Part shown: positions 1 to 64,000 of the stretch, one piece after another
Numbering within the stretch: position 1 is the first letter of the stretch
Layout of the letters: each line of letters starts with the position of its first letter
Assembly: GCF_024652905.1 (NCBI RefSeq)
Contig: NZ_CP102428.1
Location: 1,438,501-1,502,500 of the forward strand
Origin: Pseudomonas oryzihabitans
GTDB taxonomy: Bacteria > Pseudomonadota > Gammaproteobacteria > Pseudomonadales > Pseudomonadaceae
Reading direction: 5' to 3'
Length of the DNA: 64,000 bases
Made by a program: the position numbers and the translations under genes
The notes under the pieces: generated by a model
What the model was told of the DNA's origin: nothing
The model's input: only the letters and a program-made list of their open reading frames with translations
The model's database searches: none

Positions 1-246
1 TCCACGCAGGTGCTCGCCGCCTACCAGGATGTCGCCGCTGGTGGGCGCCAGCAGCCCCAGCAGCAGCTTGGCCAGGGTGCTCTTGCCGCACCCCGATTCC
101 CCCACCAGCCCCAGGGTCTCGCCGCGATAGAGCCGCAACGAAATGCCATCCACCGCCTTGAGGGTGGCCGGCGGGCGGAACAGGCCGCGACCCAGGGTGA
201 ATTCGCGGCGGATGTCGCACAGCTCCAGGGCGATCTCGCGGCTCAT
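1..246 (-). CDS. Peptide-type ABC transporter ATP-binding protein, DppF/OppF-like (partial)
   Basis: The first 82 codons of a second ATPase subunit; the rest lies beyond the left edge. The visible part has a typical N-terminal ABC domain with Walker A (GESGCGKST). DppF/OppF proteins pair with DppD to drive peptide import at the inner membrane. Its ATG overlaps the stop of the upstream DppD-like gene by 4 nt (ATGA), so the two are translationally coupled. It is the last visible gene of the operon SBP-permease-permease-ATPase-ATPase. Substrate class (peptide, opine, nickel or glutathione) cannot be read from this fragment. Confidence 0.9.
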   Translation of the reverse strand, partial: MSREIALELCDIRREFTLGRGLFRPPATLKAVDGISLRLYRGETLGLVGESGCGKSTLAKLLLGLLAPTSGDILVGGEHLRG

Positions 247-1238
247 CGCACACCTCCGACCCGGCGCAGGGGCTCGCTGGGCAGGGCGAAATGACAACGC
301 GCCAGGTGCGCGCCCTCTTCCAGCAAGGGCACGCTGTCGGCGCAGGCCGCCACCGCCTGCGGGCATCTATTGCGAAAGGCACAGCCGTGCTGCTCGCCGA
401 CCAGGCTGGGGACCAGGCCGGGAATGGCGCCCAGCGGCTGCCCGGGACGGGTCCGGCCCGGTACCGGGATGCTCGCCAGCAGCCCACGGGTATAGGGGTG
501 CCGCGGCGCGGCGAACAGCTCGGCGGCCGGTGCCTGCTCGACGATCTGGCCGGCATACATCACTGCTACCCGATCGGCGATGCGCGCCACCAGCCCCAGG
601 TCGTGGGTGATGAAGACGATGGCCGTGCCGAATTCCCGCTGCAGGTCGCGCAGCAGGTGCAGGATCTGCGCCTGGATGGTGACGTCCAGCGCCGTGGTGG
701 GCTCGTCGGCGATGATGAGGTCCGGTTCGCACAGCAGCGCCATGGCGATGATCACCCGCTGCCGCAACCCGCCGCTGAGCTGGTGCGGATACTGGCGCAG
801 GCGCTCCCCGGCGTTGCTGATGCCGACCTTTTCCAGCATGGCCTCCGCGCCTGCCAAGGCGGCCTTGCGATCCAGCCTGCGGTGGCGCCGCAACACCTCG
901 GCGAGCTGGTCGCCGATGCTGTAGGCCGGATTGAGGGCAGTCATGGGCTCCTGGAAAATCATCGCAAGGCGATTGCCACGCAGGTCGCGCATGCCCCTTT
1001 CACCCAGGGTTAGCAGGTCGTGTTCGCCCAGACTCAGCCGCGCCGCCTGGCGCCGGGCCTGGCGCGGCAGCAGATCCATCAGCGCCAGGGAGGTGAGCGA
1101 CTTGCCGCAGCCGGATTCACCCACCAGGCAGAGCATCTCGCCCTGCTCCACCTGCAGATCCAGGCCGCGCACGGCGTGCAGGGTGTCGTCCCCCAGGGGG
1201 ATGTCGATGCGCAGGTCTCTTACGTCGAGCAGCGCCAT
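243..1238 (-). CDS. Peptide-type ABC transporter ATP-binding protein, DppD-like
   Basis: 331 aa, the usual DppD/OppD length. Walker A (GESGCGKS) lies near residue 40, the signature is LSGGLRQR (final Gln of LSGGQ replaced by Leu, common in this subfamily) and Walker B is LIIADEPTTALD. The C-terminal oligopeptide-type extension carries a Cys-rich stretch (CAFRNRCPQAVAACAD), which binds an Fe-S cluster in several homologues. It powers import by the two permeases encoded just upstream. A good ribosome site (GGAGGACTGACC then ATG) fits the chosen start. The gap to the upstream permease is 14 nt. Assignment to the Dpp/Opp family is firm; the substrate is not. Confidence 0.93.
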   Translation of the reverse strand: MALLDVRDLRIDIPLGDDTLHAVRGLDLQVEQGEMLCLVGESGCGKSLTSLALMDLLPRQARRQAARLSLGEHDLLTLGERGMRDLRGNRLAMIFQEPMTALNPAYSIGDQLAEVLRRHRRLDRKAALAGAEAMLEKVGISNAGERLRQYPHQLSGGLRQRVIIAMALLCEPDLIIADEPTTALDVTIQAQILHLLRDLQREFGTAIVFITHDLGLVARIADRVAVMYAGQIVEQAPAAELFAAPRHPYTRGLLASIPVPGRTRPGQPLGAIPGLVPSLVGEQHGCAFRNRCPQAVAACADSVPLLEEGAHLARCHFALPSEPLRRVGGVR

Positions 1239-1252
1239 GGTCAGTCCTCCGC

Positions 1253-2155
1253 TTAGTTGCGCCCGCTGGGCGCGGCCAGATCCCGGATGCCGTCGCCGAC
1301 CAGGTTGATGGCCAGCACCAGCAGCATGAGGGCGATGCCGGGAATGGCGATCACCCAGGGCGAAAAGAACATGTAGGGCTTGCCTTCGGCGATCATCAGG
1401 CCCCAGGACGGCAACGGTGGCTGCACGCCAACGCCGAGAAAGGACAGGGTCGCCTCCAGCAGGATGGCGTGGGCCATCTCCAGGGTGATCACCACGATCA
1501 GCGCCCCCAGCACGTTGGGCAGGATCTCGCCGACGATGACCCGCCAGGGTGAACAGCCCAGCGCCTGGGCGGCGGCCACGTATTCGGCGTCACGGATCTG
1601 CTGCACGGCGGCACGCACCACCACGGCGAAGCGATCCCATAGCAGGCAGCCGAGCAGGATCACCACCACCTGCAGCGAGCCACCTACCAGGGAGGCGGCG
1701 GCCAGGGCCACCATCACCACCGGCAGGGCCAAGCGGGTGGTCACCAGGTAGCTCACCAGGGCGTCGATCTTGCCGCCGTAGTAGCCAGCCAACACCCCGA
1801 GCAAGGTGCCGATGGCGCCGGAGATGAGCGCCGCGGCAAGGCCGATGAATAGCGAGATGCGCGCGCCATAGAGCAGCCGGGAGAGATAGTCGCGACCGAG
1901 CTTGTCGGTGCCCAGCGGATGGGCCCAGGTGCCCTTGGCCATCCATACCGGTGGTTTCATCCGCTGCATCACGTCCTGGGCATAGGGATCGTGGGGCGCC
2001 AGCCAGGGCGCGGCCAGGGCGGCGAAGACGATGACGACGAGCAGCACGGCGCCGAGGGCGAAGCCGCGGTGGCCGAACCAGCGGCGCAGCTGGCGGCCCA
2101 GGGTCGGCCGCGGGGGCAGATAGTCGTCGAGCACGAAGGGATTGGCGACGGTCAT
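1253..2155 (-). CDS. Peptide-type ABC transporter permease, DppC-like
   Basis: 300 aa from the ATG at 2155. An open frame continues upstream, but that part is antisense-like sequence inside the DppB-like gene; the protein beginning MTVANPFVLDDYL has the canonical DppC N-terminus with a cytoplasmic lead and a first TM at about residues 30-52. The periplasmic segment has the HPLGTDKLGRDYLSRLLYG motif diagnostic of DppC/OppC, and the EAA loop follows. Five to six membrane segments are expected. It forms the inner-membrane channel with the DppB-like partner, whose stop is 8 nt upstream. Confidence 0.93.
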   Translation of the reverse strand: MTVANPFVLDDYLPPRPTLGRQLRRWFGHRGFALGAVLLVVIVFAALAAPWLAPHDPYAQDVMQRMKPPVWMAKGTWAHPLGTDKLGRDYLSRLLYGARISLFIGLAAALISGAIGTLLGVLAGYYGGKIDALVSYLVTTRLALPVVMVALAAASLVGGSLQVVVILLGCLLWDRFAVVVRAAVQQIRDAEYVAAAQALGCSPWRVIVGEILPNVLGALIVVITLEMAHAILLEATLSFLGVGVQPPLPSWGLMIAEGKPYMFFSPWVIAIPGIALMLLVLAINLVGDGIRDLAAPSGRN

Positions 2156-2163
2156 GGGGCCTC

Positions 2164-3081
2164 CTAGCGCACGCGAATGCGCGGGTCGAGCAAGGCGTTG
2201 AGCAGATCGGCCACCAGTGTCAGCACGATGTAGATCAACGCGATCAAGAGGACGATGGCCTGCACCACCGGGAAGTCGTTGCGGGCGATGGCGTCCCAGG
2301 CCAGCTGGCCGATGCCCTGCAGGGAGAACACCGCCTCGATCACAACCGAGCCGCCCAGCATGAAGCCGAACTCCACGGCGGCCAGGGCCACCACCGGGAT
2401 CAGCGCATTGCGCAGGGCGTGCTTGAACAGCACCCGCGCCGGACTCAGGCCCTTGGCCCGGGCGGTGCGGATGTAGTCGGCGCCCAGCACATCGAGCATC
2501 CCGGCACGGGTCAGGCGCATCAGCGAGGGGGTGGCGTAGTAGCCCAGGGCGACCGCCGGCAGGATGAAGTGCTGCCAGGTGGTGTTGCCAGATACCGGTA
2601 GCCACTTCAGGGTCACCGAAAAGATGACGATCAGCACCAGGGCGAACCAGAAGCTGGGCATGGCCTGGCCGAAGATCGCCAGGGTCAGCGCCAGGCGGTC
2701 GATCCAGGTGTCGCGCTTGACCGCGGCCAGCACCCCGAGCGGGATGGCGATGAGCAGCGCCACCAGCAGCGCGATGGCGCCCAGGGTCAGGGTGATGGGC
2801 AGGCGGCTGGCGATCAGATCCCGCACCGACTCCTGGAAGAAGAACGACTGCCCCAGGTCCAGCCGCAGCAACTGCCCGACCCACTCGACGTACTGGGTCG
2901 CCAGGGGTTTATCGAGGCCGTGCTGATGACGCACCACCTCGATCTGTTCGGCGGTGGCCTCGGGGCCGGCGATGGCGGTGGCCAGGTCGCCGGACAGGTG
3001 CAGCAGGAAGAAACTGATGAGGGAAACGGTAAAGGCCACGGCCAGGGCGATACCCAGGCGGCGCAGGAGGTATGCGGACAT
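2164..3081 (-). CDS. Peptide-type ABC transporter permease, DppB-like
   Basis: 305 aa with the DppB hallmark N-terminus (MSAYLLRRLGIALAV), a first TM at about residues 9-30, a periplasmic loop and the BPD_transp_1 domain at about 95-305, including an EAA-type motif near the GMLDVLGADYIRTARAKG stretch. It is the partner of the DppC-like subunit. An intercistronic hairpin (3101-3121) separates it from the upstream substrate-binding protein gene, a layout often linked to lower expression of the membrane subunits. Confidence 0.93.
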   Translation of the reverse strand: MSAYLLRRLGIALAVAFTVSLISFFLLHLSGDLATAIAGPEATAEQIEVVRHQHGLDKPLATQYVEWVGQLLRLDLGQSFFFQESVRDLIASRLPITLTLGAIALLVALLIAIPLGVLAAVKRDTWIDRLALTLAIFGQAMPSFWFALVLIVIFSVTLKWLPVSGNTTWQHFILPAVALGYYATPSLMRLTRAGMLDVLGADYIRTARAKGLSPARVLFKHALRNALIPVVALAAVEFGFMLGGSVVIEAVFSLQGIGQLAWDAIARNDFPVVQAIVLLIALIYIVLTLVADLLNALLDPRIRVR

Positions 3082-3100
3082 GCTCAGCTCCTCGGCTAGG

Positions 3101-3121
3101 GGCGCCCCCGTGGGGGGCGCC
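3101..3121. other. Intercistronic hairpin between SBP and permease genes
   Basis: GGCGCCCCC (3101-3109), a 3-nt loop and GGGGGCGCC (3113-3121) form a perfect 9-bp stem, all G-C. It falls between the stop of the binding-protein gene (3130) and the permease start (3081). No T-tract follows on the minus strand, so it looks like an mRNA-stabilising or attenuating hairpin and not a complete terminator. That role is inferred. Confidence 0.6.
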
Positions 3122-3129
3122 GGGACGGA

Positions 3130-4650
3130 TCAGTTCCAGTGGGCCAGGGCGAAGCGCGGCAACTCGTCCGGATAGGGCTGGAAGGCCAGGTCCGAGGTGA
3201 AGGCGTAGTTGATGGAATAATTGAACACCGGTGCCCAGTAGGCCTGCTCGGCGATCCGCTGCAGCGCCTTGCGGTAGTTCTCCTTGCGCACGGCCGGGTC
3301 CATGGCGGTGTCGGCCACCTTGAGCCAGTCGATCACCTGGGGATCCTTAGCCACGTCGTCGGCATTGCCCTTGAAGTAGACGCCGGTGGCCGCCGAAGCA
3401 TCGGCGATGGAGAAGGAACCCCAGGCCAGAAAGGCCATGGGCACCTTGCCGGCGCGCTGCTGGTCACGCAGGGCGGCGTATTTCAGATAGCGCAGCTTGG
3501 CGTCGATGCCCACCGCACGCAGGTCCCCGATCAGCGCCTCGACCACGTCGCGGTCGCGGTAGGCGAAGATCTCGGTGCTGAAGCCATTGGGATAGCCGGC
3601 GGCCTTGAGCAGGGCCTTGGCCTTCGCCGGGTCGTAGGGGTAGCCCGGTACCGCCTTGGCGTCGCAACCGAATTGCTCCGGATAGCACGCCACCTGCAGC
3701 GGCTGGCTGCCGCCCCCCATGAGCTGACTGGCGATGGCTTTACGGTTGATCGCGTAATTGATCGCCTGGCGCACCTCTGCCTTGGCAAAGGGTGAATCCG
3801 GGCTGGAGGCGCCCTGGGCATCCATGCTGAGGAAGCCGATCCTCATGCTGGCGCCGCTCTCCACGGTGAGATTGGGCGCGGCCTTGAGTTGCTCGGCCTG
3901 GTCCGGCGCCACGCGCCAGGCCCAGTCGATGCCGCCGGTCATGAGTTCGGCGAGTCGGGTCTCGGCGTCGGGAATCACCCGGAACTGGATATGGCCGATG
4001 CGTGGCTGCCCCTGGGGGCTGTCCTTGAAATAGTCGGGATTGCGCTCCAGCGTGACCCCCTGGCCGCTGGTGACCGCGACGATGCGATAGGGCCCGGTAC
4101 CCACCGGCTTCTGCGCGAAGCCCGCCAAGCCCACCTTCTGGAAATACTTGCCGGGATAGATGGGCAAGGGATTGGCCAGGTATTCCAGCGCGGCTGGAAA
4201 TGGCTGCTTGAGGTGCAGGCGGACCTTGTACTCGCCCAGCTTCTCGGCGCTCTTGATCCAGTTGACGTTCTGCTGGGTGACCACCTTGCCCTCGGGCGAG
4301 GCTACGTAATTGAAGGTGAAGACCACGTCATCGGCGGTGAAGGGATCGCCGTTGTGGAAGGTCACGCCCTGGCGCAGATCGAAGTTGAGGGTCAGCGGAT
4401 CAACCTGCTGCCAATGGGTGGCCAGCATCGGCTTGTATTCGCCGGTCTGGGGGTCGCGGTAGATCAGGGTATCCCAGGCCAGGTGGGCGAGGATGACGCC
4501 TTCACGGGCATCGTTGTGATAGGGGCTGACGTTTTCGGGTTCGGTGTCGGAGGCGTAGACCAGGGTGTCGTTGGCCTTGCCGGCGAAGGCCTGGCCCTGG
4601 GCCAGGAAGAGGGAAAACGCGATGCCACAAGCGAAACCTTTGAGTCCCAT
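3130..4650 (-). CDS. Peptide-type ABC transporter substrate-binding protein (SBP_bac_5), DppA-like
   Basis: 506 aa, the usual length for family 5 binding proteins. Residues 1-23 form a Sec signal peptide (short basic start, hydrophobic core, cleavage after AQGQAFA), so the mature protein is periplasmic. The family signature region is present early (YASDTEPENVSPYHNDAREG and the DTLIYRDP context), followed by the FNGDPFTADDVVF-type motif (here FHNGDPFTADDVVF). It delivers the ligand to the DppBC-like channel and is the first gene of the operon, divergent from the LysR gene at 4822. The real substrate may be a dipeptide, an opine or a related compound. Confidence 0.92.
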   Translation of the reverse strand: MGLKGFACGIAFSLFLAQGQAFAGKANDTLVYASDTEPENVSPYHNDAREGVILAHLAWDTLIYRDPQTGEYKPMLATHWQQVDPLTLNFDLRQGVTFHNGDPFTADDVVFTFNYVASPEGKVVTQQNVNWIKSAEKLGEYKVRLHLKQPFPAALEYLANPLPIYPGKYFQKVGLAGFAQKPVGTGPYRIVAVTSGQGVTLERNPDYFKDSPQGQPRIGHIQFRVIPDAETRLAELMTGGIDWAWRVAPDQAEQLKAAPNLTVESGASMRIGFLSMDAQGASSPDSPFAKAEVRQAINYAINRKAIASQLMGGGSQPLQVACYPEQFGCDAKAVPGYPYDPAKAKALLKAAGYPNGFSTEIFAYRDRDVVEALIGDLRAVGIDAKLRYLKYAALRDQQRAGKVPMAFLAWGSFSIADASAATGVYFKGNADDVAKDPQVIDWLKVADTAMDPAVRKENYRKALQRIAEQAYWAPVFNYSINYAFTSDLAFQPYPDELPRFALAHWN

Positions 4651-4731
4651 GCCGTCTGTCTCCGGGGCGGTGGTTGGTCAAAGGCAGGTCCGCGAAACGC
4701 GGGAAAGGAGTTCTTGCTGAAGCCTGTTATT

Positions 4732-4743
4732 GGTCTATTGACC
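4732..4743. promoter_or_regulatory. Small palindrome in the SBP/LysR divergent region
   Basis: GGTC-TATT-GACC lies in the 171-bp space between the divergent binding-protein and LysR genes. It is a candidate half-site for the neighbouring LysR protein, which would fit classic divergent autoregulation. A 5-bp stem CCGCG-AAA-CGCGG (4690-4702) lies in the SBP leader. Both are short and could arise by chance. Confidence 0.3.
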
Positions 4744-4821
4744 CGACTCTAGGTCTTGCCATCCCATGCCACAAGCAGAATATTTAGATGCGAGCCATGC
4801 CTTTTCGGCAAAGGAGGCCCT

Positions 4822-5727
4822 ATGCAGCCCTACGGCATTCAGTCCACCGCCCTGCGCTATTTCCTCGAGGTGGTGCGGTGCGGCTCCATCAGCGAAGCTT
4901 CCCAGCGGCTCAATGTCGCGGCCAGTGCGGTGAGTCGCCAGATCGCCAAACTGGAGCGCGAACTGGAGACGCCGCTGCTCGAACGCCGCGCCCGTGGCGT
5001 CGTGCCCAGCGCCGCCGGCGAGCGTCTGGCCGTGCATGCGCGCAAGGCGCAGCTGGCCAGCGAGCAGGTCGCGGCCGAGTTGCGGGGCCTCGCCGACCTG
5101 CGCCGCGGCCAGGTACGCCTGGCCACCACCGAAGGCTTTTCGCTGGACTTCCTGCCCGAGGTCATCGTGGCCTTTCGCCAGGACTATGCCGGCATCCACT
5201 TTTCCCTGGAGGTCTGCGCGCCGGCGGCGGTCACGCGCCGGGTCCAGGAAGGTGACGCCGACCTGGGCCTCACCTTCAGCCTCAGGCCAGAGCCGGACAT
5301 CAGCGTCGACGCCACCTTGAGTGGCGCCATCGAGGCGGTGGTGGCGCCCGAGCATCCCCTCGCCGGCCGTACCGGGCTGACCCTGGCCGACCTACAGCCC
5401 TTTCCGCTGGCGCTGCCGATGCCCGATACCACGGTGCGCCAGCTGTTCGACATCTGCTGTGGCGTCCAGGGACTCTCCTTCGAGCCCGTGCTGGTGAGCA
5501 ACAACATGCAGGCGCTCTATCGTTTCGCCGCCTTGGGCGGTGGCGTGGCGCTCTCAAGCGAACTGAGCCTGCGTAGTCGACTGCGCGAAGGCCAACTGGT
5601 GGCCCTGCCCCTGCTGGACGAAGGCCTGGCCGCGCGGCGGATCGAATTGCAGAGCATGGCGGGCCGCGAATTGCCGCCGGCGGTGAATGTCTTTCGCCAG
5701 GCGCTGATCGCGGCGCTGGGGCGCTGA
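4822..5727 (+). CDS. LysR-type transcriptional regulator
   Basis: 301 aa from the ATG at 4822. This start is preferred over the in-frame start at 4756 because AAGGAGG (4811-4817) lies 4 nt before it. The N-terminal winged HTH (about residues 8-66) contains GSISEASQRLNVAASAVSRQ, and the rest is a LysR substrate-binding domain ending near GRELPPAVNVFRQAL. It is transcribed divergently from the peptide-type importer operon and likely controls it and itself. The effector is unknown. Confidence 0.92.
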   Translation: MQPYGIQSTALRYFLEVVRCGSISEASQRLNVAASAVSRQIAKLERELETPLLERRARGVVPSAAGERLAVHARKAQLASEQVAAELRGLADLRRGQVRLATTEGFSLDFLPEVIVAFRQDYAGIHFSLEVCAPAAVTRRVQEGDADLGLTFSLRPEPDISVDATLSGAIEAVVAPEHPLAGRTGLTLADLQPFPLALPMPDTTVRQLFDICCGVQGLSFEPVLVSNNMQALYRFAALGGGVALSSELSLRSRLREGQLVALPLLDEGLAARRIELQSMAGRELPPAVNVFRQALIAALGR

Positions 5728-5747
5728 GTCAGCGCGGTGCACCATGA

Positions 5748-5906
5748 CGCTGGGCGACCGCGTGGAAGGTGATGGAGCGTTGGCAAGGTGTCTACGGCGC
5801 CCGTGGACCCGGGCCCTACAGCATCCTGGAGGCAGATCCGCGGATCACCGCCATGTTGATCCATAGCGATCTCGGCATGAGCATCGGCCAGGCGCTGGGG
5901 GAGTGA
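5748..5906 (+). pseudogene. Possible short coding remnant in a 340-bp intergenic stretch
   Basis: Between the LysR stop (5727) and the TPR gene start (6068), one frame stays open from 5748 to the TGA at 5906. An ATG at 5772 would give 44 aa. Its C-terminal half (GPGPYSILEADPRITAML, then IHSDLGMSIGQALGE) has a protein-like composition with good codon usage, so it may be the 3' end of a decayed gene. I do not recognise the family and there is no clear ribosome site. The remaining bases to 6067 hold nothing I can name. Confidence 0.25.
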
Positions 5907-6067
5907 ACGATCGCCGCATTGTTCTGAGGAGCCTGGGGATATGAGGATCTTTCACGCCTTGCAGGAATGAGCTGCAGTACCCTTCGGGCGCCGGGCCTGC
6001 TATCTAGGCAGCATGAACCGTCTCGGCATGCTGCCGAAGACCCCCGCTCCTCTAGTCCAAGTTGAAA

Positions 6068-7393
6068 ATGCCTTCCTTTCACACCGACCGCTACGACCTC
6101 CCCCTCTCTACCTCTTCCGCCCACGCCGCCGAGCGCTACCAGGCCGGTGTCGATCTGCTGCTATCGCTCTGGCCGGGGGCGGCCGAGGCGCTGGATGAGG
6201 CCATCGCCGCCGATCCTGATTTCGCCCTGGCGCTTGCAGCGCGGGCGCGGCTGCAGCTGATCGACAACCAGGCCGGCGCCGCCCGGAAGGCCATCGCGCA
6301 GGCGCAGCGGCTGGTCGAGCGGCGCGGCACGGAGCGCGAGCGCAGCCATGTGCAGGTCCTGCAGCGGCTGATCGCCGGTGAATCCGCCCAGGCGCTGCAA
6401 GATGCGCTGGCGCATGCCGACCGCTGGCCGCGGGACATCCTGATCCTGGGCTTGCCCCTGGGTGCTTTCGGCCTGCTGGCATTTTCCGGGCGGGCCGATC
6501 ACGATCAGGCACGGGTCGATCTCTGCGAGCGCCATGCCCGCCATTTCGCTGCGGATGACTGGTGGTTCCTGACCTACCGCGGCTGGTCCCTGGGCGAGAA
6601 CGGCGAGGTGGTGCGGGGCCGTACGCTCACCGAGCGGGCGCTGGAGCTACGCCGCCACAACGTCAATGCAGCCCATGCCCTGACCCATGTCCTGCACGAA
6701 TCCGGCGACAGCCCGGCCGCGCAGGCCCTGATCGCAGGCTGGCTGCCCGAGTACCCCCATCACGGTATCCTGCATGGCCATATCGCCTGGCACGGCGCCC
6801 TGGTGGCCCTCGAACAGGGCGACAGCCAGGGCGCGCTGGACCTCTATCAGCGCTTCGTAGCGCCAGCCGCGTCCACAGCCGGTCCGCTCAACCGGGTCAG
6901 CGACAACGCCTCCTTTCTCTGGCGCCTGGGGCTTTATGGCCACGAGGTGCCAGCCGACCTCTGGCAGGCTACTGCGGCCAGTGCGTCCGGGCTGTTCCAG
7001 CAACCGGGGCTGGCTTTCGCCGACGTCCATATGGCCCTGATCGCGGCGGCGACCGGGGATCGGCAGGCGCTGGAAGAACGCGTGGCCGGACTCGAAGCCC
7101 GCCTGTGCGACGGCACTCTTTCCGCCGGACCGGTCGTCCCCCTGCTCTGCCGCGCCTTGCTGGCCTTCGCCGACGAGGACTATGACGGCTGCGCACGGCT
7201 GCTGGAGCCGCTGCGCACGGATGTCGCCCGCATCGGTGGCAGTGGCGCCCAGCGCGAGGTCATCGAAGACACCCTGCTGGTCGCCCTGCTGCGCGGGGGC
7301 GACCACACCAAGGCAGGCGTACTGCTGGACGAGCGCCTGCACCGGCGGCCTTCGACCCGCGACCGGCACTGGCGGGCCAGCCTTGCATCCTGA
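6068..7393 (+). CDS. TPR protein of the TTC38-like family
   Basis: 441 aa from the ATG at 6068; a TTG at 6062 would add two residues. Helical repeats with TPR spacing begin near residue 20 (AAERYQAGVDLLLSLWPGA; AIAADPDFALALAARARL). The middle has the segment HALTHVLHESGD and a following GILHGHIAWHGALVALEQGD, which resembles the TTC38 family first named in eukaryotes and common in proteobacteria. There is no signal peptide or membrane segment, so it is probably cytosolic. No enzymatic motif is visible. It stands alone, upstream of the toxin-antitoxin pair on the same strand, and lacks a strong ribosome site. Function is unknown. Confidence 0.75.
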   Translation: MPSFHTDRYDLPLSTSSAHAAERYQAGVDLLLSLWPGAAEALDEAIAADPDFALALAARARLQLIDNQAGAARKAIAQAQRLVERRGTERERSHVQVLQRLIAGESAQALQDALAHADRWPRDILILGLPLGAFGLLAFSGRADHDQARVDLCERHARHFAADDWWFLTYRGWSLGENGEVVRGRTLTERALELRRHNVNAAHALTHVLHESGDSPAAQALIAGWLPEYPHHGILHGHIAWHGALVALEQGDSQGALDLYQRFVAPAASTAGPLNRVSDNASFLWRLGLYGHEVPADLWQATAASASGLFQQPGLAFADVHMALIAAATGDRQALEERVAGLEARLCDGTLSAGPVVPLLCRALLAFADEDYDGCARLLEPLRTDVARIGGSGAQREVIEDTLLVALLRGGDHTKAGVLLDERLHRRPSTRDRHWRASLAS

Positions 7394-7442
7394 TCCGGGA
7401 TGTTCACGGACTACCCGGTGATCAGTTTTACCTTATCTCTTT

Positions 7443-7481
7443 ATCTGTAGACGCAATTTCATTATATTTGCATCTACAGAT
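7443..7481 (+). promoter_or_regulatory. Dyad operator over the RES-Xre promoter
   Basis: ATCTGTAGA (7443-7451) and TCTACAGAT (7473-7481) are perfect 9-bp inverted repeats 21 bp apart. Between them is TATATT (7463-7468), a plausible -10, in a markedly AT-rich stretch. The right arm ends just before the antitoxin ribosome site. This is the arrangement expected for autoregulation by the antitoxin or the toxin-antitoxin complex. Confidence 0.7.
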
Positions 7482-7492
7482 TGGAGAATCCT

Positions 7493-7897
7493 ATGTCCCA
7501 GGTCGTTGCCGTTGAACAGTTTTCGAAAAGCCAGAGCACGGCCGGCCTACGGGCAGCGCTCAACATTCTGGACAGATGGCAGGCCTCCAGTGAGCAGAGT
7601 TGCCGCATCTTGCGCATCTCGCGCAGCACCTACACCCGGGCCTTGCAGCGGGAAGGTAACTGGGCGGTGAGTCTGGATGCCGATCAGCTCCAGCGTGTCA
7701 GCCTGGTGCTGAACATGCATTCCGCGCTACGCCTGGTCTTCGACAACCCGGAAAACGTCTACGGCTTCGTCGCCATGGCCAATCACAATGAGTTCTTCAA
7801 TGGCCGTTCGCCTCTGGAGATCATGGCCCAGGGCGACATGATCTCGCTCTATGAGACCTTCCGGCGTATCGACGTCCTGCGCGGTGCTGGATGGTGA
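7493..7897 (+). CDS. Xre/MbcA/ParS-family antitoxin of a RES toxin
   Basis: 134 aa. The ATG at 7493 follows GGAGA with 5-nt spacing; an in-frame TTG at 7481 is an alternative. The N-terminal part (about residues 15-65) is an Xre-like helix-turn-helix (CRILRISRSTYTRAL), and the C-terminal part carries the MbcA/ParS-type toxin-binding domain with the typical FDNPENVYGFVAMANHNEFF-like region followed by SPLEIMAQGD. It neutralises the RES NADase and probably binds the dyad at 7443-7481. Its stop overlaps the toxin ATG by 7 nt. Confidence 0.9.
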   Translation: MSQVVAVEQFSKSQSTAGLRAALNILDRWQASSEQSCRILRISRSTYTRALQREGNWAVSLDADQLQRVSLVLNMHSALRLVFDNPENVYGFVAMANHNEFFNGRSPLEIMAQGDMISLYETFRRIDVLRGAGW

Positions 7898-8598
7898 AGC
7901 TGGAAGACCTGCCCCTGCTCGCGGATGAGCGGCTACAGGGGCATCGCCTGATCAATTCCAAGTTTCCGCCAATCGACCTGTTCGACGATGTCGCCAATGC
8001 CGAGGACTTCGCGGCGCTGCACCAGTTGCAGGCTCTGACCAACCCGCGACTGCAGAACGAGCTAGGGCGTCTGGAGCTGATCCCCCTGGCACAGATCCCC
8101 TTCGGTATCTCTGGCTGCTCCTATGCCGTGGCACCTTTCACCCATGTAAATCCCGCAGGGTCTCGCTTCAGCGATGGCAGCTTTGGCGTTCTCTACCTCG
8201 CCGACCATCCCGATACCGCCCTTGCCGAGGTTCGCTATCATCAGCAAGCGTACTGGTCGAAGGTGCCCGCGCTGAAATACGAGCGGTTCGTCTTCCGCAA
8301 TCTTTCGGTGAGCTTCTCTGAAGAGGGCTTCCGCGATGCCCTGGTGCTGGAAGCGACCGATGCCCTCTACCACCCCGCAGACTACGGCGCGGCGCGTAGT
8401 CTTGGCGCCGCCGCCAAACGCGCCGGCTGCCCAGGCCTGCGCTATCGCTCGGTGCGGCGTCCCGGCAACCACTGCTGGGCATTGCTGACCCCAGGACGGA
8501 TCAGTGCGGTGGTCCAGGCGGCGCCGGTTGAGATGATCTGGAACGGCGGCATCATCAGCGTCAATCGCCTCACCGCCGTGCCGGGCGAGCCGAACTGA
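7891..8598 (+). CDS. RES-domain toxin (predicted NAD+-degrading)
   Basis: 235 aa, the usual RES toxin length. RES-domain toxins (such as MbcT and P. putida Res) deplete NAD+. The domain is recognisable from HRLINSKFPPIDLFDDV (conserved Arg), SRFSDGSFGVLYLAD and TALAEVRYHQ (conserved Glu), with GCPGLRYRSVRRPGNHCWAL near the C-terminus. The ATG overlaps the antitoxin stop, so translation is coupled. The gene looks intact, with no frame disruption. Known for the family: NADase activity. Inferred here: that this copy is active. Confidence 0.9.
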   Translation: MVKLEDLPLLADERLQGHRLINSKFPPIDLFDDVANAEDFAALHQLQALTNPRLQNELGRLELIPLAQIPFGISGCSYAVAPFTHVNPAGSRFSDGSFGVLYLADHPDTALAEVRYHQQAYWSKVPALKYERFVFRNLSVSFSEEGFRDALVLEATDALYHPADYGAARSLGAAAKRAGCPGLRYRSVRRPGNHCWALLTPGRISAVVQAAPVEMIWNGGIISVNRLTAVPGEPN

Positions 8599-8613
8599 TC
8601 AGGTAGCGCCCCC

Positions 8614-9981
8614 TCAGGCGTGGGTCAGATACCAGCGCCAGTCCTGCTCCCCCACCTCGGCCATGAACTGCCGGTATTCCGCGCGCTTGATGGCGAGGTA
8701 GACCTCGATGAACCGCTCCCCCAGCGCCTCCTTGATCCACGCAGAGCGCTCCAGCGCCTGCAGCGCGGTCAGCCAGTCGGTGGGCAGCAGGTCGGTGGCC
8801 TGCTCGTAGCCATTGCCGACGATGGCGGGTCCCGGGTCACGCTCGTCACGGATGCCTTCGTGGATGGCGGCGAGGATGGCCGCGGCGGCCAGATAGGGAT
8901 TGGCATCGGCGCCGCAGATGCGGTGCTCGATATGGCGACTGCTGGCCGGACCGCCGGGCACGCGCAGGGACACGCTGCGGTTGTTGACCCCCCAGCTCTT
9001 GGCCAGCGGCGCGTAACTGTTGGCCTGGAAACGGCGGTAGGAGTTGGCGTTGGGACAGAAGATCGCCAGGGCATCCAGCATCCGGTGCTGCATGCCGCCG
9101 ATGGAATGGCGCAGCAGCGGCGTGCCCTGCGGGTCCTCGCTGGCATAGAGGTTGTTGCCCTCGGCATCGGCCAGGCTGACGTGCAGGTGCAGGCCGCTGC
9201 CCGCCTGGTCGCCGAACGGCTTGGCCATGAAGCAAGCCTGCAGGCCGTGGCGGTTGGCCACGCCCTTGACCAGGCGCTTGTAGCGAACGCCTTCATCGAT
9301 GGCCTGCAGGGCGTCGAAACGGTGCAGCAGGGTCAGTTCGAGCTGGCCGGGGGCGTATTCGGAGATGGCCGTGCGCACCGGCAGGCCCTGCACCTCACAG
9401 GCAGCGTAGAGGTCATCGAGAAAGGGCTGCAGCTGCTCCAGTTCGTAGACCCCGTAGACCTGCGGCGAGCCGGGTCGCACGCCATTCATCTGCAGCGCCG
9501 GTTGCGGCCGGCCCTGGGCATCGCGGGTGCGGTCGAGCAGATAGAACTCCAGTTCCACCGCCATCACCGGCTGGAAGCCGTCGGCCTGCAGCCGTTCGAT
9601 CACCCGTACCAGGGCGTGCCGGGGATCGGCGGGCGTGGCCGGCAGCCCCTGGGTCGGGTGCATGCTCACCTGCACCTGACCGGTCGGGGTGCTGCGCCAG
9701 GGTTGCAGGGTCAGACTGCCGGGCAGTGGATAGGTCCAGCAGTCGACATCGGCGACCTCCCAGACCAGACCGGTGGCTTCGACGTCTTCCCCCTGCAGGG
9801 TCAGCGCCAGGATGGAGCTGGGCAGCGGCCGGCCCTCCTCGTAGATGGCCAGCAATTCGTCCCGGTGCAGCAGCTTGCCGCGGGGCACGCCATTGGCATC
9901 GATCAGCATGAGTTCGATGCTGCGCACCTCGGGGTGGGCGGCGAGGAAGTCGCGGGCTTCCTGGGCGTCGGCGAAGTTCAT
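8614..9981 (-). CDS. Glutamine-synthetase-family ligase (gamma-glutamyl-polyamine synthetase-like)
   Basis: 455 aa from the ATG at 9981; the open frame continues upstream, but MNFADAQEARDFL matches the normal start and overlaps the aminotransferase stop by 4 nt. It has the N-terminal beta-grasp domain (RSIELMLIDANGVPRGK) and the C-terminal catalytic domain with GSGLHLHVS, the NNRSVSLRVPG stretch and an RHIEHRICGADANPYLA metal/ATP segment. This fits PuuA/SpuI-type enzymes that attach glutamate to amines, not GlnA (no adenylylation loop seen). It is the last gene of the SDR-SDR-aminotransferase operon, so its amine is probably made or used by those enzymes. The exact substrate is unknown. Confidence 0.87.
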   Translation of the reverse strand: MNFADAQEARDFLAAHPEVRSIELMLIDANGVPRGKLLHRDELLAIYEEGRPLPSSILALTLQGEDVEATGLVWEVADVDCWTYPLPGSLTLQPWRSTPTGQVQVSMHPTQGLPATPADPRHALVRVIERLQADGFQPVMAVELEFYLLDRTRDAQGRPQPALQMNGVRPGSPQVYGVYELEQLQPFLDDLYAACEVQGLPVRTAISEYAPGQLELTLLHRFDALQAIDEGVRYKRLVKGVANRHGLQACFMAKPFGDQAGSGLHLHVSLADAEGNNLYASEDPQGTPLLRHSIGGMQHRMLDALAIFCPNANSYRRFQANSYAPLAKSWGVNNRSVSLRVPGGPASSRHIEHRICGADANPYLAAAAILAAIHEGIRDERDPGPAIVGNGYEQATDLLPTDWLTALQALERSAWIKEALGERFIEVYLAIKRAEYRQFMAEVGEQDWRWYLTHA

Positions 9982-11378
9982 GGCTGACACTCCCGGGCGC
10001 CTGGCAGCGCCAGGAGTTCGGCGAGGCCCTGGTCGAGGGTGGCGAGCAGTAGATCGACGTCCGCCGCAGCGAGATCCGGGCAGCACAGGGTCATGTTGTG
10101 GAAGGGGGTGATGAGGATGCCCCGGTTGATCAGATAGAGGTGCAACGCCTGCTGCAGGCTGTCATGGAAGGCGGCTTCCGCCTCGGCGCCGGTAGTGGGC
10201 GGCGTGGCGCAGAACTGGAATTCGCAGCGGGCGCCCAGCTCCGTCACCGACCAGGCCAGACCATGGCGGGCGATCACCGCGCGCAGACCGGCGGCCAGTC
10301 GCGCTGCCAGCGGCAGCATCCGTTCGTAGGCGGCCGGCGTCGCCACTTCCTCCAGGTTGACTCTAAGGCAGCGCATGGCCAGGGCATTGGCCGACAGCGT
10401 GGTGCCCATGCCGCTGTGCCCATGGCCGTGGCTGGTCTCGCTGGCGTGCTGCTGCGCCAGGCGCATGGCCTGGGCCATCTCGTGGCTGCAGCCATAGGCC
10501 GAACAGGGCACGCCACCGGCGATGGGTTTGCCGAAGGTGATGAAGTCCGGCTGCAGATTCCAGGCGCGGGTACAGCCGCCGGGGCCGGTGGACAGCGTGT
10601 GGGTCTCGTCGATGATCAGCAGGGTGCCGTATTGCCGGGTCAGGGCGCGGACCTGGTCCATGAAGCCCGGGGTGGGCAGCACCATGCCGATGTTGGTCAT
10701 GGCCGGTTCGCAGATCAGCGCGGCAACGTCACCCTTCGCCAGCGCCTCCTCCAGCGCCGCCAGGTCGTTGAAGGGCACGGCCCGGCTGGTCTCGGCCAGG
10801 TTGTGCGCCTGGCCGATCAGGCCGCCGCGGTGCACGGTGCGCCCCTCCTGATGGCGCACCATGACGTCGTCGACGGTGCCGTGATAGCAGCCGTCGAACA
10901 CCAGCAGCACCTTGCGATTGGTGATGGCGCGCGCCCAGCGGATGACATAGCGGTTGGCGTCGGTGGCGGTGGTCGCCACCTGCCAGAACGGCAGGCCGAA
11001 GCGCTCGGCGAGCAACTCCCCGGCGACCACGGCATCCTCGCCGGGCAGCATGGTGGTGAGCCCGCGCGCGCCCTGCTCGGCCAGGGCCCGGGCGATGGGC
11101 GCCGGCGAATGGCCGAACATGCTGCCGGTATCGCCCAGACAGAAGTCGATGTACTCGTGGCCGTCTACATCGTGGAAGCGCGAACCCTGGGCATGGCTGA
11201 CGAACAGCGCACTGGGCATCGACCAGTCGTTCATCCAGTGCATGGGCACGCCGCCGAACAGCGAGTGCCGGGCCCGCTCGGCCAGGGCGAGGGATTTGGG
11301 ATTGCGCGCCAGGAAGCGCTCGCGTTCGGCCGCGACGAAGGTCTGGACGGCGGCTTCGCTGATACCACTGGTGGTCAT
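9978..11378 (-). CDS. Class III PLP-dependent aminotransferase
   Basis: 466 aa. Fold type I aminotransferase of the class III group, with a glutamate-1-semialdehyde-aminomutase-like look: DGCYHGTVDD, the PLP-binding Asp in IIDETHT (about D257) and the Schiff-base Lys in TFGKPIAGG (about K284). A His-rich loop (ETSHGHGHSGMG) before the small domain is notable. It overlaps the ligase gene by 4 nt and lies 39 nt after the upstream SDR stop. It probably interconverts an aldehyde or ketone and an amine made by the two dehydrogenases upstream. Substrate unknown. Confidence 0.85.
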   Translation of the reverse strand: MTTSGISEAAVQTFVAAERERFLARNPKSLALAERARHSLFGGVPMHWMNDWSMPSALFVSHAQGSRFHDVDGHEYIDFCLGDTGSMFGHSPAPIARALAEQGARGLTTMLPGEDAVVAGELLAERFGLPFWQVATTATDANRYVIRWARAITNRKVLLVFDGCYHGTVDDVMVRHQEGRTVHRGGLIGQAHNLAETSRAVPFNDLAALEEALAKGDVAALICEPAMTNIGMVLPTPGFMDQVRALTRQYGTLLIIDETHTLSTGPGGCTRAWNLQPDFITFGKPIAGGVPCSAYGCSHEMAQAMRLAQQHASETSHGHGHSGMGTTLSANALAMRCLRVNLEEVATPAAYERMLPLAARLAAGLRAVIARHGLAWSVTELGARCEFQFCATPPTTGAEAEAAFHDSLQQALHLYLINRGILITPFHNMTLCCPDLAAADVDLLLATLDQGLAELLALPGARECQP

Positions 11379-11417
11379 GTCGGACTCCTCTTGGGGTGGA
11401 GGGCGTCTCGGCCGGGC

Positions 11418-12173
11418 TCAGTGCCCGGCCGAGACGCCGCAATCGATGGCCAGGTCGGCGCCGGTGATGGAGCGGGCGGCGGGTTGGCACAGGAAAAAGG
11501 CCAGTTCGGCGACTTCCTCGGGTTGGATGAAGCGCGCCTGCTCGCCTTGCGGATACTTCTCCAGCAATTCCCGCAGATAGGCGGCGGGATCGCCATTGCC
11601 GTAGCGCTCTGCCTGAAAGCTCAGCATGGGCGTCGCCACATCGCCGGGGGAGATGCTGTTGCAGCGCACCCCGCTGGGCGCCAGGTCCAGTGCCAGGGCC
11701 TTGGTCATCAGGGTCACCGCGCCCTTGCTGGCACAGTAGACGGCGGCATTGCGATTGCCCTGGCGACCGGCATCGCTGCTCAGGTTGACGATGGCGCCGC
11801 GGGTGTCGCGCAGCGCGGGGATGGCCGCGGCGCAGAGAAAGAAGCTGGCCTTGAGATTGACGTCCAGCACCAGGTCGAAGTCTTCCTCGCTGAAGGTCTC
11901 GGCCGGGCCTTCGCGCCAGACGCCGGCGCAGTTGACCAGGGCGTCGAGGCGACCGAGGCGGTCCAGAACGCGAGAGACCACCTCCCGGCTCGCGCCCGCC
12001 TGGCGCAGGTCGGCGGCGTGCTGACCGGCAAGGCGGCCGTCGGCCTGTAGCGTCGCCAGGGCCGCGCCGTCGAGATCGGTGCCAAAGACCTGCCAGCCCG
12101 CCTGCAGGAAATGCTCGCGCACCGCCCCCCCGATGCCCCCCAGTACCCCACTGACCAGTACGACCGGCTGCAT
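11418..12173 (-). CDS. Short-chain dehydrogenase/reductase
   Basis: 251 aa classical SDR. Cofactor motif SGVLGGIG near residue 8 and an acidic residue after beta-2 (GTDLD) suggest NAD(H). Also present: NCAG, the catalytic Ser in NLSSD and the YCASK catalytic pair. The C-terminal GADLAIDCGVSAGH is typical of the family. It is second in the operon, 1 nt after the other SDR. It is probably a cytosolic alcohol or hydroxy-acid dehydrogenase; the substrate cannot be assigned. Confidence 0.88.
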   Translation of the reverse strand: MQPVVLVSGVLGGIGGAVREHFLQAGWQVFGTDLDGAALATLQADGRLAGQHAADLRQAGASREVVSRVLDRLGRLDALVNCAGVWREGPAETFSEEDFDLVLDVNLKASFFLCAAAIPALRDTRGAIVNLSSDAGRQGNRNAAVYCASKGAVTLMTKALALDLAPSGVRCNSISPGDVATPMLSFQAERYGNGDPAAYLRELLEKYPQGEQARFIQPEEVAELAFFLCQPAARSITGADLAIDCGVSAGH

Positions 12174-12174
12174 G

Positions 12175-12951
12175 TCAGGCCCCCTTGTTTTCGATGCGGC
12201 TGTTGCCGCCGTCCACCACCAGGTATTCCCCGGTGATGTAGCTCGCCTCGGGCGAGGCCAGGAAGGCCACCGCCGCGGCGACCTCGGCGGGGCGGCCGGC
12301 GCGACCCACGGGGACCCGGGTCGCGGCCTGCAATTCTTCCGGCAGGCTGGAGGCGGTCTCGATCCAGCCAGGGGCCACGGCGTTGACCGTGATGCCCTGC
12401 CCGGCCACCTCCAGCGCCAGACTCATGTTCATGCCGACCATGGCCGCCTTGGCCGCGCTGTAGGCCGCCGCCTGCGGAATGCCCGCCCGGGTGCCGGTGG
12501 CGGAACTGACATGGACGATGCGGCCATAGCCGCGCGCCTGCATGCCGGGCAATATGGCGCGGGTCAGCAGGAAGGCCGTGGTCAGGTTGCGCGCCAGGGT
12601 CAGATTCCAGTCGGCCAGGGTCATCCGCGCCACCTCCACCAGGGGCTCTGGACTGCCCTGCATGGTCATGCCGGCATTGTTGACCAGGATGTCGATGCGG
12701 CCCCAACGCGCTTCGGCCCACTGGCAGAAGTCGCCAACGGCGGCCTCCTCGGTAAGATCCAGCGCCCGCCCTTCAGCGGTGAAGCCGGCGGCGCGCAATT
12801 CCGCCACCCGCTCCGCGATCCGGGCACTGCTGGCGGTGACGATCAACCGCGCCCCTGCCGCACCCAGACGCCGGGCGATCGCCATGCCTATGCCGACTGC
12901 GCTGCCGGCACCGCTGATCAGGGCCACCTGGCCCGCCATCGACTCGCTCAT
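12175..12951 (-). CDS. Short-chain dehydrogenase/reductase
   Basis: 258 aa from the ATG at 12951 (MSESMAGQVALIS); a longer frame exists but would cross the divergent promoter. Motifs: SGAGSAVGIG cofactor loop, NNAG, HVSSATG and YSAAK catalytic pair, and the C-terminal GEYLVVDGGNS. It resembles FabG-type reductases. It is first gene of the four-gene operon and divergent from the LysR gene at 13038. Two adjacent SDRs followed by an aminotransferase suggest stepwise oxidation of a diol or amino alcohol, which is inference. Confidence 0.88.
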   Translation of the reverse strand: MSESMAGQVALISGAGSAVGIGMAIARRLGAAGARLIVTASSARIAERVAELRAAGFTAEGRALDLTEEAAVGDFCQWAEARWGRIDILVNNAGMTMQGSPEPLVEVARMTLADWNLTLARNLTTAFLLTRAILPGMQARGYGRIVHVSSATGTRAGIPQAAAYSAAKAAMVGMNMSLALEVAGQGITVNAVAPGWIETASSLPEELQAATRVPVGRAGRPAEVAAAVAFLASPEASYITGEYLVVDGGNSRIENKGA

Positions 12952-12995
12952 GTCGCTGTCTCCATCGTTGTCTGACTGGACTCTAAGCCTGTCTG

Positions 12996-13024
12996 GCTGA
13001 TACAAAAAGACGATCGTTATCAGC
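12996..13024. promoter_or_regulatory. Inverted repeat in the SDR-operon/LysR divergent promoter
   Basis: GCTGATA (12996-13002) and TATCAGC (13018-13024) are perfect 7-bp inverted repeats with a 15-bp spacer, in the 86-bp space between divergent genes. The right arm ends 13 bp before the LysR ATG. Position and symmetry fit a LysR operator controlling both directions. Confidence 0.55.
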
Positions 13025-13037
13025 GAAATTGACAACC

Positions 13038-13934
13038 ATGGCTTTCACCAGCGAAACGCTCCGGGTCTTCCTCGCCGTGATCGACGAAGGCTCTTTTTCC
13101 GCGGCGGCTCGCGTCCTGGGGCGGGTGCCGTCAGCGGTGAACATGGCGATCTCCCAACTGGAGGCCGAACTGGACCTGGTACTGTTCGATCGCGCCACCC
13201 GCAAGGCGCTACCGACGCCTGCGGCCCGTGCCCTCGAACCCCAGGCGCGGCAGGTAGCCAGCCAGCTCACGCTGCTCGACGCCCATGCCCTGCAGCTGCA
13301 CGGGGGGCTGGAGCGGCGCTTCGTACTGGTGATGGCGCCGGAGTTGCAGACCGGTGCCTGGAGTCGGCCGCTGGTGACCCTGGCCGAGGAATTTCCGGCG
13401 CTGGAAATCGAGATCCGCTCGGCGGCGCGCGCCGAGGCGATCCGCCTGCTGCACGAGGGCAGCGTCGACCTGGCGCTGATCTTCGAACGACCGGGGATCA
13501 ACGAGCAGGAAGGTTTCGCCGAGGCCGGCAGCCAGTTGCTCACGGCGGTGGCGGCGCCCGGCTACCCCTCGACCCGCACCGGTCGACCTCTGGGCGAAAC
13601 GCTGATGGCCGACACCCGCCAGATCGTGGTGGCCGGCGGCGACCGCAACGCCTCGGACCCGCAGATCGTGCTGTCGCAGCGGGTCTGGCTGACCGACAGC
13701 TATCTGGCGACGCTGGACCTGGTGCAGGCCGGGCTGGGCTGGGCCTATCTGCCCCATCCGCTGGTGCGCCCACTGATCGCCGCCGGGCTGCTCGAACAGG
13801 TGCAATTCGACAACATGGCCAGCCAGATCCGTCGCTGGATCGACGTCATCTGGATCAAGAGCCGCCCCCAGGGTCTGGGCGCGCGGCGCTATCTGCAGCT
13901 CTTGCGCGAGCAGATCGGCACCAAGCCGGAATAG
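13038..13934 (+). CDS. LysR-type transcriptional regulator
   Basis: 298 aa from the ATG at 13038; a TTG nine bases earlier is the only close alternative. The HTH (residues about 5-62) contains GSFSAAARVLGRVPSAVNMAI and is followed by a standard effector domain. It is divergent from the SDR-SDR-aminotransferase-ligase operon and probably regulates it via the dyad at 12996-13024. It converges with the RraA-like gene, leaving 5 bp between stops, with no room for a separate terminator. Confidence 0.9.
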   Translation: MAFTSETLRVFLAVIDEGSFSAAARVLGRVPSAVNMAISQLEAELDLVLFDRATRKALPTPAARALEPQARQVASQLTLLDAHALQLHGGLERRFVLVMAPELQTGAWSRPLVTLAEEFPALEIEIRSAARAEAIRLLHEGSVDLALIFERPGINEQEGFAEAGSQLLTAVAAPGYPSTRTGRPLGETLMADTRQIVVAGGDRNASDPQIVLSQRVWLTDSYLATLDLVQAGLGWAYLPHPLVRPLIAAGLLEQVQFDNMASQIRRWIDVIWIKSRPQGLGARRYLQLLREQIGTKPE

Positions 13935-13939
13935 TAGCC

Positions 13940-14551
13940 TTAGCGCCCTTCGGTGAGCCGCTGCAGCAGTTGCGCACGCCGCGCCTGGTCCGCGGCTTCC
14001 TTGGCCTGGGCCAGTGGCAGCAAGGTTGCGGCCAGCGCGGGCGACAGGACGAACAATCCGTCGTCGTCTCCCAGGGCGAGATCACCGGGGCAGACGAGCG
14101 TCTCGCCGAGCTGGAGTTCGACGTTCAATTCGCCCAGCGCCTCGCCGCCCTGGGTGGTGACGGCGCTGATGCCGCGATGGAACACCGGCAGGCCGAGCTG
14201 GCGAATTGCCTGGATGTCGGTGATGGCGCCGCTCACCACCACGCCGGCCAGGCCCTTGATCAGGGCCGCCAAGGTGCGCAATTCGCCCCAGCAGGCGCAG
14301 TGGGGATCGCCGACGGCCTCGATCACCAGGACGTCGCCCGGGCGGCTGGCGATCAGCGCCTCGCGCAACAGGGCGCCGTGGGGCAAGGGGATGCGCACCG
14401 TGACCACCCGGCCCAGCAGGCGCGTGCCGGCTACCGCGGGCTTGAGCTCGGGCAGGTAACCCGTACGTCCGAGATGGCCCAGGGTCGAGGCGGATACCTC
14501 GGCGTAGCCGGCGATCAGCTCGGCGGGTAGCTCGCTCAGGTGGCCGGGCAT
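13940..14551 (-). CDS. RraA-like / HMG-aldolase-fold protein
   Basis: 203 aa from the ATG at 14551. The central G-GELRTLAALIKGLAGVVVSG stretch and the following GAITDIQAIRQLGLPVFHRG match the RraA/4-hydroxy-4-methyl-2-oxoglutarate aldolase fold. In the aldolases the segment reads G-x-x-R-D, where Arg and Asp are catalytic; here Arg is replaced by Thr (GAITD), so classical aldolase activity is doubtful. It overlaps the FhuF-like gene by 16 nt at the distal end of the siderophore operon, a position that suggests co-expression under iron limitation. Role unknown. Confidence 0.75.
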   Translation of the reverse strand: MPGHLSELPAELIAGYAEVSASTLGHLGRTGYLPELKPAVAGTRLLGRVVTVRIPLPHGALLREALIASRPGDVLVIEAVGDPHCACWGELRTLAALIKGLAGVVVSGAITDIQAIRQLGLPVFHRGISAVTTQGGEALGELNVELQLGETLVCPGDLALGDDDGLFVLSPALAATLLPLAQAKEAADQARRAQLLQRLTEGR

Positions 14552-15321
14552 GCGACCTCCCGCGGACGCATCAACGGACAGTTGGAACAGTATTCGGCGG
14601 GCGCCGTCGCCTGATAGTAGAAGCAACAGGTACGTCGGAAACGGACGGGACGTCCCACGGTACTGGCTGTTGCAGGCCGGCGGAACTGCGCCAGCGGATT
14701 GGTCTCCAGGCCCAGCTCCGCCGGCGTGGCCGCCAGCAGCCAGGCGAAGTCCTCGGCGCAGCGGGCACGAATGGCCGGATCGTCCAATTCCGCAAGGCGC
14801 CGGTCGTACAGCGAGTAGAGCCGCACCGCGGCATTCTCCCAGAGGATGCGGGGCGAGACGCGGCCGACCCGTGCCAGGGTCTCCCAGAGCGGTTGCAGCA
14901 GATCACCGAACAGGGTGCGCGCCAGCCAGGCGCGGGCAGCGGCATGATCCTCCAGGGCGGGCAGCGGCCGGGTGTCGCTCAACGGCAGGGCCGATCGCCA
15001 GCGCCCCTGGACGTGGCCATCCTCGATCCAGACATTGCCAGGCGAAAGGTCCAGACGCCGGCCGTAGGCCGACAGGGCCTGGAAGGCCACCCCGGTGGTG
15101 AGGAAGCCCAGCCGCTTGGTCAGCAGCGACGCCGCGACCCGCCGCGTGGGGGCTTCCATTCGCTCCGCCAGGTCGTCGAGCAACTCGGCGCAGCGCGCGG
15201 CGTCCAGCCAGACGGCGACCGGTTGGCTGTGCTGCCCGTCGCGCTCGCTGGCTTCGCGCAGGCCGAAGGTCTCGCGCAATACCTGCAGGTGTTCAGCCGC
15301 CAAGGCAGGCCTCAGGCACAT
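14536..15321 (-). CDS. FhuF-like siderophore ferric-iron reductase
   Basis: 261 aa from the ATG at 15321. The C-terminus has CC-x10-C-x2-C ([17 protein letters not shown]), the [2Fe-2S]-binding signature of FhuF-type reductases. The N-terminal part is the divergent FhuF/IucA-C-like domain. There is no signal peptide, so it is cytosolic or membrane-associated and would release iron from the imported siderophore by reduction. It overlaps the ATPase gene (15312) by 10 nt, as expected for the last step of the uptake pathway. The larger open frame running upstream to 15777 is a shadow of that ATPase gene. Confidence 0.85.
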
Positions 15322-16109
15322 GGCGGTACCTCGCGGCCAAAGGGAATGCACAGCGGCGTGCCGAAATAGGGATCGGCGATGATCCGACATTCCAGGGCGA
15401 ACACCTCGCGTACCAGGGCTTGCGTCAACACCGCCGCGGGTGCGCCCTGGGCGAAGGCACGCCGCTGGTGGACGGCGACCAGGTGATCGGCGTAGCGGCA
15501 GGCGAGATTGAGGTCGTGCAGCACCATGACGATGGTCTTGCCCTCCTCCCGGTTCAGCTGCCGTAACAGGTCCAGCACCTCGATCTGGTGCGCCAGGTCC
15601 AGGTAGGTGGTGGGTTCGTCCAGCAGCAGGCAATCGGTATCTTGAGCCAGGGTCAGGGCGATCCAGGCGCGCTGGCGCTGACCGCCGGAGAGATCGTCCA
15701 CCGGCCGCTCCGCCAGCCCCAGCAGGTCGGTGAGGCACAGCGCCTTGTCCACCGCCGCGGCATCGTCCGCCGACCATTGACGCATCCAGTTCTGGTACGG
15801 ATAGCGGCCCAGGCTCACCAGCTGCCGCACACTGATGCCCTCGGGCGCCACCGGGGTCTGTGGCAGGACCGCCAATCGCCGGGCCAGGGCGGCGGTGGAC
15901 TGCCGGTGGATGTCCTGGCCGTCGAGCAGCACCTGGCCCTGGCGCGGCTCCAGCAGCCGGGCGCAGGCCTTGAGCAGGGTGCTCTTGCCGGAGCCGTTGC
16001 TGCCAATGAGGACCGAGACCTGGCCCGGTGGTAGTTCGAGGTCGAGGGCCTCGATGATGGTCTGGGTGCCGTAGCCGAGGGTCAGGCCGCGGCTGGCCAG
16101 GGTTGCCAT
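15312..16109 (-). CDS. cbrD: Fe-siderophore ABC transporter ATP-binding protein (CbrD-like)
   Basis: 265 aa, the FecE/FepC/CbrD type. Walker A (GSNGSGKST), signature LSGGQRQR and Walker B ([13 protein letters not shown]) are all intact. It drives import of ferric achromobactin through the two FecCD-type permeases encoded just upstream; the gap is 10 nt. The symbol is by synteny with the achromobactin loci of Dickeya and P. syringae. Confidence 0.9.
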
Positions 16110-16119
16110 GAAGACTCCT

Positions 16120-17151
16120 TCAGGGACGTTGCCGGATCAGCAGGTAGAGGAAAAAGGGGGCCCCCAGGGCGGCGACGAAGATGCCGGCCGGCAGATCCAG
16201 GGGCAGGAACAGGGTACGACCCAGGAGATCGGCGAGCATCACCAGCAGGGCCCCCACCAGGGCCGCCATCAGCGCCTGACCGGCGAAACCGCCCGGTACC
16301 AGGCGACGGGCGATATGGGGCGCGATGAGCCCGACGAAGGCGATGGCGCCGCCCGCAGCGATGGCCACCCCGGCCAGGGCCACGGCCAGTGCCAGCAAGG
16401 CCGCGCGCTGCCGCTGCAGGCGCACGCCGAGGCCGCGAGCCAGGTCGTCGTCGAGTTGCGCCAGCACGGCGTGTCGAGCCAGAGCCGCCAGTGGCAGCAA
16501 CAGGGCCAGCCACCAGAGGCCCAGGGCGCGCACCTCCGGCCAGCTGGCGCCATAGACGCTGCCGGTCAGCCAGACGTAGGCGGACAGCGTGGTGGTCAGC
16601 GGACTGAACACCAGCAGGAAGGTAGTGGCCGCGGCGAGCATGGCCGACACCCCTACCCCCACCAGCACCAGGCGCAACGGCGAGGCTCCGTGATTCCAGG
16701 CCAGGCCATAGACCAGTAGCGCCGCCAGGCCCGCGCCGAGCATGGCGGCCAGCGGCAGGCCATTGGGCCCCAGACCTTCCGCCAGAAACGCCAGATAGAA
16801 GACCGCCCCGGCACTGGCGCCACTGGTGATACCCAGCAGGTCCGGGGACGCCAGGGGATTGCGCACCTGCCCCTGGAGCAGCAGGCCGGATACCGCCAGG
16901 GCGCCACCCACCAGGGCCGCCAGCAGCGCTCGGGGCAGGCGCAGCTGGGTGACGATGAAGCCCAGCCCACCATTCGCGTCGTCGGCAAAGGCGGCCAGCA
17001 CCTGGGTGGGTGTCAACCAGACCTTGCCCAAGCAGAGGCACAGCAGCAAGGCCGCCAGGGCCACCAGCGCAGCGACGGTCAGCCGCCTCAGGATGGCCGG
17101 CGCCACACGCCGGGAGAAACGGCCGAGCCGCCAGACGACTTCAGCGGCCAT
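16120..17151 (-). CDS. cbrC: Fe-siderophore ABC transporter permease (FecCD family, CbrC-like)
   Basis: 343 aa with about nine to ten membrane segments. The first TM (about residues 25-46) follows a basic N-terminus. The motifs [12 protein letters not shown] and [26 protein letters not shown] are diagnostic of FecCD permeases. It overlaps the upstream permease gene by 11 nt and is its heterodimer partner in the inner membrane. Confidence 0.9.
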
Positions 17152-18142
17152 GGCGGCCTCCCTGGCGCGCGAGATGGATGAAGAAGGGCCCGCCGAACAG
17201 GGCGGTCATGATGCCCACGGGCACCTCCTGGGGCAGGATCACCACCCGCGCCAGGCTGTCGGCCAGCACCAGCAGCAGGGCCCCGCCCAGGGCGCAGCCC
17301 GGGATCAGCCAACGATGCTCATGGCGTGATCGCGCCAACAGCCCGCGGACCAGATGCGGCACCATCAGGCCGATGAAGCCGATGTTGCCGGCCAGGGCCA
17401 CGGCGCTGCCGGCCAGACAAATCACCAGCACCCCGGCCAGCAGGCGGATCAACCCGATGGGCTGACCCAGGCCGCGGGCCAGGTCGTCGCCGGCGACCAG
17501 TACGTCGAGCTGCCCGGCCAAGACCACGGCGGCGGCCAGGGCCAGCAGGCTGAACACCAGCAAGGGGGCGGCAGTGTCCAGGTTGCGCTCGCCTACCGAG
17601 CCGGCCAACCAGAACAGCACGCTATCCAGGCCCTCCTGGTTGATCACCAGCAGTGCCTGGCTGAAGGCGGTGAACAGCGCCGCCAGGGCGGCGCCGGCCA
17701 GCACGATGCGCAGCGGCGTAAGGCGCGCCTGGCCCTGGTTGCCCAGTAACCACACCAGCGTGCCGGCCACCGCCGCGCCCAGCAACGCGCAAAGCACCCA
17801 GCTTTCCGTGCTGGAGAGCCCCAGCAGGGTGATGCCCAGCACCAGGGCGAAGGTAGCGCCGGCGTTGATGCCGAACAGTCCCGGCGAGGCCAGGGGGTTG
17901 CGCGTCATGGCCTGCATCAGGGCACCGGCCACCGCCAGGTTGGCGCCCACCACCAGGGCGACCAGTAGGCGCGTCAACCGGGTGGTGTTGACCAGGGTGG
18001 CGTCCAGCGCCAGCGAGGAGTCCTGCACCAGGGCAGCCACTACGCTACCAGGCGCGATCCAGCGGGCGCCGACCGAAAGGCTCAGCACGGCGGTCAGCGC
18101 CAAGGCCAGGGCGAGCAGCAGCAATCTGAACGGCGCAGTCAT
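17141..18142 (-). CDS. cbrB: Fe-siderophore ABC transporter permease (FecCD family, CbrB-like)
   Basis: 333 aa from the ATG at 18142, which overlaps the binding-protein stop by 4 nt. The open frame upstream of this point is a shadow of the binding-protein gene. FecCD motifs [12 protein letters not shown] and [24 protein letters not shown] are present, with about ten hydrophobic segments. It pairs with the CbrC-like permease. Confidence 0.9.
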
Positions 18143-19056
18143 GCAGCCCCCTGGATGGCCAGGACGCGCTCGATGTCGTCCAGCAGCAGATTGGCCGCGA
18201 GAATGCCGCCGCCCAGGCTCCAGGCCACTCCATCGACCCGCCAGACCTGGCCGCGCCGGGGTGCGCTCAGGCGCTGCCAGAGCGGGTGCTCGATCAGGCT
18301 CGCGTAGTTGCGCTGCACTGCGGCCTGGTTGGCACGCAGGAAGACGAAGAAGACCTCGGCCTCCACCACCGGCAGGCTTTCCCGGGAGGTCAGCTTGATC
18401 GAGGGGCTGGCGTTGCCCTGGCTGGCTGCTGGCCAGGCGAAGCCCAGCTCGCTGAGTACTCGTCCGGCGAAGCTGTCGGGCAGGTAGCTGCGCAGGTGAT
18501 CGGCGCGCACGTCCAGTACCGCCACCGTCGGCGGCCACTGGGCTCCGTAGTGCCGCTGCAGCGCGGCGCGCAGGTGATCGATGCGCGCCTGCCAGGCGTG
18601 CAGCAGCGCCGTGGCAGCTGCCTCACGCCCCGCGGCGGTGCCCAGGGCCAGCAGGGTCTGCTTGAATTCGAAGACCTCCTCCAGCATCACCACCGGGCAC
18701 AGCTGCTGCAGCAAGGGCGCGATCCGACCATGGCGAAAGCGCGAGGCGACGATCAGCTCCGGCGCCAGCAGCGCCAGGTCCTCCAGGCTGGGTTGGGTTT
18801 CCAGGCCCAGCGAAGGCACCCCCGCCAGCGCCGGGCGTAGATAGCGATAGACCGGTTTCTCGCTCCAGGACTCGACCACGCCGCAGGGCCTGAGTCCCAG
18901 GGCCACGGCGCTGTCGGTGGCGCCCTGGAACAGGCTGGCCACCCGCCCGGGCTGCGCCTGGGCCACGCCCGGCTGCAGCGCCAGGCCGGTTGCAAGAACG
19001 CCGCCGAGCTCAAGGAGCCGGCGGCGGGTCATGGCTGAGGACGAACTAGGGGGCAT
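18139..19056 (-). CDS. cbrA: Periplasmic Fe-siderophore-binding protein (CbrA-like)
   Basis: 305 aa of the FhuD/FecB-type helical-backbone binding protein family (class III). The N-terminus has a twin-arginine-type motif ([10 protein letters not shown]) and a hydrophobic stretch ending in AQA, so export may be through Tat; an internal ATG at 19032 would place it closer to the start. The domain shows [15 protein letters not shown] and the closing [21 protein letters not shown]. It captures the ferric siderophore and hands it to CbrBC. It overlaps acsA by 11 nt. Confidence 0.88.
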
Positions 19057-20896
19057 GGCTCACCTGATGAAAGGGATTGACCACCCTGCCCTTGCCGAAC
19101 GGCATGCTGCCGGGCCCTCCGGCCCGCTCGATCATCGGGCGCAGCAGCCACTTCTGCGGCCAGTCCGGCGCCTCGAACAGCGTTTCCCGGAGCAGTGCCC
19201 GGGCCTCAGCATCGAAGTCCAGGGTCGCGATGCGCTCTTCCAGCACCTCGCGCAGCAGCGTCCAGGCGGCGGTCAACGGGATATCGTAGCAGCTCGCTAG
19301 GGTCTCGAAGATGGCCCTGAGGTTGACCTGGATGCCCAGGGTCTGGAACCAGAACAGCAGGTCGCGCGGATGCTCGTGGTAGAGGGTCTGGGCATGGCCA
19401 GGCTTGATCCGGTACTGCGGATCGGCCAGGCCCTGGCGCTCCAGCCAGGGCACGTACAGGCGCAGGGAGTCGTGGTCGCGTAGCAGCAGGCCCTGGATGC
19501 GCCCGGCGCGCCAGACCAGCACGGCATTCTGCCCGTGCACCTCACCGAGCAGGCCGAGGCGGAACAGCCGTAGGTTGAGGTCGATGAAACTGTGGCAGAG
19601 CTCACCCAGCAACAGCAGGACATTGGCCGGCGTCGGTGCCAGCGCACGGGCCGCCAGCCAGTCATCGAAGAAATGTCGGCGACTGCCCGGCAGCGGCGTA
19701 CCGAGCGCGGCCATGGGCAGCAGGCGGCAGTCCGGATCGGCCAGCAGCGCCGCGGGATAGCCGCGCACCATGGCTGACAGATGCCGCGGCGCCTCGTCGA
19801 AGAGGGTCGCCGCCGGCGGCATGAAGGCCCACCAGCGCGACTCGTCGCACAGGTGCAGGCTCTCCGCGAGCACCGGGTCCAGGGTGCGGGCCTGGCGCAA
19901 TAGGGCCTCGCTGCGCGAGCCGTTGATCATCTTCACCGCCGGCAGGTAGCGCGAAGCGCCCAGGGAATGTATCGCCATGGGCAACTTGAGCTGGGCCACG
20001 CCCGCGCCCTCCTCCATGAGCATGGAGCGCAGCGACGAGGTCGCGTGGCAGCGTGCGCCGGCGAAATCCAGGTGCTGGCAAACGCCGCTGGCGAAGGCCT
20101 CGTCCAAGCGGCCCGGCAGTCCCTCGGCGAGTTGCCAGGGGTGTACCGGCAGCGCCAGGTGACTCTCGGCCACGCCGCGCTGCTGCAATTCGCCCTGCAA
20201 CTCGGCCAGCGCGGCTGGGGTCAGCAGGTCGGCTGCCGGCCCCTGGCCCTCCGCCGCCACGCCCTCGCCGCACAGCAGCTGATCGCGGCGCACCGCGACC
20301 CAGGCCAGGCGCACGGGTTGGTCGAATTCGGCCTGATAGGCCTGGTAGTCGGCGTCGCTCAGCCCCAGCTTGGCCTTGGCCAGGGGGTGATAGGGTCGAT
20401 CCCGCAGGGCGGCCCAGCGTTCAAGCTGTAGGAAAGCGGCCTGGCCGTCGCCCTGCAGCAGCGGACCCGGGACCAGGGGCCGTTCCAGCGACAACCGTGT
20501 CTGCCGCAGACTGGTGGCCAGGGTCTCGCGCAGCAGGGCGATGCCTCGCGCCTGCTCCGGGTCGGCGGCCGCCTGGGCGAACACCAGGGTGACGAAGGCA
20601 TCGGGCGTGAGGATGCTCCAGGCGTCGCCCTGGCGCGCCAGGAGCGGCGTACCGGGCACCTTCACCCAGGCCTGGGTGATGCCCGGGCGCACCCGCGCGG
20701 CGATGAAGCGCTGTTCGCGGGGATCGCAGCAGTATTCCCAGAGGCGCTCCTCCGGGGCGGCCGGCTGCAGGATGGCGGGATGTTCCGGGGCCGCGGCCGC
20801 CAGGGTCACGGCAAGCGGGGCAAAGATGTCTTCGGCCAGCAGGCAGTCGAACAGGTCCTGCAGGATCAGGTCGGTGGCGAGGGTCTGGGCGTTCAT
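19046..20896 (-). CDS. acsA: NIS siderophore synthetase (IucA/IucC family, AcsA-like)
   Basis: 616 aa from the ATG at 20896. NRPS-independent siderophore synthetases adenylate a carboxylate, usually of citrate or 2-oxoglutarate, and condense it with an amine or alcohol. Visible family motifs are ALPVHPWQLAEGLPG, ATSSLRSML, KLPMAIHSLGASRYLP and EVHGQNAVLVWR, with the FhuF-like C-terminal segment after about residue 430. It overlaps acsB by 4 nt. The letter assignment follows gene order (acsC-acsB-acsA-cbrA); which condensation it performs is not decidable from sequence alone. Confidence 0.88.
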   Translation of the reverse strand: MNAQTLATDLILQDLFDCLLAEDIFAPLAVTLAAAAPEHPAILQPAAPEERLWEYCCDPREQRFIAARVRPGITQAWVKVPGTPLLARQGDAWSILTPDAFVTLVFAQAAADPEQARGIALLRETLATSLRQTRLSLERPLVPGPLLQGDGQAAFLQLERWAALRDRPYHPLAKAKLGLSDADYQAYQAEFDQPVRLAWVAVRRDQLLCGEGVAAEGQGPAADLLTPAALAELQGELQQRGVAESHLALPVHPWQLAEGLPGRLDEAFASGVCQHLDFAGARCHATSSLRSMLMEEGAGVAQLKLPMAIHSLGASRYLPAVKMINGSRSEALLRQARTLDPVLAESLHLCDESRWWAFMPPAATLFDEAPRHLSAMVRGYPAALLADPDCRLLPMAALGTPLPGSRRHFFDDWLAARALAPTPANVLLLLGELCHSFIDLNLRLFRLGLLGEVHGQNAVLVWRAGRIQGLLLRDHDSLRLYVPWLERQGLADPQYRIKPGHAQTLYHEHPRDLLFWFQTLGIQVNLRAIFETLASCYDIPLTAAWTLLREVLEERIATLDFDAEARALLRETLFEAPDWPQKWLLRPMIERAGGPGSMPFGKGRVVNPFHQVSHAP

Positions 20897-21669
20897 GGGG
20901 ATTCTCCGCAGGAATGGGCGGTCAGGCGGGCCTGCAGGGCCCGAAAGGCGATGCCGCGCTCGTCGCCGAGCACGAAGGTGGTGACGCCCCGGGCGCGCCA
21001 GAGGTCGAGGTCCTCCGGCTGCCGGGGGATGGCGCAATAGGGGGTGCCCTGGCGCTGGGCGGCGGCCCAGGTCTGGCGCAGGGCCTCCTGCACCTCTGGA
21101 TCGGCGATGCGCCAGGGGCGGCCGAGGGATTGCGACAGGTCCGCCGCCCCTTCGAGCAGCAGGTCCACTCCCGGTACCGCGGCGATTTCCGCCGCCCGGG
21201 CGACGCCCGCGGCGCTCTCGATCATGGCGACCACCAGGATCTGCGCATTGGCGCGGGTCACGTAGTCGGCCAGGCTGGTTTTGCCGAAGGAGCCCGGACG
21301 CCCGGCATTGAGGCTGCGTTCGCCCTCCGGGTGGTATTTGCAGGCGCGCACCGCGGCGGCCAGCACCGCCGGGTCCTCTACGCAGGGCAGCACGATCCCC
21401 TGGGCGCCGGCATCGAGCAGGCGCAAGAGGCGCTTGGGCTCGGCGTCCGGCACCCGCACCAGCGGCGTGAGGTCGTAGCTCTCGGCGGTGCGGATCATGT
21501 TCTCCAGGGTTTCCGGATTGATCAGCACGTGCTCCATGTCGATGATCACGAAGTCATAGCCGGCTTCGGCGATCAGCTCGATGCTGGCGGGCGTAGGCAG
21601 CGAGGCGAACAGGCCGTGGCTGGGCATGCCGGCCGCCAGGGCGGCCTTGAGTCGATTGCGCCTCAGCAT
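20893..21669 (-). CDS. acsB: HpcH/HpaI-family aldolase / citrate-synthase-like enzyme (AcsB-like)
   Basis: 258 aa TIM-barrel of the HpcH/HpaI family. GYDFVIIDMEH, GAQGIVLPCVED, VAMIESAAG (metal-binding Glu) and GVDLLLEGAADLSQSLG are the family landmarks. In siderophore loci such proteins (SbnG in staphyloferrin B, AcsB in achromobactin) are thought to supply citrate or a related building block; SbnG is a proven citrate synthase. It sits between two NIS synthetase genes with 7- and 4-nt overlaps, so its product probably feeds siderophore assembly. Confidence 0.83.
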   Translation of the reverse strand: MLRRNRLKAALAAGMPSHGLFASLPTPASIELIAEAGYDFVIIDMEHVLINPETLENMIRTAESYDLTPLVRVPDAEPKRLLRLLDAGAQGIVLPCVEDPAVLAAAVRACKYHPEGERSLNAGRPGSFGKTSLADYVTRANAQILVVAMIESAAGVARAAEIAAVPGVDLLLEGAADLSQSLGRPWRIADPEVQEALRQTWAAAQRQGTPYCAIPRQPEDLDLWRARGVTTFVLGDERGIAFRALQARLTAHSCGESP

Positions 21670-23504
21670 GCGGCGGGCCGATAGGGATGCAGGGGGTTGG
21701 CCACCGCCTTGAAGCGCCGCTCGCCATCGCCCAGCAGGCGCCGCTTGGTCAGCTCCTCCACCTCGAAGGTGGGGGCGAAGACGTCGAACAGCGCATAGCG
21801 CTCCCGGTGCTGGGGATGGGCGCGCTGGTAGTCGAGGATGACTGTGGCGGTCGCCTGCCAGAAGTCGGCCTCGGCCAGGGCGAAGTGCTGGCGCAGGAAC
21901 ACCGCCAGCTCGCCCAGGGCGATGAAGAAGAAGGCATCGCAGGTGAAGTCGCGGACCGCCGCCACGTCCTCGGTGAGGATGAAGGAGTTGCGGTTGATCC
22001 GCGCATGGCTCGCCGGCAAGGGCTCCAGGGTCGGGCGCAGTTCCGGGCGCGCCAGGTGGCGCTCGGCGTAGCGCACGCCGTCGTGGAAATCCTTGAGGGC
22101 GATGCGCAGCGGCCAGCCGTCGCGGTGGATCAGCACGATGTTCTGGCCATGGGACTCCATGCCGATGCCTTCGGCGTGGAGCATGTGCATGAGCGGCGTC
22201 ACCGTGACCTTGAGCAGTTGCCGCAGCCAGGCGTCGAGGCCGTGGCGCTCGATCCAGGCGGCAACGAAGGGCTGCGGCGCGCCCTGGCCGTAGCGATTCT
22301 CCACCTGGGTCAGGCCGTTGAAGGGTACCGCCTGTTCATCCGCGCGCAGATAGGCATGGATGCTCTCGCGCCAGATGGCACCGAGGGTGCCATAGACCTG
22401 CCCCGCCCGGCTGACCGGCAGCGCGCGACTGTCGTAGGCGACGCCGGCGACCTCGCCGAGCACCACGAAGTCCAGGTCGCGGGCCGTAGCATCGGTTTCG
22501 ATCAGGCGCTGCAGCCAGTCGGTGATGATTGGGCCGTTGAGCACCGTATGGCGCGCCAGGATGCGGGTGCTGGAGGTATTGGTCAGGCACATCGCCAACT
22601 TGACGTAGGGCCGCTGGGGCGCACTGCGATTGGCCAGGGTGCGGATGGACTGCTGGGCGGCGTACTGGTCGAGGGAGGTGCCCAAATAAAGCAGCTCGCC
22701 GCTGACCAGTTCGGGCTGGAACAGCGCGGCCAGGTGCTGCTCCCACTGCCAGGGATGCACGGGGATCAACTGGTAGTCGTCCAACGCCCGTCCCTGTTCG
22801 CGCCAGTCGGCGGCCAGGGCCGCCCAGCGCTCTTTGCCGAACTCCTCGGCGATGAAAGCCGGGAAGTCCAGTCGACGGGAATGCCCCACCGAGGCCCGGT
22901 CACGCGCCAGGGCCAGCCAGACCAGCTGGATCGGCTCGCCGAACTCCGGTCCGTAGCGGCGATTCTCGGCCAGGGAGAAGCCGATGCGCGACTTGTAGCA
23001 GGGGTGGTAGCCATGGGCATCCATGAAGTGCCGCTCCAGCGCGTCCACGTCCAGTTCGTGGGCCGGGCGGTCAGGACGATAATCCTGGCGGCGCGACTGC
23101 AGGTCCTTGAGCAACGTCTGCTCCAGCTCCTGGACGAAGCGCGGCCACAGCGGCGCGTCGCTCCGCTCGGCAAGCAGTTCGGCCAGGGTCTCGTGCAGCG
23201 TCGGCGCACGGCTCCCCTGGGCGTCCTGGCGCACCAGGCGCTGGGGGTCCAGGCGGATCAGGCCGAAGCTGGCAGCGGCGGGCGCATAGCCCAGGTACTG
23301 CACCGGTTGGCCATCGGCGGCGCGACCGGCCAGGCGATACTGCGCCAGGCCATCCGCCACTGGCTGTACCTGGGCGCTGAGCACCTCTTCGTAGATCAGC
23401 GTCTGCAGCAGCTGCGCCACCACGCGCTGCTCGACCTGGCGATAGAGGGCGGCGTCGGCGGGCGACGGCCAGGGCTGCGCAGGAAGTGAAAACTGAGCGG
23501 TCAT
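21663..23504 (-). CDS. acsC: NIS siderophore synthetase (IucA/IucC family, AcsC-like)
   Basis: 613 aa from the ATG at 23504, which has a GGAGGT ribosome site 5 nt upstream; the longer open frame beyond it crosses the exporter gene. Motifs: the HPCYKSRIGFSL segment, IPVHPWQWEQHLAALF, SIRTLANRSAPQRPYVKL and EGIGMESHGQNIVLIHRDG. The family adenylates a carboxylic substrate and transfers it to an amine or hydroxyl. In achromobactin AcsC and AcsA are associated with adding the 2-oxoglutarate and amine units; the precise role here is inferred from synteny. Confidence 0.88.
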   Translation of the reverse strand: MTAQFSLPAQPWPSPADAALYRQVEQRVVAQLLQTLIYEEVLSAQVQPVADGLAQYRLAGRAADGQPVQYLGYAPAAASFGLIRLDPQRLVRQDAQGSRAPTLHETLAELLAERSDAPLWPRFVQELEQTLLKDLQSRRQDYRPDRPAHELDVDALERHFMDAHGYHPCYKSRIGFSLAENRRYGPEFGEPIQLVWLALARDRASVGHSRRLDFPAFIAEEFGKERWAALAADWREQGRALDDYQLIPVHPWQWEQHLAALFQPELVSGELLYLGTSLDQYAAQQSIRTLANRSAPQRPYVKLAMCLTNTSSTRILARHTVLNGPIITDWLQRLIETDATARDLDFVVLGEVAGVAYDSRALPVSRAGQVYGTLGAIWRESIHAYLRADEQAVPFNGLTQVENRYGQGAPQPFVAAWIERHGLDAWLRQLLKVTVTPLMHMLHAEGIGMESHGQNIVLIHRDGWPLRIALKDFHDGVRYAERHLARPELRPTLEPLPASHARINRNSFILTEDVAAVRDFTCDAFFFIALGELAVFLRQHFALAEADFWQATATVILDYQRAHPQHRERYALFDVFAPTFEVEELTKRRLLGDGERRFKAVANPLHPYRPAAC

Positions 23505-24907
23505 GAGTACCTCCGAACGGAAAGGGATTGGCCGGCGGGAAAGCGCCAGGCCCAGGGCAGTGCCAGCAGGATGAACAGGCCGGTGGCGACGAAGGCGTCC
23601 TGGATGGCGACGCCGGTGGCCGCCTGGCGCGGGCCCCAGCCGGCCGCGCCGCCCAGGCGCAGTTCCAGCCACAGGGAGGCGGCCACCACGGCCACCGAGG
23701 ACACCAGCCGCCGGGCGATGTTGTTCATGGCCGCGCCCTGGGTGACCTGGGTATCCGGCAGGGTGTTGAGGCCGGCGGTGGTGGCCGGCATGTAGGACAG
23801 CCCCAGGCCGACGCCGCGCAGCACCATCAGCGCGCAGATCCAGGCGAGCCCGGCATGGCTGCCGACCACCCCCAGGGCCAGGGTGGCGAGGCCGCTGAGG
23901 GTCAGGCCGGTGGCGATCACCCCGCGGGGTCCGCGACGGTCGAGCAGACGGCCGCCGACCTGACCGAACAGCGCCGCCGCCAGCGCCGTGCAGAGCAGTG
24001 CCAGACCGGTCCAGAGCGCGCTGTGGCCCAGTACCAGCTGGATGAGCAGCGGCAGCAGCACCAGGCATTCGAACATGCCCACCGCCTGGACCACGGCGAT
24101 GATGACGCTGGCCCGGTAGCCGCGCAGGGCGAACAGTCGCAACGGCAGCAGCGGATGGCGGCGCCGCAGTTGCAGGCGGACGAAGGCCAGCAGGCACAGG
24201 AATCCGGCCGCCAGGGCCAGCAGATTGAGAGGTTCGCCCAGCGCCGTCAGCTCGCGCAGCCGGCCGAGGGTCACCAGCAGCAACCCCAGGCCAGTGGCGA
24301 TCAGCAGATAGCCGGCCAGGTCGAAGGGCTTGTGTTCGCGGGGGGCATCTGCGGGCAGCACCACCTGCCCCATGGCCAGGGCCAGCAGGCCCACCGGGAC
24401 GTTGAGCAGGAACAGGGCGCGCCAGTCGAACACCTCCAGCAGCAGGCTGCCGCACAGCGGACCCAGCGCCGGTGCCAGCATCACCGCCCCACCCCACCAG
24501 CCGGTCACCCGGCCGCGTTCCTCTTTGGGATAGACGGAAAAGATGATGCCCAGCGCCAGGGGGATCATCAGGCCGCTGGCCACCCCCTGGATCACCCGCG
24601 CCGCCAGCACCCCGGCGATGGAGTCGGCCAGGGCGCCCAGTGTCGAACCGGCGATGAAGGCCAGCAGCCCGAGGCGATAGAGCCGCCGCCGACCGATCCG
24701 CCCGGCCAGGAAACCGGTCAGCGGCATGGTGATGCCCATGGCGAGCATGAAGCTGGCGACGATCCAGCTGGCCAGCAGTGGACCTAGGTCGAAGGCGGCG
24801 ATGAAGGCCGGCAGCGCTGGATTGAGCGCGGTATTGGCCAGGCTGACGGTGACCGTGCCCAGCAGCACGTTCACCGCCACCCAGACCCGCGGGATCGCCA
24901 CGCTCAC
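23501..24907 (-). CDS. yhcA: MFS exporter of the siderophore locus (YhcA-like)
   Basis: 468 aa DHA2-type (14-TM) major facilitator. GFLAGRIGRRRLYRLGLLAF is the motif A region between TM2 and TM3, and alternating hydrophobic segments follow throughout. It uses a GTG start (GTGAGC) overlapping the acsE stop by 4 nt. Embedded between synthetase and decarboxylase genes, exactly as in the achromobactin loci of P. syringae, it probably exports the finished siderophore across the inner membrane. Confidence 0.88.
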   Translation of the reverse strand: MSVAIPRVWVAVNVLLGTVTVSLANTALNPALPAFIAAFDLGPLLASWIVASFMLAMGITMPLTGFLAGRIGRRRLYRLGLLAFIAGSTLGALADSIAGVLAARVIQGVASGLMIPLALGIIFSVYPKEERGRVTGWWGGAVMLAPALGPLCGSLLLEVFDWRALFLLNVPVGLLALAMGQVVLPADAPREHKPFDLAGYLLIATGLGLLLVTLGRLRELTALGEPLNLLALAAGFLCLLAFVRLQLRRRHPLLPLRLFALRGYRASVIIAVVQAVGMFECLVLLPLLIQLVLGHSALWTGLALLCTALAAALFGQVGGRLLDRRGPRGVIATGLTLSGLATLALGVVGSHAGLAWICALMVLRGVGLGLSYMPATTAGLNTLPDTQVTQGAAMNNIARRLVSSVAVVAASLWLELRLGGAAGWGPRQAATGVAIQDAFVATGLFILLALPWAWRFPAGQSLSVRRYS

Positions 24908-26112
24908 GCCGAGGCCCTTCCGTTCCCGTCGAGGAACAGTTGCCGTGGGCGCGGATGGCAGAGGAAGTCCGCGTGGGAGATGTTGTAGCCATAGGCGCCG
25001 GCCAGGGGCAGCACCAGCAGGTCGCCCACCCGTACCTCACCCAGCGGCTGGCCGCGGCTGAGGATGTCCTTGGGGGTACAGAGCTGGCCCACCACCGTCC
25101 AGGCCTTGCCCCCCGTCGTGGTCGCCCGCGCCTCGCGCGGCAGGTGCAGCACCGGGTGATCGTGCCCCTGGGCCACCGGCAGACGGAACTGGTGGGTCCC
25201 GCCGCGGCAAACCAGGAAGTGCTGGCCGTGGCTGGTCTTGGTATCCAGCACCTCCATGGCGTAGTAGCCGCAGAAGGCCGCGAGGAAACGACCCGGTTCG
25301 AAGCGGATCAGCGGCGGCTGCGCCTGGGCGGCCAGGCGGGCGCCCAGGTGGGCGCACAGCCGCGCCCAGTCGAATCGCCGGCCCTCGCGGTAATCCACGC
25401 CGATGCCGCCACCGACGTTGAGCCGCACCAGGCTCTCCGGGCGCCGGGCCAGGCCACGCCAGTGCGGCCAGCGCTCCAGGTAGAAGTCCAGCAGCTGCAG
25501 ATGGCGCTCCACCGAATGATGGTGCGATAGGGCATGCACGTGGAAGCCCTGCAGCTGCAGGTGACTGGCCGCCTCCACCGCCGCCACCGCGGCGGACAGG
25601 TCGGCCTCGTCGAAGCCGAAGGGTGTCGCCGTGCCGGCCATGGCCAGGGTACTGGTCAGCCCGGCCGGCAATTGCGGATTGATGCGGATGTACACCGGCT
25701 GTCTCCGCCCCAGGGAACGGGCCAGGCGTTGCAGGCGCTGGATCTCGCCGAGGCTCTCCAGGTGGATGGCTTCGACCCCGGCGCTCAGGGCGGTGCGCAG
25801 GTCGGAATCCAGCTTGCCCGGCCCGGAGAAGACGAACGGCTTGCGCTGCGGGCAGGCGGCAAGGCGGTCGATCTCGCCACCGGAAGAGATCTCGAAGCCG
25901 TGCACCAGCGGCGCCAGGGCCGCCAGGATCGGCGCCTCGCTGTTGGCCTTGATGGCGTAGTACAGCTCCACGCCTGGCGGCAATTCGGCCATCAGCGCGG
26001 CGACGTGCCGCCGCAGGGCATCGAGATCGTAGACGAAGGCCACCAGCGGATCGCTGGACTGCGCCTGGGCCTCCACCAGGGCGGTGCGTACCGCGGCAGG
26101 AAGCTCACCCAT
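24904..26112 (-). CDS. acsE: PLP-dependent decarboxylase of siderophore synthesis (AcsE-like)
   Basis: 402 aa fold-type III (alanine-racemase-fold) decarboxylase related to DAP/ornithine decarboxylases. The PLP Lys lies in YYAIKANSEAPIL (about K53), and HVHALSHHHSVERHLQLLD, LVRLNVGGGIGVDYREG and RFEPGRFLAAFCGYYAMEV are the cofactor/substrate regions. In the achromobactin pathway AcsE decarboxylates the citryl-serine intermediate to give the ethanolamine unit. It overlaps acsD by 8 nt. Confidence 0.87.
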   Translation of the reverse strand: MGELPAAVRTALVEAQAQSSDPLVAFVYDLDALRRHVAALMAELPPGVELYYAIKANSEAPILAALAPLVHGFEISSGGEIDRLAACPQRKPFVFSGPGKLDSDLRTALSAGVEAIHLESLGEIQRLQRLARSLGRRQPVYIRINPQLPAGLTSTLAMAGTATPFGFDEADLSAAVAAVEAASHLQLQGFHVHALSHHHSVERHLQLLDFYLERWPHWRGLARRPESLVRLNVGGGIGVDYREGRRFDWARLCAHLGARLAAQAQPPLIRFEPGRFLAAFCGYYAMEVLDTKTSHGQHFLVCRGGTHQFRLPVAQGHDHPVLHLPREARATTTGGKAWTVVGQLCTPKDILSRGQPLGEVRVGDLLVLPLAGAYGYNISHADFLCHPRPRQLFLDGNGRASA

Positions 26113-27877
26113 AACGCACCTCCGCGCCCCAGGGGCAAGGCAACTGTACGTAACCGGCCTGGCGATCGGCCTGGGCCGCGAGGCGTACCTTGAGATTGGT
26201 CTTGCAGGGAATGGGTTGGCCGGCGATCAGCGCATCCAACTCGGGGGCGGCGCGTTGCAGGTCGCGGCGGATGGCGATCAGCTCGGCTTCCACCTGCCGC
26301 CACAGACGCGGCGCCAGGTGCGGTCGCTCCCAACTCAGCGCCAGCACCGCCTCGGCGAGGTTGTTGACGAACAGGCAGTAGGCGATGCGCCGCCAGCCCT
26401 GGTCGCGGCTATAGAGCAACGACTGGCGCACCCGGGGCTGGACGTGGGCGTCCAGCGCCTCGGCGCCCAGGCTGTCAGTCAGCTTGATGCCTTCGAAGTC
26501 GCGCAGCAGCAGGCGGATGGGCCGGCCGTTGTCATGCACCAGCACGCAGTTCTGCAGGTGTGGTTCCAGCACCACGCCGTGCTCGAAGAACAGTCGCAGC
26601 ACCGGCCCCAGCAGCAGCCGCTGATAGTCCTGGAACCAGGCCAACCGCGCCTGATCGCTGGCTGGCTGGCCGCCGCAGCGGGTGAGGAAGTCCTGCAGCA
26701 GCGGCTGCAGGCGGGTGTCGCGGGCGAACAGGGTGCCGGCCAGCAGGCAGCAGTCGGCGCCATGCTCCAGGCAGAAGTTCTCGCGCAGGATGGCACCGGT
26801 CTGCTCGCGGAACCAGCGCTCGTCCTCGGCACTCGCCGCCGGCGGTGCCCAACTCAGGGCGCCGGGCTCGCGCACCATGTCCAGGCCCGCCACCCGCCCC
26901 TGCAAGCGCTGCATGAGGCGGTCGACGATCAGGGTGCTTTCCAGTTCGTACCAGGCGTTCTTGCGTACGCAATTGGTGATACGCACATTGAGCGAGCCCT
27001 TGACGAAGAAGGCATGGCCTTCGCGGTACCAGGTGCGCATGGAGGCCGTGGGGCTGGCCAGCGCGCCGCTGGCGCCGAGGTCGCGGAGCTCGCCCTGGGC
27101 GAGCAGGGTCTGGACCCGTGGATCGCCCAGGAACAGCTGCGCCTGGACCGGGTGCAGCACGATGCGCACGCGCCCCGGGGCGGTCTGCGCCTGGTCCACG
27201 AAGCCCTGCAGCACCTGGGCATCGCTGAGGCCGTTGCCCGCCACCCGCAGCCCGGCACGGGGCACCTCTAGCACGTGCATGGGGGTGCTGGTGTGCAGTT
27301 CCGGTGCATAGGCCTCGGCCGGCAAGGGCTCCGGCCAGCGCCGGGCCTTGGGTGCCGGGTGATTGGGGTGGCCGAACCACAGGCCCTGCTCGCTGGCCAG
27401 ATAGTCGCTGAGCGGAGCGGGATGGCGCGAGACCTGCACGTGGTCGACGATGGCCGCGGTCAGGCGCTGGCTCTGCAGGACCTGTTGCAGCAATTCGTTA
27501 TTGTGGGCGCCGGCGAGTTCTTCGCAGGCCTCCAGCAGAAAATCGATGAAGGCAGGAAAGTCCGGGCAATACCAGGCCTGGTCACCCCGTCTTACATAGA
27601 TATCGGATAGATAACGCTGGCTGCCGAGTTCATCCTGTCGATCGACGACCAGAAAGAACTGGCGATCGCCGGGAAAGTTTATCAGCAGCGGGATACCACC
27701 GCCTTGCAACCAACTCAGATAATTGGCCGGCGCTATACCCCGGCGATCTTCCGGCCAGTTATAAGTCAGGCACTTTTCCGGCAGCGCGAATTCCTTGATG
27801 AGGCAATTCATCAAGGCGTGGGAAGACGCCAGCTCACTGACGATGCGGGAAAGCAGAGTGGATTCGAAAGAGGTCAT
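26105..27877 (-). CDS. acsD: NIS siderophore synthetase (IucA/IucC family, AcsD-like)
   Basis: 590 aa from the ATG at 27877 (MTSFESTLLSR). An earlier in-frame start at 27955 would overlap the aminotransferase gene and lacks support. Motifs: HPNHPAPKARRW, VLHPVQAQLFL, SPTASMRTWY, VRITNCVRKNAWYELES and EPHLQNCVLVHDNG. AcsD of Dickeya is structurally known and joins citrate to L-serine in the first committed step. The gene is separated from acsF by 70 nt, the largest gap inside the biosynthetic run, so a secondary start of transcription is possible. Confidence 0.88.
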   Translation of the reverse strand: MTSFESTLLSRIVSELASSHALMNCLIKEFALPEKCLTYNWPEDRRGIAPANYLSWLQGGGIPLLINFPGDRQFFLVVDRQDELGSQRYLSDIYVRRGDQAWYCPDFPAFIDFLLEACEELAGAHNNELLQQVLQSQRLTAAIVDHVQVSRHPAPLSDYLASEQGLWFGHPNHPAPKARRWPEPLPAEAYAPELHTSTPMHVLEVPRAGLRVAGNGLSDAQVLQGFVDQAQTAPGRVRIVLHPVQAQLFLGDPRVQTLLAQGELRDLGASGALASPTASMRTWYREGHAFFVKGSLNVRITNCVRKNAWYELESTLIVDRLMQRLQGRVAGLDMVREPGALSWAPPAASAEDERWFREQTGAILRENFCLEHGADCCLLAGTLFARDTRLQPLLQDFLTRCGGQPASDQARLAWFQDYQRLLLGPVLRLFFEHGVVLEPHLQNCVLVHDNGRPIRLLLRDFEGIKLTDSLGAEALDAHVQPRVRQSLLYSRDQGWRRIAYCLFVNNLAEAVLALSWERPHLAPRLWRQVEAELIAIRRDLQRAAPELDALIAGQPIPCKTNLKVRLAAQADRQAGYVQLPCPWGAEVRYG

Positions 27878-27947
27878 GGCAGTGTCCAAAAGGTGGCGCG
27901 TCCCTGCGGGCGATCCGGTGCGGTGGCACTCTGGTGGTGCCCTGCGC

Positions 27948-29321
27948 TCAGCCACGCGGCTCGGCCAGCGCCGCCACGAGGGCCGCCTCCAGGCGTTCGA
28001 GCAGCACCAGGCAGTGGCTTTCCTGCAGGATCAGCGGCGGCAGCAGCCGCACCACGTTGCCGTCCCGTCCGCCGCGTTCGAGCAGCAACCCCTGGGCGAA
28101 ACAGTGGCGTTGAATGGCCGCCGCCAGGGCGGGATCGGCCGGCAGGCTGCCGAGCGCATCCGGCTCGCCGCGCGGATCGACGATCTCCAGGCCGAGCATC
28201 AGGCCCAGGCCACGGACATTGCCGAGGGCGGGAAAGCGCTCGCGCAGCCGCTCCAGATGCCGCTTGAGCCAGCTGCCCAGTTGGGCGGCGTGGCTGACCA
28301 ATCCCTCGCGCTCGATGACCTCCAGGGTGGCGAGTCCCGTGGCCATGGCCAACTGGTTGCCGCGGAAGGTGCCGGTATGGCCACCCGGTTCCCAGGCGTC
28401 GAACTCCCGCCGAATCGCCAGCAGCGCCAGCGGCAGGCCGCCGCCCACGGCCTTGGACAGCACCAGGATGTCGGGCTCGATGCCGGCATGCTGGCAGGCG
28501 AACAGCGCACCAGTGCGGCCGAAACCGGTCTGGACCTCGTCGACGATGAGCAGAACGCCGTGTTCCCGGGTGACCCGGCGCAGGGTCCGCAGCCAGGCCG
28601 CCGGTGCCGGATTGACGCCGCCCTCCCCCTGCACCGCCTCGACAATCACCGCCGCCGGGCGGCAGACGCCACTTTCCACGTCGCCGAAGAAGCGCTCCAG
28701 GTAGCGCGCCAGGGCCTCGGCGCCCCGCTCGCCACCCAGTCCCAGCGGGCAGCGGTATTCATGGGGATAGGGCAGGAACTGCACCCCGGGCATCAATCCC
28801 GCCACGCCCTGTTTGGGCGCCAGGTTGCCGGTCACGGCCAGGGCGCCGTGGGTCATGCCGTGGTAGCCCCCGGAAAAGGCGATCACGTTGCTGCGTCCGG
28901 TGACCTTCTTGGCCAACTTCAATGCCGCTTCCACCGCATCGGCGCCGGACGGCCCGCAGAATTGCAGGCAGTAGTCCTCGGACTGACCCGGCAGCAGACC
29001 CAGCAGTCGTTCGCTGAAGGCGTCCTTGAGCGGCGTGGTGAGGTCCAGGCTGTGCATCGGCAAGCCGCTGGCGAGAAAAGCGGAGATGGCCTCGGTGACC
29101 GCCGGATGGTTGTGCCCCAGCGCCAGGGTGCCCGCCCCGGCCAGGCAATCCAGGTAAACCTTGCCTTCGACATCGGTTACCCAGACGCCAGCGGCCTTGG
29201 CGATGGCCAGCGGTAGCTTGCGCGGATAGCTGCGGACCTCGGATTCGAAGCGCGCCTGGCGAGCGAGAAAGAAAGCGTTATCGGGTGTTGCGGTGTCACG
29301 ACGGAGGGATGGTTGAAGCAT
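27948..29321 (-). CDS. acsF: Diaminobutyrate--2-oxoglutarate transaminase (AcsF-like)
   Basis: 457 aa class III aminotransferase of the EctB/DABA transaminase type. [16 protein letters not shown], the PLP Asp in [14 protein letters not shown] and the catalytic Lys in [13 protein letters not shown] are intact. It makes L-2,4-diaminobutyrate from aspartate semialdehyde for achromobactin. It is first gene of the biosynthetic run, with GAGGT 8 nt before the ATG and a Fur-box-like sequence at 29356-29374. Confidence 0.88.
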
Positions 29322-29355
29322 GGCGTCAGACCTCGAGACGTTTATCTTCGGTAAC

Positions 29356-29374
29356 GATAATCAGTTTCATTCTC
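29356..29374. promoter_or_regulatory. Fur-box-like site upstream of acsF
   Basis: GATAATCAGTTTCATTCTC matches the classic 19-bp Fur consensus GATAATGATAATCATTATC at 14 of 19 positions by hand count. It lies 35 bp upstream of the acsF ATG inside an AT-rich stretch. The rest of the 342-bp space between acsF and the receptor gene (29375-29663) is AT-rich, with no convincing ORF or terminator. Confidence 0.65.
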
Positions 29375-29663
29375 ATCCTTCAACCGCTATTCCCATCAAT
29401 ATTCGAGTCTTTGAACTCGCCCAACTTTCACCAATTAGCGGACGATAAGAAACGCGAACTCACTGTGGGTCCGTTATCGAAATAGCTCGGCAATTATCCT
29501 GATAGAAACTTTGCTTCAGTTATATCCGCATGACACTCCGATCAATGAGTAATAGGCCTTGACCGCGCAATGCGGCCCAGTTGTGCACCTAGTTGGTTAT
29601 CCGCGTTATCCGCCGCCGCGCAGGACTGCAACGAGCCTTGCGCAACGGCGGGATTTTTGGCGT

Positions 29664-32060
29664 TCAGAACGCCAGGGTGGTGGAGAGGACGAAGGTCCGC
29701 GGCGTGGAGATCGTCAGGCCGGGTTCGCTGTCGTCGGAGGCACCGGCGGAGGCCCAGTAGCGCTCGTTCATCACGTTCTCCACCGAGGCGCGCAGGGTCA
29801 CGCGGGTGGTGTCGACCTTGAAGGCGTAACGCGCGCCCACGTCGAAGCGATGCCAGGCATCGATTTCCTTGCTGTTGGCCTGGTCCAGGTACTGGGAGCT
29901 GGTATAGATCCCCCGTCCGGTCAGGGTCAGGCCGGGCACCGCCGGGATGTCCAGCTCGGCGCCGAGGTTGGCATTGAGCTTGGGCGTGGCCGGGGCGCGA
30001 TTGCCGTCGAAGGTGCCACCCACGGTGTCCCTGAGTTCGCTGTCGATGTACATCAGGCCGCCGAGGACGCGGAAACCGGCCAGCGGCTCGCCGAACACGC
30101 TCAGCTCCGCCCCGTCGTTGACGCGCTTGCCGTTGGGGCCGAAGGTGCGACTGGTGGCGTTGGTCTCGTAGGCCGGTTGTTTGATGCGGAAGGCGCTGGC
30201 GGTGACGGCGACGGCGCCGAAGTCGTACTTGGCACCCACTTCCGCCTGGCGACTGATGAAAGGGGGGAAGATCTCGTCCTCGTTCAGCGCGGTGGACGGC
30301 GCGATCTTGCCCTGGCTCAGGCCTTCCATGTAGTTGGCATAGAGCGAGAGCCGCTCGGTGGCCTTGAACAGCACGCCCGCCGAGGGCGAGAGCTTTTCCT
30401 CGTCATAGGCGGTGGATTGCTTCACCCCATCGGACCAGTCGTCCACCTTGACCCGCTGCCAGCGGGCGCCGAGGGTGACCAGTAGGCGGTCGTCGAAGAA
30501 GCCCAGGGTGTCGGCCAAGGCCACGCCGCTGAACCGGTTCTCGGTGTAGCCCTTGGCATCGGCGCGGGTCTGTACGCCTGGCGCTGGCAGGTCGCGGGGG
30601 TTGTAGAGATTGCTCGTTCCGTTGGCGTAGCGCCCGCCGCCGTTCTCGAAGTCCATGTAGAAGTAGTCGGCGCTGACATTGAGCTCGTGGCTGACCGGTC
30701 CGGTTTGCAGCCACTTGCGGGCACCGACGTTGGCCGTGCGCACGTTCTCGTCGCGGGTGAAGTCCCGCGGCTGGACGGTGAAGTCGCCGGCGTCGTTGGT
30801 GATGGAAACGTTGTGGCGCAGGAACTCGTGATCGCTGCGGCGCGCGCCCACGGCGCCGTAGAGCATCAGCGAATCGTCGACGTCGAATTCGCCACGCAGG
30901 GCGCCAAAGGTGTCCTTGGTCTGGGCGCGGGTCCAGCGCTGGGCATAGTTGTGGCGCACGTCGTCGGCATCGGGTACCCGGGCGTTGGCGCCTACCAGCA
31001 CCCGCTCCTGGGGCGCGTCGGTATCACGCTCGGTATGGCCCAGGTCCAGCCCCAGGCGCAGGCGCTCGACGCGGTAGTCCAGACCGAGCACGCCCATCTG
31101 CCGGTCGACGTGCTGGTGATCCCAGGTGGTGTCGCCGGATTGCTTGACGCCGTTGAAGCGCATGCCGAAGCGGTTGTCCTCGCCGAAGCGACGGCCGATA
31201 TCCACGGCGCCGCCCACCTGGCTGTCGGACGCGTAGCTGCCGGTGATCTCGGTGATGGGCTGGTCGGTGGCCCGCTTGGGCACCACGTTGATGCCACCGC
31301 CGACGCTGCCGCGGGGCGAGATGCCATTGAGCAGCTGACTCGGCCCCTTGAGGATATCGACCCGTTCGGCCATCTCCATGTCGATGGAATAGGTCGGCAG
31401 CACCCCATAGAGGCCGTTATAGGCGACGTCGCTGTTGAACAGGCTGAAACCGCGGATGGTGAACTGTTCGAAACGACCCCCCGACGGATTGGTGGAGCGC
31501 ACCGAGGGATCGCTGGCGATCAGGTCGGTAAGGGTGCGGGCCTGGAGATTCTGGACGGTCTGGGCAGTGTAGGAGGTCTGGCTGAAGGGCGTGTCCATGA
31601 AGTCGCGATTGCCCAGCAGCCCCTGGGAGCCTTGCCGCGCGACCTGGCCACCGGCATAGGGAGCGTCGTCCGCCTGCAGGCTGGTGGCGACGATGGATGT
31701 ACTGGCCAGCTCCTGGACCCCACTCTCCTGCGGCGCCGGCACCAGGGTGAAGTCACGCTCGCCCAGCGGCTGGAGTCTCAGACCAGAACCGGCCAGCAGG
31801 CGGCTGAAGCCCTCTTCCACGCCGAAGTCGCCCTTGAGGCCAGCGCTGCTGCGCCTGCCCACCAACCCCGGATCCACCGCCAGGTTGACCCCGGACTCCG
31901 CCGCAAAGCGAGTCAATGCCTGGGCGAGACTGCCCGCGGGAATCTCGTAATGCCGACGAGCCGCCTCCTGGGCCCACGCCGAACCGGCCCACCAAGGGGT
32001 ACCGCTCAATGCCACCAACAGGCCCGTGCGCAGCAACGGACGCAATACCAACGCCACCAT
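29664..32060 (-). CDS. TonB-dependent siderophore receptor with N-terminal signalling domain
   Basis: 798 aa outer-membrane transducer. The signal peptide (about residues 1-30, ending SAWA) is followed by a secretin/STN signalling domain (GSLAQALTRFAAESGVNLAVDPGL), then a TonB-box/plug region (DFMDTPFSQTSYTAQTVQNL, RGFSLFNSDVAYNGLYG, LLNGISPRGSVGGGINVVPKR) and a 22-strand barrel ending in a terminal Phe (TTLAF). The STN domain means it signals through the FecR/FecI pair encoded just upstream. AGGAGG precedes the ATG. By position it is the ferric-achromobactin receptor (acr); its specificity has to be inferred. Confidence 0.9.
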   Translation of the reverse strand: MVALVLRPLLRTGLLVALSGTPWWAGSAWAQEAARRHYEIPAGSLAQALTRFAAESGVNLAVDPGLVGRRSSAGLKGDFGVEEGFSRLLAGSGLRLQPLGERDFTLVPAPQESGVQELASTSIVATSLQADDAPYAGGQVARQGSQGLLGNRDFMDTPFSQTSYTAQTVQNLQARTLTDLIASDPSVRSTNPSGGRFEQFTIRGFSLFNSDVAYNGLYGVLPTYSIDMEMAERVDILKGPSQLLNGISPRGSVGGGINVVPKRATDQPITEITGSYASDSQVGGAVDIGRRFGEDNRFGMRFNGVKQSGDTTWDHQHVDRQMGVLGLDYRVERLRLGLDLGHTERDTDAPQERVLVGANARVPDADDVRHNYAQRWTRAQTKDTFGALRGEFDVDDSLMLYGAVGARRSDHEFLRHNVSITNDAGDFTVQPRDFTRDENVRTANVGARKWLQTGPVSHELNVSADYFYMDFENGGGRYANGTSNLYNPRDLPAPGVQTRADAKGYTENRFSGVALADTLGFFDDRLLVTLGARWQRVKVDDWSDGVKQSTAYDEEKLSPSAGVLFKATERLSLYANYMEGLSQGKIAPSTALNEDEIFPPFISRQAEVGAKYDFGAVAVTASAFRIKQPAYETNATSRTFGPNGKRVNDGAELSVFGEPLAGFRVLGGLMYIDSELRDTVGGTFDGNRAPATPKLNANLGAELDIPAVPGLTLTGRGIYTSSQYLDQANSKEIDAWHRFDVGARYAFKVDTTRVTLRASVENVMNERYWASAGASDDSEPGLTISTPRTFVLSTTLAF

Positions 32061-32131
32061 CGAATCCCCCTCCTTTTGGTTGTCCTATGCCGTTAATGAC
32101 CGACGAGTACCGAAAAGGGGACAGGCTTTTT

Positions 32132-33079
32132 TCAGACGCTGACCGTGCGCGGCTGCAGGGTCACCCAGAAGCGGGTGCGCCAGTGCACCTCCAGCGGCAG
32201 CGTAGCGGCCAGGAGAGTCAGCACCCGGTCGGTGTCGGCAAGTTGAAAACTGCCGGTGACCCTGAGGTTGGCAACCGCGGGATCCCAACGCAGCAGGCCG
32301 AGACGATAGCGGCTGAATTCCTCCAGGAATTCGCCCAACGGCTGGTCCTGGGCGATCAGCACCCCTTGGCGCCAGCTCAGCAGGGTCGCGGAAAAGGGCT
32401 CGATAGCCCCGATTCCCAAGGCACTCAAGCGCAATTGCTGGCCCTTGCCCAATTCCAGCCCGAGCCCCTTCAGTGGTCGCACGCCCACGCTGCCGCTGAT
32501 CACCCGTACGTCGCACCCCTCGTCATGCTGATGCACGCAGACCTCGGCCTGGCGCACCGTCAGGACGCCGAAACGGGTATCGAGGGTCATTGCTTCGGCG
32601 CTAGGCACCTGCAGCGAGAGCTCGCCCTGCACGAGGGTCAGGCGTCGCCGGGCTGGATCCAGGTCCACGGCGGTCGCGGTATTGAGTTGCAGCAGGCTGC
32701 CGTCGGCCAGGGTAAGGGTACGGCGTTCGCCGGTGGCGGTGCTGAGGTCGGCGGTCCAGGCGTCCAGAGGCAACGTCTGGGTCAGCCACCAGCCGGTCGG
32801 TACCACCACCGCCAGCCCCAGCAACTGGCGCATGGCGGTCCGCCGGCCACGGTCGGCCGGTTGCAGACTGGCCATGGCCAATCGCGAAGGCACCGCGGCG
32901 AAGCGTTGTTGCAGCGCCAAGGCCGCCTGCCAGGCACGCTCGTGCTCGGCATGGGCCTGGCGCCACTCCTGCAGCTGTTGATGTTCGCGCTCGCCCGCCG
33001 CGCCGGATTCCAGCAGCGCCAGCCAGCCCGCGGCCTCGCGGATCGCCGTCCGCCGCCGGTCTTGGCCGCTGCTCAGCAC
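32132..33079 (-). CDS. fecR: FecR-family anti-sigma / sigma regulator
   Basis: About 315 aa from a GTG at 33079 that overlaps the sigma-factor stop by 7 nt; a TTG at 33097 would add six residues. The N-terminal cytoplasmic DUF4880-type domain (AIREAAGWLALLESG-x-EREHQQLQEW) is followed by one TM (about MRQLLGLAVVVPTGWWL) and a periplasmic FecR domain (GERRTLTLADGSLLQLNTATAVDL; DTRFGVLTVRQAEVCVHQ). It transmits the receptor signal to the ECF sigma factor. The gap to the receptor gene is 71 nt. Confidence 0.88.
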   Translation of the reverse strand: MLSSGQDRRRTAIREAAGWLALLESGAAGEREHQQLQEWRQAHAEHERAWQAALALQQRFAAVPSRLAMASLQPADRGRRTAMRQLLGLAVVVPTGWWLTQTLPLDAWTADLSTATGERRTLTLADGSLLQLNTATAVDLDPARRRLTLVQGELSLQVPSAEAMTLDTRFGVLTVRQAEVCVHQHDEGCDVRVISGSVGVRPLKGLGLELGKGQQLRLSALGIGAIEPFSATLLSWRQGVLIAQDQPLGEFLEEFSRYRLGLLRWDPAVANLRVTGSFQLADTDRVLTLLAATLPLEVHWRTRFWVTLQPRTVSV

Positions 33080-33585
33080 AGCTCCGCCAGCAGGCAATGC
33101 TCATAGGCCTGCGCCATGTATCTCTTGATGGTGCGCTCGGAGACGTGCAGGCGCTCGGCGATCTCGCGATAGGTGAGGTCTTCGAGCTGACTGAGCAGGA
33201 AGGCCTGGCGGACCTGGGCGGGCAGACCATCGAGCAGCTCATCGAGGGCCTGCAGGGTTTCCAGCAGTATCCAGCGTTGCTCGGGCGATGGCGCGCAGGC
33301 TTCGGGCAGCTCGGCCAGCGCCTCCAAGTACGCCTGCTCCAGGCTGCGTCGGCGCTGGAAATTGATCAGCAGGCGCTTGCCGATGGTCACCAGATAGGCC
33401 CGCGGCTCCTGCAGTTCGCCGAGCACCTCGGGATTGCGCACCAGCCGCAGAAAGGCTTCCTGGCTGAGATCGGCCGCATCCCACTCGCTACCCAGCCGCC
33501 GCCGCAACCAAGCCTGTAGCCAGCCGCTGTGGTCGCGATAGAGGCTATGAAGATGGCGCGAGGATGCGAGAGCCATGTCATTCAT
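33073..33585 (-). CDS. acsS: ECF sigma factor, FecI/AcsS-like
   Basis: 170 aa iron-starvation type sigma-70 family factor. Region 2 shows DAADLSQEAFLRLVRN and YLVTIGKRLLINFQRR; region 4 shows LPAQVRQAFLLSQLEDLTYREIAERLHVSERTIKRYM split around the HTH. It directs transcription of the siderophore locus once released by FecR. In P. syringae the equivalent gene, acsS, controls achromobactin synthesis; the symbol here rests on synteny. A Fur-box-like sequence lies about 30 bp upstream. Confidence 0.88.
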   Translation of the reverse strand: MNDMALASSRHLHSLYRDHSGWLQAWLRRRLGSEWDAADLSQEAFLRLVRNPEVLGELQEPRAYLVTIGKRLLINFQRRRSLEQAYLEALAELPEACAPSPEQRWILLETLQALDELLDGLPAQVRQAFLLSQLEDLTYREIAERLHVSERTIKRYMAQAYEHCLLAELC

Positions 33586-33616
33586 GACGGATGCTACCTG
33601 CTCGACGATGCTTAGA

Positions 33617-33631
33617 TGATATTGATTCTAC
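33617..33631. promoter_or_regulatory. Fur-box-like site upstream of the ECF sigma gene
   Basis: TGATATTGATTCTAC resembles the 7-1-7 Fur core TGATAATNATTATCA, matching at most positions by eye. It sits 32 bp before the sigma-factor ATG, where iron-dependent repression is expected. Confidence 0.5.
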
Positions 33632-33676
33632 TTTACCGCCTGAGGCGCCGACCAGTCCCAGGCGCTCTAGACTGCC

Positions 33677-33701
33677 GCCTGATAGACAGATCAGGCCTGA
33701 T
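33677..33701. promoter_or_regulatory. Overlapping palindromes in the sigma/GST intergenic space
   Basis: GCCTGAT (33677-33683) and ATCAGGC (33690-33696) are inverted repeats 6 bp apart, and ATCAGGCCTGAT (33690-33701) is itself a perfect 12-bp palindrome, so three half-sites are stacked. TAGACT (33668-33673) just before them could be a -10. A further dyad, CATTCC-N7-GGAATG, is at 33772-33790. These occupy the 308-bp space before the GST gene; the binding proteins are unknown. Confidence 0.4.
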
Positions 33702-33893
33702 TGGCGACTGCCGAAGGGCCTCGCTGAGGTCCATGGTGGGAGCAGCCGCCCTCCCCCGCCCGTGGCTCGATCATTCCAGTTTGCGGAATGCTGAAGTGAC
33801 CAGAAGGCCCATTCCCTCGCGAAGGTTCTGATTCCAAGCTGGTAGCACCTGTCGGGACCACCCTTGGCCCCGATGCCTGCCAGGAGTCGGCTC

Positions 33894-34505
33894 ATGCAGC
33901 TCTATCGCACCCCGCTGTCCGGTCATGCCCATCGTGCTGTGCTCTTCGCCTCCTTGTTGGGATTAGAGGTCGAGCTGATCGACGTCGATATCCCGGGCGG
34001 CGCCAATCGCACGCCTGAATTTCTCGCCCTCAACCCCTTTGGTCAGGTACCGGTCCTGCGGGATGGCGAAACGGTGGTCGCCGATGCCAACGCCATCCTC
34101 GTCTACCTGGCGAAAAAGACGGGCCGCAGCGACTGGCTGCCCGAGGACCCCGCGGGCGCGGCGGCGGTGCAACGCTGGTTGTCGGTGGCGGCCGGCGAGC
34201 TGGCCTATGGCCCGGCGGCGGCGCGCTTGATCACGGTATTCGGCGCCCAGCTGGATGCCGACGAGGTCATCGCCCGCGCCCATGTCCTGCTCGAACGCCT
34301 GGAGGCCCACCTGGCCTCGCGAGACTGGCTGGCGGCCGCTTACCCGACCGTCGCCGATATCGCCCTCTATAGCTATTTGGCCGGGGCGCCGGAAGGCAAT
34401 GTGGATCTGGCACCCTACGCGGCCGTGTGCGCGTTCCTGCAGCGGGTGGAAGCCTTGCCGGGCTTCGTGCCCTTCCCCCGCACCGCGGCAGGCCTCAGGA
34501 CCTGA
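33894..34505 (+). CDS. Glutathione S-transferase family protein
   Basis: 203 aa from the ATG at 33894, with AGGAG 7 nt upstream; an ATG at 33864 gives a longer but less typical start. The N-terminal thioredoxin-like domain ([42 protein letters not shown]) carries the glutathione-binding cis-Pro and Asp-Ala/Ser-type motif, and the C-terminal domain is helical with the N-capping box ([13 protein letters not shown]). It is cytosolic and probably cotranscribed with the flavoprotein fusion 30 nt downstream. Substrate unknown. Confidence 0.88.
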
Positions 34506-34535
34506 TCGCGCGTCGCCTAGCTGGAGGTCACGGTC

Positions 34536-36563
34536 ATGCACGAATCCCTACCCACCTGGCACGCCGGTGAAACCCTTATTCAGGAACGCCTGGGCGTCCG
34601 TGAGCGCCTGGCGGCCCTGGGTCCGCGGGTGATCCGCTCGTTCATGCCTGACCAGCATCGGCAGTTCTTCGCGCAGTTGCCCTTTGTGATACTGGGCAGC
34701 GTCGATGCCGAGGGGGCGGCCTGGGCGACGATCCTGGCAGGCCAGCCCGGCTTTCTCGCCTCGCCCACGCCCACCACCCTGGACATCGCCGCCCGTCTCT
34801 CAGCCGAGGATCCGGTAACCCCGAGCCTGAGCGACGGCGCCGCCGTGGGCCTGCTCGGCATCGAGTTGCATACGCGCCGCCGCAATCGCATGAACGGCAC
34901 ACTCAGCGTCACTGCCCAGGGTCTGCGCGTGACGGTGGACCAGAGCTTCGGCAATTGCCCGCGCTATATCCAGTTGCGCGATCTGAGCGTTGCCCAGGCG
35001 CCGGATGCCACCCCGGTCGCATCGGTGGAGCACCTCGCCTGCCTGGACGCCGATGCTCGCGCGTTGATTGCCGGCGCCGATACCTTTTTCGTCGCTTCCT
35101 ATGCCGACCAGCAAGGCCAGCGGCGGGTCGATGTCTCCCATCGCGGCGGCAAGCCGGGCTTCGTCCGGGTCGGCGCCGAGGACCTGCTGACCATTCCCGA
35201 CTTCAACGGCAATCTGTTCTTCAACACCTTGGGCAATGTCGTCGCCAACGGCCGGGCCGGGCTGCTGTTCGTGGACTACGAACACGGGGATCTGCTGCAG
35301 CTGAGCGGCACCGCCGAGGTGCTGTTCGACTCGCCGGAGATCGCGGCTTTCGACGGGGCCGAGCGGCTCTGGGCCTTTCGCCCACGGCGGATCGTTCGCC
35401 GCCGCGCCGCCCTGGCGCTGCGCTGGAGGGCCCAAGCCGGAGGAGCGTCGGACAGCAGCCAGCTGACCGGCAGCTGGCTGGAAGTCGAGCGGCGCCTGGA
35501 GGCTGGGGCCCAGGGCCGCCACTGGCGCCCGCTACGCATCGCCCGGATCGTCCAGGAGAGCACCACCATCCGCTCCTTCCATCTCGAACCCGTGGACGCC
35601 GCCGGCTTGCCTCCCTATCAGGCCGGTCAGTTCCTGCCGATTCGAGTGACACCTCGGCCGGGCCAGCCCTACCTGGTGCGGACCTATACCCTGACCTCCC
35701 TCCCCGCGGACGGTCGCTACCGCATCAGCGTCAAGCGCGACGGTCTGGTCTCTCAGCTGCTCCACGACCAGTGGCGCGAAGGCGATTTGATCGAAGCGCG
35801 AATGCCCGCCGGCGACTTCACCTTGGCACCCGCTGACACTCGTCCCCTGGTGTTGCTGGCCGCCGGAATCGGCATCACCCCACTGCTGGCCATGTTGCGG
35901 CAGCTGGTCCATGAAGGTCGGCGAACCGTCACGCTGTTCTATGGCGCCCGCACCAGGGCGGAACGGGCCTTCGACAGGGAGCTCGCCGAGCTGCTGGCCC
36001 AGGCGCCGGAGTCGATACGGATGATCAGGGTGCTGAGCGATCCCTCCGATGCGCTTCCCGGGGTGGACTATGACGCCGCCGGACGCATCGAGATGGCGTT
36101 GCTGGAGCGCCAGCTGCCCTTTGGCGACTACGACTTCTACCTCTGTGGTCCGGCTGCCTTCACCCAGGGGCTCTATGACGGCCTGCGGGGTCATGGCATC
36201 GAGGATGATCGTATCCATGCCGAAGCCTTCGGACCGGCTGGACTGATGCGCACCGTCACGGCGACGGCGGAAGTAACCCGCCCAGCGGTGTCCACCGAGA
36301 CCATTCCGGTGCGCTTCACGGCGTCCGGCCGGGAGGCGCGGTGGACGCCTGCGGCCGGCAGCCTGCTGGAACTGGCCGAGGCCCAGGGGCTGGAGCCTGC
36401 GTTCAGCTGTCGCGAGGGGCACTGTGGCAGCTGCCGCACCCCCTTGCTCAAGGGCGCTGTTACCTATCTCAAGGAACCCGCCGCGGCGGTGGGCGCCAAT
36501 CAGGCGCTGCTCTGTTGCGCGCGGCCCGCGGCCAGGTCCGCGCCGCTGGAATTCGACCTCTAG
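34536..36563 (+). CDS. PNPOx-like flavoprotein fused to ferredoxin reductase and [2Fe-2S] domains
   Basis: 675 aa three-part fusion. Residues about 45-200 are a pyridoxamine-phosphate-oxidase-like split barrel (FVILGSVDAEGAAWATILAGQPGF; TIPDFNGNLFFNTLGNV). About 325-560 is a ferredoxin-NADP reductase module with RTYTLTS (FAD), AAGIGITPLLAML (NAD(P)) and YLCGPAAFTQGL. The C-terminus is a plant-type ferredoxin domain with C-x4-C-x2-C (CREGHCGSC) and a final Cys in LLCCARP. Such an arrangement is an electron-transfer chain in one polypeptide that could reduce a small molecule or a haem/nitro substrate. The next gene, the frameshifted LysR, starts 76 nt downstream. Confidence 0.88.
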   Translation: MHESLPTWHAGETLIQERLGVRERLAALGPRVIRSFMPDQHRQFFAQLPFVILGSVDAEGAAWATILAGQPGFLASPTPTTLDIAARLSAEDPVTPSLSDGAAVGLLGIELHTRRRNRMNGTLSVTAQGLRVTVDQSFGNCPRYIQLRDLSVAQAPDATPVASVEHLACLDADARALIAGADTFFVASYADQQGQRRVDVSHRGGKPGFVRVGAEDLLTIPDFNGNLFFNTLGNVVANGRAGLLFVDYEHGDLLQLSGTAEVLFDSPEIAAFDGAERLWAFRPRRIVRRRAALALRWRAQAGGASDSSQLTGSWLEVERRLEAGAQGRHWRPLRIARIVQESTTIRSFHLEPVDAAGLPPYQAGQFLPIRVTPRPGQPYLVRTYTLTSLPADGRYRISVKRDGLVSQLLHDQWREGDLIEARMPAGDFTLAPADTRPLVLLAAGIGITPLLAMLRQLVHEGRRTVTLFYGARTRAERAFDRELAELLAQAPESIRMIRVLSDPSDALPGVDYDAAGRIEMALLERQLPFGDYDFYLCGPAAFTQGLYDGLRGHGIEDDRIHAEAFGPAGLMRTVTATAEVTRPAVSTETIPVRFTASGREARWTPAAGSLLELAEAQGLEPAFSCREGHCGSCRTPLLKGAVTYLKEPAAAVGANQALLCCARPAARSAPLEFDL

Positions 36564-36639
36564 GCTGGTCAGCCTGGTCGGGTCGACTACCATGCACCTC
36601 TGGCCGGTCCGCTCCGGCGCCCTGAGGAAGACCCCGCAG

Positions 36640-37541
36640 ATGGATCGTTGGCAGGCGATGCGCGTGTTCGTGAAGGTGGCCGAAACCGAGAGCTTCGCCC
36701 GCGCGGCCCGGGAACTGCACCTGAGCGCACCGGCAGTGACGCGCCTGGTGGCCGGCCTGGAGGCGCTGGTCGGCGCCCGCTTGCTGGTGCGCACCACCCG
36801 CTCGGTGAAGCCCACCGAGGCCGGCCCCCCTATCTGCAGGATTGCCGGCGCATCCTCAGCGAGATCGCCGAGGCGGAACTGGCCGCCGCCGGGCACCAGG
36901 TCGAGCCTTCGGGCACCCTGGCGATCACCGCACCGCTATTGTTCGGCCAGCTACACGTGCTGCCGCTGGTGCTGGACTTTCTCGCGCTCTATCCAGAGAT
37001 GCGCGTCCGCACCTTTTTCGTCGACCGGCAAGTCAATCTGCTGGACGAGGGCATGGATGTCGCCCTGCGCATCGGTCAGTTGCCGGATTCGGGGCTTACC
37101 GCCATCCAGGTCGGCCAGATGCGGCGGGTGGTCTGCGCGGCCCCGAGCTATCTGGAGGCGCGCGGTACTCCCGCCACTCCAGCCGCACTCAAGGAGCACC
37201 GCATCCTTGTCTGCCAGGGCGCCTGGGCCTCGCCGGAATGGCGCTTCGCCCGCGGACAGCGGGTGGTGGTGGATCCGCTGTTGCTGTGCAACACCAACGA
37301 AGCCGCCATCGCCGCCGCCGAGGCGGGGCGCGGTCTGACCCGGGTACTGCATTACCAGATCGCCCCGGCGCTGGCCGAAGGCAGCCTGCGGATCGTGCTG
37401 GCGGACCACGAGGAGGCGCCCCTGCCGGTGCACCTGGTCTATTCCCAGGGCCGCCAGGCGGCGGCCAAGGTCAGGGCCTTCGTCGAACTGGCCGTGGCAG
37501 CGTTGCGCGGTGATCCGCTGTTTGGCGAAGCGTCCGACTGA
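36640..37541 (+). pseudogene. LysR-type regulator gene with a frameshift
   Basis: The first 61 or so codons from the ATG at 36640 encode a normal LysR HTH (MDRWQAMRVFVKVAETESF; LHLSAPAVTRLVAGLEALVG) up to RSVKPTEAG. The frame then needs to shift by one base at the run of six C at 36825-36830 to continue as YLQDCRRILSEIAEAELAA and a full effector domain to 37541. With one extra base the protein would be 300 aa, the normal length. It may be a genuine inactivating deletion or a homopolymer sequencing error. Confidence 0.8.
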
Positions 37542-37557
37542 GCGGGCCTATTGGCCA

Positions 37558-37651
37558 CCGCACAAACTGCGGCCAGGACGCGCCGAACGCGTTCCGCCAC
37601 CGCTCGTGCAGCGCCAATTCGGCATCCGCCGCCGCCACCGCTCCCTAGACT
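37558..37651 (+). promoter_or_regulatory. Putative member D of the shared promoter architecture (gabD-like gene)
   Basis: Upstream of the GabD-like gene: CCGCA-CAAAC-TGCGG (37558-37572) followed by CGAACGCGTTC (37584-37594) and a -10-like TAGACT (37646-37651). The middle element starts 62 bp before the -10, as in the stronger copies at 53299-53394 and 55865-55960. Base identity is limited, so this is a weaker member. Confidence 0.35.
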
Positions 37652-37682
37652 CAGGGGCTGACCTGCCACTGGGAGCGCCACC

Positions 37683-39146
37683 ATGCCACTGCACCCCGAT
37701 CTGCGAGACCCTCGCCTGTTCAAGGAATCCGCCTATGTCGACGGTCACTGGATAGCCGCCGACAACGGCGCCACCTTCGCCGTAGAAAATCCTGCCACCG
37801 GCGCCGTCATCGCCCAGGTGGCGGCGCTGGAGGCAGCGGAAACCGCCCGCGCCATCGCCGCCGCGGAAGCGGCCTGGCCGGCCTGGCGCGAGCGTCCGGC
37901 AGCCGAGCGCGCGGTCCTGCTGGAGCGCTGGTACGCCCTGATGCTGGAACACCAGAATGACCTCGCCCTGCTGATGACCCTGGAACAGGGCAAGCCCCTG
38001 GGCGAGGCCCGTGGCGAGATCGCCTATGGCGCCAGCTTCGTCAAATGGTTCGCCGAAGAAGCCCGGCGCGCCTATGGCGACATCCTGCCTGCCCCGACGC
38101 GCGATCGCCGCGTGCTGGTGCTCAGGCAACCGGTGGGCGTCGCCGCCGCCATCACCCCGTGGAATTTCCCCAACGCCATGATCACCCGCAAGGCCGCGCC
38201 GGCGCTGGTGGCCGGCTGCCCGGTGGTGATCAAGCCCTCGGACCTCACCCCGCTCTCGGCCCTGGCGCTCGCCGAGCTGGCCGACCGCGCCGGCTTTCCG
38301 CCCGGCGTATTCAATGTGCTCACCGGGATGCCCGCCGGCATCGGCGGCGAACTGACTGGCAATCCAGCGGTGCGCAAGCTGTCGTTCACCGGCTCCACCC
38401 GCATCGGCCAGCTGCTGTTGGCGCAGTGCGCGGCCACGGTGAAGCGCACCAGCATGGAGCTGGGCGGCAACGCCCCCTTCATCGTCTTCGACGACGCCGA
38501 CCTGGATCTGGCCGTCGCTGGGGTGTTGCAGAGTAAATTCCGCAACGCCGGCCAGACTTGCGTCTGCGCCAACCGTATTCTGGTACAGGACGGCATCCAC
38601 GATCGCTTCGCCGAGCGTCTGACCGCCGAGGCCGCCAAGTTCAAGGTGGGCAACGGCCTGGAGACCGGGGTGACGCTGGGTCCGCTGATCAATCGCCAGG
38701 CGGTGGACAAGGTGGCCCGCCACGTCGACGACGCCCTGACCCAGGGTGCCAGGGCCCTGTTCGGCGGCCTGCCCAGCGGCCATGACCAGTTCGTCATCCC
38801 CACGGTGCTGACCGGCGCCACGGCGGACATGCTGCTGGCCAGCGAGGAGACCTTTGGCCCGGTGGCGCCGTTGTTTCGCTTCCGCGACGAAGCCGAAGCC
38901 CTGGCCCTGGCTAATGCCACGCCCTACGGCCTGGCCGCCTACTACTACACCCAGGACCTGCGCCGCGCCTGGCGGGTGGGCGAACAGCTGGATTTCGGCA
39001 TGGTGGCGCTCAACACCGGCACCCTGTCGATGGAAGTCGCACCCTTCGGCGGCGTGAAGCAATCCGGCCTGGGCCGCGAAGGTTCGCACCTGGGGCTGGA
39101 CGAGTACCTGGAGGTGAAGGCCTGGCACCTCGGTGGGCTCGACTGA
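37683..39146 (+). CDS. gabD: NAD(P)-dependent aldehyde dehydrogenase, succinate-semialdehyde dehydrogenase-like
   Basis: 487 aa of the GabD type. AITPWNFPNAMITRKAAPAL, the catalytic Glu in MELGGNAPF and the nucleophilic Cys in NAGQTCVCANR are all present, and the C-terminal GGVKQSGLGREGSHLGLDEY is characteristic of succinate-semialdehyde dehydrogenases. It oxidises succinate semialdehyde, or a close analogue, to the acid in the cytosol. The GabT-like gene follows 142 nt downstream with its own possible promoter. Similarity is strong, but related semialdehydes cannot be excluded. Confidence 0.85.
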   Translation: MPLHPDLRDPRLFKESAYVDGHWIAADNGATFAVENPATGAVIAQVAALEAAETARAIAAAEAAWPAWRERPAAERAVLLERWYALMLEHQNDLALLMTLEQGKPLGEARGEIAYGASFVKWFAEEARRAYGDILPAPTRDRRVLVLRQPVGVAAAITPWNFPNAMITRKAAPALVAGCPVVIKPSDLTPLSALALAELADRAGFPPGVFNVLTGMPAGIGGELTGNPAVRKLSFTGSTRIGQLLLAQCAATVKRTSMELGGNAPFIVFDDADLDLAVAGVLQSKFRNAGQTCVCANRILVQDGIHDRFAERLTAEAAKFKVGNGLETGVTLGPLINRQAVDKVARHVDDALTQGARALFGGLPSGHDQFVIPTVLTGATADMLLASEETFGPVAPLFRFRDEAEALALANATPYGLAAYYYTQDLRRAWRVGEQLDFGMVALNTGTLSMEVAPFGGVKQSGLGREGSHLGLDEYLEVKAWHLGGLD

Positions 39147-39160
39147 AACCCAAGGCGGCA

Positions 39161-39256
39161 GGCAACCGAAAATGCCGCCGCCCCCAAGCAAAACAGCCGA
39201 TCGCGATGCCGGGGCCAGCAACTTCAGCGTTACCGACCCCAAGGCCTGCGTAGGCT
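39161..39256 (+). promoter_or_regulatory. Putative member E of the shared promoter architecture (gabT-like gene)
   Basis: GGCAACCGAAAATGCCG (39161-39177), AAAACAGCCGA (39190-39200) and a -10-like TAGGCT (39251-39256). AATGC lies 19 bp before the AAAAC element, exactly as in the strong copies, and AAAAC lies 61 bp before the -10 (62 in the others). The first element is 15/17 identical to 57553-57569, near the GNAT/ALDH divergent promoters. Confidence 0.4.
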
Positions 39257-39288
39257 GGAACTCTCGCCCCTGCCTGGAGTATCGCCGC

Positions 39289-40578
39289 ATGAATTCCGCT
39301 GCCAAAGCCACCGAACGCCTGCTGGGTTATCGCGAACAAGGCGTGCCCCGCGGCATCATCACCGCCCACCCCGTCGTGGTGGCCCGCGCCCAGGGCAGCG
39401 AGGTCTGGGACGTGGATGGTCGCCGCTACCTCGATTTCGTCGGCGGCATCGGCGTGCTCAACGTCGGCCACAATCACCCACGGGTGGTGGCGGCCGTCCG
39501 CCGCCAGGTCGGGGAGATCTCCCACGCCAGTTTCCAGGTGATGGCCTACGAGCCCTACCTGGAACTGGCCAGCCGCCTCAACACCCTGATCGGCGATGGG
39601 GAGGCCTACAAGACGCTGCTGCTGACCTCCGGTGCCGAAGCGGTGGAGAACGCCATCAAGATCGCCCGTGCCCACACCAAAAGGCCCGGGGTGATCGCCT
39701 TTCGCGGCGGCTTCCACGGTCGCACCCTGCTCGGCGTGACCCTGACCGGCTTCGCCCAGCCCTACAAGCAGAACTTCGGCCCCTTCCCCGGCGACATCTA
39801 TCACGCGCCCTACCCCGATCCCTTCCGCGGGGTGGACAGCCAGCAGGCCCTGGCCGGCCTGCGCGAAGTGCTCGCCACCCAGGTCTCCCCCGACCAGGTG
39901 GCCGCCATCCTGGTCGAACCGGTACAGGGCGACGGCGGCTTCCGTCCGGCACCGGTGGAATTCCTCCAGGGGCTGCGCGCGCTGTGCGACCAGCACGGTA
40001 TCGTCCTCATCGCGGACGAGATCCAGACTGGCTTCGGCCGTACCGGCAGCCTCTTCGCCTTCCAGCAGACCGGCATCCAGCCCGACCTGGTGACGGTGGC
40101 CAAGAGCCTGGCCGGCGGACTGCCGCTTTCCGGGGTGGTCGGCCGCGCCGCCATCATGGACGCGCCCCTGCCCGGTGGCCTCGGCGGTACCTACGGCGGC
40201 AACGCCCTGGCCTGCGCCGCAGCGCTGGCAGTCCTGGACATCTTCGACGAGGAAGACCTGGTCGCCCGTGGGGTCACTCTGGGCGAGCAGCTGCGCAGCG
40301 GTCTGCTCGACCTGCAGCGCCGCCACCCGCGTATCGGCGAGGTCCGCGGCCGCGGCTTCATGCTGGCGGTGGAGATGGTGGGCGCGGACGGCAGGAGCCC
40401 GGACGCCGCCCTCGCTCAGCAGGTCATCGAGGGCGCTCGTCAGGCCGGATTGCTGGTGATCAAGTGCGGGGTGGAACGCAATGTCATCCGTTTCCTGGCG
40501 CCTCTGGTCACCACCGAGGCACAACTGGCCGAAGCCTTGCAGATGTTCAGCCAGGCTCTCGCCCAGGCTGGTGCCTGA
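39289..40578 (+). CDS. gabT: 4-aminobutyrate transaminase-like class III aminotransferase
   Basis: 429 aa from the ATG at 39289 (TGGAG 9 nt upstream); an upstream in-frame start at 39133 would overlap the dehydrogenase gene. [28 protein letters not shown] (PLP Asp) and TVAKSLAGGLPLSGV (catalytic Lys) are intact, and length and motifs match GabT. It converts GABA or a related omega-amino acid plus 2-oxoglutarate to the semialdehyde that the neighbouring dehydrogenase would oxidise. Confidence 0.85.
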   Translation: MNSAAKATERLLGYREQGVPRGIITAHPVVVARAQGSEVWDVDGRRYLDFVGGIGVLNVGHNHPRVVAAVRRQVGEISHASFQVMAYEPYLELASRLNTLIGDGEAYKTLLLTSGAEAVENAIKIARAHTKRPGVIAFRGGFHGRTLLGVTLTGFAQPYKQNFGPFPGDIYHAPYPDPFRGVDSQQALAGLREVLATQVSPDQVAAILVEPVQGDGGFRPAPVEFLQGLRALCDQHGIVLIADEIQTGFGRTGSLFAFQQTGIQPDLVTVAKSLAGGLPLSGVVGRAAIMDAPLPGGLGGTYGGNALACAAALAVLDIFDEEDLVARGVTLGEQLRSGLLDLQRRHPRIGEVRGRGFMLAVEMVGADGRSPDAALAQQVIEGARQAGLLVIKCGVERNVIRFLAPLVTTEAQLAEALQMFSQALAQAGA

Positions 40579-40632
40579 GGTCAAACGTAACGCCGCCCGG
40601 CCCGGCTGTGGCAGCGCCAAGGGAATCCGACC

Positions 40633-41322
40633 ATGAGAATCACGCGTTACCAGGCCCTAGGCTTTTCCTGCTACGGCACCCTCGTCGACCGTGAAGGGGG
40701 CATCCTCGAAGCCCTGCGCCCCCTTGTGGCGCAGGCGGGCCTGAGCACCCATCCCGACTGGCTGCTCGGCAGCTACCACCGCCTGGCCCGCGAACTGCGC
40801 CAGGCGGCTCCCACTGCCAGCCAGACCAGCCTGCACCTGCGCATTCACCAGCGACTGGCGCAGGAGTTGCAACAGGAAGCCGACCTGGATGCCAGCGTGG
40901 CTTTTGGAAACGCCACGACGTGCTGGCCGGTGTTCGAGGATGCTCCGGGCGCGCTGCAGTACCTGAGCAAGTTCTATCGATTGGTGTTGCTGGCCTCGCC
41001 CGATGACGGCGAGGCGGCAGCGGTCACGGCGCGCTTGCCTGAGGTGTTCGCCGCCGTGATCCCCAACCGCGGTGGCGATCTGCGCCAGGCGTTGGACAAC
41101 ACCCTGGAAGAACTGGGCTTGGCGCGTGGGGATTTGCTGCCCATCAGAGGCAGTGAACCGGACGATCCCTGGAGTGCCCTGGTGGATTTTCCCCTGTGTA
41201 CCCTGCGCCGTGATCGCTCGCGGCCCTGGAACCTTTCGCGGCAGGCCCTGGATGGCACGCGGTGCGAGTACGCGAGTCTCGCCGACCTGGTGCATGCGCA
41301 CCAGACCGCCCTGCGTGCCTAG
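40633..41322 (+). CDS. HAD-superfamily protein lacking the catalytic nucleophile
   Basis: 229 aa with the layout of type II haloacid dehalogenase-like proteins. Motif I should read FDxYGTL; here it is LGFSCYGTLVD, so the nucleophilic Asp is Ser. Motif II is LLASPDDG, and the motif III Lys region (GGDLRQALDNTLEEL) has no obvious Lys. The frame is otherwise intact, so this is a pseudoenzyme candidate and not a decayed gene. It follows the GabT-like gene by 54 nt. The HAD at 55130-55801 keeps FDCYGTL, giving an in-window comparison. Confidence 0.75.
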   Translation: MRITRYQALGFSCYGTLVDREGGILEALRPLVAQAGLSTHPDWLLGSYHRLARELRQAAPTASQTSLHLRIHQRLAQELQQEADLDASVAFGNATTCWPVFEDAPGALQYLSKFYRLVLLASPDDGEAAAVTARLPEVFAAVIPNRGGDLRQALDNTLEELGLARGDLLPIRGSEPDDPWSALVDFPLCTLRRDRSRPWNLSRQALDGTRCEYASLADLVHAHQTALRA

Positions 41323-41351
41323 CCTGCCGTTCACGATTGCGAGGAACGACG

Positions 41352-41843
41352 ATGGACGCCGCAACAAAACTGGATCGCATCGACATCAACATCCTGGTGC
41401 AGCTGCAGAAGGATGGCCGGATGACCAATGTCAGTCTCGCCGAAGCCGTGGGCCTCTCCCCCAGCCCCTGCCTGCAGCGGGTCAAGCGCCTGGAGGCGGC
41501 CGGCTACATCAGTGGCTACGAGGCCCACGTCAACCTCGCCAAGATCGCCAACTCGGTGACGGTGTTCACCGAGGTCACACTCTCCGACCACAAGCGCGCC
41601 GACTTCGTGAAGTTCGAGTCCTTTATCCGCGGGGTCGACGAGATCCTCGAATGCCACCTCATCAGTGGGGGCTACGACTACCTGCTGCGCTTCATGTGCA
41701 GCAGCATCGGTCACTACCAGGAATTGATGGAATCCATCCTCGACCGCAACGTCGGCATCGAGAAGTACTTCAGCTACATCGTCATCAAGTCGCCGGTGGT
41801 CAAGAACGCCCTGCCGCTGCGCAGCCTGATCAAGGCGGGCTAG
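41352..41843 (+). CDS. Lrp/AsnC-family transcriptional regulator
   Basis: 163 aa from the ATG at 41352 (GAGGAACGACG upstream). The N-terminal HTH contains LDRIDINILVQLQKDGRMTN and LAEAVGLSPSPCLQRVKRLE; the C-terminal RAM domain contains DEILECHLISGGYDYLLR. Lrp-type proteins sense amino acids and often control nearby amino-acid catabolic genes, so it is a candidate regulator of the surrounding island. It is in the same direction as gabD-gabT-HAD. Confidence 0.9.
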   Translation: MDAATKLDRIDINILVQLQKDGRMTNVSLAEAVGLSPSPCLQRVKRLEAAGYISGYEAHVNLAKIANSVTVFTEVTLSDHKRADFVKFESFIRGVDEILECHLISGGYDYLLRFMCSSIGHYQELMESILDRNVGIEKYFSYIVIKSPVVKNALPLRSLIKAG

Positions 41844-41895
41844 TACTTCGCACCTCGACGCTCCGCCAGCACCCCGCTGCCGGAGCGCGCCGTTC

Positions 41896-42609
41896 CTAGC
41901 GCAGGATGCAATAGAGCTTGCGTACCGTCTCCCGACTGTCCCAGGCCATGGGTGTCGCCGCCGGCACCAGCACCGCCTCGCCCGCCCTGACACTGCACGG
42001 TGCTTCACCCTCGACGGTCAGGGTCACCGCGCCGGCATAGAGCAGCATCAGTTCGCAATGGGGATTGGTCACTGCCTTGCGCACGTAACCGGTGCATTCC
42101 CACATCCCTACCCGCAAGGCGCCGCCACCGCTTTCGAACAGGTCGCAGCCGGTGGCCGTGGGCTCGGGACTGAGCAAGACGCTGGCCGCCGGTGGCGGCG
42201 AGGGTTCGCGCGGAGCCGAGGGATCCAGCAGCACGGGCGCCTGGGGCATGGCGCCTTCACTGGCGCGGCCGGGAAAGGCCATGAACAGGCGACGTAGCTC
42301 GCCACTATGACGCCAACGGCAACTCAGGCCCCGGGGCAGGACAAAGGCATCGCCTGCCTTGAGCTGCAGGGCGCCACCGGCCCACTCCAGCTGCAATTCG
42401 CCCGCTTCGAGAATGCTCACTTCCACCCAGGGAAAGTCATCCAGCTGGCAATCGGCGAAGTGGCTGGTGGCGCTGCCCATGACATAGCCCAGGCGGTCGT
42501 CGTGCAGGTGCAGTTCCCGGCCGGCGGCCAGGGGATCACTGTGCAGGGGCTGCAGCGCGCGCGGCAGCTGGCGGTCATTGGGCGGTTGGCAGTAGTGCAA
42601 CAGGGGCAT
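41896..42609 (-). CDS. Bicupin-domain protein
   Basis: 237 aa with two cupin-like barrels. The first (about 60-120) has FPWVEVSILEAGELQLEW and GDAFVLPRGLSCRW; the second (about 160-235) has HCELMLLYAGAVTLTVEG and GEAVLVPAATPMAWDS. Metal-binding His residues are sparse (HCELM keeps one), so it may bind a ligand without catalysis. Cupins of this type often accompany oxidase and transporter operons for polyamine or amino acid use. It is divergent from the 2-hydroxyacid dehydrogenase gene and its promoter carries the shared AAAACGG-N4-TTCTGT block. Confidence 0.75.
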   Translation of the reverse strand: MPLLHYCQPPNDRQLPRALQPLHSDPLAAGRELHLHDDRLGYVMGSATSHFADCQLDDFPWVEVSILEAGELQLEWAGGALQLKAGDAFVLPRGLSCRWRHSGELRRLFMAFPGRASEGAMPQAPVLLDPSAPREPSPPPAASVLLSPEPTATGCDLFESGGGALRVGMWECTGYVRKAVTNPHCELMLLYAGAVTLTVEGEAPCSVRAGEAVLVPAATPMAWDSRETVRKLYCILR

Positions 42610-42658
42610 GGCGGATCCTCACGACAAGAGGCGCGACGGGCATGCCGCGGACAGGGTC

Positions 42659-42726
42659 AGTATCGACCGCCAAGACGGCCGGTATATGGCGTTTCCGTCG
42701 CGACGCAGCACAGAAGCTGCCGTTTT
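42659..42726 (-). promoter_or_regulatory. Member C of the shared promoter architecture (bicupin gene)
   Basis: Read on the minus strand, AAAACGG-N4-TTCTGT (42726 to 42710) precedes a -10-like GATACT (42664 to 42659) by 62 bp, start to start. That is exactly the spacing found upstream of the importer/oxidase operon and the HAD-PuuB operon. The farther upstream block is not well conserved here (AAACTGC in place of CAATGCTG, one base displaced). Confidence 0.55.
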
Positions 42727-42840
42727 TCCCAGATGCGGCGCAGTTTCCACCGCACCACCGATCATGACGGCGCGGCACGGGATTTCAGGACAAACTACCG
42801 CCCCCTTGCGCCATCCTTGAGCTTTGCCGGAGACCTTCCC

Positions 42841-43767
42841 ATGACGCTGCTCTACAAGGCCGATCCCGAACGCGGTCAGGCCTGGCGACGCCTGTTCCAG
42901 GAACGCGCGCCCGATATCGAATTTCGCCAGTGGCCGGAGGTGGGCAACGCCGACGAGGTGCGCTACCTGGCCTGCTGGCAACCACCGCAGGACCTCGCCC
43001 AGCGCTTTCCCAACCTGGAGGTGCTGTTCGCCACCTCGGCCGGGGTCGATCAGTTCGACCTGAGCCTGCTGCCTGCCGACCTGCCGGTGGTGCGCATGCT
43101 TGATCCCGGTATCGTCGCCGGCATGGTGGAGTACGCCACCCTCATGGTGCTGGCCCTGCATCGCCAGCTGCCGCTCTACCTCGACCAGCAAGGCGCCGGG
43201 CGCTGGCAGGAACATGCCTTGGTGACGGCGGAGAACCGACGCGTGGGGGTGCTGGGCCTTGGCCAGATCGGCCAGGCGGTGCTGGAGCGCCTGACGAGCT
43301 TTGGCTTCTCGCTGTCGGGCTGGTCACGATCGCCCCATGATCTGCCAGGGGTACGCTGTCATGCCGGCCCCGATCAGCTGCCGGCATTTCTCGCCGACTG
43401 CGAGATTCTCATCTGTTTGCTGCCGCTGACCCGGGAAACGCGTGGAATTCTCGATGCCGAACTGCTCGCCGCCCTGCCTCGTGGCGCCAGCCTGATCAAC
43501 CTGGGCCGTGGCGCCCAGCTGGTGGAAGCCGATCTGCTGGCGGCGCTGGACAGCGGTCAGCTGAGCCAGGCGGTGCTGGACGTGGTGGAGCCGGAACCGC
43601 CCGCGGCCGACCATCCCTTCTGGCAGCATCCGCGCATCTGGCTGACGCCCCACGTGGGCGCCATGACGGTGCCGGAAACGGCCTTCACGGTCTTGCTGGA
43701 CAACATCCGCCGCCATCAGCGCGGCGAGCCGATGCGTGGGCTGGTCGATCGGCAGCGGGGGTACTAG
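42841..43767 (+). CDS. D-2-hydroxyacid dehydrogenase, GhrA-like
   Basis: 308 aa from the ATG at 42841 (GGAGACCTTCCC upstream); the longer open frame crosses the divergent promoter region. The Rossmann motif is VGVLGLGQIGQAVLERL, with LLPLTRETRGILDAELL, LINLGRGAQLVEADLL (catalytic Arg) and a C-terminal Glu/His pair (EPEPPAADHPFW, LTPHVGAM). It likely reduces glyoxylate, hydroxypyruvate or another 2-oxo acid, perhaps one released by the oxidase encoded downstream on the other strand. Confidence 0.85.
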   Translation: MTLLYKADPERGQAWRRLFQERAPDIEFRQWPEVGNADEVRYLACWQPPQDLAQRFPNLEVLFATSAGVDQFDLSLLPADLPVVRMLDPGIVAGMVEYATLMVLALHRQLPLYLDQQGAGRWQEHALVTAENRRVGVLGLGQIGQAVLERLTSFGFSLSGWSRSPHDLPGVRCHAGPDQLPAFLADCEILICLLPLTRETRGILDAELLAALPRGASLINLGRGAQLVEADLLAALDSGQLSQAVLDVVEPEPPAADHPFWQHPRIWLTPHVGAMTVPETAFTVLLDNIRRHQRGEPMRGLVDRQRGY

Positions 43768-43785
43768 TCGAGAGGCGGGGTGGCC

Positions 43786-44937
43786 TTAGCCCAAGGCCAC
43801 TCGCAACCGTCCGAGCAGGGCATCACAGGCTTCCAGCTGGCTGATCTCGACGTACTCATCGGGCTTGTGCGCCTGTTCGATGCTGCCGGGCCCGCAGACC
43901 ACCACCGGGGTGTCCAGACGATTGGCGAAGAGGCCGCCCTCGGTGCCGAAGGCCACCTTGAGCTGTACCGTCCCCGGCTCGACCAGGGTCTGCATGAACC
44001 GCACGGCTTCCACACTGGGATGGGTATCCAGTCCGGGATAGGCGTTGACCGTCTCGATCTCGATGGCGGCCTTGGCTGACGTCTGCCGCGCCTCCCTGAC
44101 CAGGCGGTCCGCCATGTCCTGCAGCGTGGCCACCAAGCTCGCGGGATCGTCCGCCGGCAGGTGGCGGATCTCGAAATCCAGGGTGCAGCGATTGGGCACG
44201 ATGTTCAGCGCCTTGCCGCCGTCGATCCGGCCGACATGCAGGGTGGTGTAGGGAATGTCGTAGGCCGTATCCCTAGCGCCCTCTTCCGCCAGCCGACGCT
44301 GGCTGGCACGCAGGGCACCGACCAGATCGCTGGCCAGGTGGATGGCGTTGACGTGCAGCGGGGCGCGCGAAGAGTGCCCTTCCTGGCCTTGGCAGTGGGC
44401 GCGCAACGCCGCCTTGCCTTTGTGGCCAAGGGCGACCTGCATGTTCGTGGGTTCGCCGACGATGCAGAGGAAAGGCCGCACGGGAGCCAGTTCCAGCACA
44501 TCCAGCAGTCGCCGTACACCGACGCAACCAATCTCCTCGTCGTGGGAGAGCGCCAACTGCAGGGGTCGTTTCAGTGGTTCACCGCGAGCGGCGTCCAGCA
44601 GGGCCACCACCGCACAGGCGACGAAGCCCTTCATGTCGCAGGCACCTCGCCCGTAGATCCGGCCGTCCTGCAGGGTGCCGACGAAGGATGGCAAGGTCCA
44701 GGCCTGGCCTTCCACCGGCACCACATCGGTATGCCCGGACAGCAGCACCCCCGGTACGTCGGCAGGCCCCACGCTGGCGTAGAGATTGGCCTTGCGCCCG
44801 CTCTCGTCGAGCACCAGGCGGCAGGCGATGCCGGCGGCCTCCAGCAGCCCCTGCACATGCCTGATCAGCGCCAGGTTGGAGTCGGCGGAAACGGTGGGGA
44901 AGCCGATCAGGGTGCGCAGCAGATCCTGGCTGTTCAT
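43786..44937 (-). CDS. Acetylornithine deacetylase/ArgE-like M20 amidohydrolase
   Basis: 383 aa M20 metallopeptidase with LLSGHTDVVPVEG (metal His and catalytic Asp), YGRGACDMKG, DEEIGCVGVRR (catalytic and metal Glu) and GEPTNMQVALGHKG. Family members remove acyl groups from amino acids. It overlaps the FAD-oxidase gene by 4 nt and is the last gene of the eight-gene operon, so its role is probably to deacylate an imported N-acyl compound or opine derivative. The presence of ArgE-like motifs does not prove acetylornithine as substrate. Confidence 0.85.
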   Translation of the reverse strand: MNSQDLLRTLIGFPTVSADSNLALIRHVQGLLEAAGIACRLVLDESGRKANLYASVGPADVPGVLLSGHTDVVPVEGQAWTLPSFVGTLQDGRIYGRGACDMKGFVACAVVALLDAARGEPLKRPLQLALSHDEEIGCVGVRRLLDVLELAPVRPFLCIVGEPTNMQVALGHKGKAALRAHCQGQEGHSSRAPLHVNAIHLASDLVGALRASQRRLAEEGARDTAYDIPYTTLHVGRIDGGKALNIVPNRCTLDFEIRHLPADDPASLVATLQDMADRLVREARQTSAKAAIEIETVNAYPGLDTHPSVEAVRFMQTLVEPGTVQLKVAFGTEGGLFANRLDTPVVVCGPGSIEQAHKPDEYVEISQLEACDALLGRLRVALG

Positions 44938-46091
44938 CCGGCAAGGCTCTCCCGGCGCGGTTGCGCGAAACGGGCCACGTCGAAAGCCGCCAGGGGGGTG
45001 TCGGTATGGCCGGTGGCGATCAGCTCGGCCATGGTGTCCCCTACCCCCGGGCCGAGCTGGAAGCCGGCACCACAGAAACCGAAGGCGTAGTAGAGCCCCG
45101 GCAACTGGCTGCTGGGGCCCATGATCGGCAGGTCGTCGGCGATGTAGCCCTCGACCCCGCTCCAGGTGCGGATCACGTTGACCCTGGCCAGGGCCGGCGC
45201 CAGGCGCCGCAGCTGGGTGAGCTGATTGAGCAGGCCGTGGGGCTCGGCGCGGGCCAGACGGGTGTCCAGATCCGGGCGGGTGCGGAAGCAGCCGCCAAAG
45301 ATCACGTTGCCGCGCGGGATCTGGCGGAAATAGATGGTCTCGCTCACCAGCGGCGAAGACACGCCCACCGCTTCCTTGAAAGCATAGGGCAAGGGCTCGG
45401 TGACGCCCATCTGGGGACCATGGGTCTCGATGGGCACCGGCTCGCCGAACTGGCTCGACAGCCGACTGCCCCAGGCCCCGGCGGTGATCAGTAGCCGCGG
45501 CGCCCGATAGCGGCGGCCATCGGCGGCCTGCACCAGGAAATCGCCATCCGGCTTGGTGACCTGGGTGATCTCCACCCCTTCCTGCAGATTGACGCCCTCG
45601 CGCACCGCGGCGCGGGCAAAGGCCGGCGCGGCCAGGCGCGGATTGGCGTGACCATCGTGGGGCGCATAGGAGCCGGCCACCACCTCGGGGCCCAGGTAGG
45701 GAAACTTCTCGTGCAGGGCCGCGCCTTCGAGCACCTGCAGCTCCAGGGCGGCAGTCTCCGGCGCCCGGGCGTACTCGTGCAGCATGGCGATGCGACCAGG
45801 ATCGTAGACCACCCGCAGATGGCCACCGGGAATGAATTCCAGGTCATCGCCGATCAACTCGGGCAGGCGACCCCAGATACCGCGGGAACGGTTGGACAGC
45901 GCCACCTGGGTCAGGTAGCGACCCTGCCGGCGGACATTGCCGAAATTGGTGCCGCTGGCGAAGCGCCCGACCTGGTCACGCTCCAGCAGGAGCACCGATA
46001 GGCCCCGGCGCCGCAGGAAGAAGGCACTGGCGCTGCCCATGATGCCGGCGCCGACGACGATGACGTCCGCGCGGTTGGCGGTCTGGTTCAT
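44934..46091 (-). CDS. FAD-dependent amino-acid/opine oxidase subunit, HcnC/OoxB-like (DAO fold)
   Basis: 385 aa from the ATG at 46091. DAO-type FAD protein with an N-terminal dinucleotide motif VIVVGAGIMGSASAFFL and the SGTNFGNVRRQGRYLTQ substrate/FAD loop; the C-terminus has GFCGAGFQLGPGVGDTMAELI. It is the substrate-oxidising subunit of a three-part dehydrogenase with the [2Fe-2S] and FAD/NAD subunits encoded just upstream. Relatives include HcnC, OoxB and D-hydroxyproline dehydrogenase. It overlaps its neighbours by 4 nt on each side. Confidence 0.85.
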   Translation of the reverse strand: MNQTANRADVIVVGAGIMGSASAFFLRRRGLSVLLLERDQVGRFASGTNFGNVRRQGRYLTQVALSNRSRGIWGRLPELIGDDLEFIPGGHLRVVYDPGRIAMLHEYARAPETAALELQVLEGAALHEKFPYLGPEVVAGSYAPHDGHANPRLAAPAFARAAVREGVNLQEGVEITQVTKPDGDFLVQAADGRRYRAPRLLITAGAWGSRLSSQFGEPVPIETHGPQMGVTEPLPYAFKEAVGVSSPLVSETIYFRQIPRGNVIFGGCFRTRPDLDTRLARAEPHGLLNQLTQLRRLAPALARVNVIRTWSGVEGYIADDLPIMGPSSQLPGLYYAFGFCGAGFQLGPGVGDTMAELIATGHTDTPLAAFDVARFAQPRRESLAG

Positions 46092-47503
46092 GACGAAAGC
46101 TCCTCTTCGCTGGTGACGATGCCCAGCGGCAATGGCCGGACCGGTGCCTGGCCGCGCAGGCGGCCAACGGCCTCCACCGGCACCCCGGATTCGGCGGCGA
46201 TGATCTCGGCGCCGGCCTGGGCGCAATAGCGACCCTGGCAGCGACCCATGCCGACGCGGCTGAAGGCCTTGGCCCGATTGGCTTCCTGGGCGCCCTTCTC
46301 GCGCACCACGGCGCGCAATTCTCCGGCGGTGATGCCCTCGCAGCGGCAGACCACGGCGGTATCCGGCAGGCTGGCCATCTGTTTCGCGGGCCAGGGAAAG
46401 GCCTCGGCCAGGCCCAGGCGGAAGCGCTCCTGGACCGCTAGCGCCTCGCGGCAGCGCTCGGCGAGGCCATTGGGCGGGGTGCGACCGAGATCGCTCAGGA
46501 CCGCGCAGGCGGCCAGTTGCCCGGCCAGCTCGGCCCCGTCGGCGCCCCGGACCCGGGCGCCATCGCCGGCGGCATAGACCCCCGGCGTGGAGGTGCGGCC
46601 GTCGGCATCCAGTTGCAGCACCCACTGGCGGGTGGCGCGCTCGAATTCGAAGGCGCAGCGGGCGAGATCGCCCAGCTGGGTTTCCGGGCGCAGGTGATAG
46701 CCCAGGCCCACGGCGTCGCCCGCCACCTCCTGACGCAGGCCACGCGCATCGGCGAAGGCCACGCCGCGCACGCCCTGTTCGGCATCGCCGAGGATCTCCA
46801 GCGGGGTAACGCCAAAGTGCAGCGGCACCCCGGCGCGCCTGAGCGAGGCCATGAGTTGCACGCCCTTCCAGGCCACGCCCGGGCGGGCCAGCAGCTTGGG
46901 CGTAGCCTGGGCACGCAGGCGCAGTGGCGCCGTGTCGAGGACCGCGGCCACCGTGGCGCCGGCCTGCTGGTATTGGGCGGCGACCAGGTAGAGCAAGGGG
47001 CCGCTGCCCAGAAAGATCACCCGCCGGCCAATGGACACCGCCTGGGCCTTGAGGGCGATCTGGGCGCCGCCGAGGGTATAGGTGCCGGCCAGGTTCCAGC
47101 CCGGCACCGGCAGCAGGCGGTCACCGGCCCCGGTGCAGAGCACCAGGGCATCGAAATCCAGGGTGCGCTGGCGATTGCCCTGCACCGTGTAGAGGGTGCG
47201 CTCGTGCAGGTGCCAGGCCAGGGTGTCGGGCCGGTAGTCGAGGCGTCCGCGCAAGCCGTCGAAGGTGCGGTGCAGGCTTTCGGCCTTGCCCGCCTCGCTG
47301 CCGTAGAGGGTGGCATAGGGACGCTGAAAGCCCTCGGGCTGGCGCCGATAGATCTGGCCGCCGTCGCGGCGATTCTCGTCGATCACCACCGGGGTGAGAC
47401 CGGCGGCCAGCAGGGTTTCCGCGCAGCGCACGCCGGCCGGACCGGCCCCGACGATGACCACCTGCGGCGGGTTGCCGCCCGCCTTCGCTAGACCCGATTC
47501 CAT
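46088..47503 (-). CDS. FAD/NAD(P)-binding oxidase subunit with BFD-like Fe-S tail, HcnB/OoxA-like
   Basis: 471 aa from the ATG at 47503. N-terminal FAD motif VVIVGAGPAGVRCAETLL and DENRRDGGQIYRRQP; second nucleotide site near VIFLGSGPLLYLVA. The C-terminal tail has CRCEG and GRCQGRYC, a BFD-like [2Fe-2S] motif. It passes electrons from the DAO-fold subunit to the small ferredoxin-like subunit. The start overlaps the small-subunit gene by 16 nt. Confidence 0.85.
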   Translation of the reverse strand: MESGLAKAGGNPPQVVIVGAGPAGVRCAETLLAAGLTPVVIDENRRDGGQIYRRQPEGFQRPYATLYGSEAGKAESLHRTFDGLRGRLDYRPDTLAWHLHERTLYTVQGNRQRTLDFDALVLCTGAGDRLLPVPGWNLAGTYTLGGAQIALKAQAVSIGRRVIFLGSGPLLYLVAAQYQQAGATVAAVLDTAPLRLRAQATPKLLARPGVAWKGVQLMASLRRAGVPLHFGVTPLEILGDAEQGVRGVAFADARGLRQEVAGDAVGLGYHLRPETQLGDLARCAFEFERATRQWVLQLDADGRTSTPGVYAAGDGARVRGADGAELAGQLAACAVLSDLGRTPPNGLAERCREALAVQERFRLGLAEAFPWPAKQMASLPDTAVVCRCEGITAGELRAVVREKGAQEANRAKAFSRVGMGRCQGRYCAQAGAEIIAAESGVPVEAVGRLRGQAPVRPLPLGIVTSEEELSS

Positions 47504-47793
47504 ACCGCCTCCGGTTGCGTGGTGAGGATCTGCAGGCCTTCGCGGACCTCGGTGCCGCAGGCGCGCAGGCGCTCGCCCGCGGCGGTCCAGACCCAGCAAT
47601 CCTGGCAGGCGCCCATCAGGCAGAAGCCGGCGCGGCGCTCGTCGCCGAATTCGGACCGGCGCAGTGCCGGACCGTTGGCCAGCAAGGCGACCATCAGGGT
47701 GTCGCCGGCCAGCGCCGTGACCGGCAGGCCATCGACGCTGAGGCTGACCTGGGGCCGGCCGGTCTCGCCGAGTCGCTGGAAGCGGGAAGTCAT
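47488..47793 (-). CDS. [2Fe-2S] small oxidase subunit, HcnA-like
   Basis: 101 aa plant-type ferredoxin domain. Cys ligands: GFCLMGACQDCWV (C-x4-C-x2-C) and a later Cys in RLRACGTEV. It is the small subunit of HcnABC/OoxAB-type dehydrogenases. It overlaps the FAD subunit by 16 nt and the dual ATPase by 4 nt. Confidence 0.87.
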   Translation of the reverse strand: MTSRFQRLGETGRPQVSLSVDGLPVTALAGDTLMVALLANGPALRRSEFGDERRAGFCLMGACQDCWVWTAAGERLRACGTEVREGLQILTTQPEAVWNRV

Positions 47794-49634
47794 GCGCGAA
47801 CTCCTTGGGTGTGCAGCAGGGCGCCACCCTGCAGGCGCTGCAGGGTCTCGCCGTCATGATGACAGAGGATGCGGTTGCCCCCGGCGAGGGTCTGGGGCCG
47901 GGGCGGCACCCGGTCGCAACGGCCTTCGAGCCGTACCGGGCAGCGCTGCAGGAAGCTGCAGAGCCGACCGCTGGCGGGCGGCGACGAGACCAGGGGGACC
48001 GCCGTGCGGATGGGTTGCTCTTCCAGCCAGCCCTGGCGCAGCGTCGGTACCGAGGCGGTGAGCAATTCGGTGTAGGGGTGCAGCGGCGGATGCTGCAGGG
48101 TGGTCGGGGTGCCCAGTTCCACGGGCTGCCCGGCATAGAGCACCAGTACCTCGTCGCAAAGGCTGCGCACCGTGGAAATGTCGTGGCTGATGAACAGATA
48201 GGCCAGCCCCAGCTCACGGCGCAACTCGACGAGCAGGTCGAGAATGGCCGCGCCGACCACGGTATCCAGCGCCGAGGTGACCTCGTCACAGAGGATCAGC
48301 TCGGGTTCCGCGGCCAGGGCGCGTGCCAGGTTGACCCGCTGCTTCTGCCCGCCGGACAGCTCGCCCGGACGCCGGCTGGCGAGGCCGGCCGGCAGTTGTA
48401 CCCGGTCGAGCAATTCGCGGACCTTGCGCTGGCGGGTGGCCTTGTCGAAGGCGTGATAGGTCTCCAGCGGGCGCGTGAGGATGCGCTCCACGCTGTGCGC
48501 CGGATTGAGCGCCGTGTCGGCATTCTGATAGACCAGCTGCACCCGGCGGAATTGCTCGCGGGTGCGGCCTTCCAGGCCCGGTGGCAGCAGTTCGCCGCCC
48601 AGGCGCACGCTGCCCTGGGCCGGTGGCAGCAAGCCGGCGATGACCCGCGCCAGGGTCGACTTGCCCGAGCCGGATTCGCCGATCACCCCCAGGGCCTGGC
48701 CAGCGGCAATGCGCAGATCGATACCCTCCAGCACCCGGTAACGTGGCAGGCCATCGGCGCCGCTGGGGCCATAGCCGGCCACCAGGTCCTTCACTTCCAG
48801 TACCGGCGCCGCAGTCTCGACCGTGGGCAGGCCACGCTCCGTCAGGGGCTCCGGCCGGGCCGCCGCCAGCAGGCTGCGGGTATAGGGATGGCGGGCGCTG
48901 GCCAGCAGCCGTTCGGTGCGGCGGTTCTCATAGACCTCGCCGCCGTTGAGCACCAGGATGCGATCGGCCATCTGCGCCACCACCGCCAGGTCGTGGGAGA
49001 CGTAGATGGCGGTCACGCCCCGCTCGCGGACCACCTGCTTGAACACCCGCAGCACCTCGATCTGGGTGGTCACGTCCAGCGCCGTGGTGGGTTCGTCGAG
49101 GATCACCAGGGTCGGATCGGTGATCAGCGCCATGGCCGCCATCAGCCGCTGCAATTGACCGCCCGAGACCTGGTGCGGATAGCGCTGACCGATGTGCTCG
49201 GGATCCGGCAGCGCCAGCTCCCTGAACAGTTGCAGCGCCCGCGCTTCGGCTTCCTGGCGCGTCAGTACACCATGGATCAGGGCGCTCTCGATGATCTGTT
49301 CCATCAGGCGCCGCGACGGGTTGAAGGCCGCCGCGGCGCTCTGGGCGATATAGGCCACGGTGCGACCGCGCAGGCGGCGCAGGCCAGCGGCGTCCAGCTC
49401 CAGCACCTGGGTATCGCCGACGCGGATCGAGCCGCCGGCCAGTCGGCAACCCTCACGGGCATAACCGAGCAGCGACAGGGCGATGGTGGTCTTGCCCGAG
49501 CCGGACTCGCCGATCAGCGCCAGCACCTCGCCCTTGGCCAGGTTGAAGCCGACGTCCTTGACGATGGGGGTTTCGCTGCCGTCGTCGCCCTGGGCGACCA
49601 CGCGCAGGTCCTTGACCTCTACCAGCAATTCCAT
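47790..49634 (-). CDS. Dual-domain peptide/opine-type ABC transporter ATP-binding protein
   Basis: 614 aa, two fused ABC domains (DppD plus DppF in one chain, as in GsiA/YejF). Walker A: GESGSGKTT (about residue 42) and GESGSGKST (about 325). Signatures: VSGGQLQR and LSGGQKQR. Walker B: LVILDEPTTALD and LILCDEVTSALD. The C-terminus carries a Cys-rich stretch (CSFLQRCPVRLEGRC). It energises the two permeases encoded 1-2 nt upstream. Confidence 0.92.
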   Translation of the reverse strand: MELLVEVKDLRVVAQGDDGSETPIVKDVGFNLAKGEVLALIGESGSGKTTIALSLLGYAREGCRLAGGSIRVGDTQVLELDAAGLRRLRGRTVAYIAQSAAAAFNPSRRLMEQIIESALIHGVLTRQEAEARALQLFRELALPDPEHIGQRYPHQVSGGQLQRLMAAMALITDPTLVILDEPTTALDVTTQIEVLRVFKQVVRERGVTAIYVSHDLAVVAQMADRILVLNGGEVYENRRTERLLASARHPYTRSLLAAARPEPLTERGLPTVETAAPVLEVKDLVAGYGPSGADGLPRYRVLEGIDLRIAAGQALGVIGESGSGKSTLARVIAGLLPPAQGSVRLGGELLPPGLEGRTREQFRRVQLVYQNADTALNPAHSVERILTRPLETYHAFDKATRQRKVRELLDRVQLPAGLASRRPGELSGGQKQRVNLARALAAEPELILCDEVTSALDTVVGAAILDLLVELRRELGLAYLFISHDISTVRSLCDEVLVLYAGQPVELGTPTTLQHPPLHPYTELLTASVPTLRQGWLEEQPIRTAVPLVSSPPASGRLCSFLQRCPVRLEGRCDRVPPRPQTLAGGNRILCHHDGETLQRLQGGALLHTQGVRA

Positions 49635-49635
49635 C

Positions 49636-50538
49636 TCAGCGCCCTCCCCGGCGTCGCGCGCCGAACCGGTCGATGAGCAGGTTGACGCCCACGGTCAGGG
49701 TGCCGATGGCCAGCGCCGGCATCAGCACCGCCGGGGCGCCGTCGGCCAGACCACCGATGTTTTCCCGCACCAGGGAGCCCAGGTCGGCGTTGGGCGGCTG
49801 CACGCCGAGACCAAGAAAGCTCATGCCACTGAGCAGCAGCACGATATAGACGAATCTCAGGCCCAGGTCGGTGAGCAGCGGCAGGCGCATGTTGGGCAGC
49901 ATCTCGCGCAGGGCGATATACAGCCGGCCCTCGCCACGGGTGCGGGCGACCTGGACGTATTCCAGCTCGATGAGATTCATCGCCAGGCTGCGGGCGATCC
50001 GATAGCAGCCGGGGGCATAACCCACCACCGCCATGACGATCAGCAAGGGCACCGAGGAGCCGAAGGCCGAGACCATCACCAGCGCCAGCATCTTGCTCGG
50101 CAGGGAGATCAGCGCATCGATCAATCGCGACAGCGGCTCGTCCACCCAGCGCCCGGACAGCGCCGCGAGCAGACCGAGACCGGTGCCGAGCACGCAGGCC
50201 AGCACGGCCGCGATCAAGGCCAGACCCACGGTGAAGCGGGCACCGTCGAGGATGCGGCTGAGCACATCACGGCCCAGGTAATCGGTGCCCAGCGGATGGG
50301 CGGCGCTGTAGCCGGCCAGCACCGCGCTGTCGCCCAGGGCGCCTGGGTCATAGGGCGCGAGCCAGGCGCCGAACGCGGCGAGGAATAGCCAGAAGGCCAC
50401 CAGGATGCCACCGAGCAGTCCGGTCAGTGACCAACGCGCGCGGCGACGAGTGCGCGGCGGCGACAGCTGGGCATCGAGCGTCTTGCCGTCCACCGGCAGG
50501 ACGGACGCGGCACGTACGGGAGTCACGGGTCGGGTCAT
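49636..50538 (-). CDS. Peptide/opine-type ABC transporter permease, DppC-like
   Basis: 300 aa from the ATG at 50538. HPLGTDYLGRDVLSRILDGARF is the DppC/OppC signature, and the EAA loop lies near LEYVQVARTRGEGR. The N-terminal cytoplasmic segment is rich in Arg (RTRRRARWS). It overlaps the partner permease by 4 nt and forms the inner-membrane channel with it. Confidence 0.92.
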   Translation of the reverse strand: MTRPVTPVRAASVLPVDGKTLDAQLSPPRTRRRARWSLTGLLGGILVAFWLFLAAFGAWLAPYDPGALGDSAVLAGYSAAHPLGTDYLGRDVLSRILDGARFTVGLALIAAVLACVLGTGLGLLAALSGRWVDEPLSRLIDALISLPSKMLALVMVSAFGSSVPLLIVMAVVGYAPGCYRIARSLAMNLIELEYVQVARTRGEGRLYIALREMLPNMRLPLLTDLGLRFVYIVLLLSGMSFLGLGVQPPNADLGSLVRENIGGLADGAPAVLMPALAIGTLTVGVNLLIDRFGARRRGGR

Positions 50539-51491
50539 AGCGTTCTCAGCCTCGGATTGGACAGGATGGCGCAGAGATCCGCCAGGGTCATGAGCACCAG
50601 GTAGGCGCAGCAGAACAGCATGGCGCAGGCCTGGATCAGCGGCAGGTCGCGACTGGCGACGCCGTCCACCATCAGCTGGGCGATGCCCGGGTAGTTGAAG
50701 ATGGTCTCGACGATCACCACCCCGCCCATCAGGTAGGAAAGACTCAGGGCGATGGAGTTGGCGATGGGCCCCACGGCGTTGGGCAAGGCATGGCGCAGCA
50801 CGGCGCGCACCGGACCGACGCCCTTGAGCCGGGCCATCTCCACATAGGGACTCTGCAGCTGCTCCACCAGGGCCGCCCGAGTCATGCGCGCCATCTGCGC
50901 CACGATCACGCAGCACAGGGTGCCCACCGGCAAGGCATAGGCACGCAGGAAGTCCAGGGGGCCGGCGATGTCGTGGGCGAAGGTCAGCGCCGAGGTCCAT
51001 TGCAGGTGCACGGCGAACACCAGCACCGCCAGAGTCGCCACCAGGAATTCCGGTACCGCGACGATGCCCAGGGTGAAGACGTTGAGCGCCCGGTCCAGCC
51101 GCCCGCCGGCGTTCATCGCCGAGGCGATGCCCAGGCCGAGCGCCAGGGGCACCGACACCAGGGCGGTGACGCCGGCCAGCATCAGCGAGCCGCCCAGCCG
51201 GTCACCGATCATCGTGGCGATGGGCATCTGGCTGGCCAGGGACTGGCCGAGATCGCCGTGCAGCAGGCCGCTCAGCCAGTGGAAGTAGCGCAGCAGCGCA
51301 GGCTGGTCGAGGCCCATCTGGGCGCGCAGCGCCGCGACCTGCTCGGGCAGCGCGAACTGGCCCAGGGCCTGCTGCGCGGCATCGCCCGGCAACAGCGCCG
51401 AGACGAAGAACACCAGCAACGAGACGATGAGCAGGGTCAGCAACCCGCCCCCGAGGCGTCTGGCGATGAGGGAAAACACGGAAAGGTCCAA
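50535..51491 (-). CDS. Peptide/opine-type ABC transporter permease, DppB-like
   Basis: 318 aa, starting at TTG 51491. That codon follows AGGAGG with a 5-nt gap and gives MDLSVFSLIARRLGG, the normal DppB N-terminus; upstream in-frame starts (to 51557) lack a ribosome site and run through the intercistronic hairpin. The TM1 region is LLTLLIVSLLVFFVSALLPG, and the motif MARLKGVGPVRAVLRHALPN is the EAA loop. A GTG at 51479 is a less likely alternative. Confidence 0.9.
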   Translation of the reverse strand: MDLSVFSLIARRLGGGLLTLLIVSLLVFFVSALLPGDAAQQALGQFALPEQVAALRAQMGLDQPALLRYFHWLSGLLHGDLGQSLASQMPIATMIGDRLGGSLMLAGVTALVSVPLALGLGIASAMNAGGRLDRALNVFTLGIVAVPEFLVATLAVLVFAVHLQWTSALTFAHDIAGPLDFLRAYALPVGTLCCVIVAQMARMTRAALVEQLQSPYVEMARLKGVGPVRAVLRHALPNAVGPIANSIALSLSYLMGGVVIVETIFNYPGIAQLMVDGVASRDLPLIQACAMLFCCAYLVLMTLADLCAILSNPRLRTL

Positions 51492-51517
51492 AGCCACCTC
51501 CTGCTTGAGCGTGGAGT

Positions 51518-51548
51518 GGCGAGTCCTGTCCTTGCGGACCGACTCGCC
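51518..51548. other. Intercistronic hairpin between SBP and permease genes (second operon)
   Basis: GGCGAGTC (51518-51525) pairs with GACTCGCC (51541-51548), and an inner GTCC-TTGC-GGAC extends the stem. It lies between the binding-protein stop (51564) and the permease start (51491), the same relative position as the hairpin at 3101-3121. Likely role: protecting the SBP mRNA or lowering downstream expression. Confidence 0.6.
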
Positions 51549-51563
51549 GTCAGGCACCGGGCG

Positions 51564-53201
51564 TCAGGCCTCCAGCCAGACGTGTTCGGCGAACATGTAG
51601 CCCATGAAGCCCCCGATGGGGATGATTCCGTAGCCGCCGAGCTTGGGCGAATGGGCATCGATGGAACTGGTGAAGATCGGCAAGCCGATGCCGGCGTGCT
51701 GGTGGATCAGCAACTGCATGTCGGCGTACATCTGCTTGCGCTTGGCCAGGTCGGTCTCGCCACGGGAAGCCACCAGCAACTGGTCGAATTGCTCGTTCTT
51801 CCAGCCCGATTCGTTCCAGGGTGCATCGGACTTGAAGAACTGCGATAGCAGGATGTTGGCGGTGGGTCGGGCGTTGATGTTGCCGAAACCCAGCGGATCC
51901 TTCATCCAGTGGTTGTCCCAGTAGCCGTCGGCACTGACCCGGTTGACCATCAGGTTGAGCCCGGCCTGGCGTGCCGATTGCTGCAGCACCAGGGCCATCT
52001 CGTTGGCGTTGTCGGCGGCGGTGGAGGTCACCAGCGGCATCCGCGCACCGGCGATCCCGGCTTTCTGGAAGAGGAACTTGGCCTTGTCCGGATCATAGGG
52101 CCGTTGCGGCAGGTCCGCGGCGTGATAGGGAGTGCCGGGCATGATCGGCTGGTCGTTGCCGATGGTGCCGTAGCCCAGAAACACCGACTTGAGGATCTGC
52201 TCGCGGTCGAACAGCAGCTTCATCCCCTCGACCACATTGGGATCGTTGAACGGCCGATTGGGGATGCGCATGATCAGATCGGTGTAGCCACCCGAGGTGT
52301 TGGCCACGATCTTGAGTTTGCCGCTCTGCTTGAGGCGGTCGGCGGAGCGCGGATCCACCGAGACGGTCAGCTGGACGTCACCGGCCAGCAGCGCATTGAC
52401 CCGCGAGGGTTCGTCGCCGATGCCGATCAGCTCGATCTCGTCCAGATAGGGCTTGCCGGACTTCCAGTAGTTTTCGTTGCGCGTGCCCACGGTGCGCACC
52501 CCCGGCTTGAATTCCTTGACCTTGAAGGGGCCGGTGCCGTTGGCGGTGGAGAAGTCCTTGGTGCCATCGGCGATGATCAGGAACGGCGAGATGGCCAGTA
52601 CCGCGGGCAGCTCGGAATTCGGTGACACCAGGCGGATACGCACCTCGTCGGGCGACACCGCGGTGATCTCGGCGAACTGGTCGGCCAGCGCCTTGACCTT
52701 GGAGCCCACCGCCGGGTCCTTGTGGCGCAGCAGCGAGTAGACGACGTCGGCGCTGTCGAAGGTCTTGCCGTTATGGAACTGCACACCCTGGCGCAGCTTG
52801 ATCGTCCAGGTCAGGGCATCCTGGGTGTCGAAGCTGGTGGCCAGGGCCATCTGCGGCTCCAGATGGCTGTCGAACACGGTCAGGCCGTTGTAGAAAAAGT
52901 AGTGGCGCGCGTAGTCACCGGAAAAGGCGCCACGGGCCGGGTCGAGGGTATCGGCGGTGGACGAACCCGCCGCCGCGGCGCGCACCCGACCGCCGCGACG
53001 CGGGGTGCCGGTGACCGCATCTTCTGCAGCGAAGGCCTGACCATCACGGCCGAGCAGACTGCCCACGCCGGTCGCCAGCAGCCCGGCGGCGCCGAGCAGG
53101 CGGAGCGCATCGCGCCGCGAGACACCCCGCTGCAGGGCCTCGAAGGCACGCACGCTTTCAGCAGCACCTATCAGGGGACTTCCAGTCTTTTTCTCGGTCA
53201 T
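51564..53201 (-). CDS. Peptide/opine-type ABC transporter substrate-binding protein (SBP_bac_5)
   Basis: 545 aa from the ATG at 53201. The N-terminus has a twin-arginine export motif (VSRRDALRLLGAAG) with a hydrophobic segment ending AQAFAAE, so it is probably Tat-exported to the periplasm. The family 5 region appears as VQFHNGKTFDSADVVYSLLRHKD. It is first gene of the eight-gene operon and delivers the ligand to the importer. The long N-terminal lead before the RR pair (about 30 residues) is typical of Tat-type members. Confidence 0.9.
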   Translation of the reverse strand: MTEKKTGSPLIGAAESVRAFEALQRGVSRRDALRLLGAAGLLATGVGSLLGRDGQAFAAEDAVTGTPRRGGRVRAAAAGSSTADTLDPARGAFSGDYARHYFFYNGLTVFDSHLEPQMALATSFDTQDALTWTIKLRQGVQFHNGKTFDSADVVYSLLRHKDPAVGSKVKALADQFAEITAVSPDEVRIRLVSPNSELPAVLAISPFLIIADGTKDFSTANGTGPFKVKEFKPGVRTVGTRNENYWKSGKPYLDEIELIGIGDEPSRVNALLAGDVQLTVSVDPRSADRLKQSGKLKIVANTSGGYTDLIMRIPNRPFNDPNVVEGMKLLFDREQILKSVFLGYGTIGNDQPIMPGTPYHAADLPQRPYDPDKAKFLFQKAGIAGARMPLVTSTAADNANEMALVLQQSARQAGLNLMVNRVSADGYWDNHWMKDPLGFGNINARPTANILLSQFFKSDAPWNESGWKNEQFDQLLVASRGETDLAKRKQMYADMQLLIHQHAGIGLPIFTSSIDAHSPKLGGYGIIPIGGFMGYMFAEHVWLEA

Positions 53202-53652
53202 GTCGGCTCGCTCGTTGGGGGCTCTGTCACCAGCGCCGCGATCCCCTCCCCGGGCCTGCGGCACTGTCCTCGTGGCCGCCGTGTCGCACGGCCTGGTTCA
53301 TTACAGCACCGGCCCTTCGTCGAATACGGTCGAATTGAGCAGGCGACGAGACAGAAAAGACCGTTTTGGCCAAGCCGCTCAGCATTGTTTGCGGTGTGCG
53401 TCGCCACAGCGCAACGGGGCTGCCCATGCCCGGGTTTGGCGCGCTGCCAGCCGTCTCGCTGGCCAGCGGAGCGGCGTTTCCGACCAGGTACAAGATGCGA
53501 ACGCCGACCCTCGCAGCAGCTTTCACCCCGGCCACCTGCCTGGCACAGGGGAAAATGCCAAACCGCCCGTTGGCCTGCAGAAACGACAAAACGCCCGCCT
53601 TGACGCTGCGGTTGGTTGGCAGGTCCGGGCGCGCGGTTCGTTGCTCAGGATC
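53202..53652. other. Long intergenic leader region, no gene seen
   Basis: About 450 bp between the SBP start and the MITE-like element. It contains the strong shared promoter (53299-53394). If the -10-like element is right, transcription starts near 53292 and the leader is about 90 nt. The stretch 53400-53652 has overlapping weak open frames on both strands with no ribosome site or recognisable product, so I call no gene. Confidence 0.6.
53299..53394 (-). promoter_or_regulatory. Promoter A: conserved three-block architecture, importer/oxidase operon
   Basis: Read on the minus strand: CCGCAAACAATGCTG (53394 to 53380), then the block AAAACGG-N4-TTCTGTCTC (53367 to 53348), then GCTGTAATG (53307 to 53299), in which TGTAAT is a good -10. 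All three blocks recur at 55865-55960 with identical spacings. The first block contains the dyad GCA-N5-TGC; the second is centred on an AAAAC-N-GTTTT-like dyad (one mismatch here). Activator-binding sites upstream of a promoter without a clear -35 are the likely meaning. Confidence 0.7.
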
Positions 53653-53812
53653 TAGGTTCTGTACGAAAAGTCGACGAGCGAAGGTCAGGCGAGGCGAAAA
53701 AGGCTGAGGAAGCGGAGTTTACGAGCGGTAAATGAGCATTCCGACCGGCTGGCGATCCAGGCCTTTTTCAACGAAGCATCACCGAGCGCAGGCACTTTTC
53801 GTACAGAACCTA
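53653..53812. mobile_element. MITE-like element with 19-bp perfect terminal inverted repeats
   Basis: TAGGTTCTGTACGAAAAGT (53653-53671) is repeated exactly in reverse complement at 53794-53812. The element is 160 bp, too short to encode a transposase. Both ends carry CTAG (53652-53655 and 53810-53813), so the target duplication is TA or CTAG, as in IS5/IS427-type insertions. The right end coincides with the TAG stop of the PuuB-like gene. It is probably a non-autonomous derivative mobilised by an IS elsewhere in the genome. Confidence 0.85.
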
Positions 53813-55102
53813 GTGCAGGCGATCCTGGACCCGGTAATACAACCCCACCAGCGGCAGGAACCAGGGCTTGCCGAAGTGGCCGGGGATGGCCGGCCAGTCC
53901 AGCACCCGCCAGGGGTTGGACTGGCTGCGCCCTTCCAGCACCTCGGCCATCACCCGGCCCATGTGCACCGCCATCTGCACGCCGTGGCCGCTGTAGCCCA
54001 TGGCATAGAACAGGCCGTCCTGCTCGCCGGCGCGGGGCAGGCGGTCGGCGGTCATGTCCACCAGCCCGCCCCAGCAATAGTCGATGGGCGTCTGGGCCAG
54101 GCTGGGAAACAGCTGCCCCAGGGCGGCGCGCAACACGGCGCCGCTCTTGGCGTCCTGGCGTGGATCGGACAGCGCGAAGCGCGCCCGACCGCCAAAGATC
54201 AACCGGTGGTCCGGGGTGGTGCGGAAATAGTTGCCGATGATGCGGCTGGTAACATAGGTGCGGCGGTTGGGCAGCAGCTCGTCCAGCTGCGCCTTGGGCA
54301 GCGGCGCGGTGGCGATGATGAAGCTGCCTACCGAGGCGATGCGCCGCCGAAACCACTGGAAGGGGCCGACCCGGGCATTGCCCGTCGCCACCAGCACCTG
54401 GCGGGCGCGCAGCTCGCCCTTGGCGCTGATCACGCGAAAGCTGCCATCGGGCAGCCGCTGCAGATCGCTGACCGCCGCGCCTTCGTAGACCTGGGCGCCA
54501 CGCCGGACCACCGCCTCCGCCAGGCCCACGCCGAACCGCCCCATGTGCATCTGGGCGCCATTGCGCTGTAGCAGACCACCGTGGAAACCATCGGAGGCCA
54601 CCTCGATCCGCACTTGGGCGGCGTTGAGCAGCTCCACGTCCGGGTCCACCTCCCGGCGGATCAGCTCGCAGGTACGTGCCAGGTTGTCATAGTGCTGCGG
54701 CTTGGCCGCCAACTTGAGTTTGCCGGCCTTGTGGAAATCGCAGTCGATACCCTCCTCGGCGATCACCGCCTCCACGCTGGCCACCGCATCGGCATAGGCC
54801 TGGTAGAAGGCCCGCGCGCGCTCGGCACCCAGGCTGGCGTGCAGCGCCGCGTAGTCCTGGGCGACGCCGGTGTTGCAGTGGCCACCGTTGCGCCCGGAGG
54901 CTTCGCCGATCACCCGTCCGGCCTCCAGCACGGCCACGCTGGCACCGCGCCGGCGCAGGGCCACCGCCGCGGAGAGCCCGGTGAAGCCGCCGCCGATGAC
55001 GGCGACATCCACCTCGCCCGCCACCGGCCCCGGGGTGGCCCCGGTAAAGCCCGGCGCGGTCGCCAGCCAGTAGGAATCGGACGATGCTGGGCCAAGACTC
55101 AT
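53810..55102 (-). CDS. FAD-dependent amine oxidase, gamma-glutamylputrescine oxidase (PuuB)-like
   Basis: 430 aa DAO-fold oxidoreductase. N-terminal FAD motif VAVIGGGFTGLSAAVALRRRGASVAVLEA, then GEASGRNGGHCNTGVAQDY, the segment typical of PuuB/OrdL-type enzymes. The C-terminus has YCWGGLVDMTADRLPR and YAMGYSGHGVQMAVHMG. It likely oxidises a gamma-glutamyl amine or similar secondary amine to an aldehyde. It lies 27 nt after the HAD gene, so the two are one operon. Its TAG stop is the end of the MITE-like element; the CTAG target leaves the stop intact, so the protein is probably full length. Confidence 0.87.
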   Translation of the reverse strand: MSLGPASSDSYWLATAPGFTGATPGPVAGEVDVAVIGGGFTGLSAAVALRRRGASVAVLEAGRVIGEASGRNGGHCNTGVAQDYAALHASLGAERARAFYQAYADAVASVEAVIAEEGIDCDFHKAGKLKLAAKPQHYDNLARTCELIRREVDPDVELLNAAQVRIEVASDGFHGGLLQRNGAQMHMGRFGVGLAEAVVRRGAQVYEGAAVSDLQRLPDGSFRVISAKGELRARQVLVATGNARVGPFQWFRRRIASVGSFIIATAPLPKAQLDELLPNRRTYVTSRIIGNYFRTTPDHRLIFGGRARFALSDPRQDAKSGAVLRAALGQLFPSLAQTPIDYCWGGLVDMTADRLPRAGEQDGLFYAMGYSGHGVQMAVHMGRVMAEVLEGRSQSNPWRVLDWPAIPGHFGKPWFLPLVGLYYRVQDRLH

Positions 55103-55129
55103 GGGCGGGCGCTCCGGCAGTTCAGGGTG

Positions 55130-55801
55130 TTATTCGAGACCGACCACAGCGGCCAGGCCGCCGATGTCCTTGATCTCGGTGTTGCGGTAGAACGGCGTGC
55201 TCGGCTCGTGGCCACGATTCACGAATACCTTGTTCTGGATGTTCATGTAGTCGGCCGGGATGAGGTCGTAGCGAAAGCTCGACGACACATGCAGCACGTC
55301 TTCCGGACCGCAGCCGAGGTTGTCCAGCATGTATTCGAAGGCCTGCAGGCGCGGCTTGTAGGCCTGGCCCTGCTCGGCGGTGAAGACCCGGTGGAAGGGC
55401 ACGCCCAGCTTGTCGACGTTGGACATGATCTGCTCGTCGGCGGCGTTGGAATAGATCACCAGCGGGATCTTGTCAGCGATCTTGGCCAGGCCCGCGGTCA
55501 CGTCCGGATGCGGCCCCCAGCTCGGCACCGCCTCGTAGTAGGCATTGGCCTCGGCGTCGGTGAAGGAGATGCCCCAGCGCTTGCAGGTGCGCTCCACTGC
55601 CGCGTACAGCACCTCCGAATATGGCTTCCAGGCGCCAAGCACCTCGTCGAAGCGATAGCCGTTGAAATCCTTACAGAACTGGTCCATCGCCTCAGCTGGA
55701 ATGCGGTCGGCGAACATCTCGCGGGCCATGTCGGACATGCGGAAACGGGTCAGGGTACCGTAGCAGTCGAAGGTGATGTACTTGGGCCGAAAGGCGGTCA
55801 T
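55130..55801 (-). CDS. Haloacid dehalogenase type II-like HAD hydrolase
   Basis: 223 aa from the ATG at 55801. Motif I is intact (YITFDCYGTLTRF, nucleophile Asp), motif II is VIYSNAADEQ, and the motif III Lys lies in GQAYKPRLQAFEYML, with the acidic end in HVSSSFRYDLIPA. The length matches 2-haloacid dehalogenase relatives. Substrate may be a phosphate ester or halo-acid; nothing in the sequence decides. It heads the two-gene operon with the PuuB-like oxidase. Confidence 0.87.
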   Translation of the reverse strand: MTAFRPKYITFDCYGTLTRFRMSDMAREMFADRIPAEAMDQFCKDFNGYRFDEVLGAWKPYSEVLYAAVERTCKRWGISFTDAEANAYYEAVPSWGPHPDVTAGLAKIADKIPLVIYSNAADEQIMSNVDKLGVPFHRVFTAEQGQAYKPRLQAFEYMLDNLGCGPEDVLHVSSSFRYDLIPADYMNIQNKVFVNRGHEPSTPFYRNTEIKDIGGLAAVVGLE

Positions 55802-55864
55802 GGCAAGGGTCCTTTGACGAGGGTCGGGAGTGAAGGCCGGGACATTGTTGGCGTCCCTGGCACG

Positions 55865-55960
55865 CATTACAGCATCGGTGGGCCTGACAGTTGTCCGCTT
55901 TCAGGCGACGTGGGAGACAGAAAAAACCGTTTTAGCGGTAGGGCCCAGCATTGTTTGCGG
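55865..55960 (-). promoter_or_regulatory. Promoter B: conserved three-block architecture, HAD-PuuB operon
   Basis: Minus strand: CCGCAAACAATGCTG (55960 to 55946), AAAACGG-N4-TTCTGTCTC (55933 to 55914) and GCTGTAATG (55873 to 55865). The first block is identical to promoter A over 15 bp, the second differs at one base in 20 and the third is identical over 9 bp. Spacings (32 and 49 bp between the fixed points) are the same in both, while the DNA between blocks has diverged. The AAAAC-N-GTTTT dyad is perfect here (55923-55933). The outermost block ends 5 bp from the upstream dehydrogenase stop. Confidence 0.7.
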
Positions 55961-55965
55961 CAGCC

Positions 55966-57441
55966 TCAGGAATGCTCCAGGTCGATCAGCACGCTCTTGC
56001 TGCGCAGGGTCGCCTCGTAGGCGGCGCGGCCCAGGTCCTTGCCGATGCCGGACCTCTTGTAGCCGCCGGTGGGAATGATCCAGTCGTGGCTGCGGCCATA
56101 GCGATTGACCCAGACGGTACCGGCTTCCAGCGCCCGCGTCAGGCGCAACGCTCGCCCCAGGTCGGCGGTGTGCACCCCGGCGGCCAGGCCGTAGGTGGGA
56201 TGGTCGGCCAGGACCAGCGCCTCGGCTTCGTCGTCGAACACCTGCACGGTCAGCACCGGACCGAAGATCTCTTCGCCCACGGCGGGATTGTCCGCGCCGA
56301 CCCCGGTGATCAACGTCGGCTGATAGTAGGCGCCGCCCAGCCCCTCCTCCAAGGCGCCGCCAACCAGGATCTCTGCGCCGGCCGCCTGGCTGCGGGTGAC
56401 GATGTCCTGGATACGTTGGCCCTGGCGCTGGGAAATGATCGGCGACAGCGTCGCTGCTGCCGACCAGGTAGGCCCGGGACGCAAGTCGACGAAGGCCGCG
56501 CGGATGCCTTCCAGCATCGGCTCCAGGGCGGCGCGCTGCACCAGCAGCCGCGAACCCGACACGCAGACCTGGCCGGCATTGCCGGTGATGGCCGCTGCCA
56601 CGCTGCGGGCGGTCCGTGCCAGATCCGGCGCATCAGCGAACACCAGCTGCGGACTCTTGCCGCCCAGCTCCAGGGTCACCGGCTTGGGGCCGCTCTCGGC
56701 GCAGGCGGTCATGATGGCGGTGCCGGTACCCGTGGAGCCGGTGAAAGTGACCTTGCCGATGCGCGGATGCCGGCACAGGGCATCGCCGGTCACCCGGCCA
56801 TCGCCCTGAACCACGCTGAGGATGCCGGCGGGCAGCCCGGCCAGCGTGGCCAGCTCAGCCAGGCGCAGGATGGAAAAGGGCGTCAGCTCCGACGGCTTGA
56901 TCACCACCGCATTGCCGGCCGCGAGCGCCGGCGCGATCTTCCAGCCGGCCATGCTCAGCGGAAAATTCCACGGGGCGATGGCGCCCACCACGCCATAGGG
57001 CTCGGTGATCTGTAGGCCCAGGTGACTGGTGGCGGTGGCCGCCACCTCGCCGCCGTGCTTGTCGGCGAATTCGGCGAAGAAGCGGATGCCCTCGGCCACA
57101 TAGGGGATGTCCCAGGCCAGCACCTCGCGCAGCGGACGGGTCGAGCCCACGGCTTCCAGCGGACCGAGCACCGCGCCATCGGCCTCCACCAGATCGGCCC
57201 AGCGGCGCATCACCCGCGCCCGTTCCCGGGGCGGACGGCTGGCCCAGTCACTGGCCTTCCAGGCGCGCCAGGTGCCTTCCACCACCTCATCTACCAGATC
57301 CGCCGAGGCGCACGGCAGCCCGCTCTGGAAGCCGCCATCGGAGGGCCGGAACACCTCCAGCTCGGCACGGGCATCGCGGCTGCGGCCGCCGATGAAATGG
57401 GCACAACGAACCGCAACTTCTCTGGGGTCGAACGAGGCCAT
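55966..57441 (-). CDS. NAD(P)-dependent aldehyde dehydrogenase
   Basis: 491 aa. GAIAPWNFPLSMAGWKIAPALA, the catalytic Glu in LELGGKSPQ and the Cys in NAGQVCVSGSR are present. It resembles betaine-aldehyde/gamma-glutamyl-gamma-aminobutyraldehyde (PuuC-type) enzymes and could oxidise the aldehyde from the PuuB-like oxidase. It lies upstream of the HAD-PuuB operon, with the conserved promoter B in the 164-bp gap, so it may be a separate transcript. Confidence 0.88.
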   Translation of the reverse strand: MASFDPREVAVRCAHFIGGRSRDARAELEVFRPSDGGFQSGLPCASADLVDEVVEGTWRAWKASDWASRPPRERARVMRRWADLVEADGAVLGPLEAVGSTRPLREVLAWDIPYVAEGIRFFAEFADKHGGEVAATATSHLGLQITEPYGVVGAIAPWNFPLSMAGWKIAPALAAGNAVVIKPSELTPFSILRLAELATLAGLPAGILSVVQGDGRVTGDALCRHPRIGKVTFTGSTGTGTAIMTACAESGPKPVTLELGGKSPQLVFADAPDLARTARSVAAAITGNAGQVCVSGSRLLVQRAALEPMLEGIRAAFVDLRPGPTWSAAATLSPIISQRQGQRIQDIVTRSQAAGAEILVGGALEEGLGGAYYQPTLITGVGADNPAVGEEIFGPVLTVQVFDDEAEALVLADHPTYGLAAGVHTADLGRALRLTRALEAGTVWVNRYGRSHDWIIPTGGYKRSGIGKDLGRAAYEATLRSKSVLIDLEHS

Positions 57442-57552
57442 GGCGCGCTCCGCTAGGGCTGTGGGCTTGGCCCCATGCTAGGCCGGCGGACCGCCATCTT
57501 TTGCCGATCTGGCCCGGACCTTCGGCGCCTCACGCCGCTGCACCCGGCCATC

Positions 57553-57569
57553 GGCAACCGAATCTGCCG
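57553..57569. promoter_or_regulatory. 17-bp dyad element shared with the gabT-like promoter
   Basis: GGCAACCGAATCTGCCG lies in the ALDH/GNAT divergent space and is 15/17 identical to 39161-39177. It sits just upstream of a -10-like TAGGCT (57581-57586) for the GNAT gene. Read towards the ALDH gene, its centre is about 84 bp from TAGCAT (57480 to 57475), close to the 84.5 bp seen for the gabT-like gene. Confidence 0.4.
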
Positions 57570-57624
57570 TCGCGTCTTGCTAGGCTGACGTCTGCATCAG
57601 CCAGACCCGAACCGGAGCCCTGCC

Positions 57625-58470
57625 GTGTCCCACGCCACCCTGAGACCCCTGCGCGAAACCGACCTCGCTACCGCCTACCGCCTGTCCCAGGCGCTGCACT
57701 GGCCTCATCGGCCGGAAGACTGGCAATGCCTGTTCCATACCGGCGAAGGCCTGGCGCTGGAGGACGACCAGGGGGTGTTCGGGACCGGCTTCTGCGTCCC
57801 CCAGGGCGATTACGCCACCATCGGCCTGGTGATCGTCGCCGACAGTCACCAGGGCCAGGGCCACGGCCGCCGCCTCATGGACGGCCTGATCGGCCTGGCG
57901 GGCACCCGCACGCCGTTGCTGGTCGCCACCCTGCGCGGCGCCCCGCTCTATCGCAGCCAGGGCTTCGTCTCCTACGAGCGTATCTATCAGCACCAGATCG
58001 CGACGCTGCCGGCCATGGACGACCAGCGCCACCCGCTGGAAAGCCAGGTTCAGGAGCTGACGCTGGCCGCAGCTCCCCAGCTGCAGGTCCTCGCCCAGGC
58101 CGCTACCGGCCTGGACCGCACCACCTTGCTTCAGGAACTGCTGCCACAGGCCGAGCGCATTGTCGGCCTGGAACGTGGCGGCCAGCTGCGCGGCTTCGCC
58201 TTGTTGCGTCCTTACGGTCGCGGGTTGTCGGTCGGTCCGGTGATCGCCGAATCCGCCGACCAGGCCAGGGCGCTGATCCTCGCCCTGCTGCGCCACGCCG
58301 AAGGGCGCTATGTGCGCTTCGACGTGACGGCTCGTAGCGGCCTCAATCCCTGGCTCAGCGAGCTGGGCATCCCCCAGGTCGACGAGGTCGAGCAGATGGC
58401 CAGGGGCGAGGCGCCGGTATCTCGCGATGGCCTGGATCAGTTCGCGCTGCTGACCCAGGCGCTGGGTTGA
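57625..58470 (+). CDS. GNAT-family acetyltransferase with two acetyltransferase-like halves
   Basis: 281 aa from a GTG start. The N-terminal half is a standard GNAT (ATLRPLRETDLATAYRLSQ; IGLVIVADSHQGQGHGRRLMDGLI with the acetyl-CoA loop). The C-terminal half (about 150-281: RIVGLERGGQLRGFALLRPYGRGLSVGPVIAESAD) resembles a second, degenerate GNAT domain such as the YitH/HolE acetyltransferase (DUF1248) type. It is the last plus-strand gene of the catabolic island, divergent from the aldehyde dehydrogenase. An amine substrate is plausible from context. Confidence 0.8.
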   Translation: MSHATLRPLRETDLATAYRLSQALHWPHRPEDWQCLFHTGEGLALEDDQGVFGTGFCVPQGDYATIGLVIVADSHQGQGHGRRLMDGLIGLAGTRTPLLVATLRGAPLYRSQGFVSYERIYQHQIATLPAMDDQRHPLESQVQELTLAAAPQLQVLAQAATGLDRTTLLQELLPQAERIVGLERGGQLRGFALLRPYGRGLSVGPVIAESADQARALILALLRHAEGRYVRFDVTARSGLNPWLSELGIPQVDEVEQMARGEAPVSRDGLDQFALLTQALG

Positions 58471-58491
58471 TCCGCGCAAATCGAGCCGGGC

Positions 58492-59271
58492 TCAAGCACG
58501 CGCCGACAAGCCACGCCGCCAGCGCAGCAGCCGTGCTTCCAGCAGGGCCAGCACCGCATTGAGCGCCAGGCCCACCACCGCCAGCAGCAGGATGCCGGCG
58601 TACATGCTGGGGATCTGGAACACCTCCTGGGAGTTGAGGGTGAGAAAGCCCAGCCCCGAGTGGGCGCCGATCATCTCGGCGGCCACCAGCGCGGTGATGG
58701 AATAGGCGCCGGCCAGGCGGATGCCGGTGAAGATCGACGGCGCCGCCGCCGGCAGCACTACCTTGAGGAAGAGGAAGCGCCGGTTGGCCCCCATGGACAG
58801 CGCCGAATTCACCAGCAGCGCATCCACCTGCTTCACGCCGCTGATAGTGCTCAGCAGGATCGGCCAGAAGGACGCCCAGAAGATGATGGCGATCTTCGAG
58901 GCCTCGCCGATGCCCAGGAACAGGATGAACACCGGGAACAGCGCCAGGGCGCTGGTCTGGCGGAACAGCTGCAGCAGCGGATCGAGCAGCCGTTCAAGGC
59001 GGATGAACCAGCCCATCAGCAGGCCCAGGAGCACCCCTGCGCCTATGGCCAGCAGCAGTCCGGCCAGCGAGCGTAGCAGGCTGGCGCCGAGGTGCCGCGT
59101 CAGGCTGCCATCGCGCGCCAGGTCGAGGATGCTCTGCAGCACCACCGAGGGCGGACTCAGGTAGCCGGGGTTGACCAGGTCCAGCCGCGGCAAGGCCTCC
59201 CAGAGCGACAGGAACAGTAGGATGCCGAGGCTGCCGTCGAGCAGCCGACGGGAATGGCGTATCAGCTTCAT
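58492..59271 (-). CDS. SsuC/TauC-type ABC transporter permease
   Basis: 259 aa from the ATG at 59271; the open frame continues upstream inside the ATPase gene. Six TM segments and the EAA loop near SALSMGANRRFLFLKVVLPAAAPSI are visible. Such permeases serve alkanesulfonate, taurine, nitrate or aromatic-sulfonate importers. It overlaps the ATPase gene by 4 nt. Confidence 0.9.
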   Translation of the reverse strand: MKLIRHSRRLLDGSLGILLFLSLWEALPRLDLVNPGYLSPPSVVLQSILDLARDGSLTRHLGASLLRSLAGLLLAIGAGVLLGLLMGWFIRLERLLDPLLQLFRQTSALALFPVFILFLGIGEASKIAIIFWASFWPILLSTISGVKQVDALLVNSALSMGANRRFLFLKVVLPAAAPSIFTGIRLAGAYSITALVAAEMIGAHSGLGFLTLNSQEVFQIPSMYAGILLLAVVGLALNAVLALLEARLLRWRRGLSARA

Positions 59272-60089
59272 GCGCCTACCTCCTGGCGTCGCGGTGCCGC
59301 TGACGGCACGGGTGCAGGCGCCCCGCGCAGGGCTTCCCAGGCCTGTTGGCGCAAGGCCGCGAAGGCCGGGGTGTTGCGCACCTCGGCCGCCCGCGGACGC
59401 GGCAGGTCGATGTCGAGCAAGCGGTGGACCCGCCCCGGGCGGGGCGTCATCACCGCGACCCGGTCGGCGAGGAAGATCGCCTCGTCGAGACTGTGGGTGA
59501 TGAAGACGATGGTCTTGCGTTGCCCGTCCCAGATGCGCAGCAACTCGTCCTGCAGATGCTCGCGGGTCTGGGCGTCCAGCGCGGCGAAGGGCTCGTCCAT
59601 CAACAGCACGTCCGGCGCATAGGCCAGGGCGCGGGCGATGGCCACCCGCTGGCGCATGCCGCCGGAGAGTTCGTGGGGATAGCGAGCGCCCTGCCCCTCC
59701 AGCCCTACCAGCGCCAGATACTCCCGCGCCGTCGCGAGCCGCTCGCGACGCCCCACCCCGCGAATCTCCAGACCGATGGCGATGTTGTCCAGCACCGAGC
59801 GCCACGGCAGCAGCGCATAGCCCTGGAATACCACGCCCTGATGCGGATTGATGCCTTGCAACGGTCGGCCGTCGATGGTCAGCTCACCCGCGCTCTTCTG
59901 CGCCAGACCGGCGAGAATGTTGAGGAAGGTGGACTTGCCGCAGCCGGAAGGCCCCAGCACCGCCAGGAATTCGCCCTGGCGCACCTCCAGGTCGAAGTCC
60001 TGCAACACCGGTACCCGCTCCTGGGCGCCGCTTTCGCTAAGGCCGTCATAGGCCAGCGCCAGGCCCCGGGCGACGATCTTGGCGCTCAT
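59268..60089 (-). CDS. SsuB/TauB-type ABC transporter ATP-binding protein
   Basis: 273 aa from the ATG at 60089. Walker A GPSGCGKST, signature LSGGMRQRV, Walker B VLLMDEPFAALD and the H-loop in IVFITHSLDEAIFLAD are intact. The ATG overlaps the binding-protein stop by one base (TGATG). It drives import of the ligand bound by the adjacent lipoprotein-type SBP. Confidence 0.92.
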   Translation of the reverse strand: MSAKIVARGLALAYDGLSESGAQERVPVLQDFDLEVRQGEFLAVLGPSGCGKSTFLNILAGLAQKSAGELTIDGRPLQGINPHQGVVFQGYALLPWRSVLDNIAIGLEIRGVGRRERLATAREYLALVGLEGQGARYPHELSGGMRQRVAIARALAYAPDVLLMDEPFAALDAQTREHLQDELLRIWDGQRKTIVFITHSLDEAIFLADRVAVMTPRPGRVHRLLDIDLPRPRAAEVRNTPAFAALRQQAWEALRGAPAPVPSAAPRRQEVGA

Positions 60090-61126
60090 CAGACGGTACC
60101 CCGGACAAAGGGATTGAAGGCATTGGTGTAGACGTCCTTGACCTGCACCGCGCCGGGCTTGAGCTTGCCTTCGTGTTCGAGGATATCGATGTAGTACTGG
60201 ATCGGCGGCTCGGTGATGACCAGATCGTCGACGTAGGCGAAGCGCTCGACCAGTTCCAGCTTCATGCCCAGGCGCTCGGCGGTGATCTTGCGGGCGTCGT
60301 CGGGATGCCCGTTGACCCAGTTGGCCGCCTTGGCCAGCGCCTGGACCACGTCCCGCGCAGCCTCGGGATGGTCGCGCAGAAAGCGGCCATGGGCGCTGTA
60401 GGGCGCCATGCCGCCCAATCCCTCGTCCAGGTCGAAATCGCTCCACAGCTTGCGCAGGGCGGGATTGTGCTCGGCGCTGCCGGAGGTGGGCGGATGGATG
60501 ATCGCCAGATCGATGTTGCCGGTGGCGAGCGTCTGTTCGGCCTGGACGTCCGGGACCACCACCCATTTGATGCGATCGACGTCCACGCCCTGCTGGCGCA
60601 GGTATTTCTTGGTGACGAACTCGGCGCAGGCGCCGAAGCTGTTGAAGCCCACCGTCTTGCCCTCGAGGTCCTTGGGCGTGCGAATACCCGAGTCGTCACG
60701 CACGAAGTACTTCATGTGCGGCGCTTCCTGCAACGTCTTGCCCCCGGCGGCCACCACCTTGAGGTCGAGGCCGCTGGCGATGGCGGAGATCACCAGCGGC
60801 ACCATGCGCGTGCCCAGGTCCAGCTCGCCGGTGCCGACCAGCGGGATGATCTGCGGCGCGGCGACCTTGCCGACGTATTGGGGACGCGCCCGGGTACCCT
60901 CGAAGTAGCCCAGGGAGTCGGCGACGTAGACCAGATCGAAGGTGGGGTTGTCGGGGTAGCGGAACGGGACCACCTGATCCGAGCGCTGGCCGATCACTGC
61001 CGGTGCGCCGGCCTGGGTACCGGGTTTGTCGTCGCAGCCGAATAGGCTGGTACCCAGGGCACCCAAGGCGGTTACGGTGGTTAGCTGTCGAATGAAGCGG
61101 CGTCGGCTGAGTGGCTCGAGGTCCAT
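60089..61126 (-). CDS. SsuA/TauA-type substrate-binding lipoprotein
   Basis: 345 aa from the ATG at 61126, with AGGAG before it; an upstream start at 61171 is possible. The N-terminus has a twin-arginine motif (SRRRFIRQL) and a lipobox (TSLFGC), so it may be a Tat-exported lipoprotein. The NMT1/SsuA-like domain includes GTRMVPLVISAIASGLDLKVV and DLEGKTVGFNSFGACAEF. Sulfonate, nitrate or another small anion is the likely ligand class. A dyad (61228-61261) lies upstream. Confidence 0.88.
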   Translation of the reverse strand: MDLEPLSRRRFIRQLTTVTALGALGTSLFGCDDKPGTQAGAPAVIGQRSDQVVPFRYPDNPTFDLVYVADSLGYFEGTRARPQYVGKVAAPQIIPLVGTGELDLGTRMVPLVISAIASGLDLKVVAAGGKTLQEAPHMKYFVRDDSGIRTPKDLEGKTVGFNSFGACAEFVTKKYLRQQGVDVDRIKWVVVPDVQAEQTLATGNIDLAIIHPPTSGSAEHNPALRKLWSDFDLDEGLGGMAPYSAHGRFLRDHPEAARDVVQALAKAANWVNGHPDDARKITAERLGMKLELVERFAYVDDLVITEPPIQYYIDILEHEGKLKPGAVQVKDVYTNAFNPFVRGTV

Positions 61127-61227
61127 TGGGGCTCCTGTCCTGGTTGGCAGCTCGTACGAACGGCTAGGCATGCTGCCCCAGGGTGGCGGACGACTCCAAA
61201 GACCCAGATTCTTTATGAATAGATCGA

Positions 61228-61261
61228 ATGGTTAGACACCATAATCTTTCACTCTAACCAT
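61228..61261. promoter_or_regulatory. Inverted repeat upstream of the SsuABC-type operon
   Basis: ATGGTTAGA (61228-61236) and TCTAACCAT (61253-61261) are perfect 9-bp inverted repeats with a 16-bp spacer, in an AT-rich 145-bp gap between the truncated permease and the SBP gene. It may be an operator for the importer; alternatively it marks the rearrangement that truncated the permease. Confidence 0.5.
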
Positions 61262-61271
61262 ATTCTTTCCG

Positions 61272-61556
61272 CTATCGCCCGGGTAGGAAGCGTTGGTGCA
61301 ATTGGCGCGCCAGTACGTCCAGGGTGAAGCCCAGCAGGCCGATCAGCAGCACCAGGGCCATCAGCTCGCCATAGGCCAGGCGGTCGCGGGTGTCGAGGAT
61401 GTAGTAACCGAGGCCGGCGCTGACGCCGAGCATCTCGCAGGGCACCAGCACGATCCAGAGGATGCCGATGGCCAGGCGCACGCCGGTCAGCACCTGGCCC
61501 AGCACGCTGGGCAGGATTACCCGCCGCAGGATTTCCCGGCGGGTAGCGCTCAGGCT
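61272..61556 (-). pseudogene. Truncated ABC permease (C-terminal part only), SsuC/TauC-like
   Basis: The last 95 or so residues match the C-terminal half of an SsuC/TauC/NrtB-type permease: the EAA-loop region SATRREILRRVILPSVLGQV, a TM segment with RLAIGILWIVLVPCEML, GLGYYILDTRDRLAYGE and a last TM. The N-terminal membrane segments and the usual start are absent; upstream of about 61556 the frame is low-complexity and Pro/Ala-rich and runs into the neighbouring secreted-protein gene. A complete permease is encoded at 58492, so this is a broken extra copy. Confidence 0.75.
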
Positions 61557-61623
61557 GTGGGACAATGACGCCGCAAACGGGACGGCTGCAAGTGACGGGC
61601 GCCCCTCAAGCGCAGCCCTCCTG

Positions 61624-62028
61624 CTAACGCCACTCGCACCCTGCCACGCGATTGCAGCTGGTGCGGGCGCGGTCGCCCTGGGAGGTGGAGAAGCGGCTGA
61701 TGACGTTCCAGCCCAGCTGGCGGGTACGACCAAGCCAGAGGTTGCCATTGCTGGTCAGACCGCTGAAGAACTGCAGCCGCCCCAGGCGGGTGCTGGTCTG
61801 GGACCAGGAGAGGCCTGAGACCGGATCGTAGCCGCGCATCAGGGTATCGTTGCCCTGCACCGCCACCCCGTACCAGCCGCCCTGCCCGTCCTGGCAGCGC
61901 AGCACGAAGGCGCTGCGCACGCAGGTGTTGGCGGGTTTGAGACTGGGAATGTCCGCCTGGGCGGAGGACAACGGTAGCAACAGCGCCAGAGACAGCAGGC
62001 CGGTACGCAGGATCGCAGTCGGGGTCAT
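61624..62028 (-). CDS. Small secreted protein of unknown function
   Basis: 134 aa from the ATG at 62028. Residues 1-27 are a good Sec signal peptide (ILRTGLLSLALLLPLSSAQA then D). The mature part has four Cys in two CxxxxxxxC-like pairs (TCVRSAFVLRC and SCNRVAGC) and a Gly/Ser/Trp-rich middle (GGWYGVAVQGNDTLMRGYD), consistent with a disulfide-bonded periplasmic or secreted protein. I do not recognise the family. Confidence 0.65.
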   Translation of the reverse strand: MTPTAILRTGLLSLALLLPLSSAQADIPSLKPANTCVRSAFVLRCQDGQGGWYGVAVQGNDTLMRGYDPVSGLSWSQTSTRLGRLQFFSGLTSNGNLWLGRTRQLGWNVISRFSTSQGDRARTSCNRVAGCEWR

Positions 62029-62108
62029 CGCGGCAGTCGGTCGAGAGCGGGACGCCCAGCATGAGGCAAATCCCGCCACCCTGCCAGCCATGAACGAAGG
62101 CTCTGGCT

Positions 62109-63245
62109 TCAGCCTTTTGCCGTCCGCCAGAGCCGACCTATATCGCGCGCGGTGCGTTCCAGCAGCACCTCGGCCTGGGCCAAGGCTTCTTCCAGGCTGA
62201 GCGGTCCCGGCACCAGGCTGAAGGCGGCGGCGAGGCCCTGTTCATAGAGGGCGTCGTACCCTTCGCCCAGGGAGCCGGCCACCGCCACCACCGGCACGCC
62301 GTGACGCCTGGCCAGGCGCAGCACGCCCGCTGGGGTCTTGCCTCTCAAGGTCTGGCCGTCCAGCCGCCCTTCCCCGGTCAGCGCCAGGTCGGCGCCCATC
62401 AGCGCGTGCTCCAGACCCACCAACTCCGCCACCACCTCGATGCCGGGGCGGAAGGTCGCCTGGAGAAAGGCCAGCGCCGCGAAACCCACCCCTCCGGCAG
62501 CGCCGGCACCGGGTTGCTCGCGGACATCGCGGCCCAGGGTCGCGGCGGTGACCGTGGCGAAATGCGCCAGTGCGCCATCGAGCTGCAGCACCTGATCGGG
62601 CGAGGCGCCCTTTTGCGGTCCGAAGATGTGGCTGGCGCCCTGGGGACCGCAGAGGGGATTGTCGACGTCGGCGGCGATGACCACCTCCACCTCGGCCAGG
62701 CGTGGATGCAGCTGGCTCACGTCGAGGCGAGCCAGGTTGGCCAGGGCCGCACCGCCCGGCGCCAGCGCCTGGTCCCGCTGATCCAGCAGCCGTACCCCCA
62801 GAGCCTGGAGCAGGCCCGCGCCGCCGTCGTTGGTGGCGCTGCCGCCGATGGCCAGCACCAGGCGCTCGGCGCCGGCGTCCAGCGCGGCGTGCAGGAGTTC
62901 GCCCGTGCCCCGCGAAGTGGCCACCCGGACATCGCGACGTGCCTTGGGCACCAGTTCCAGACCGCTGGCGCTGGCCATCTCGACGAAGGCGGTGCGCTGC
63001 TCGGCCAGCCAACCCCAGCGGGCGGTCACGGGCTCGCCGAGGGGACCGGTCACCTGCGTCTGGCGCACCTCGCCACCGGTCGCGGCCAGCACGGCATCCA
63101 GGGTGCCCTCACCGCCATCGCCCAGCGGGCATTCGATGAGTTCGGCCTCCGGTAGCGCGTGGCGCAGGCCGCGGGCCAGGGCACGGGCGACCCCGGCGGC
63201 GGACAGGCTTTCCTTGAAGGAATCAGGGGCGATGACGATCTTCAT
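62109..63245 (-). CDS. garK: Glycerate kinase (GarK-type)
   Basis: 378 aa type I glycerate kinase. IAPDSFKESLSAAGVARALARG, ECPLGDGGEGTLDAVLAATGG, VLAIGGSATNDGGAGLLQALG and ALTGEGRLDGQTLRGKTPAGVL are the family blocks. It phosphorylates glycerate, linking glycerate/glucarate/glyoxylate metabolism to glycolysis. The CdaR/PucR-type regulator gene lies directly upstream on the same strand with an 83-nt gap. Confidence 0.92.
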   Translation of the reverse strand: MKIVIAPDSFKESLSAAGVARALARGLRHALPEAELIECPLGDGGEGTLDAVLAATGGEVRQTQVTGPLGEPVTARWGWLAEQRTAFVEMASASGLELVPKARRDVRVATSRGTGELLHAALDAGAERLVLAIGGSATNDGGAGLLQALGVRLLDQRDQALAPGGAALANLARLDVSQLHPRLAEVEVVIAADVDNPLCGPQGASHIFGPQKGASPDQVLQLDGALAHFATVTAATLGRDVREQPGAGAAGGVGFAALAFLQATFRPGIEVVAELVGLEHALMGADLALTGEGRLDGQTLRGKTPAGVLRLARRHGVPVVAVAGSLGEGYDALYEQGLAAAFSLVPGPLSLEEALAQAEVLLERTARDIGRLWRTAKG

Positions 63246-63260
63246 GGGGCCGATTCTCCG

Positions 63261-63302
63261 TTGTTATGTGCCGAGTGTTTCGCGGATCGCTCAGCACAAC
63301 AA
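63261..63302. promoter_or_regulatory. Imperfect dyad upstream of glycerate kinase
   Basis: TTGTTATGTGCCGAG (63261-63275) and CTCAGCACAACAA (63290-63302) form an imperfect inverted repeat 16-41 bp before the kinase start. Candidate operator for the adjacent CdaR-type regulator. Confidence 0.4.
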
Positions 63303-63328
63303 TAGGACAATTGCCCACCATCGACAGG

Positions 63329-64000
63329 TCAAGATCGTGAATTTGCCCAGTGCTGATCCAGCATCAGCAGGGCGCAATAGAGTTCGGCAGCCTCGGTGAA
63401 GCGCCGCGGATCCCGCCCGGTCAGCCTCTGGATCCGGTCGAGTCGATGGCGCAGGCCGTTGCGATGCAGCCCCAGCGCCTCGGCACAGGCCTGAGGGCTG
63501 GCGTCCTGGGCGAACCAGTTGCGCAGGGTCGCCAGCAACTGGCCATCCCGGTCGGCTTGGCGCAAGCGCTGCAGCGGCTCCAGCAGCCAGGTAGCGGGCA
63601 AGCACTCAGCCTGCCCCTGTAGCCAGGTGGGCAAGGCCAGGTCGTCCAGCGCTATCCGCACAAGGTCAGGTCGCAGTCGCCTGGCCACCGCCAGCAGATC
63701 CAGGGCCCGCTGGGTCGTCTCGGCCAGGCCGGTCCAGGGTCGCGGCGCAGGGATCCAGGCGCTGCGCCCCAGTGACCAGCCCTGCCCCGGCAGTTCCTCC
63801 AGCAGCGCCTCTGGCGCCTTCGCTCCGGGTCGATACCAGAGCCATTGCCCCTCCTCCCGTGGCAGGCACCAACTGTGGGTTACCCGCTGCTGCGCCCAGT
63901 CGCCAAAACCCGGTGCTGGCGCGGTGAACTCCAGCAGTAGCACGTCTCGTGGCAGCGCCGGCTGCAGGCCGAGCAGATTGGCGTGGCGACCCAGTTCGGC
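63329..64000 (-). CDS. cdaR: CdaR/PucR-type sugar-diacid regulator (partial)
   Basis: The 3' 224 codons; the gene continues past the right edge (the frame stays open to 64000 with AELGRHANLLGLQPALP upstream of the first in-window Met). The C-terminal PucR HTH is clear: ALGLHRNGLRHRLDRIQRL. CdaR proteins sense glycerate/glucarate and activate sugar-diacid genes including garK, which follows here. That pairing supports the assignment. Confidence 0.88.
   Translation of the reverse strand, partial: AELGRHANLLGLQPALPRDVLLLEFTAPAPGFGDWAQQRVTHSWCLPREEGQWLWYRPGAKAPEALLEELPGQGWSLGRSAWIPAPRPWTGLAETTQRALDLLAVARRLRPDLVRIALDDLALPTWLQGQAECLPATWLLEPLQRLRQADRDGQLLATLRNWFAQDASPQACAEALGLHRNGLRHRLDRIQRLTGRDPRRFTEAAELYCALLMLDQHWANSRS

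What the first reader, a model, noticed from the sequence alone, without database searches (positions are those of the whole stretch)
53299..55960. Two operon promoters share three sequence blocks at identical spacing
Upstream of the importer/oxidase operon (53299-53394) and of the HAD-PuuB operon (55865-55960), three blocks recur in the same order: CCGCAAACAATGCTG (15/15 identical), AAAACGG-N4-TTCTGTCTC (19/20) and GCTGTAATG (9/9, containing TGTAAT). The spacings are identical (32 and 49 bp between the fixed points), yet the DNA between blocks is not conserved. That pattern argues for selection on a two-site activator promoter and not for a recent duplication. It links an opine/peptide-type importer plus oxidase operon to a PuuB-like oxidase plus HAD operon in one regulon. 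No family I know has exactly this site; the regulator could be the Lrp-type protein at 41352 or one encoded elsewhere.
Basis: seen in the sequence. Interest (0 to 1): 0.75.

Follow-up and report, generated by a model that had tools for sequence, protein, structure and literature searches.

The report
Shared Lrp-type promoter of catabolic operons
Two neighbouring Pseudomonas operons for importing and breaking down an unknown nitrogen compound carry the same control region, whose parts and spacing are kept in many related bacteria and which is probably switched by a nearby Lrp-family regulator.

Summary
In detail: three blocks (15/15, 19/20, 10/10) at identical gaps (12 and 40 bp), with no further copy in the 5.2-Mb genome at up to 3 mismatches. 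The pair occurs in 10 of 13 genus genomes (P. oryzihabitans group), the same 10 that have the importer. A profile of the element hits 32 of 34 named Pseudomonas loci given to it (the two misses lack the upstream DNA) and, more weakly, Kushneria, Caballeronia and Azoarcus-type loci; of 60 hits checked, 51 precede a HAD1-type gene. Elsewhere HAD, oxidase and importer are mostly one tight operon; this group has a second promoter inside it. The profiled promoters have an extended -10 and no -35, as in activator-dependent promoters. The best regulator candidate is the Lrp-type protein at 41352: among 119 family genomes it occurs in all 15 with a strong site and in 1 of 104 others; in three other genomes it is present though at least 66 kb away; block 1 fits the E. 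coli Lrp consensus 12/15; a related element precedes the Lrp gene's own operon. Binding and activation are inferred, not shown. The substrate is unknown; azetidine-ring (nicotianamine-like) compounds are a speculative guess.

The parts
53299..53394 (-). P_SBP: promoter of the importer/oxidase operon; block 1 53380-53394, block 2 53348-53367, extended -10 TGCTGTAATG 53299-53308
   Evidence: profile R1, 65.7 bits; 10 of 13 genus genomes
55865..55960 (-). P_HAD: promoter of the HAD-oxidase operon; block 1 55946-55960, block 2 55914-55933, extended -10 55865-55874
   Evidence: 58.7 bits; orthologous element in other Pseudomonas
55130..55801 (-). HAD1, HAD type II hydrolase; nearest solved relatives are 8hp5-8hp7 (deposited as (S)-2-haloacid dehalogenase) and 3smv (deposited under that name and as L-azetidine-2-carboxylate hydrolase)
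53810..55102 (-). PuuB/AmaA-like FAD (DAO) oxidase
51564..53201 (-). Opp/Nik-family substrate-binding protein (SBP), first gene behind P_SBP
43786..51557 (-). two permeases, fused ATPase, two-subunit opine/sarcosine-oxidase-like enzyme, ArgE-like deacetylase: rest of the importer/oxidase operon
41352..41843 (+). Lrp/AsnC-family regulator P0002, proposed regulator of both promoters
39289..41322 (+). GabT-like aminotransferase (39289-40578) and second HAD (40633-41322), upstream of and probably co-transcribed with the Lrp gene
39165..39209 (+). candidate related site upstream of the aminotransferase-HAD2-Lrp operon (CCGAAAATGCCG...AAAACAGCCGATC); weak score, core conserved in relatives
   Evidence: E 3.1; -1.3 bits
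42677..42733 (-). candidate partial site (block 2 and the part below it, no block 1) upstream of the cupin gene
   Evidence: E 0.025

Best explanation
The two elements are activator-dependent sigma-70-type promoters of one local regulon, controlled by the Lrp-family protein encoded at 41352-41843. Shown by sequence: an extended -10 (TGnTGTAAT) without a -35, and upstream blocks at about -95 and -68 (in most profiled relatives also about -37) at fixed spacing, kept over large evolutionary distance upstream of the same genes. Inferred: Lrp oligomers bind the half-site-bearing blocks about 26-31 bp apart, wrap the DNA, and in response to a pathway metabolite recruit RNA polymerase to the -35-less promoter. 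In most relatives one such promoter precedes HAD-oxidase-importer as a single tight gene row; the P. oryzihabitans group has a second copy between oxidase and importer, so both halves can answer the same signal.
For: Two sites per genome in 10 of 13 genus genomes, the 10 with the SBP gene. Of 50 places preselected on blocks 1+2 in named relatives (14 of them in the genus), 48 have TGTAAT 41 or 42 bp after block 2, a part not used in that selection. Profile R1: 61 hits in 66 of the 80 fetched loci; of 60 examined, 51 precede a HAD1-type gene, 7 a DAO-type oxidase gene, 2 the SBP gene (20 of the 60 are R1 training rows). No -35 above 3/6 matches in any of 26 profiled promoters; TGnTGTAAT in 26 of 26 (these rows were picked from places that had TGTAAT). 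Regulator: P0002 is 99-100% identical in the 10 operon-bearing genus genomes, with only 41-42% paralogues in the other 3; in 119 family genomes all 15 with a strong site (E below 1e-6) have an orthologue against 1 of 104 others (Fisher 4e-18, not corrected for kinship), and that one (G024) has a weak site (E 0.01 in a 213-kb search) before a HAD gene. Of 50 SBP-bearing genomes reached by name, all 36 with an R1 hit have Lrp, against 10 of 14 without. In three of them Lrp lies on another contig, at least 66, 101 and 164 kb from the site by contig ends, reckoned by hand. Block 1 fits the Lrp consensus 12/15, a level reached by 11 of 127,972 strand-positions in the window, 4 of them block 1 itself. 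In the 18-kb G091 cluster the recognised genes leave no gap for another regulator. An AAAACA(G/A) core precedes the aminotransferase-HAD2-Lrp operon in 14 of 15 and 21 of 21 aligned regions; in 3 of 5 Caballeronia/Paraburkholderia regions GCAnAAAATGC and AAAACG stand there 25 bp apart, the spacing of blocks 1 and 2.
Against: No binding, expression or TSS data. Co-occurrence is inflated by shared ancestry, and Lrp is usually in the same cluster. Block 2 matches the Lrp consensus only 9-10 of 15. Ten of the 50 named genomes have Lrp without an R1 hit near these genes (L085, L099, L104, L105, L106, L108, L109, L113, L122, L129; the held DNA of L085 and L122 lacks the upstream region). In Caballeronia/Paraburkholderia the R1 hits end before the -10 and no TGTAAT stands there. 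The site before the Lrp operon scores weakly in the window, its pattern was written after seeing the alignment, and 9 of the 14 further aminotransferase upstream regions not in those counts show no paired element of this kind by a loose pattern, 2 of them have only the block-1-like part. The third upstream element of relatives is degenerate here. Two genomes (G014, G113) have weak site hits (E 0.003-0.004) without Lrp; near the hits only a distant ABC-ATPase match was found in one. The 119-genome profile search used strict filters that lose weak sites.
Confidence: 0.72

Rival explanations
1. The promoters are a real co-regulated pair, but the activator is another protein (LysR, AraC/GlxA, GntR or a global factor such as IHF), encoded elsewhere; Lrp merely travels with the cluster.
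For: Blocks at -68 and -95 also suit LysR or AraC-type activators by position (general knowledge). Block 2 contains AAAC-N4-GTTT in many relatives, not a typical Lrp site. Ten of 50 named genomes carry Lrp without an R1 hit near these genes.
Against: No other regulator was recognised in the 18-kb G091 cluster (by gene matches and reading, not by a scan for DNA-binding domains); a LysR-like ORF was seen only beside the G024 cluster among the gaps read. The second Lrp paralogue (49%) was found in 2 of 13 genus genomes, so it cannot serve all. Site and Lrp co-occur also where unlinked.
Confidence: 0.22
2. The second promoter is a simple, functionally neutral duplication of the first, and similarity reflects recent copying.
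For: Both copies share letters (TTTTCTGTCTC in the window) not seen in the nearest outgroups L057/L058; among the 66 loci given to R1 only L056 (of the group) and L060 have a hit before the SBP gene.
Against: Spacer identity equals the permuted null; blocks are kept in 10 genomes while flanks diverged. The PuuB-SBP gap is at most 169 bp in 57 of 58 measured loci outside the group, and the one expanded gap (L060, 458 bp) also carries a site, so promoter and gap expansion go together.
Confidence: 0.04
3. The blocks are part of a conserved RNA leader or other non-promoter element.
For: Strong conservation in a gap behind ALDH1 that read-through could transcribe.
Against: Blocks 1-2 lie upstream of a conserved extended -10 and precede different genes (HAD, oxidase, SBP) at similar distance. 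Rfam was not searched.
Confidence: 0.02

Closest known systems
E. coli Lrp regulon (consensus yAGhAwATTwTdCTr, as quoted in PMC5554404, one passage seen)
   Same: Regulator has the same domains (HTH_AsnC, AsnC ligand-binding) and E. coli Lrp as best solved match; block 1 matches 12/15; several sites in phase upstream.
   Different: Regulon seems local to one catabolic cluster, not global (2 profile hits in the whole own genome); block 2 is a poor match; spacing is rigid over large evolutionary distance.
AsnC/DoeX of ectoine catabolism (PMC5924519, passages seen)
   Same: Lrp-type gene inside a catabolic cluster with an aminotransferase and a succinate-semialdehyde-dehydrogenase gene; the review says asnC mutants of Ruegeria pomeroyi showed an activating role and that DoeX of Halomonas elongata binds the proposed regulatory region in preliminary studies.
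   Different: The clusters here hold HAD enzymes, DAO oxidases and an Opp-type importer; ectoine genes were not searched for and no DoeX sequence was compared.
Gamma-glutamylputrescine (puu/pau) catabolism regulons
   Different: Different regulator families there (recalled); oxidase and dehydrogenase score far below the curated cut-offs of the models listed.

Membership tests
Lrp/AsnC regulator (P0002) | AsnC-type HTH plus Lrp/AsnC ligand-binding domain | tested here: met
   Pfam HTH_24, AsnC_trans_reg, HTH_AsnC-type above cut-offs; best PDB match E. coli Lrp 2gqq, 5.6e-35
Lrp-controlled promoter | Match to Lrp consensus in the promoter | tested here: inconclusive
   Block 1 12/15; block 2 9-10/15
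Lrp-controlled promoter | Regulator present wherever the element is clearly present | tested here: met
   15 of 15 strong-site family genomes; 36 of 36 named genomes with an R1 hit; two genomes with weak hits lack it
Lrp-controlled promoter | Regulator binds and controls the promoter | not testable with these tools
   needs DNA-binding and expression assays
Activator-dependent extended -10 promoter | TGn + TATAAT-like -10, no -35 | tested here: met
   TGnTGTAAT in 26 of 26 rows (picked among places with TGTAAT); best -35 match 3/6 or less; no classical sigma-70 pair found in 53100-56000. Not met in the Caballeronia/Paraburkholderia versions
Activator-dependent extended -10 promoter | Transcription start just below the -10 | not testable with these tools
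   needs TSS mapping
Sigma-54 promoter | TGGCm-N5-7-TTGC | tested here: not met
   0 of 26

The most novel reading that the evidence does not exclude
The regulon is a dedicated Lrp-controlled pathway, found in beta- and gammaproteobacteria, that imports and dismantles azetidine-ring, opine-like plant metallophores (nicotianamine or phytosiderophores): an Opp/Nik/opine-family importer takes them up, two flavin oxidases cut the C-N bonds, HAD enzymes related to L-azetidine-2-carboxylate hydrolase open the ring, and GabT- and SSADH-like enzymes feed the product into malate. The same promoter module is re-used when the operon is split.
Probability: 0.2. Interest if true: 0.75.

Novelty: new member of a known kind. 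Interest (0 to 1): 0.5.

Why it matters
It gives a rigidly spaced, widely conserved control element for an import-and-oxidation cluster on which I found no paper, plus a regulator candidate, so binding can be tested directly with two ready-made promoters. The element also marks members of an unknown catabolic pathway, many in plant-associated bacteria. If the substrate guess holds, it would supply genes for phytosiderophore breakdown: one paper (PMC7786132, passages seen) infers such breakdown by P. fluorescens SBW25 and names a few iron-regulated candidate genes of other kinds, still to be validated. Whether SBW25 has this cluster was not checked.

Tried and rejected
Chance similarity: rejected. 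Recent duplication with alignable spacers: no signal. Sigma-54 and classical -35/-10 promoters: no match. A third full site in the window: R1 gave only two hits at E up to 10 with default filters; unfiltered over 36000-64000 it gave the partial cupin site (E 0.025) and four weaker ones (E 0.68-8.4), one of them the site before the aminotransferase. The second Lrp paralogue as regulator: too rare. Pantoea and Marinomonas: no R1 hit; read by eye, Marinomonas shows TGTTGTAAT and an AATACCG block, Pantoea has little room between ALDH1 and HAD1 and no element was seen. Literature: no paper on this cluster or site came up in searches of the held open-access library; the ectoine review (search 83), the SBW25 paper and the azetidine paper PMC8016842 were seen in passages (81 and 88; 82). 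ORF clustering for unknown regulators was swamped by antisense ORFs and not used. L054 was disregarded in the cupin alignment because its start was misplaced. One R1 hit of 61 (L105, minus strand, E 0.11) was left out of the 60 counted; 14 of the 80 fetched loci were not given to R1, and 30 of the 80 were not among the handles. Of 50 aminotransferase upstream regions extracted, 36 were counted and the other 14 looked at. R1 and the weight matrix were both trained on alignment A1 (26 rows that I picked from the 50 places, none of the two without TGTAAT), so hits in those rows are not independent.
Full report
What is there. On the minus strand, upstream of the SBP gene (ATG at 53201) and of the HAD gene (ATG at 55801), the same three blocks recur: CCGCAAACAATGCTG, AAAACGG-N4-TTCTGTCTC and TGCTGTAATG, with gaps of 12 and 40 bp in both copies. 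The genome (5.22 Mb) holds no other copy of blocks 1+2 with up to 3 mismatches, and the reversed control none. The spacers are unrelated: 28% identity against 27.5% in a permuted null.

Conservation in the genus. Of 13 genomes, 10 have exactly two copies, 3 have none; the same 10 have the SBP gene. Across the 20 promoters block 3 is identical and blocks 1 and 2 nearly so, while the two promoter types share little more than chance between blocks. With this strict pattern no genome outside the genus matched among 398 of the family, which at first looked like a clade-limited element; in fact the layout is wider and the letters change.

Conservation beyond. A scan of named genomes with the SBP gave 80 loci, the best of 107: the P. 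oryzihabitans group, other Pseudomonas, Litchfieldella, Kushneria, Caballeronia, Azoarcus-type and others. In most other Pseudomonas loci the order HAD-oxidase-SBP-permeases-ATPase-oxidase subunits-ArgE is unbroken or nearly so; the oxidase-SBP gap is 13-169 bp in 57 of 58 measured loci outside the group, against 422-484 bp in 7 of 7 loci of the group. With a relaxed pattern the layout GCAAAgtcTGCTG-N12-AAAACGG...TTTnT...TGnTGTAAT appears upstream of HAD1; of 50 preselected places 48 have TGTAAT at 41 or 42 bp after block 2. A profile from 26 promoters (R1) gave 61 hits over 66 of the 80 loci; of 60 examined, 51 lie upstream of a HAD1-type gene, 7 upstream of a DAO-type oxidase gene and 2 upstream of the SBP gene; 20 of the 60 are training rows. 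32 of 34 named Pseudomonas loci had a hit, and the two misses lack the upstream DNA. Weaker hits in Kushneria, Caballeronia, Paraburkholderia, Rhodoferax, Azoarcus, Aromatoleum, Denitromonas and Litchfieldella sit in the same place, and alignments within those groups, read by eye, show their own conserved versions; in Caballeronia/Paraburkholderia the -10 is not recognisable. L060 (P. lactucae) also has an expanded gap with a site before the SBP gene, so the internal promoter may have arisen more than once.

Promoter anatomy. All 26 profiled promoters have TGnTGTAAT (they were picked among places with TGTAAT) and none has better than 3 of 6 matches to a -35; a simple scan finds no classical sigma-70 promoter in the region and the sigma-54 pattern is absent. 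Taking the start as about 7 bp below the -10 (inference), the blocks centre at about -95 and -68, and most profiled relatives have a third element (TTTTAACGnCATnTGC) at about -44 to -29, degenerate here. In some relatives foreign DNA lies directly 5' of block 1 (for example L007, L014, L017, compared by eye with the window's MITE-like repeat), which suggests that the element needs nothing further upstream.

Regulator. The Lrp/AsnC-type protein at 41352-41843 is 99-100% identical in the 10 operon-bearing genus genomes, and only 41-42% paralogues were found in the other 3. In 119 family genomes, strong sites (E below 1e-6) occur in 15 and Lrp orthologues (76-100% identity) in 16, the same 15 plus G024. 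Two further genomes, G014 and G113, have weak site hits (E 0.003-0.004) without Lrp; no gene of this cluster but a distant ABC-ATPase match was found beside them. The profile search over that many genomes used strict filters. G024 has a weak site (E 0.01 in a smaller search) just before a different HAD gene. In 50 SBP-bearing genomes reached by name, 46 have Lrp: all 36 with an R1 hit and 10 of 14 without; the four lacking Lrp have distant SBPs (39-42%). In L058, L075 and L080 the regulator sits on another contig, at least 164, 66 and 101 kb away by contig ends. Block 1 matches the E. coli Lrp consensus (as printed in PMC5554404) at 12 of 15; 11 of 127,972 strand-positions in the window reach that, four of them the two blocks read on both strands. 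The aminotransferase-HAD2-Lrp operon is itself preceded by a related element: an AAAACA(G/A) core in 14 of 15 and 21 of 21 aligned regions, with a block-1-like part at the same distance in some. Of the 14 upstream regions outside that count, 3 of 5 Caballeronia/Paraburkholderia ones show GCAnAAAATGC and AAAACG exactly 25 bp apart, as blocks 1 and 2 are, the other 2 only the first part, and the remaining 9 no such pair. In the window this site is 39165-39209, weak on its own. The cupin gene beside Lrp has a partial site conserved in L050, L051, L055 and L056.

Mechanism. Rigid spacing, missing -35, upstream position and the known behaviour of Lrp-type proteins make activation by a DNA-wrapping Lrp oligomer the most likely reading; a close precedent is AsnC of ectoine catabolism, with an activating role in Ruegeria pomeroyi (PMC5924519, passages). 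Binding, direction of control and inducer are inferred.

Pathway. HAD1 and HAD2 are nearest to a small solved subgroup that includes L-azetidine-2-carboxylate hydrolase 3smv (HAD1 73-80 bits, HAD2 78-86); for HAD1 epoxide and cis-epoxysuccinate hydrolases follow at 35-39 bits and other haloacid dehalogenases at 22-33. The top entries of that subgroup are deposited as (S)-2-haloacid dehalogenase, so the chemistry is open. Beside them stand a GabT-like aminotransferase and an aldehyde dehydrogenase (an SSADH-like role is inferred); in Aspergillus azetidine-2-carboxylate is assimilated through such a hydrolase and the GABA route (PMC8016842, passages). With an Opp/Nik/opine-type importer and amine oxidases this suggests an N-substituted azetidine such as nicotianamine. 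This is inference from families; other substrates fit nearly as well.

Noticed in passing
window 53652-53813: MITE-like element of about 160 bp with inverted ends CTAGGTTCTGTACGAAAAGT/ACTTTTCGTACAGAACCTAG between the oxidase stop codon and P_SBP; the distance between the two promoters is 2566 and 2576 bp in two genomes and 2376-2440 bp in the other eight, so it is probably absent there; similar sequences in 22 plasmid records, 21 of Pseudomonas and one of Halomonas.
   Followed up: partly
L007, L014, L017 (upstream of block 1): A sequence resembling one end of the same MITE lies directly upstream of P_HAD in three genomes of the group (by eye).
   Followed up: no
window 40633-41322: Second HAD protein of the azetidine-hydrolase-like subgroup, beside the aminotransferase and Lrp genes in most loci viewed; about 28-34% identical to its counterpart in most other Pseudomonas, far more diverged than Lrp.
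   Followed up: no
window 41352-41843: The Lrp protein is 99-100% identical across 10 genomes whose SBP is 89-98% identical to the window's, unusually strong constraint for a local regulator.
   Followed up: no
L175 2814-3521; L208, L209, L211 further HAD genes: Another HAD gene with tandem elements upstream (in L208/L209/L211 AAAACCGTAGGTTATGC or similar and, about 31 bp on, AAAACGGAATATTTC or similar), perhaps a variant of the same control element.
   Followed up: partly
window 55865-55960 downstream half: P_HAD carries a GCCTGA...TCAGGC inverted repeat between block 2 and the -10 in several genomes of the group (by eye); meaning unknown.
   Followed up: no
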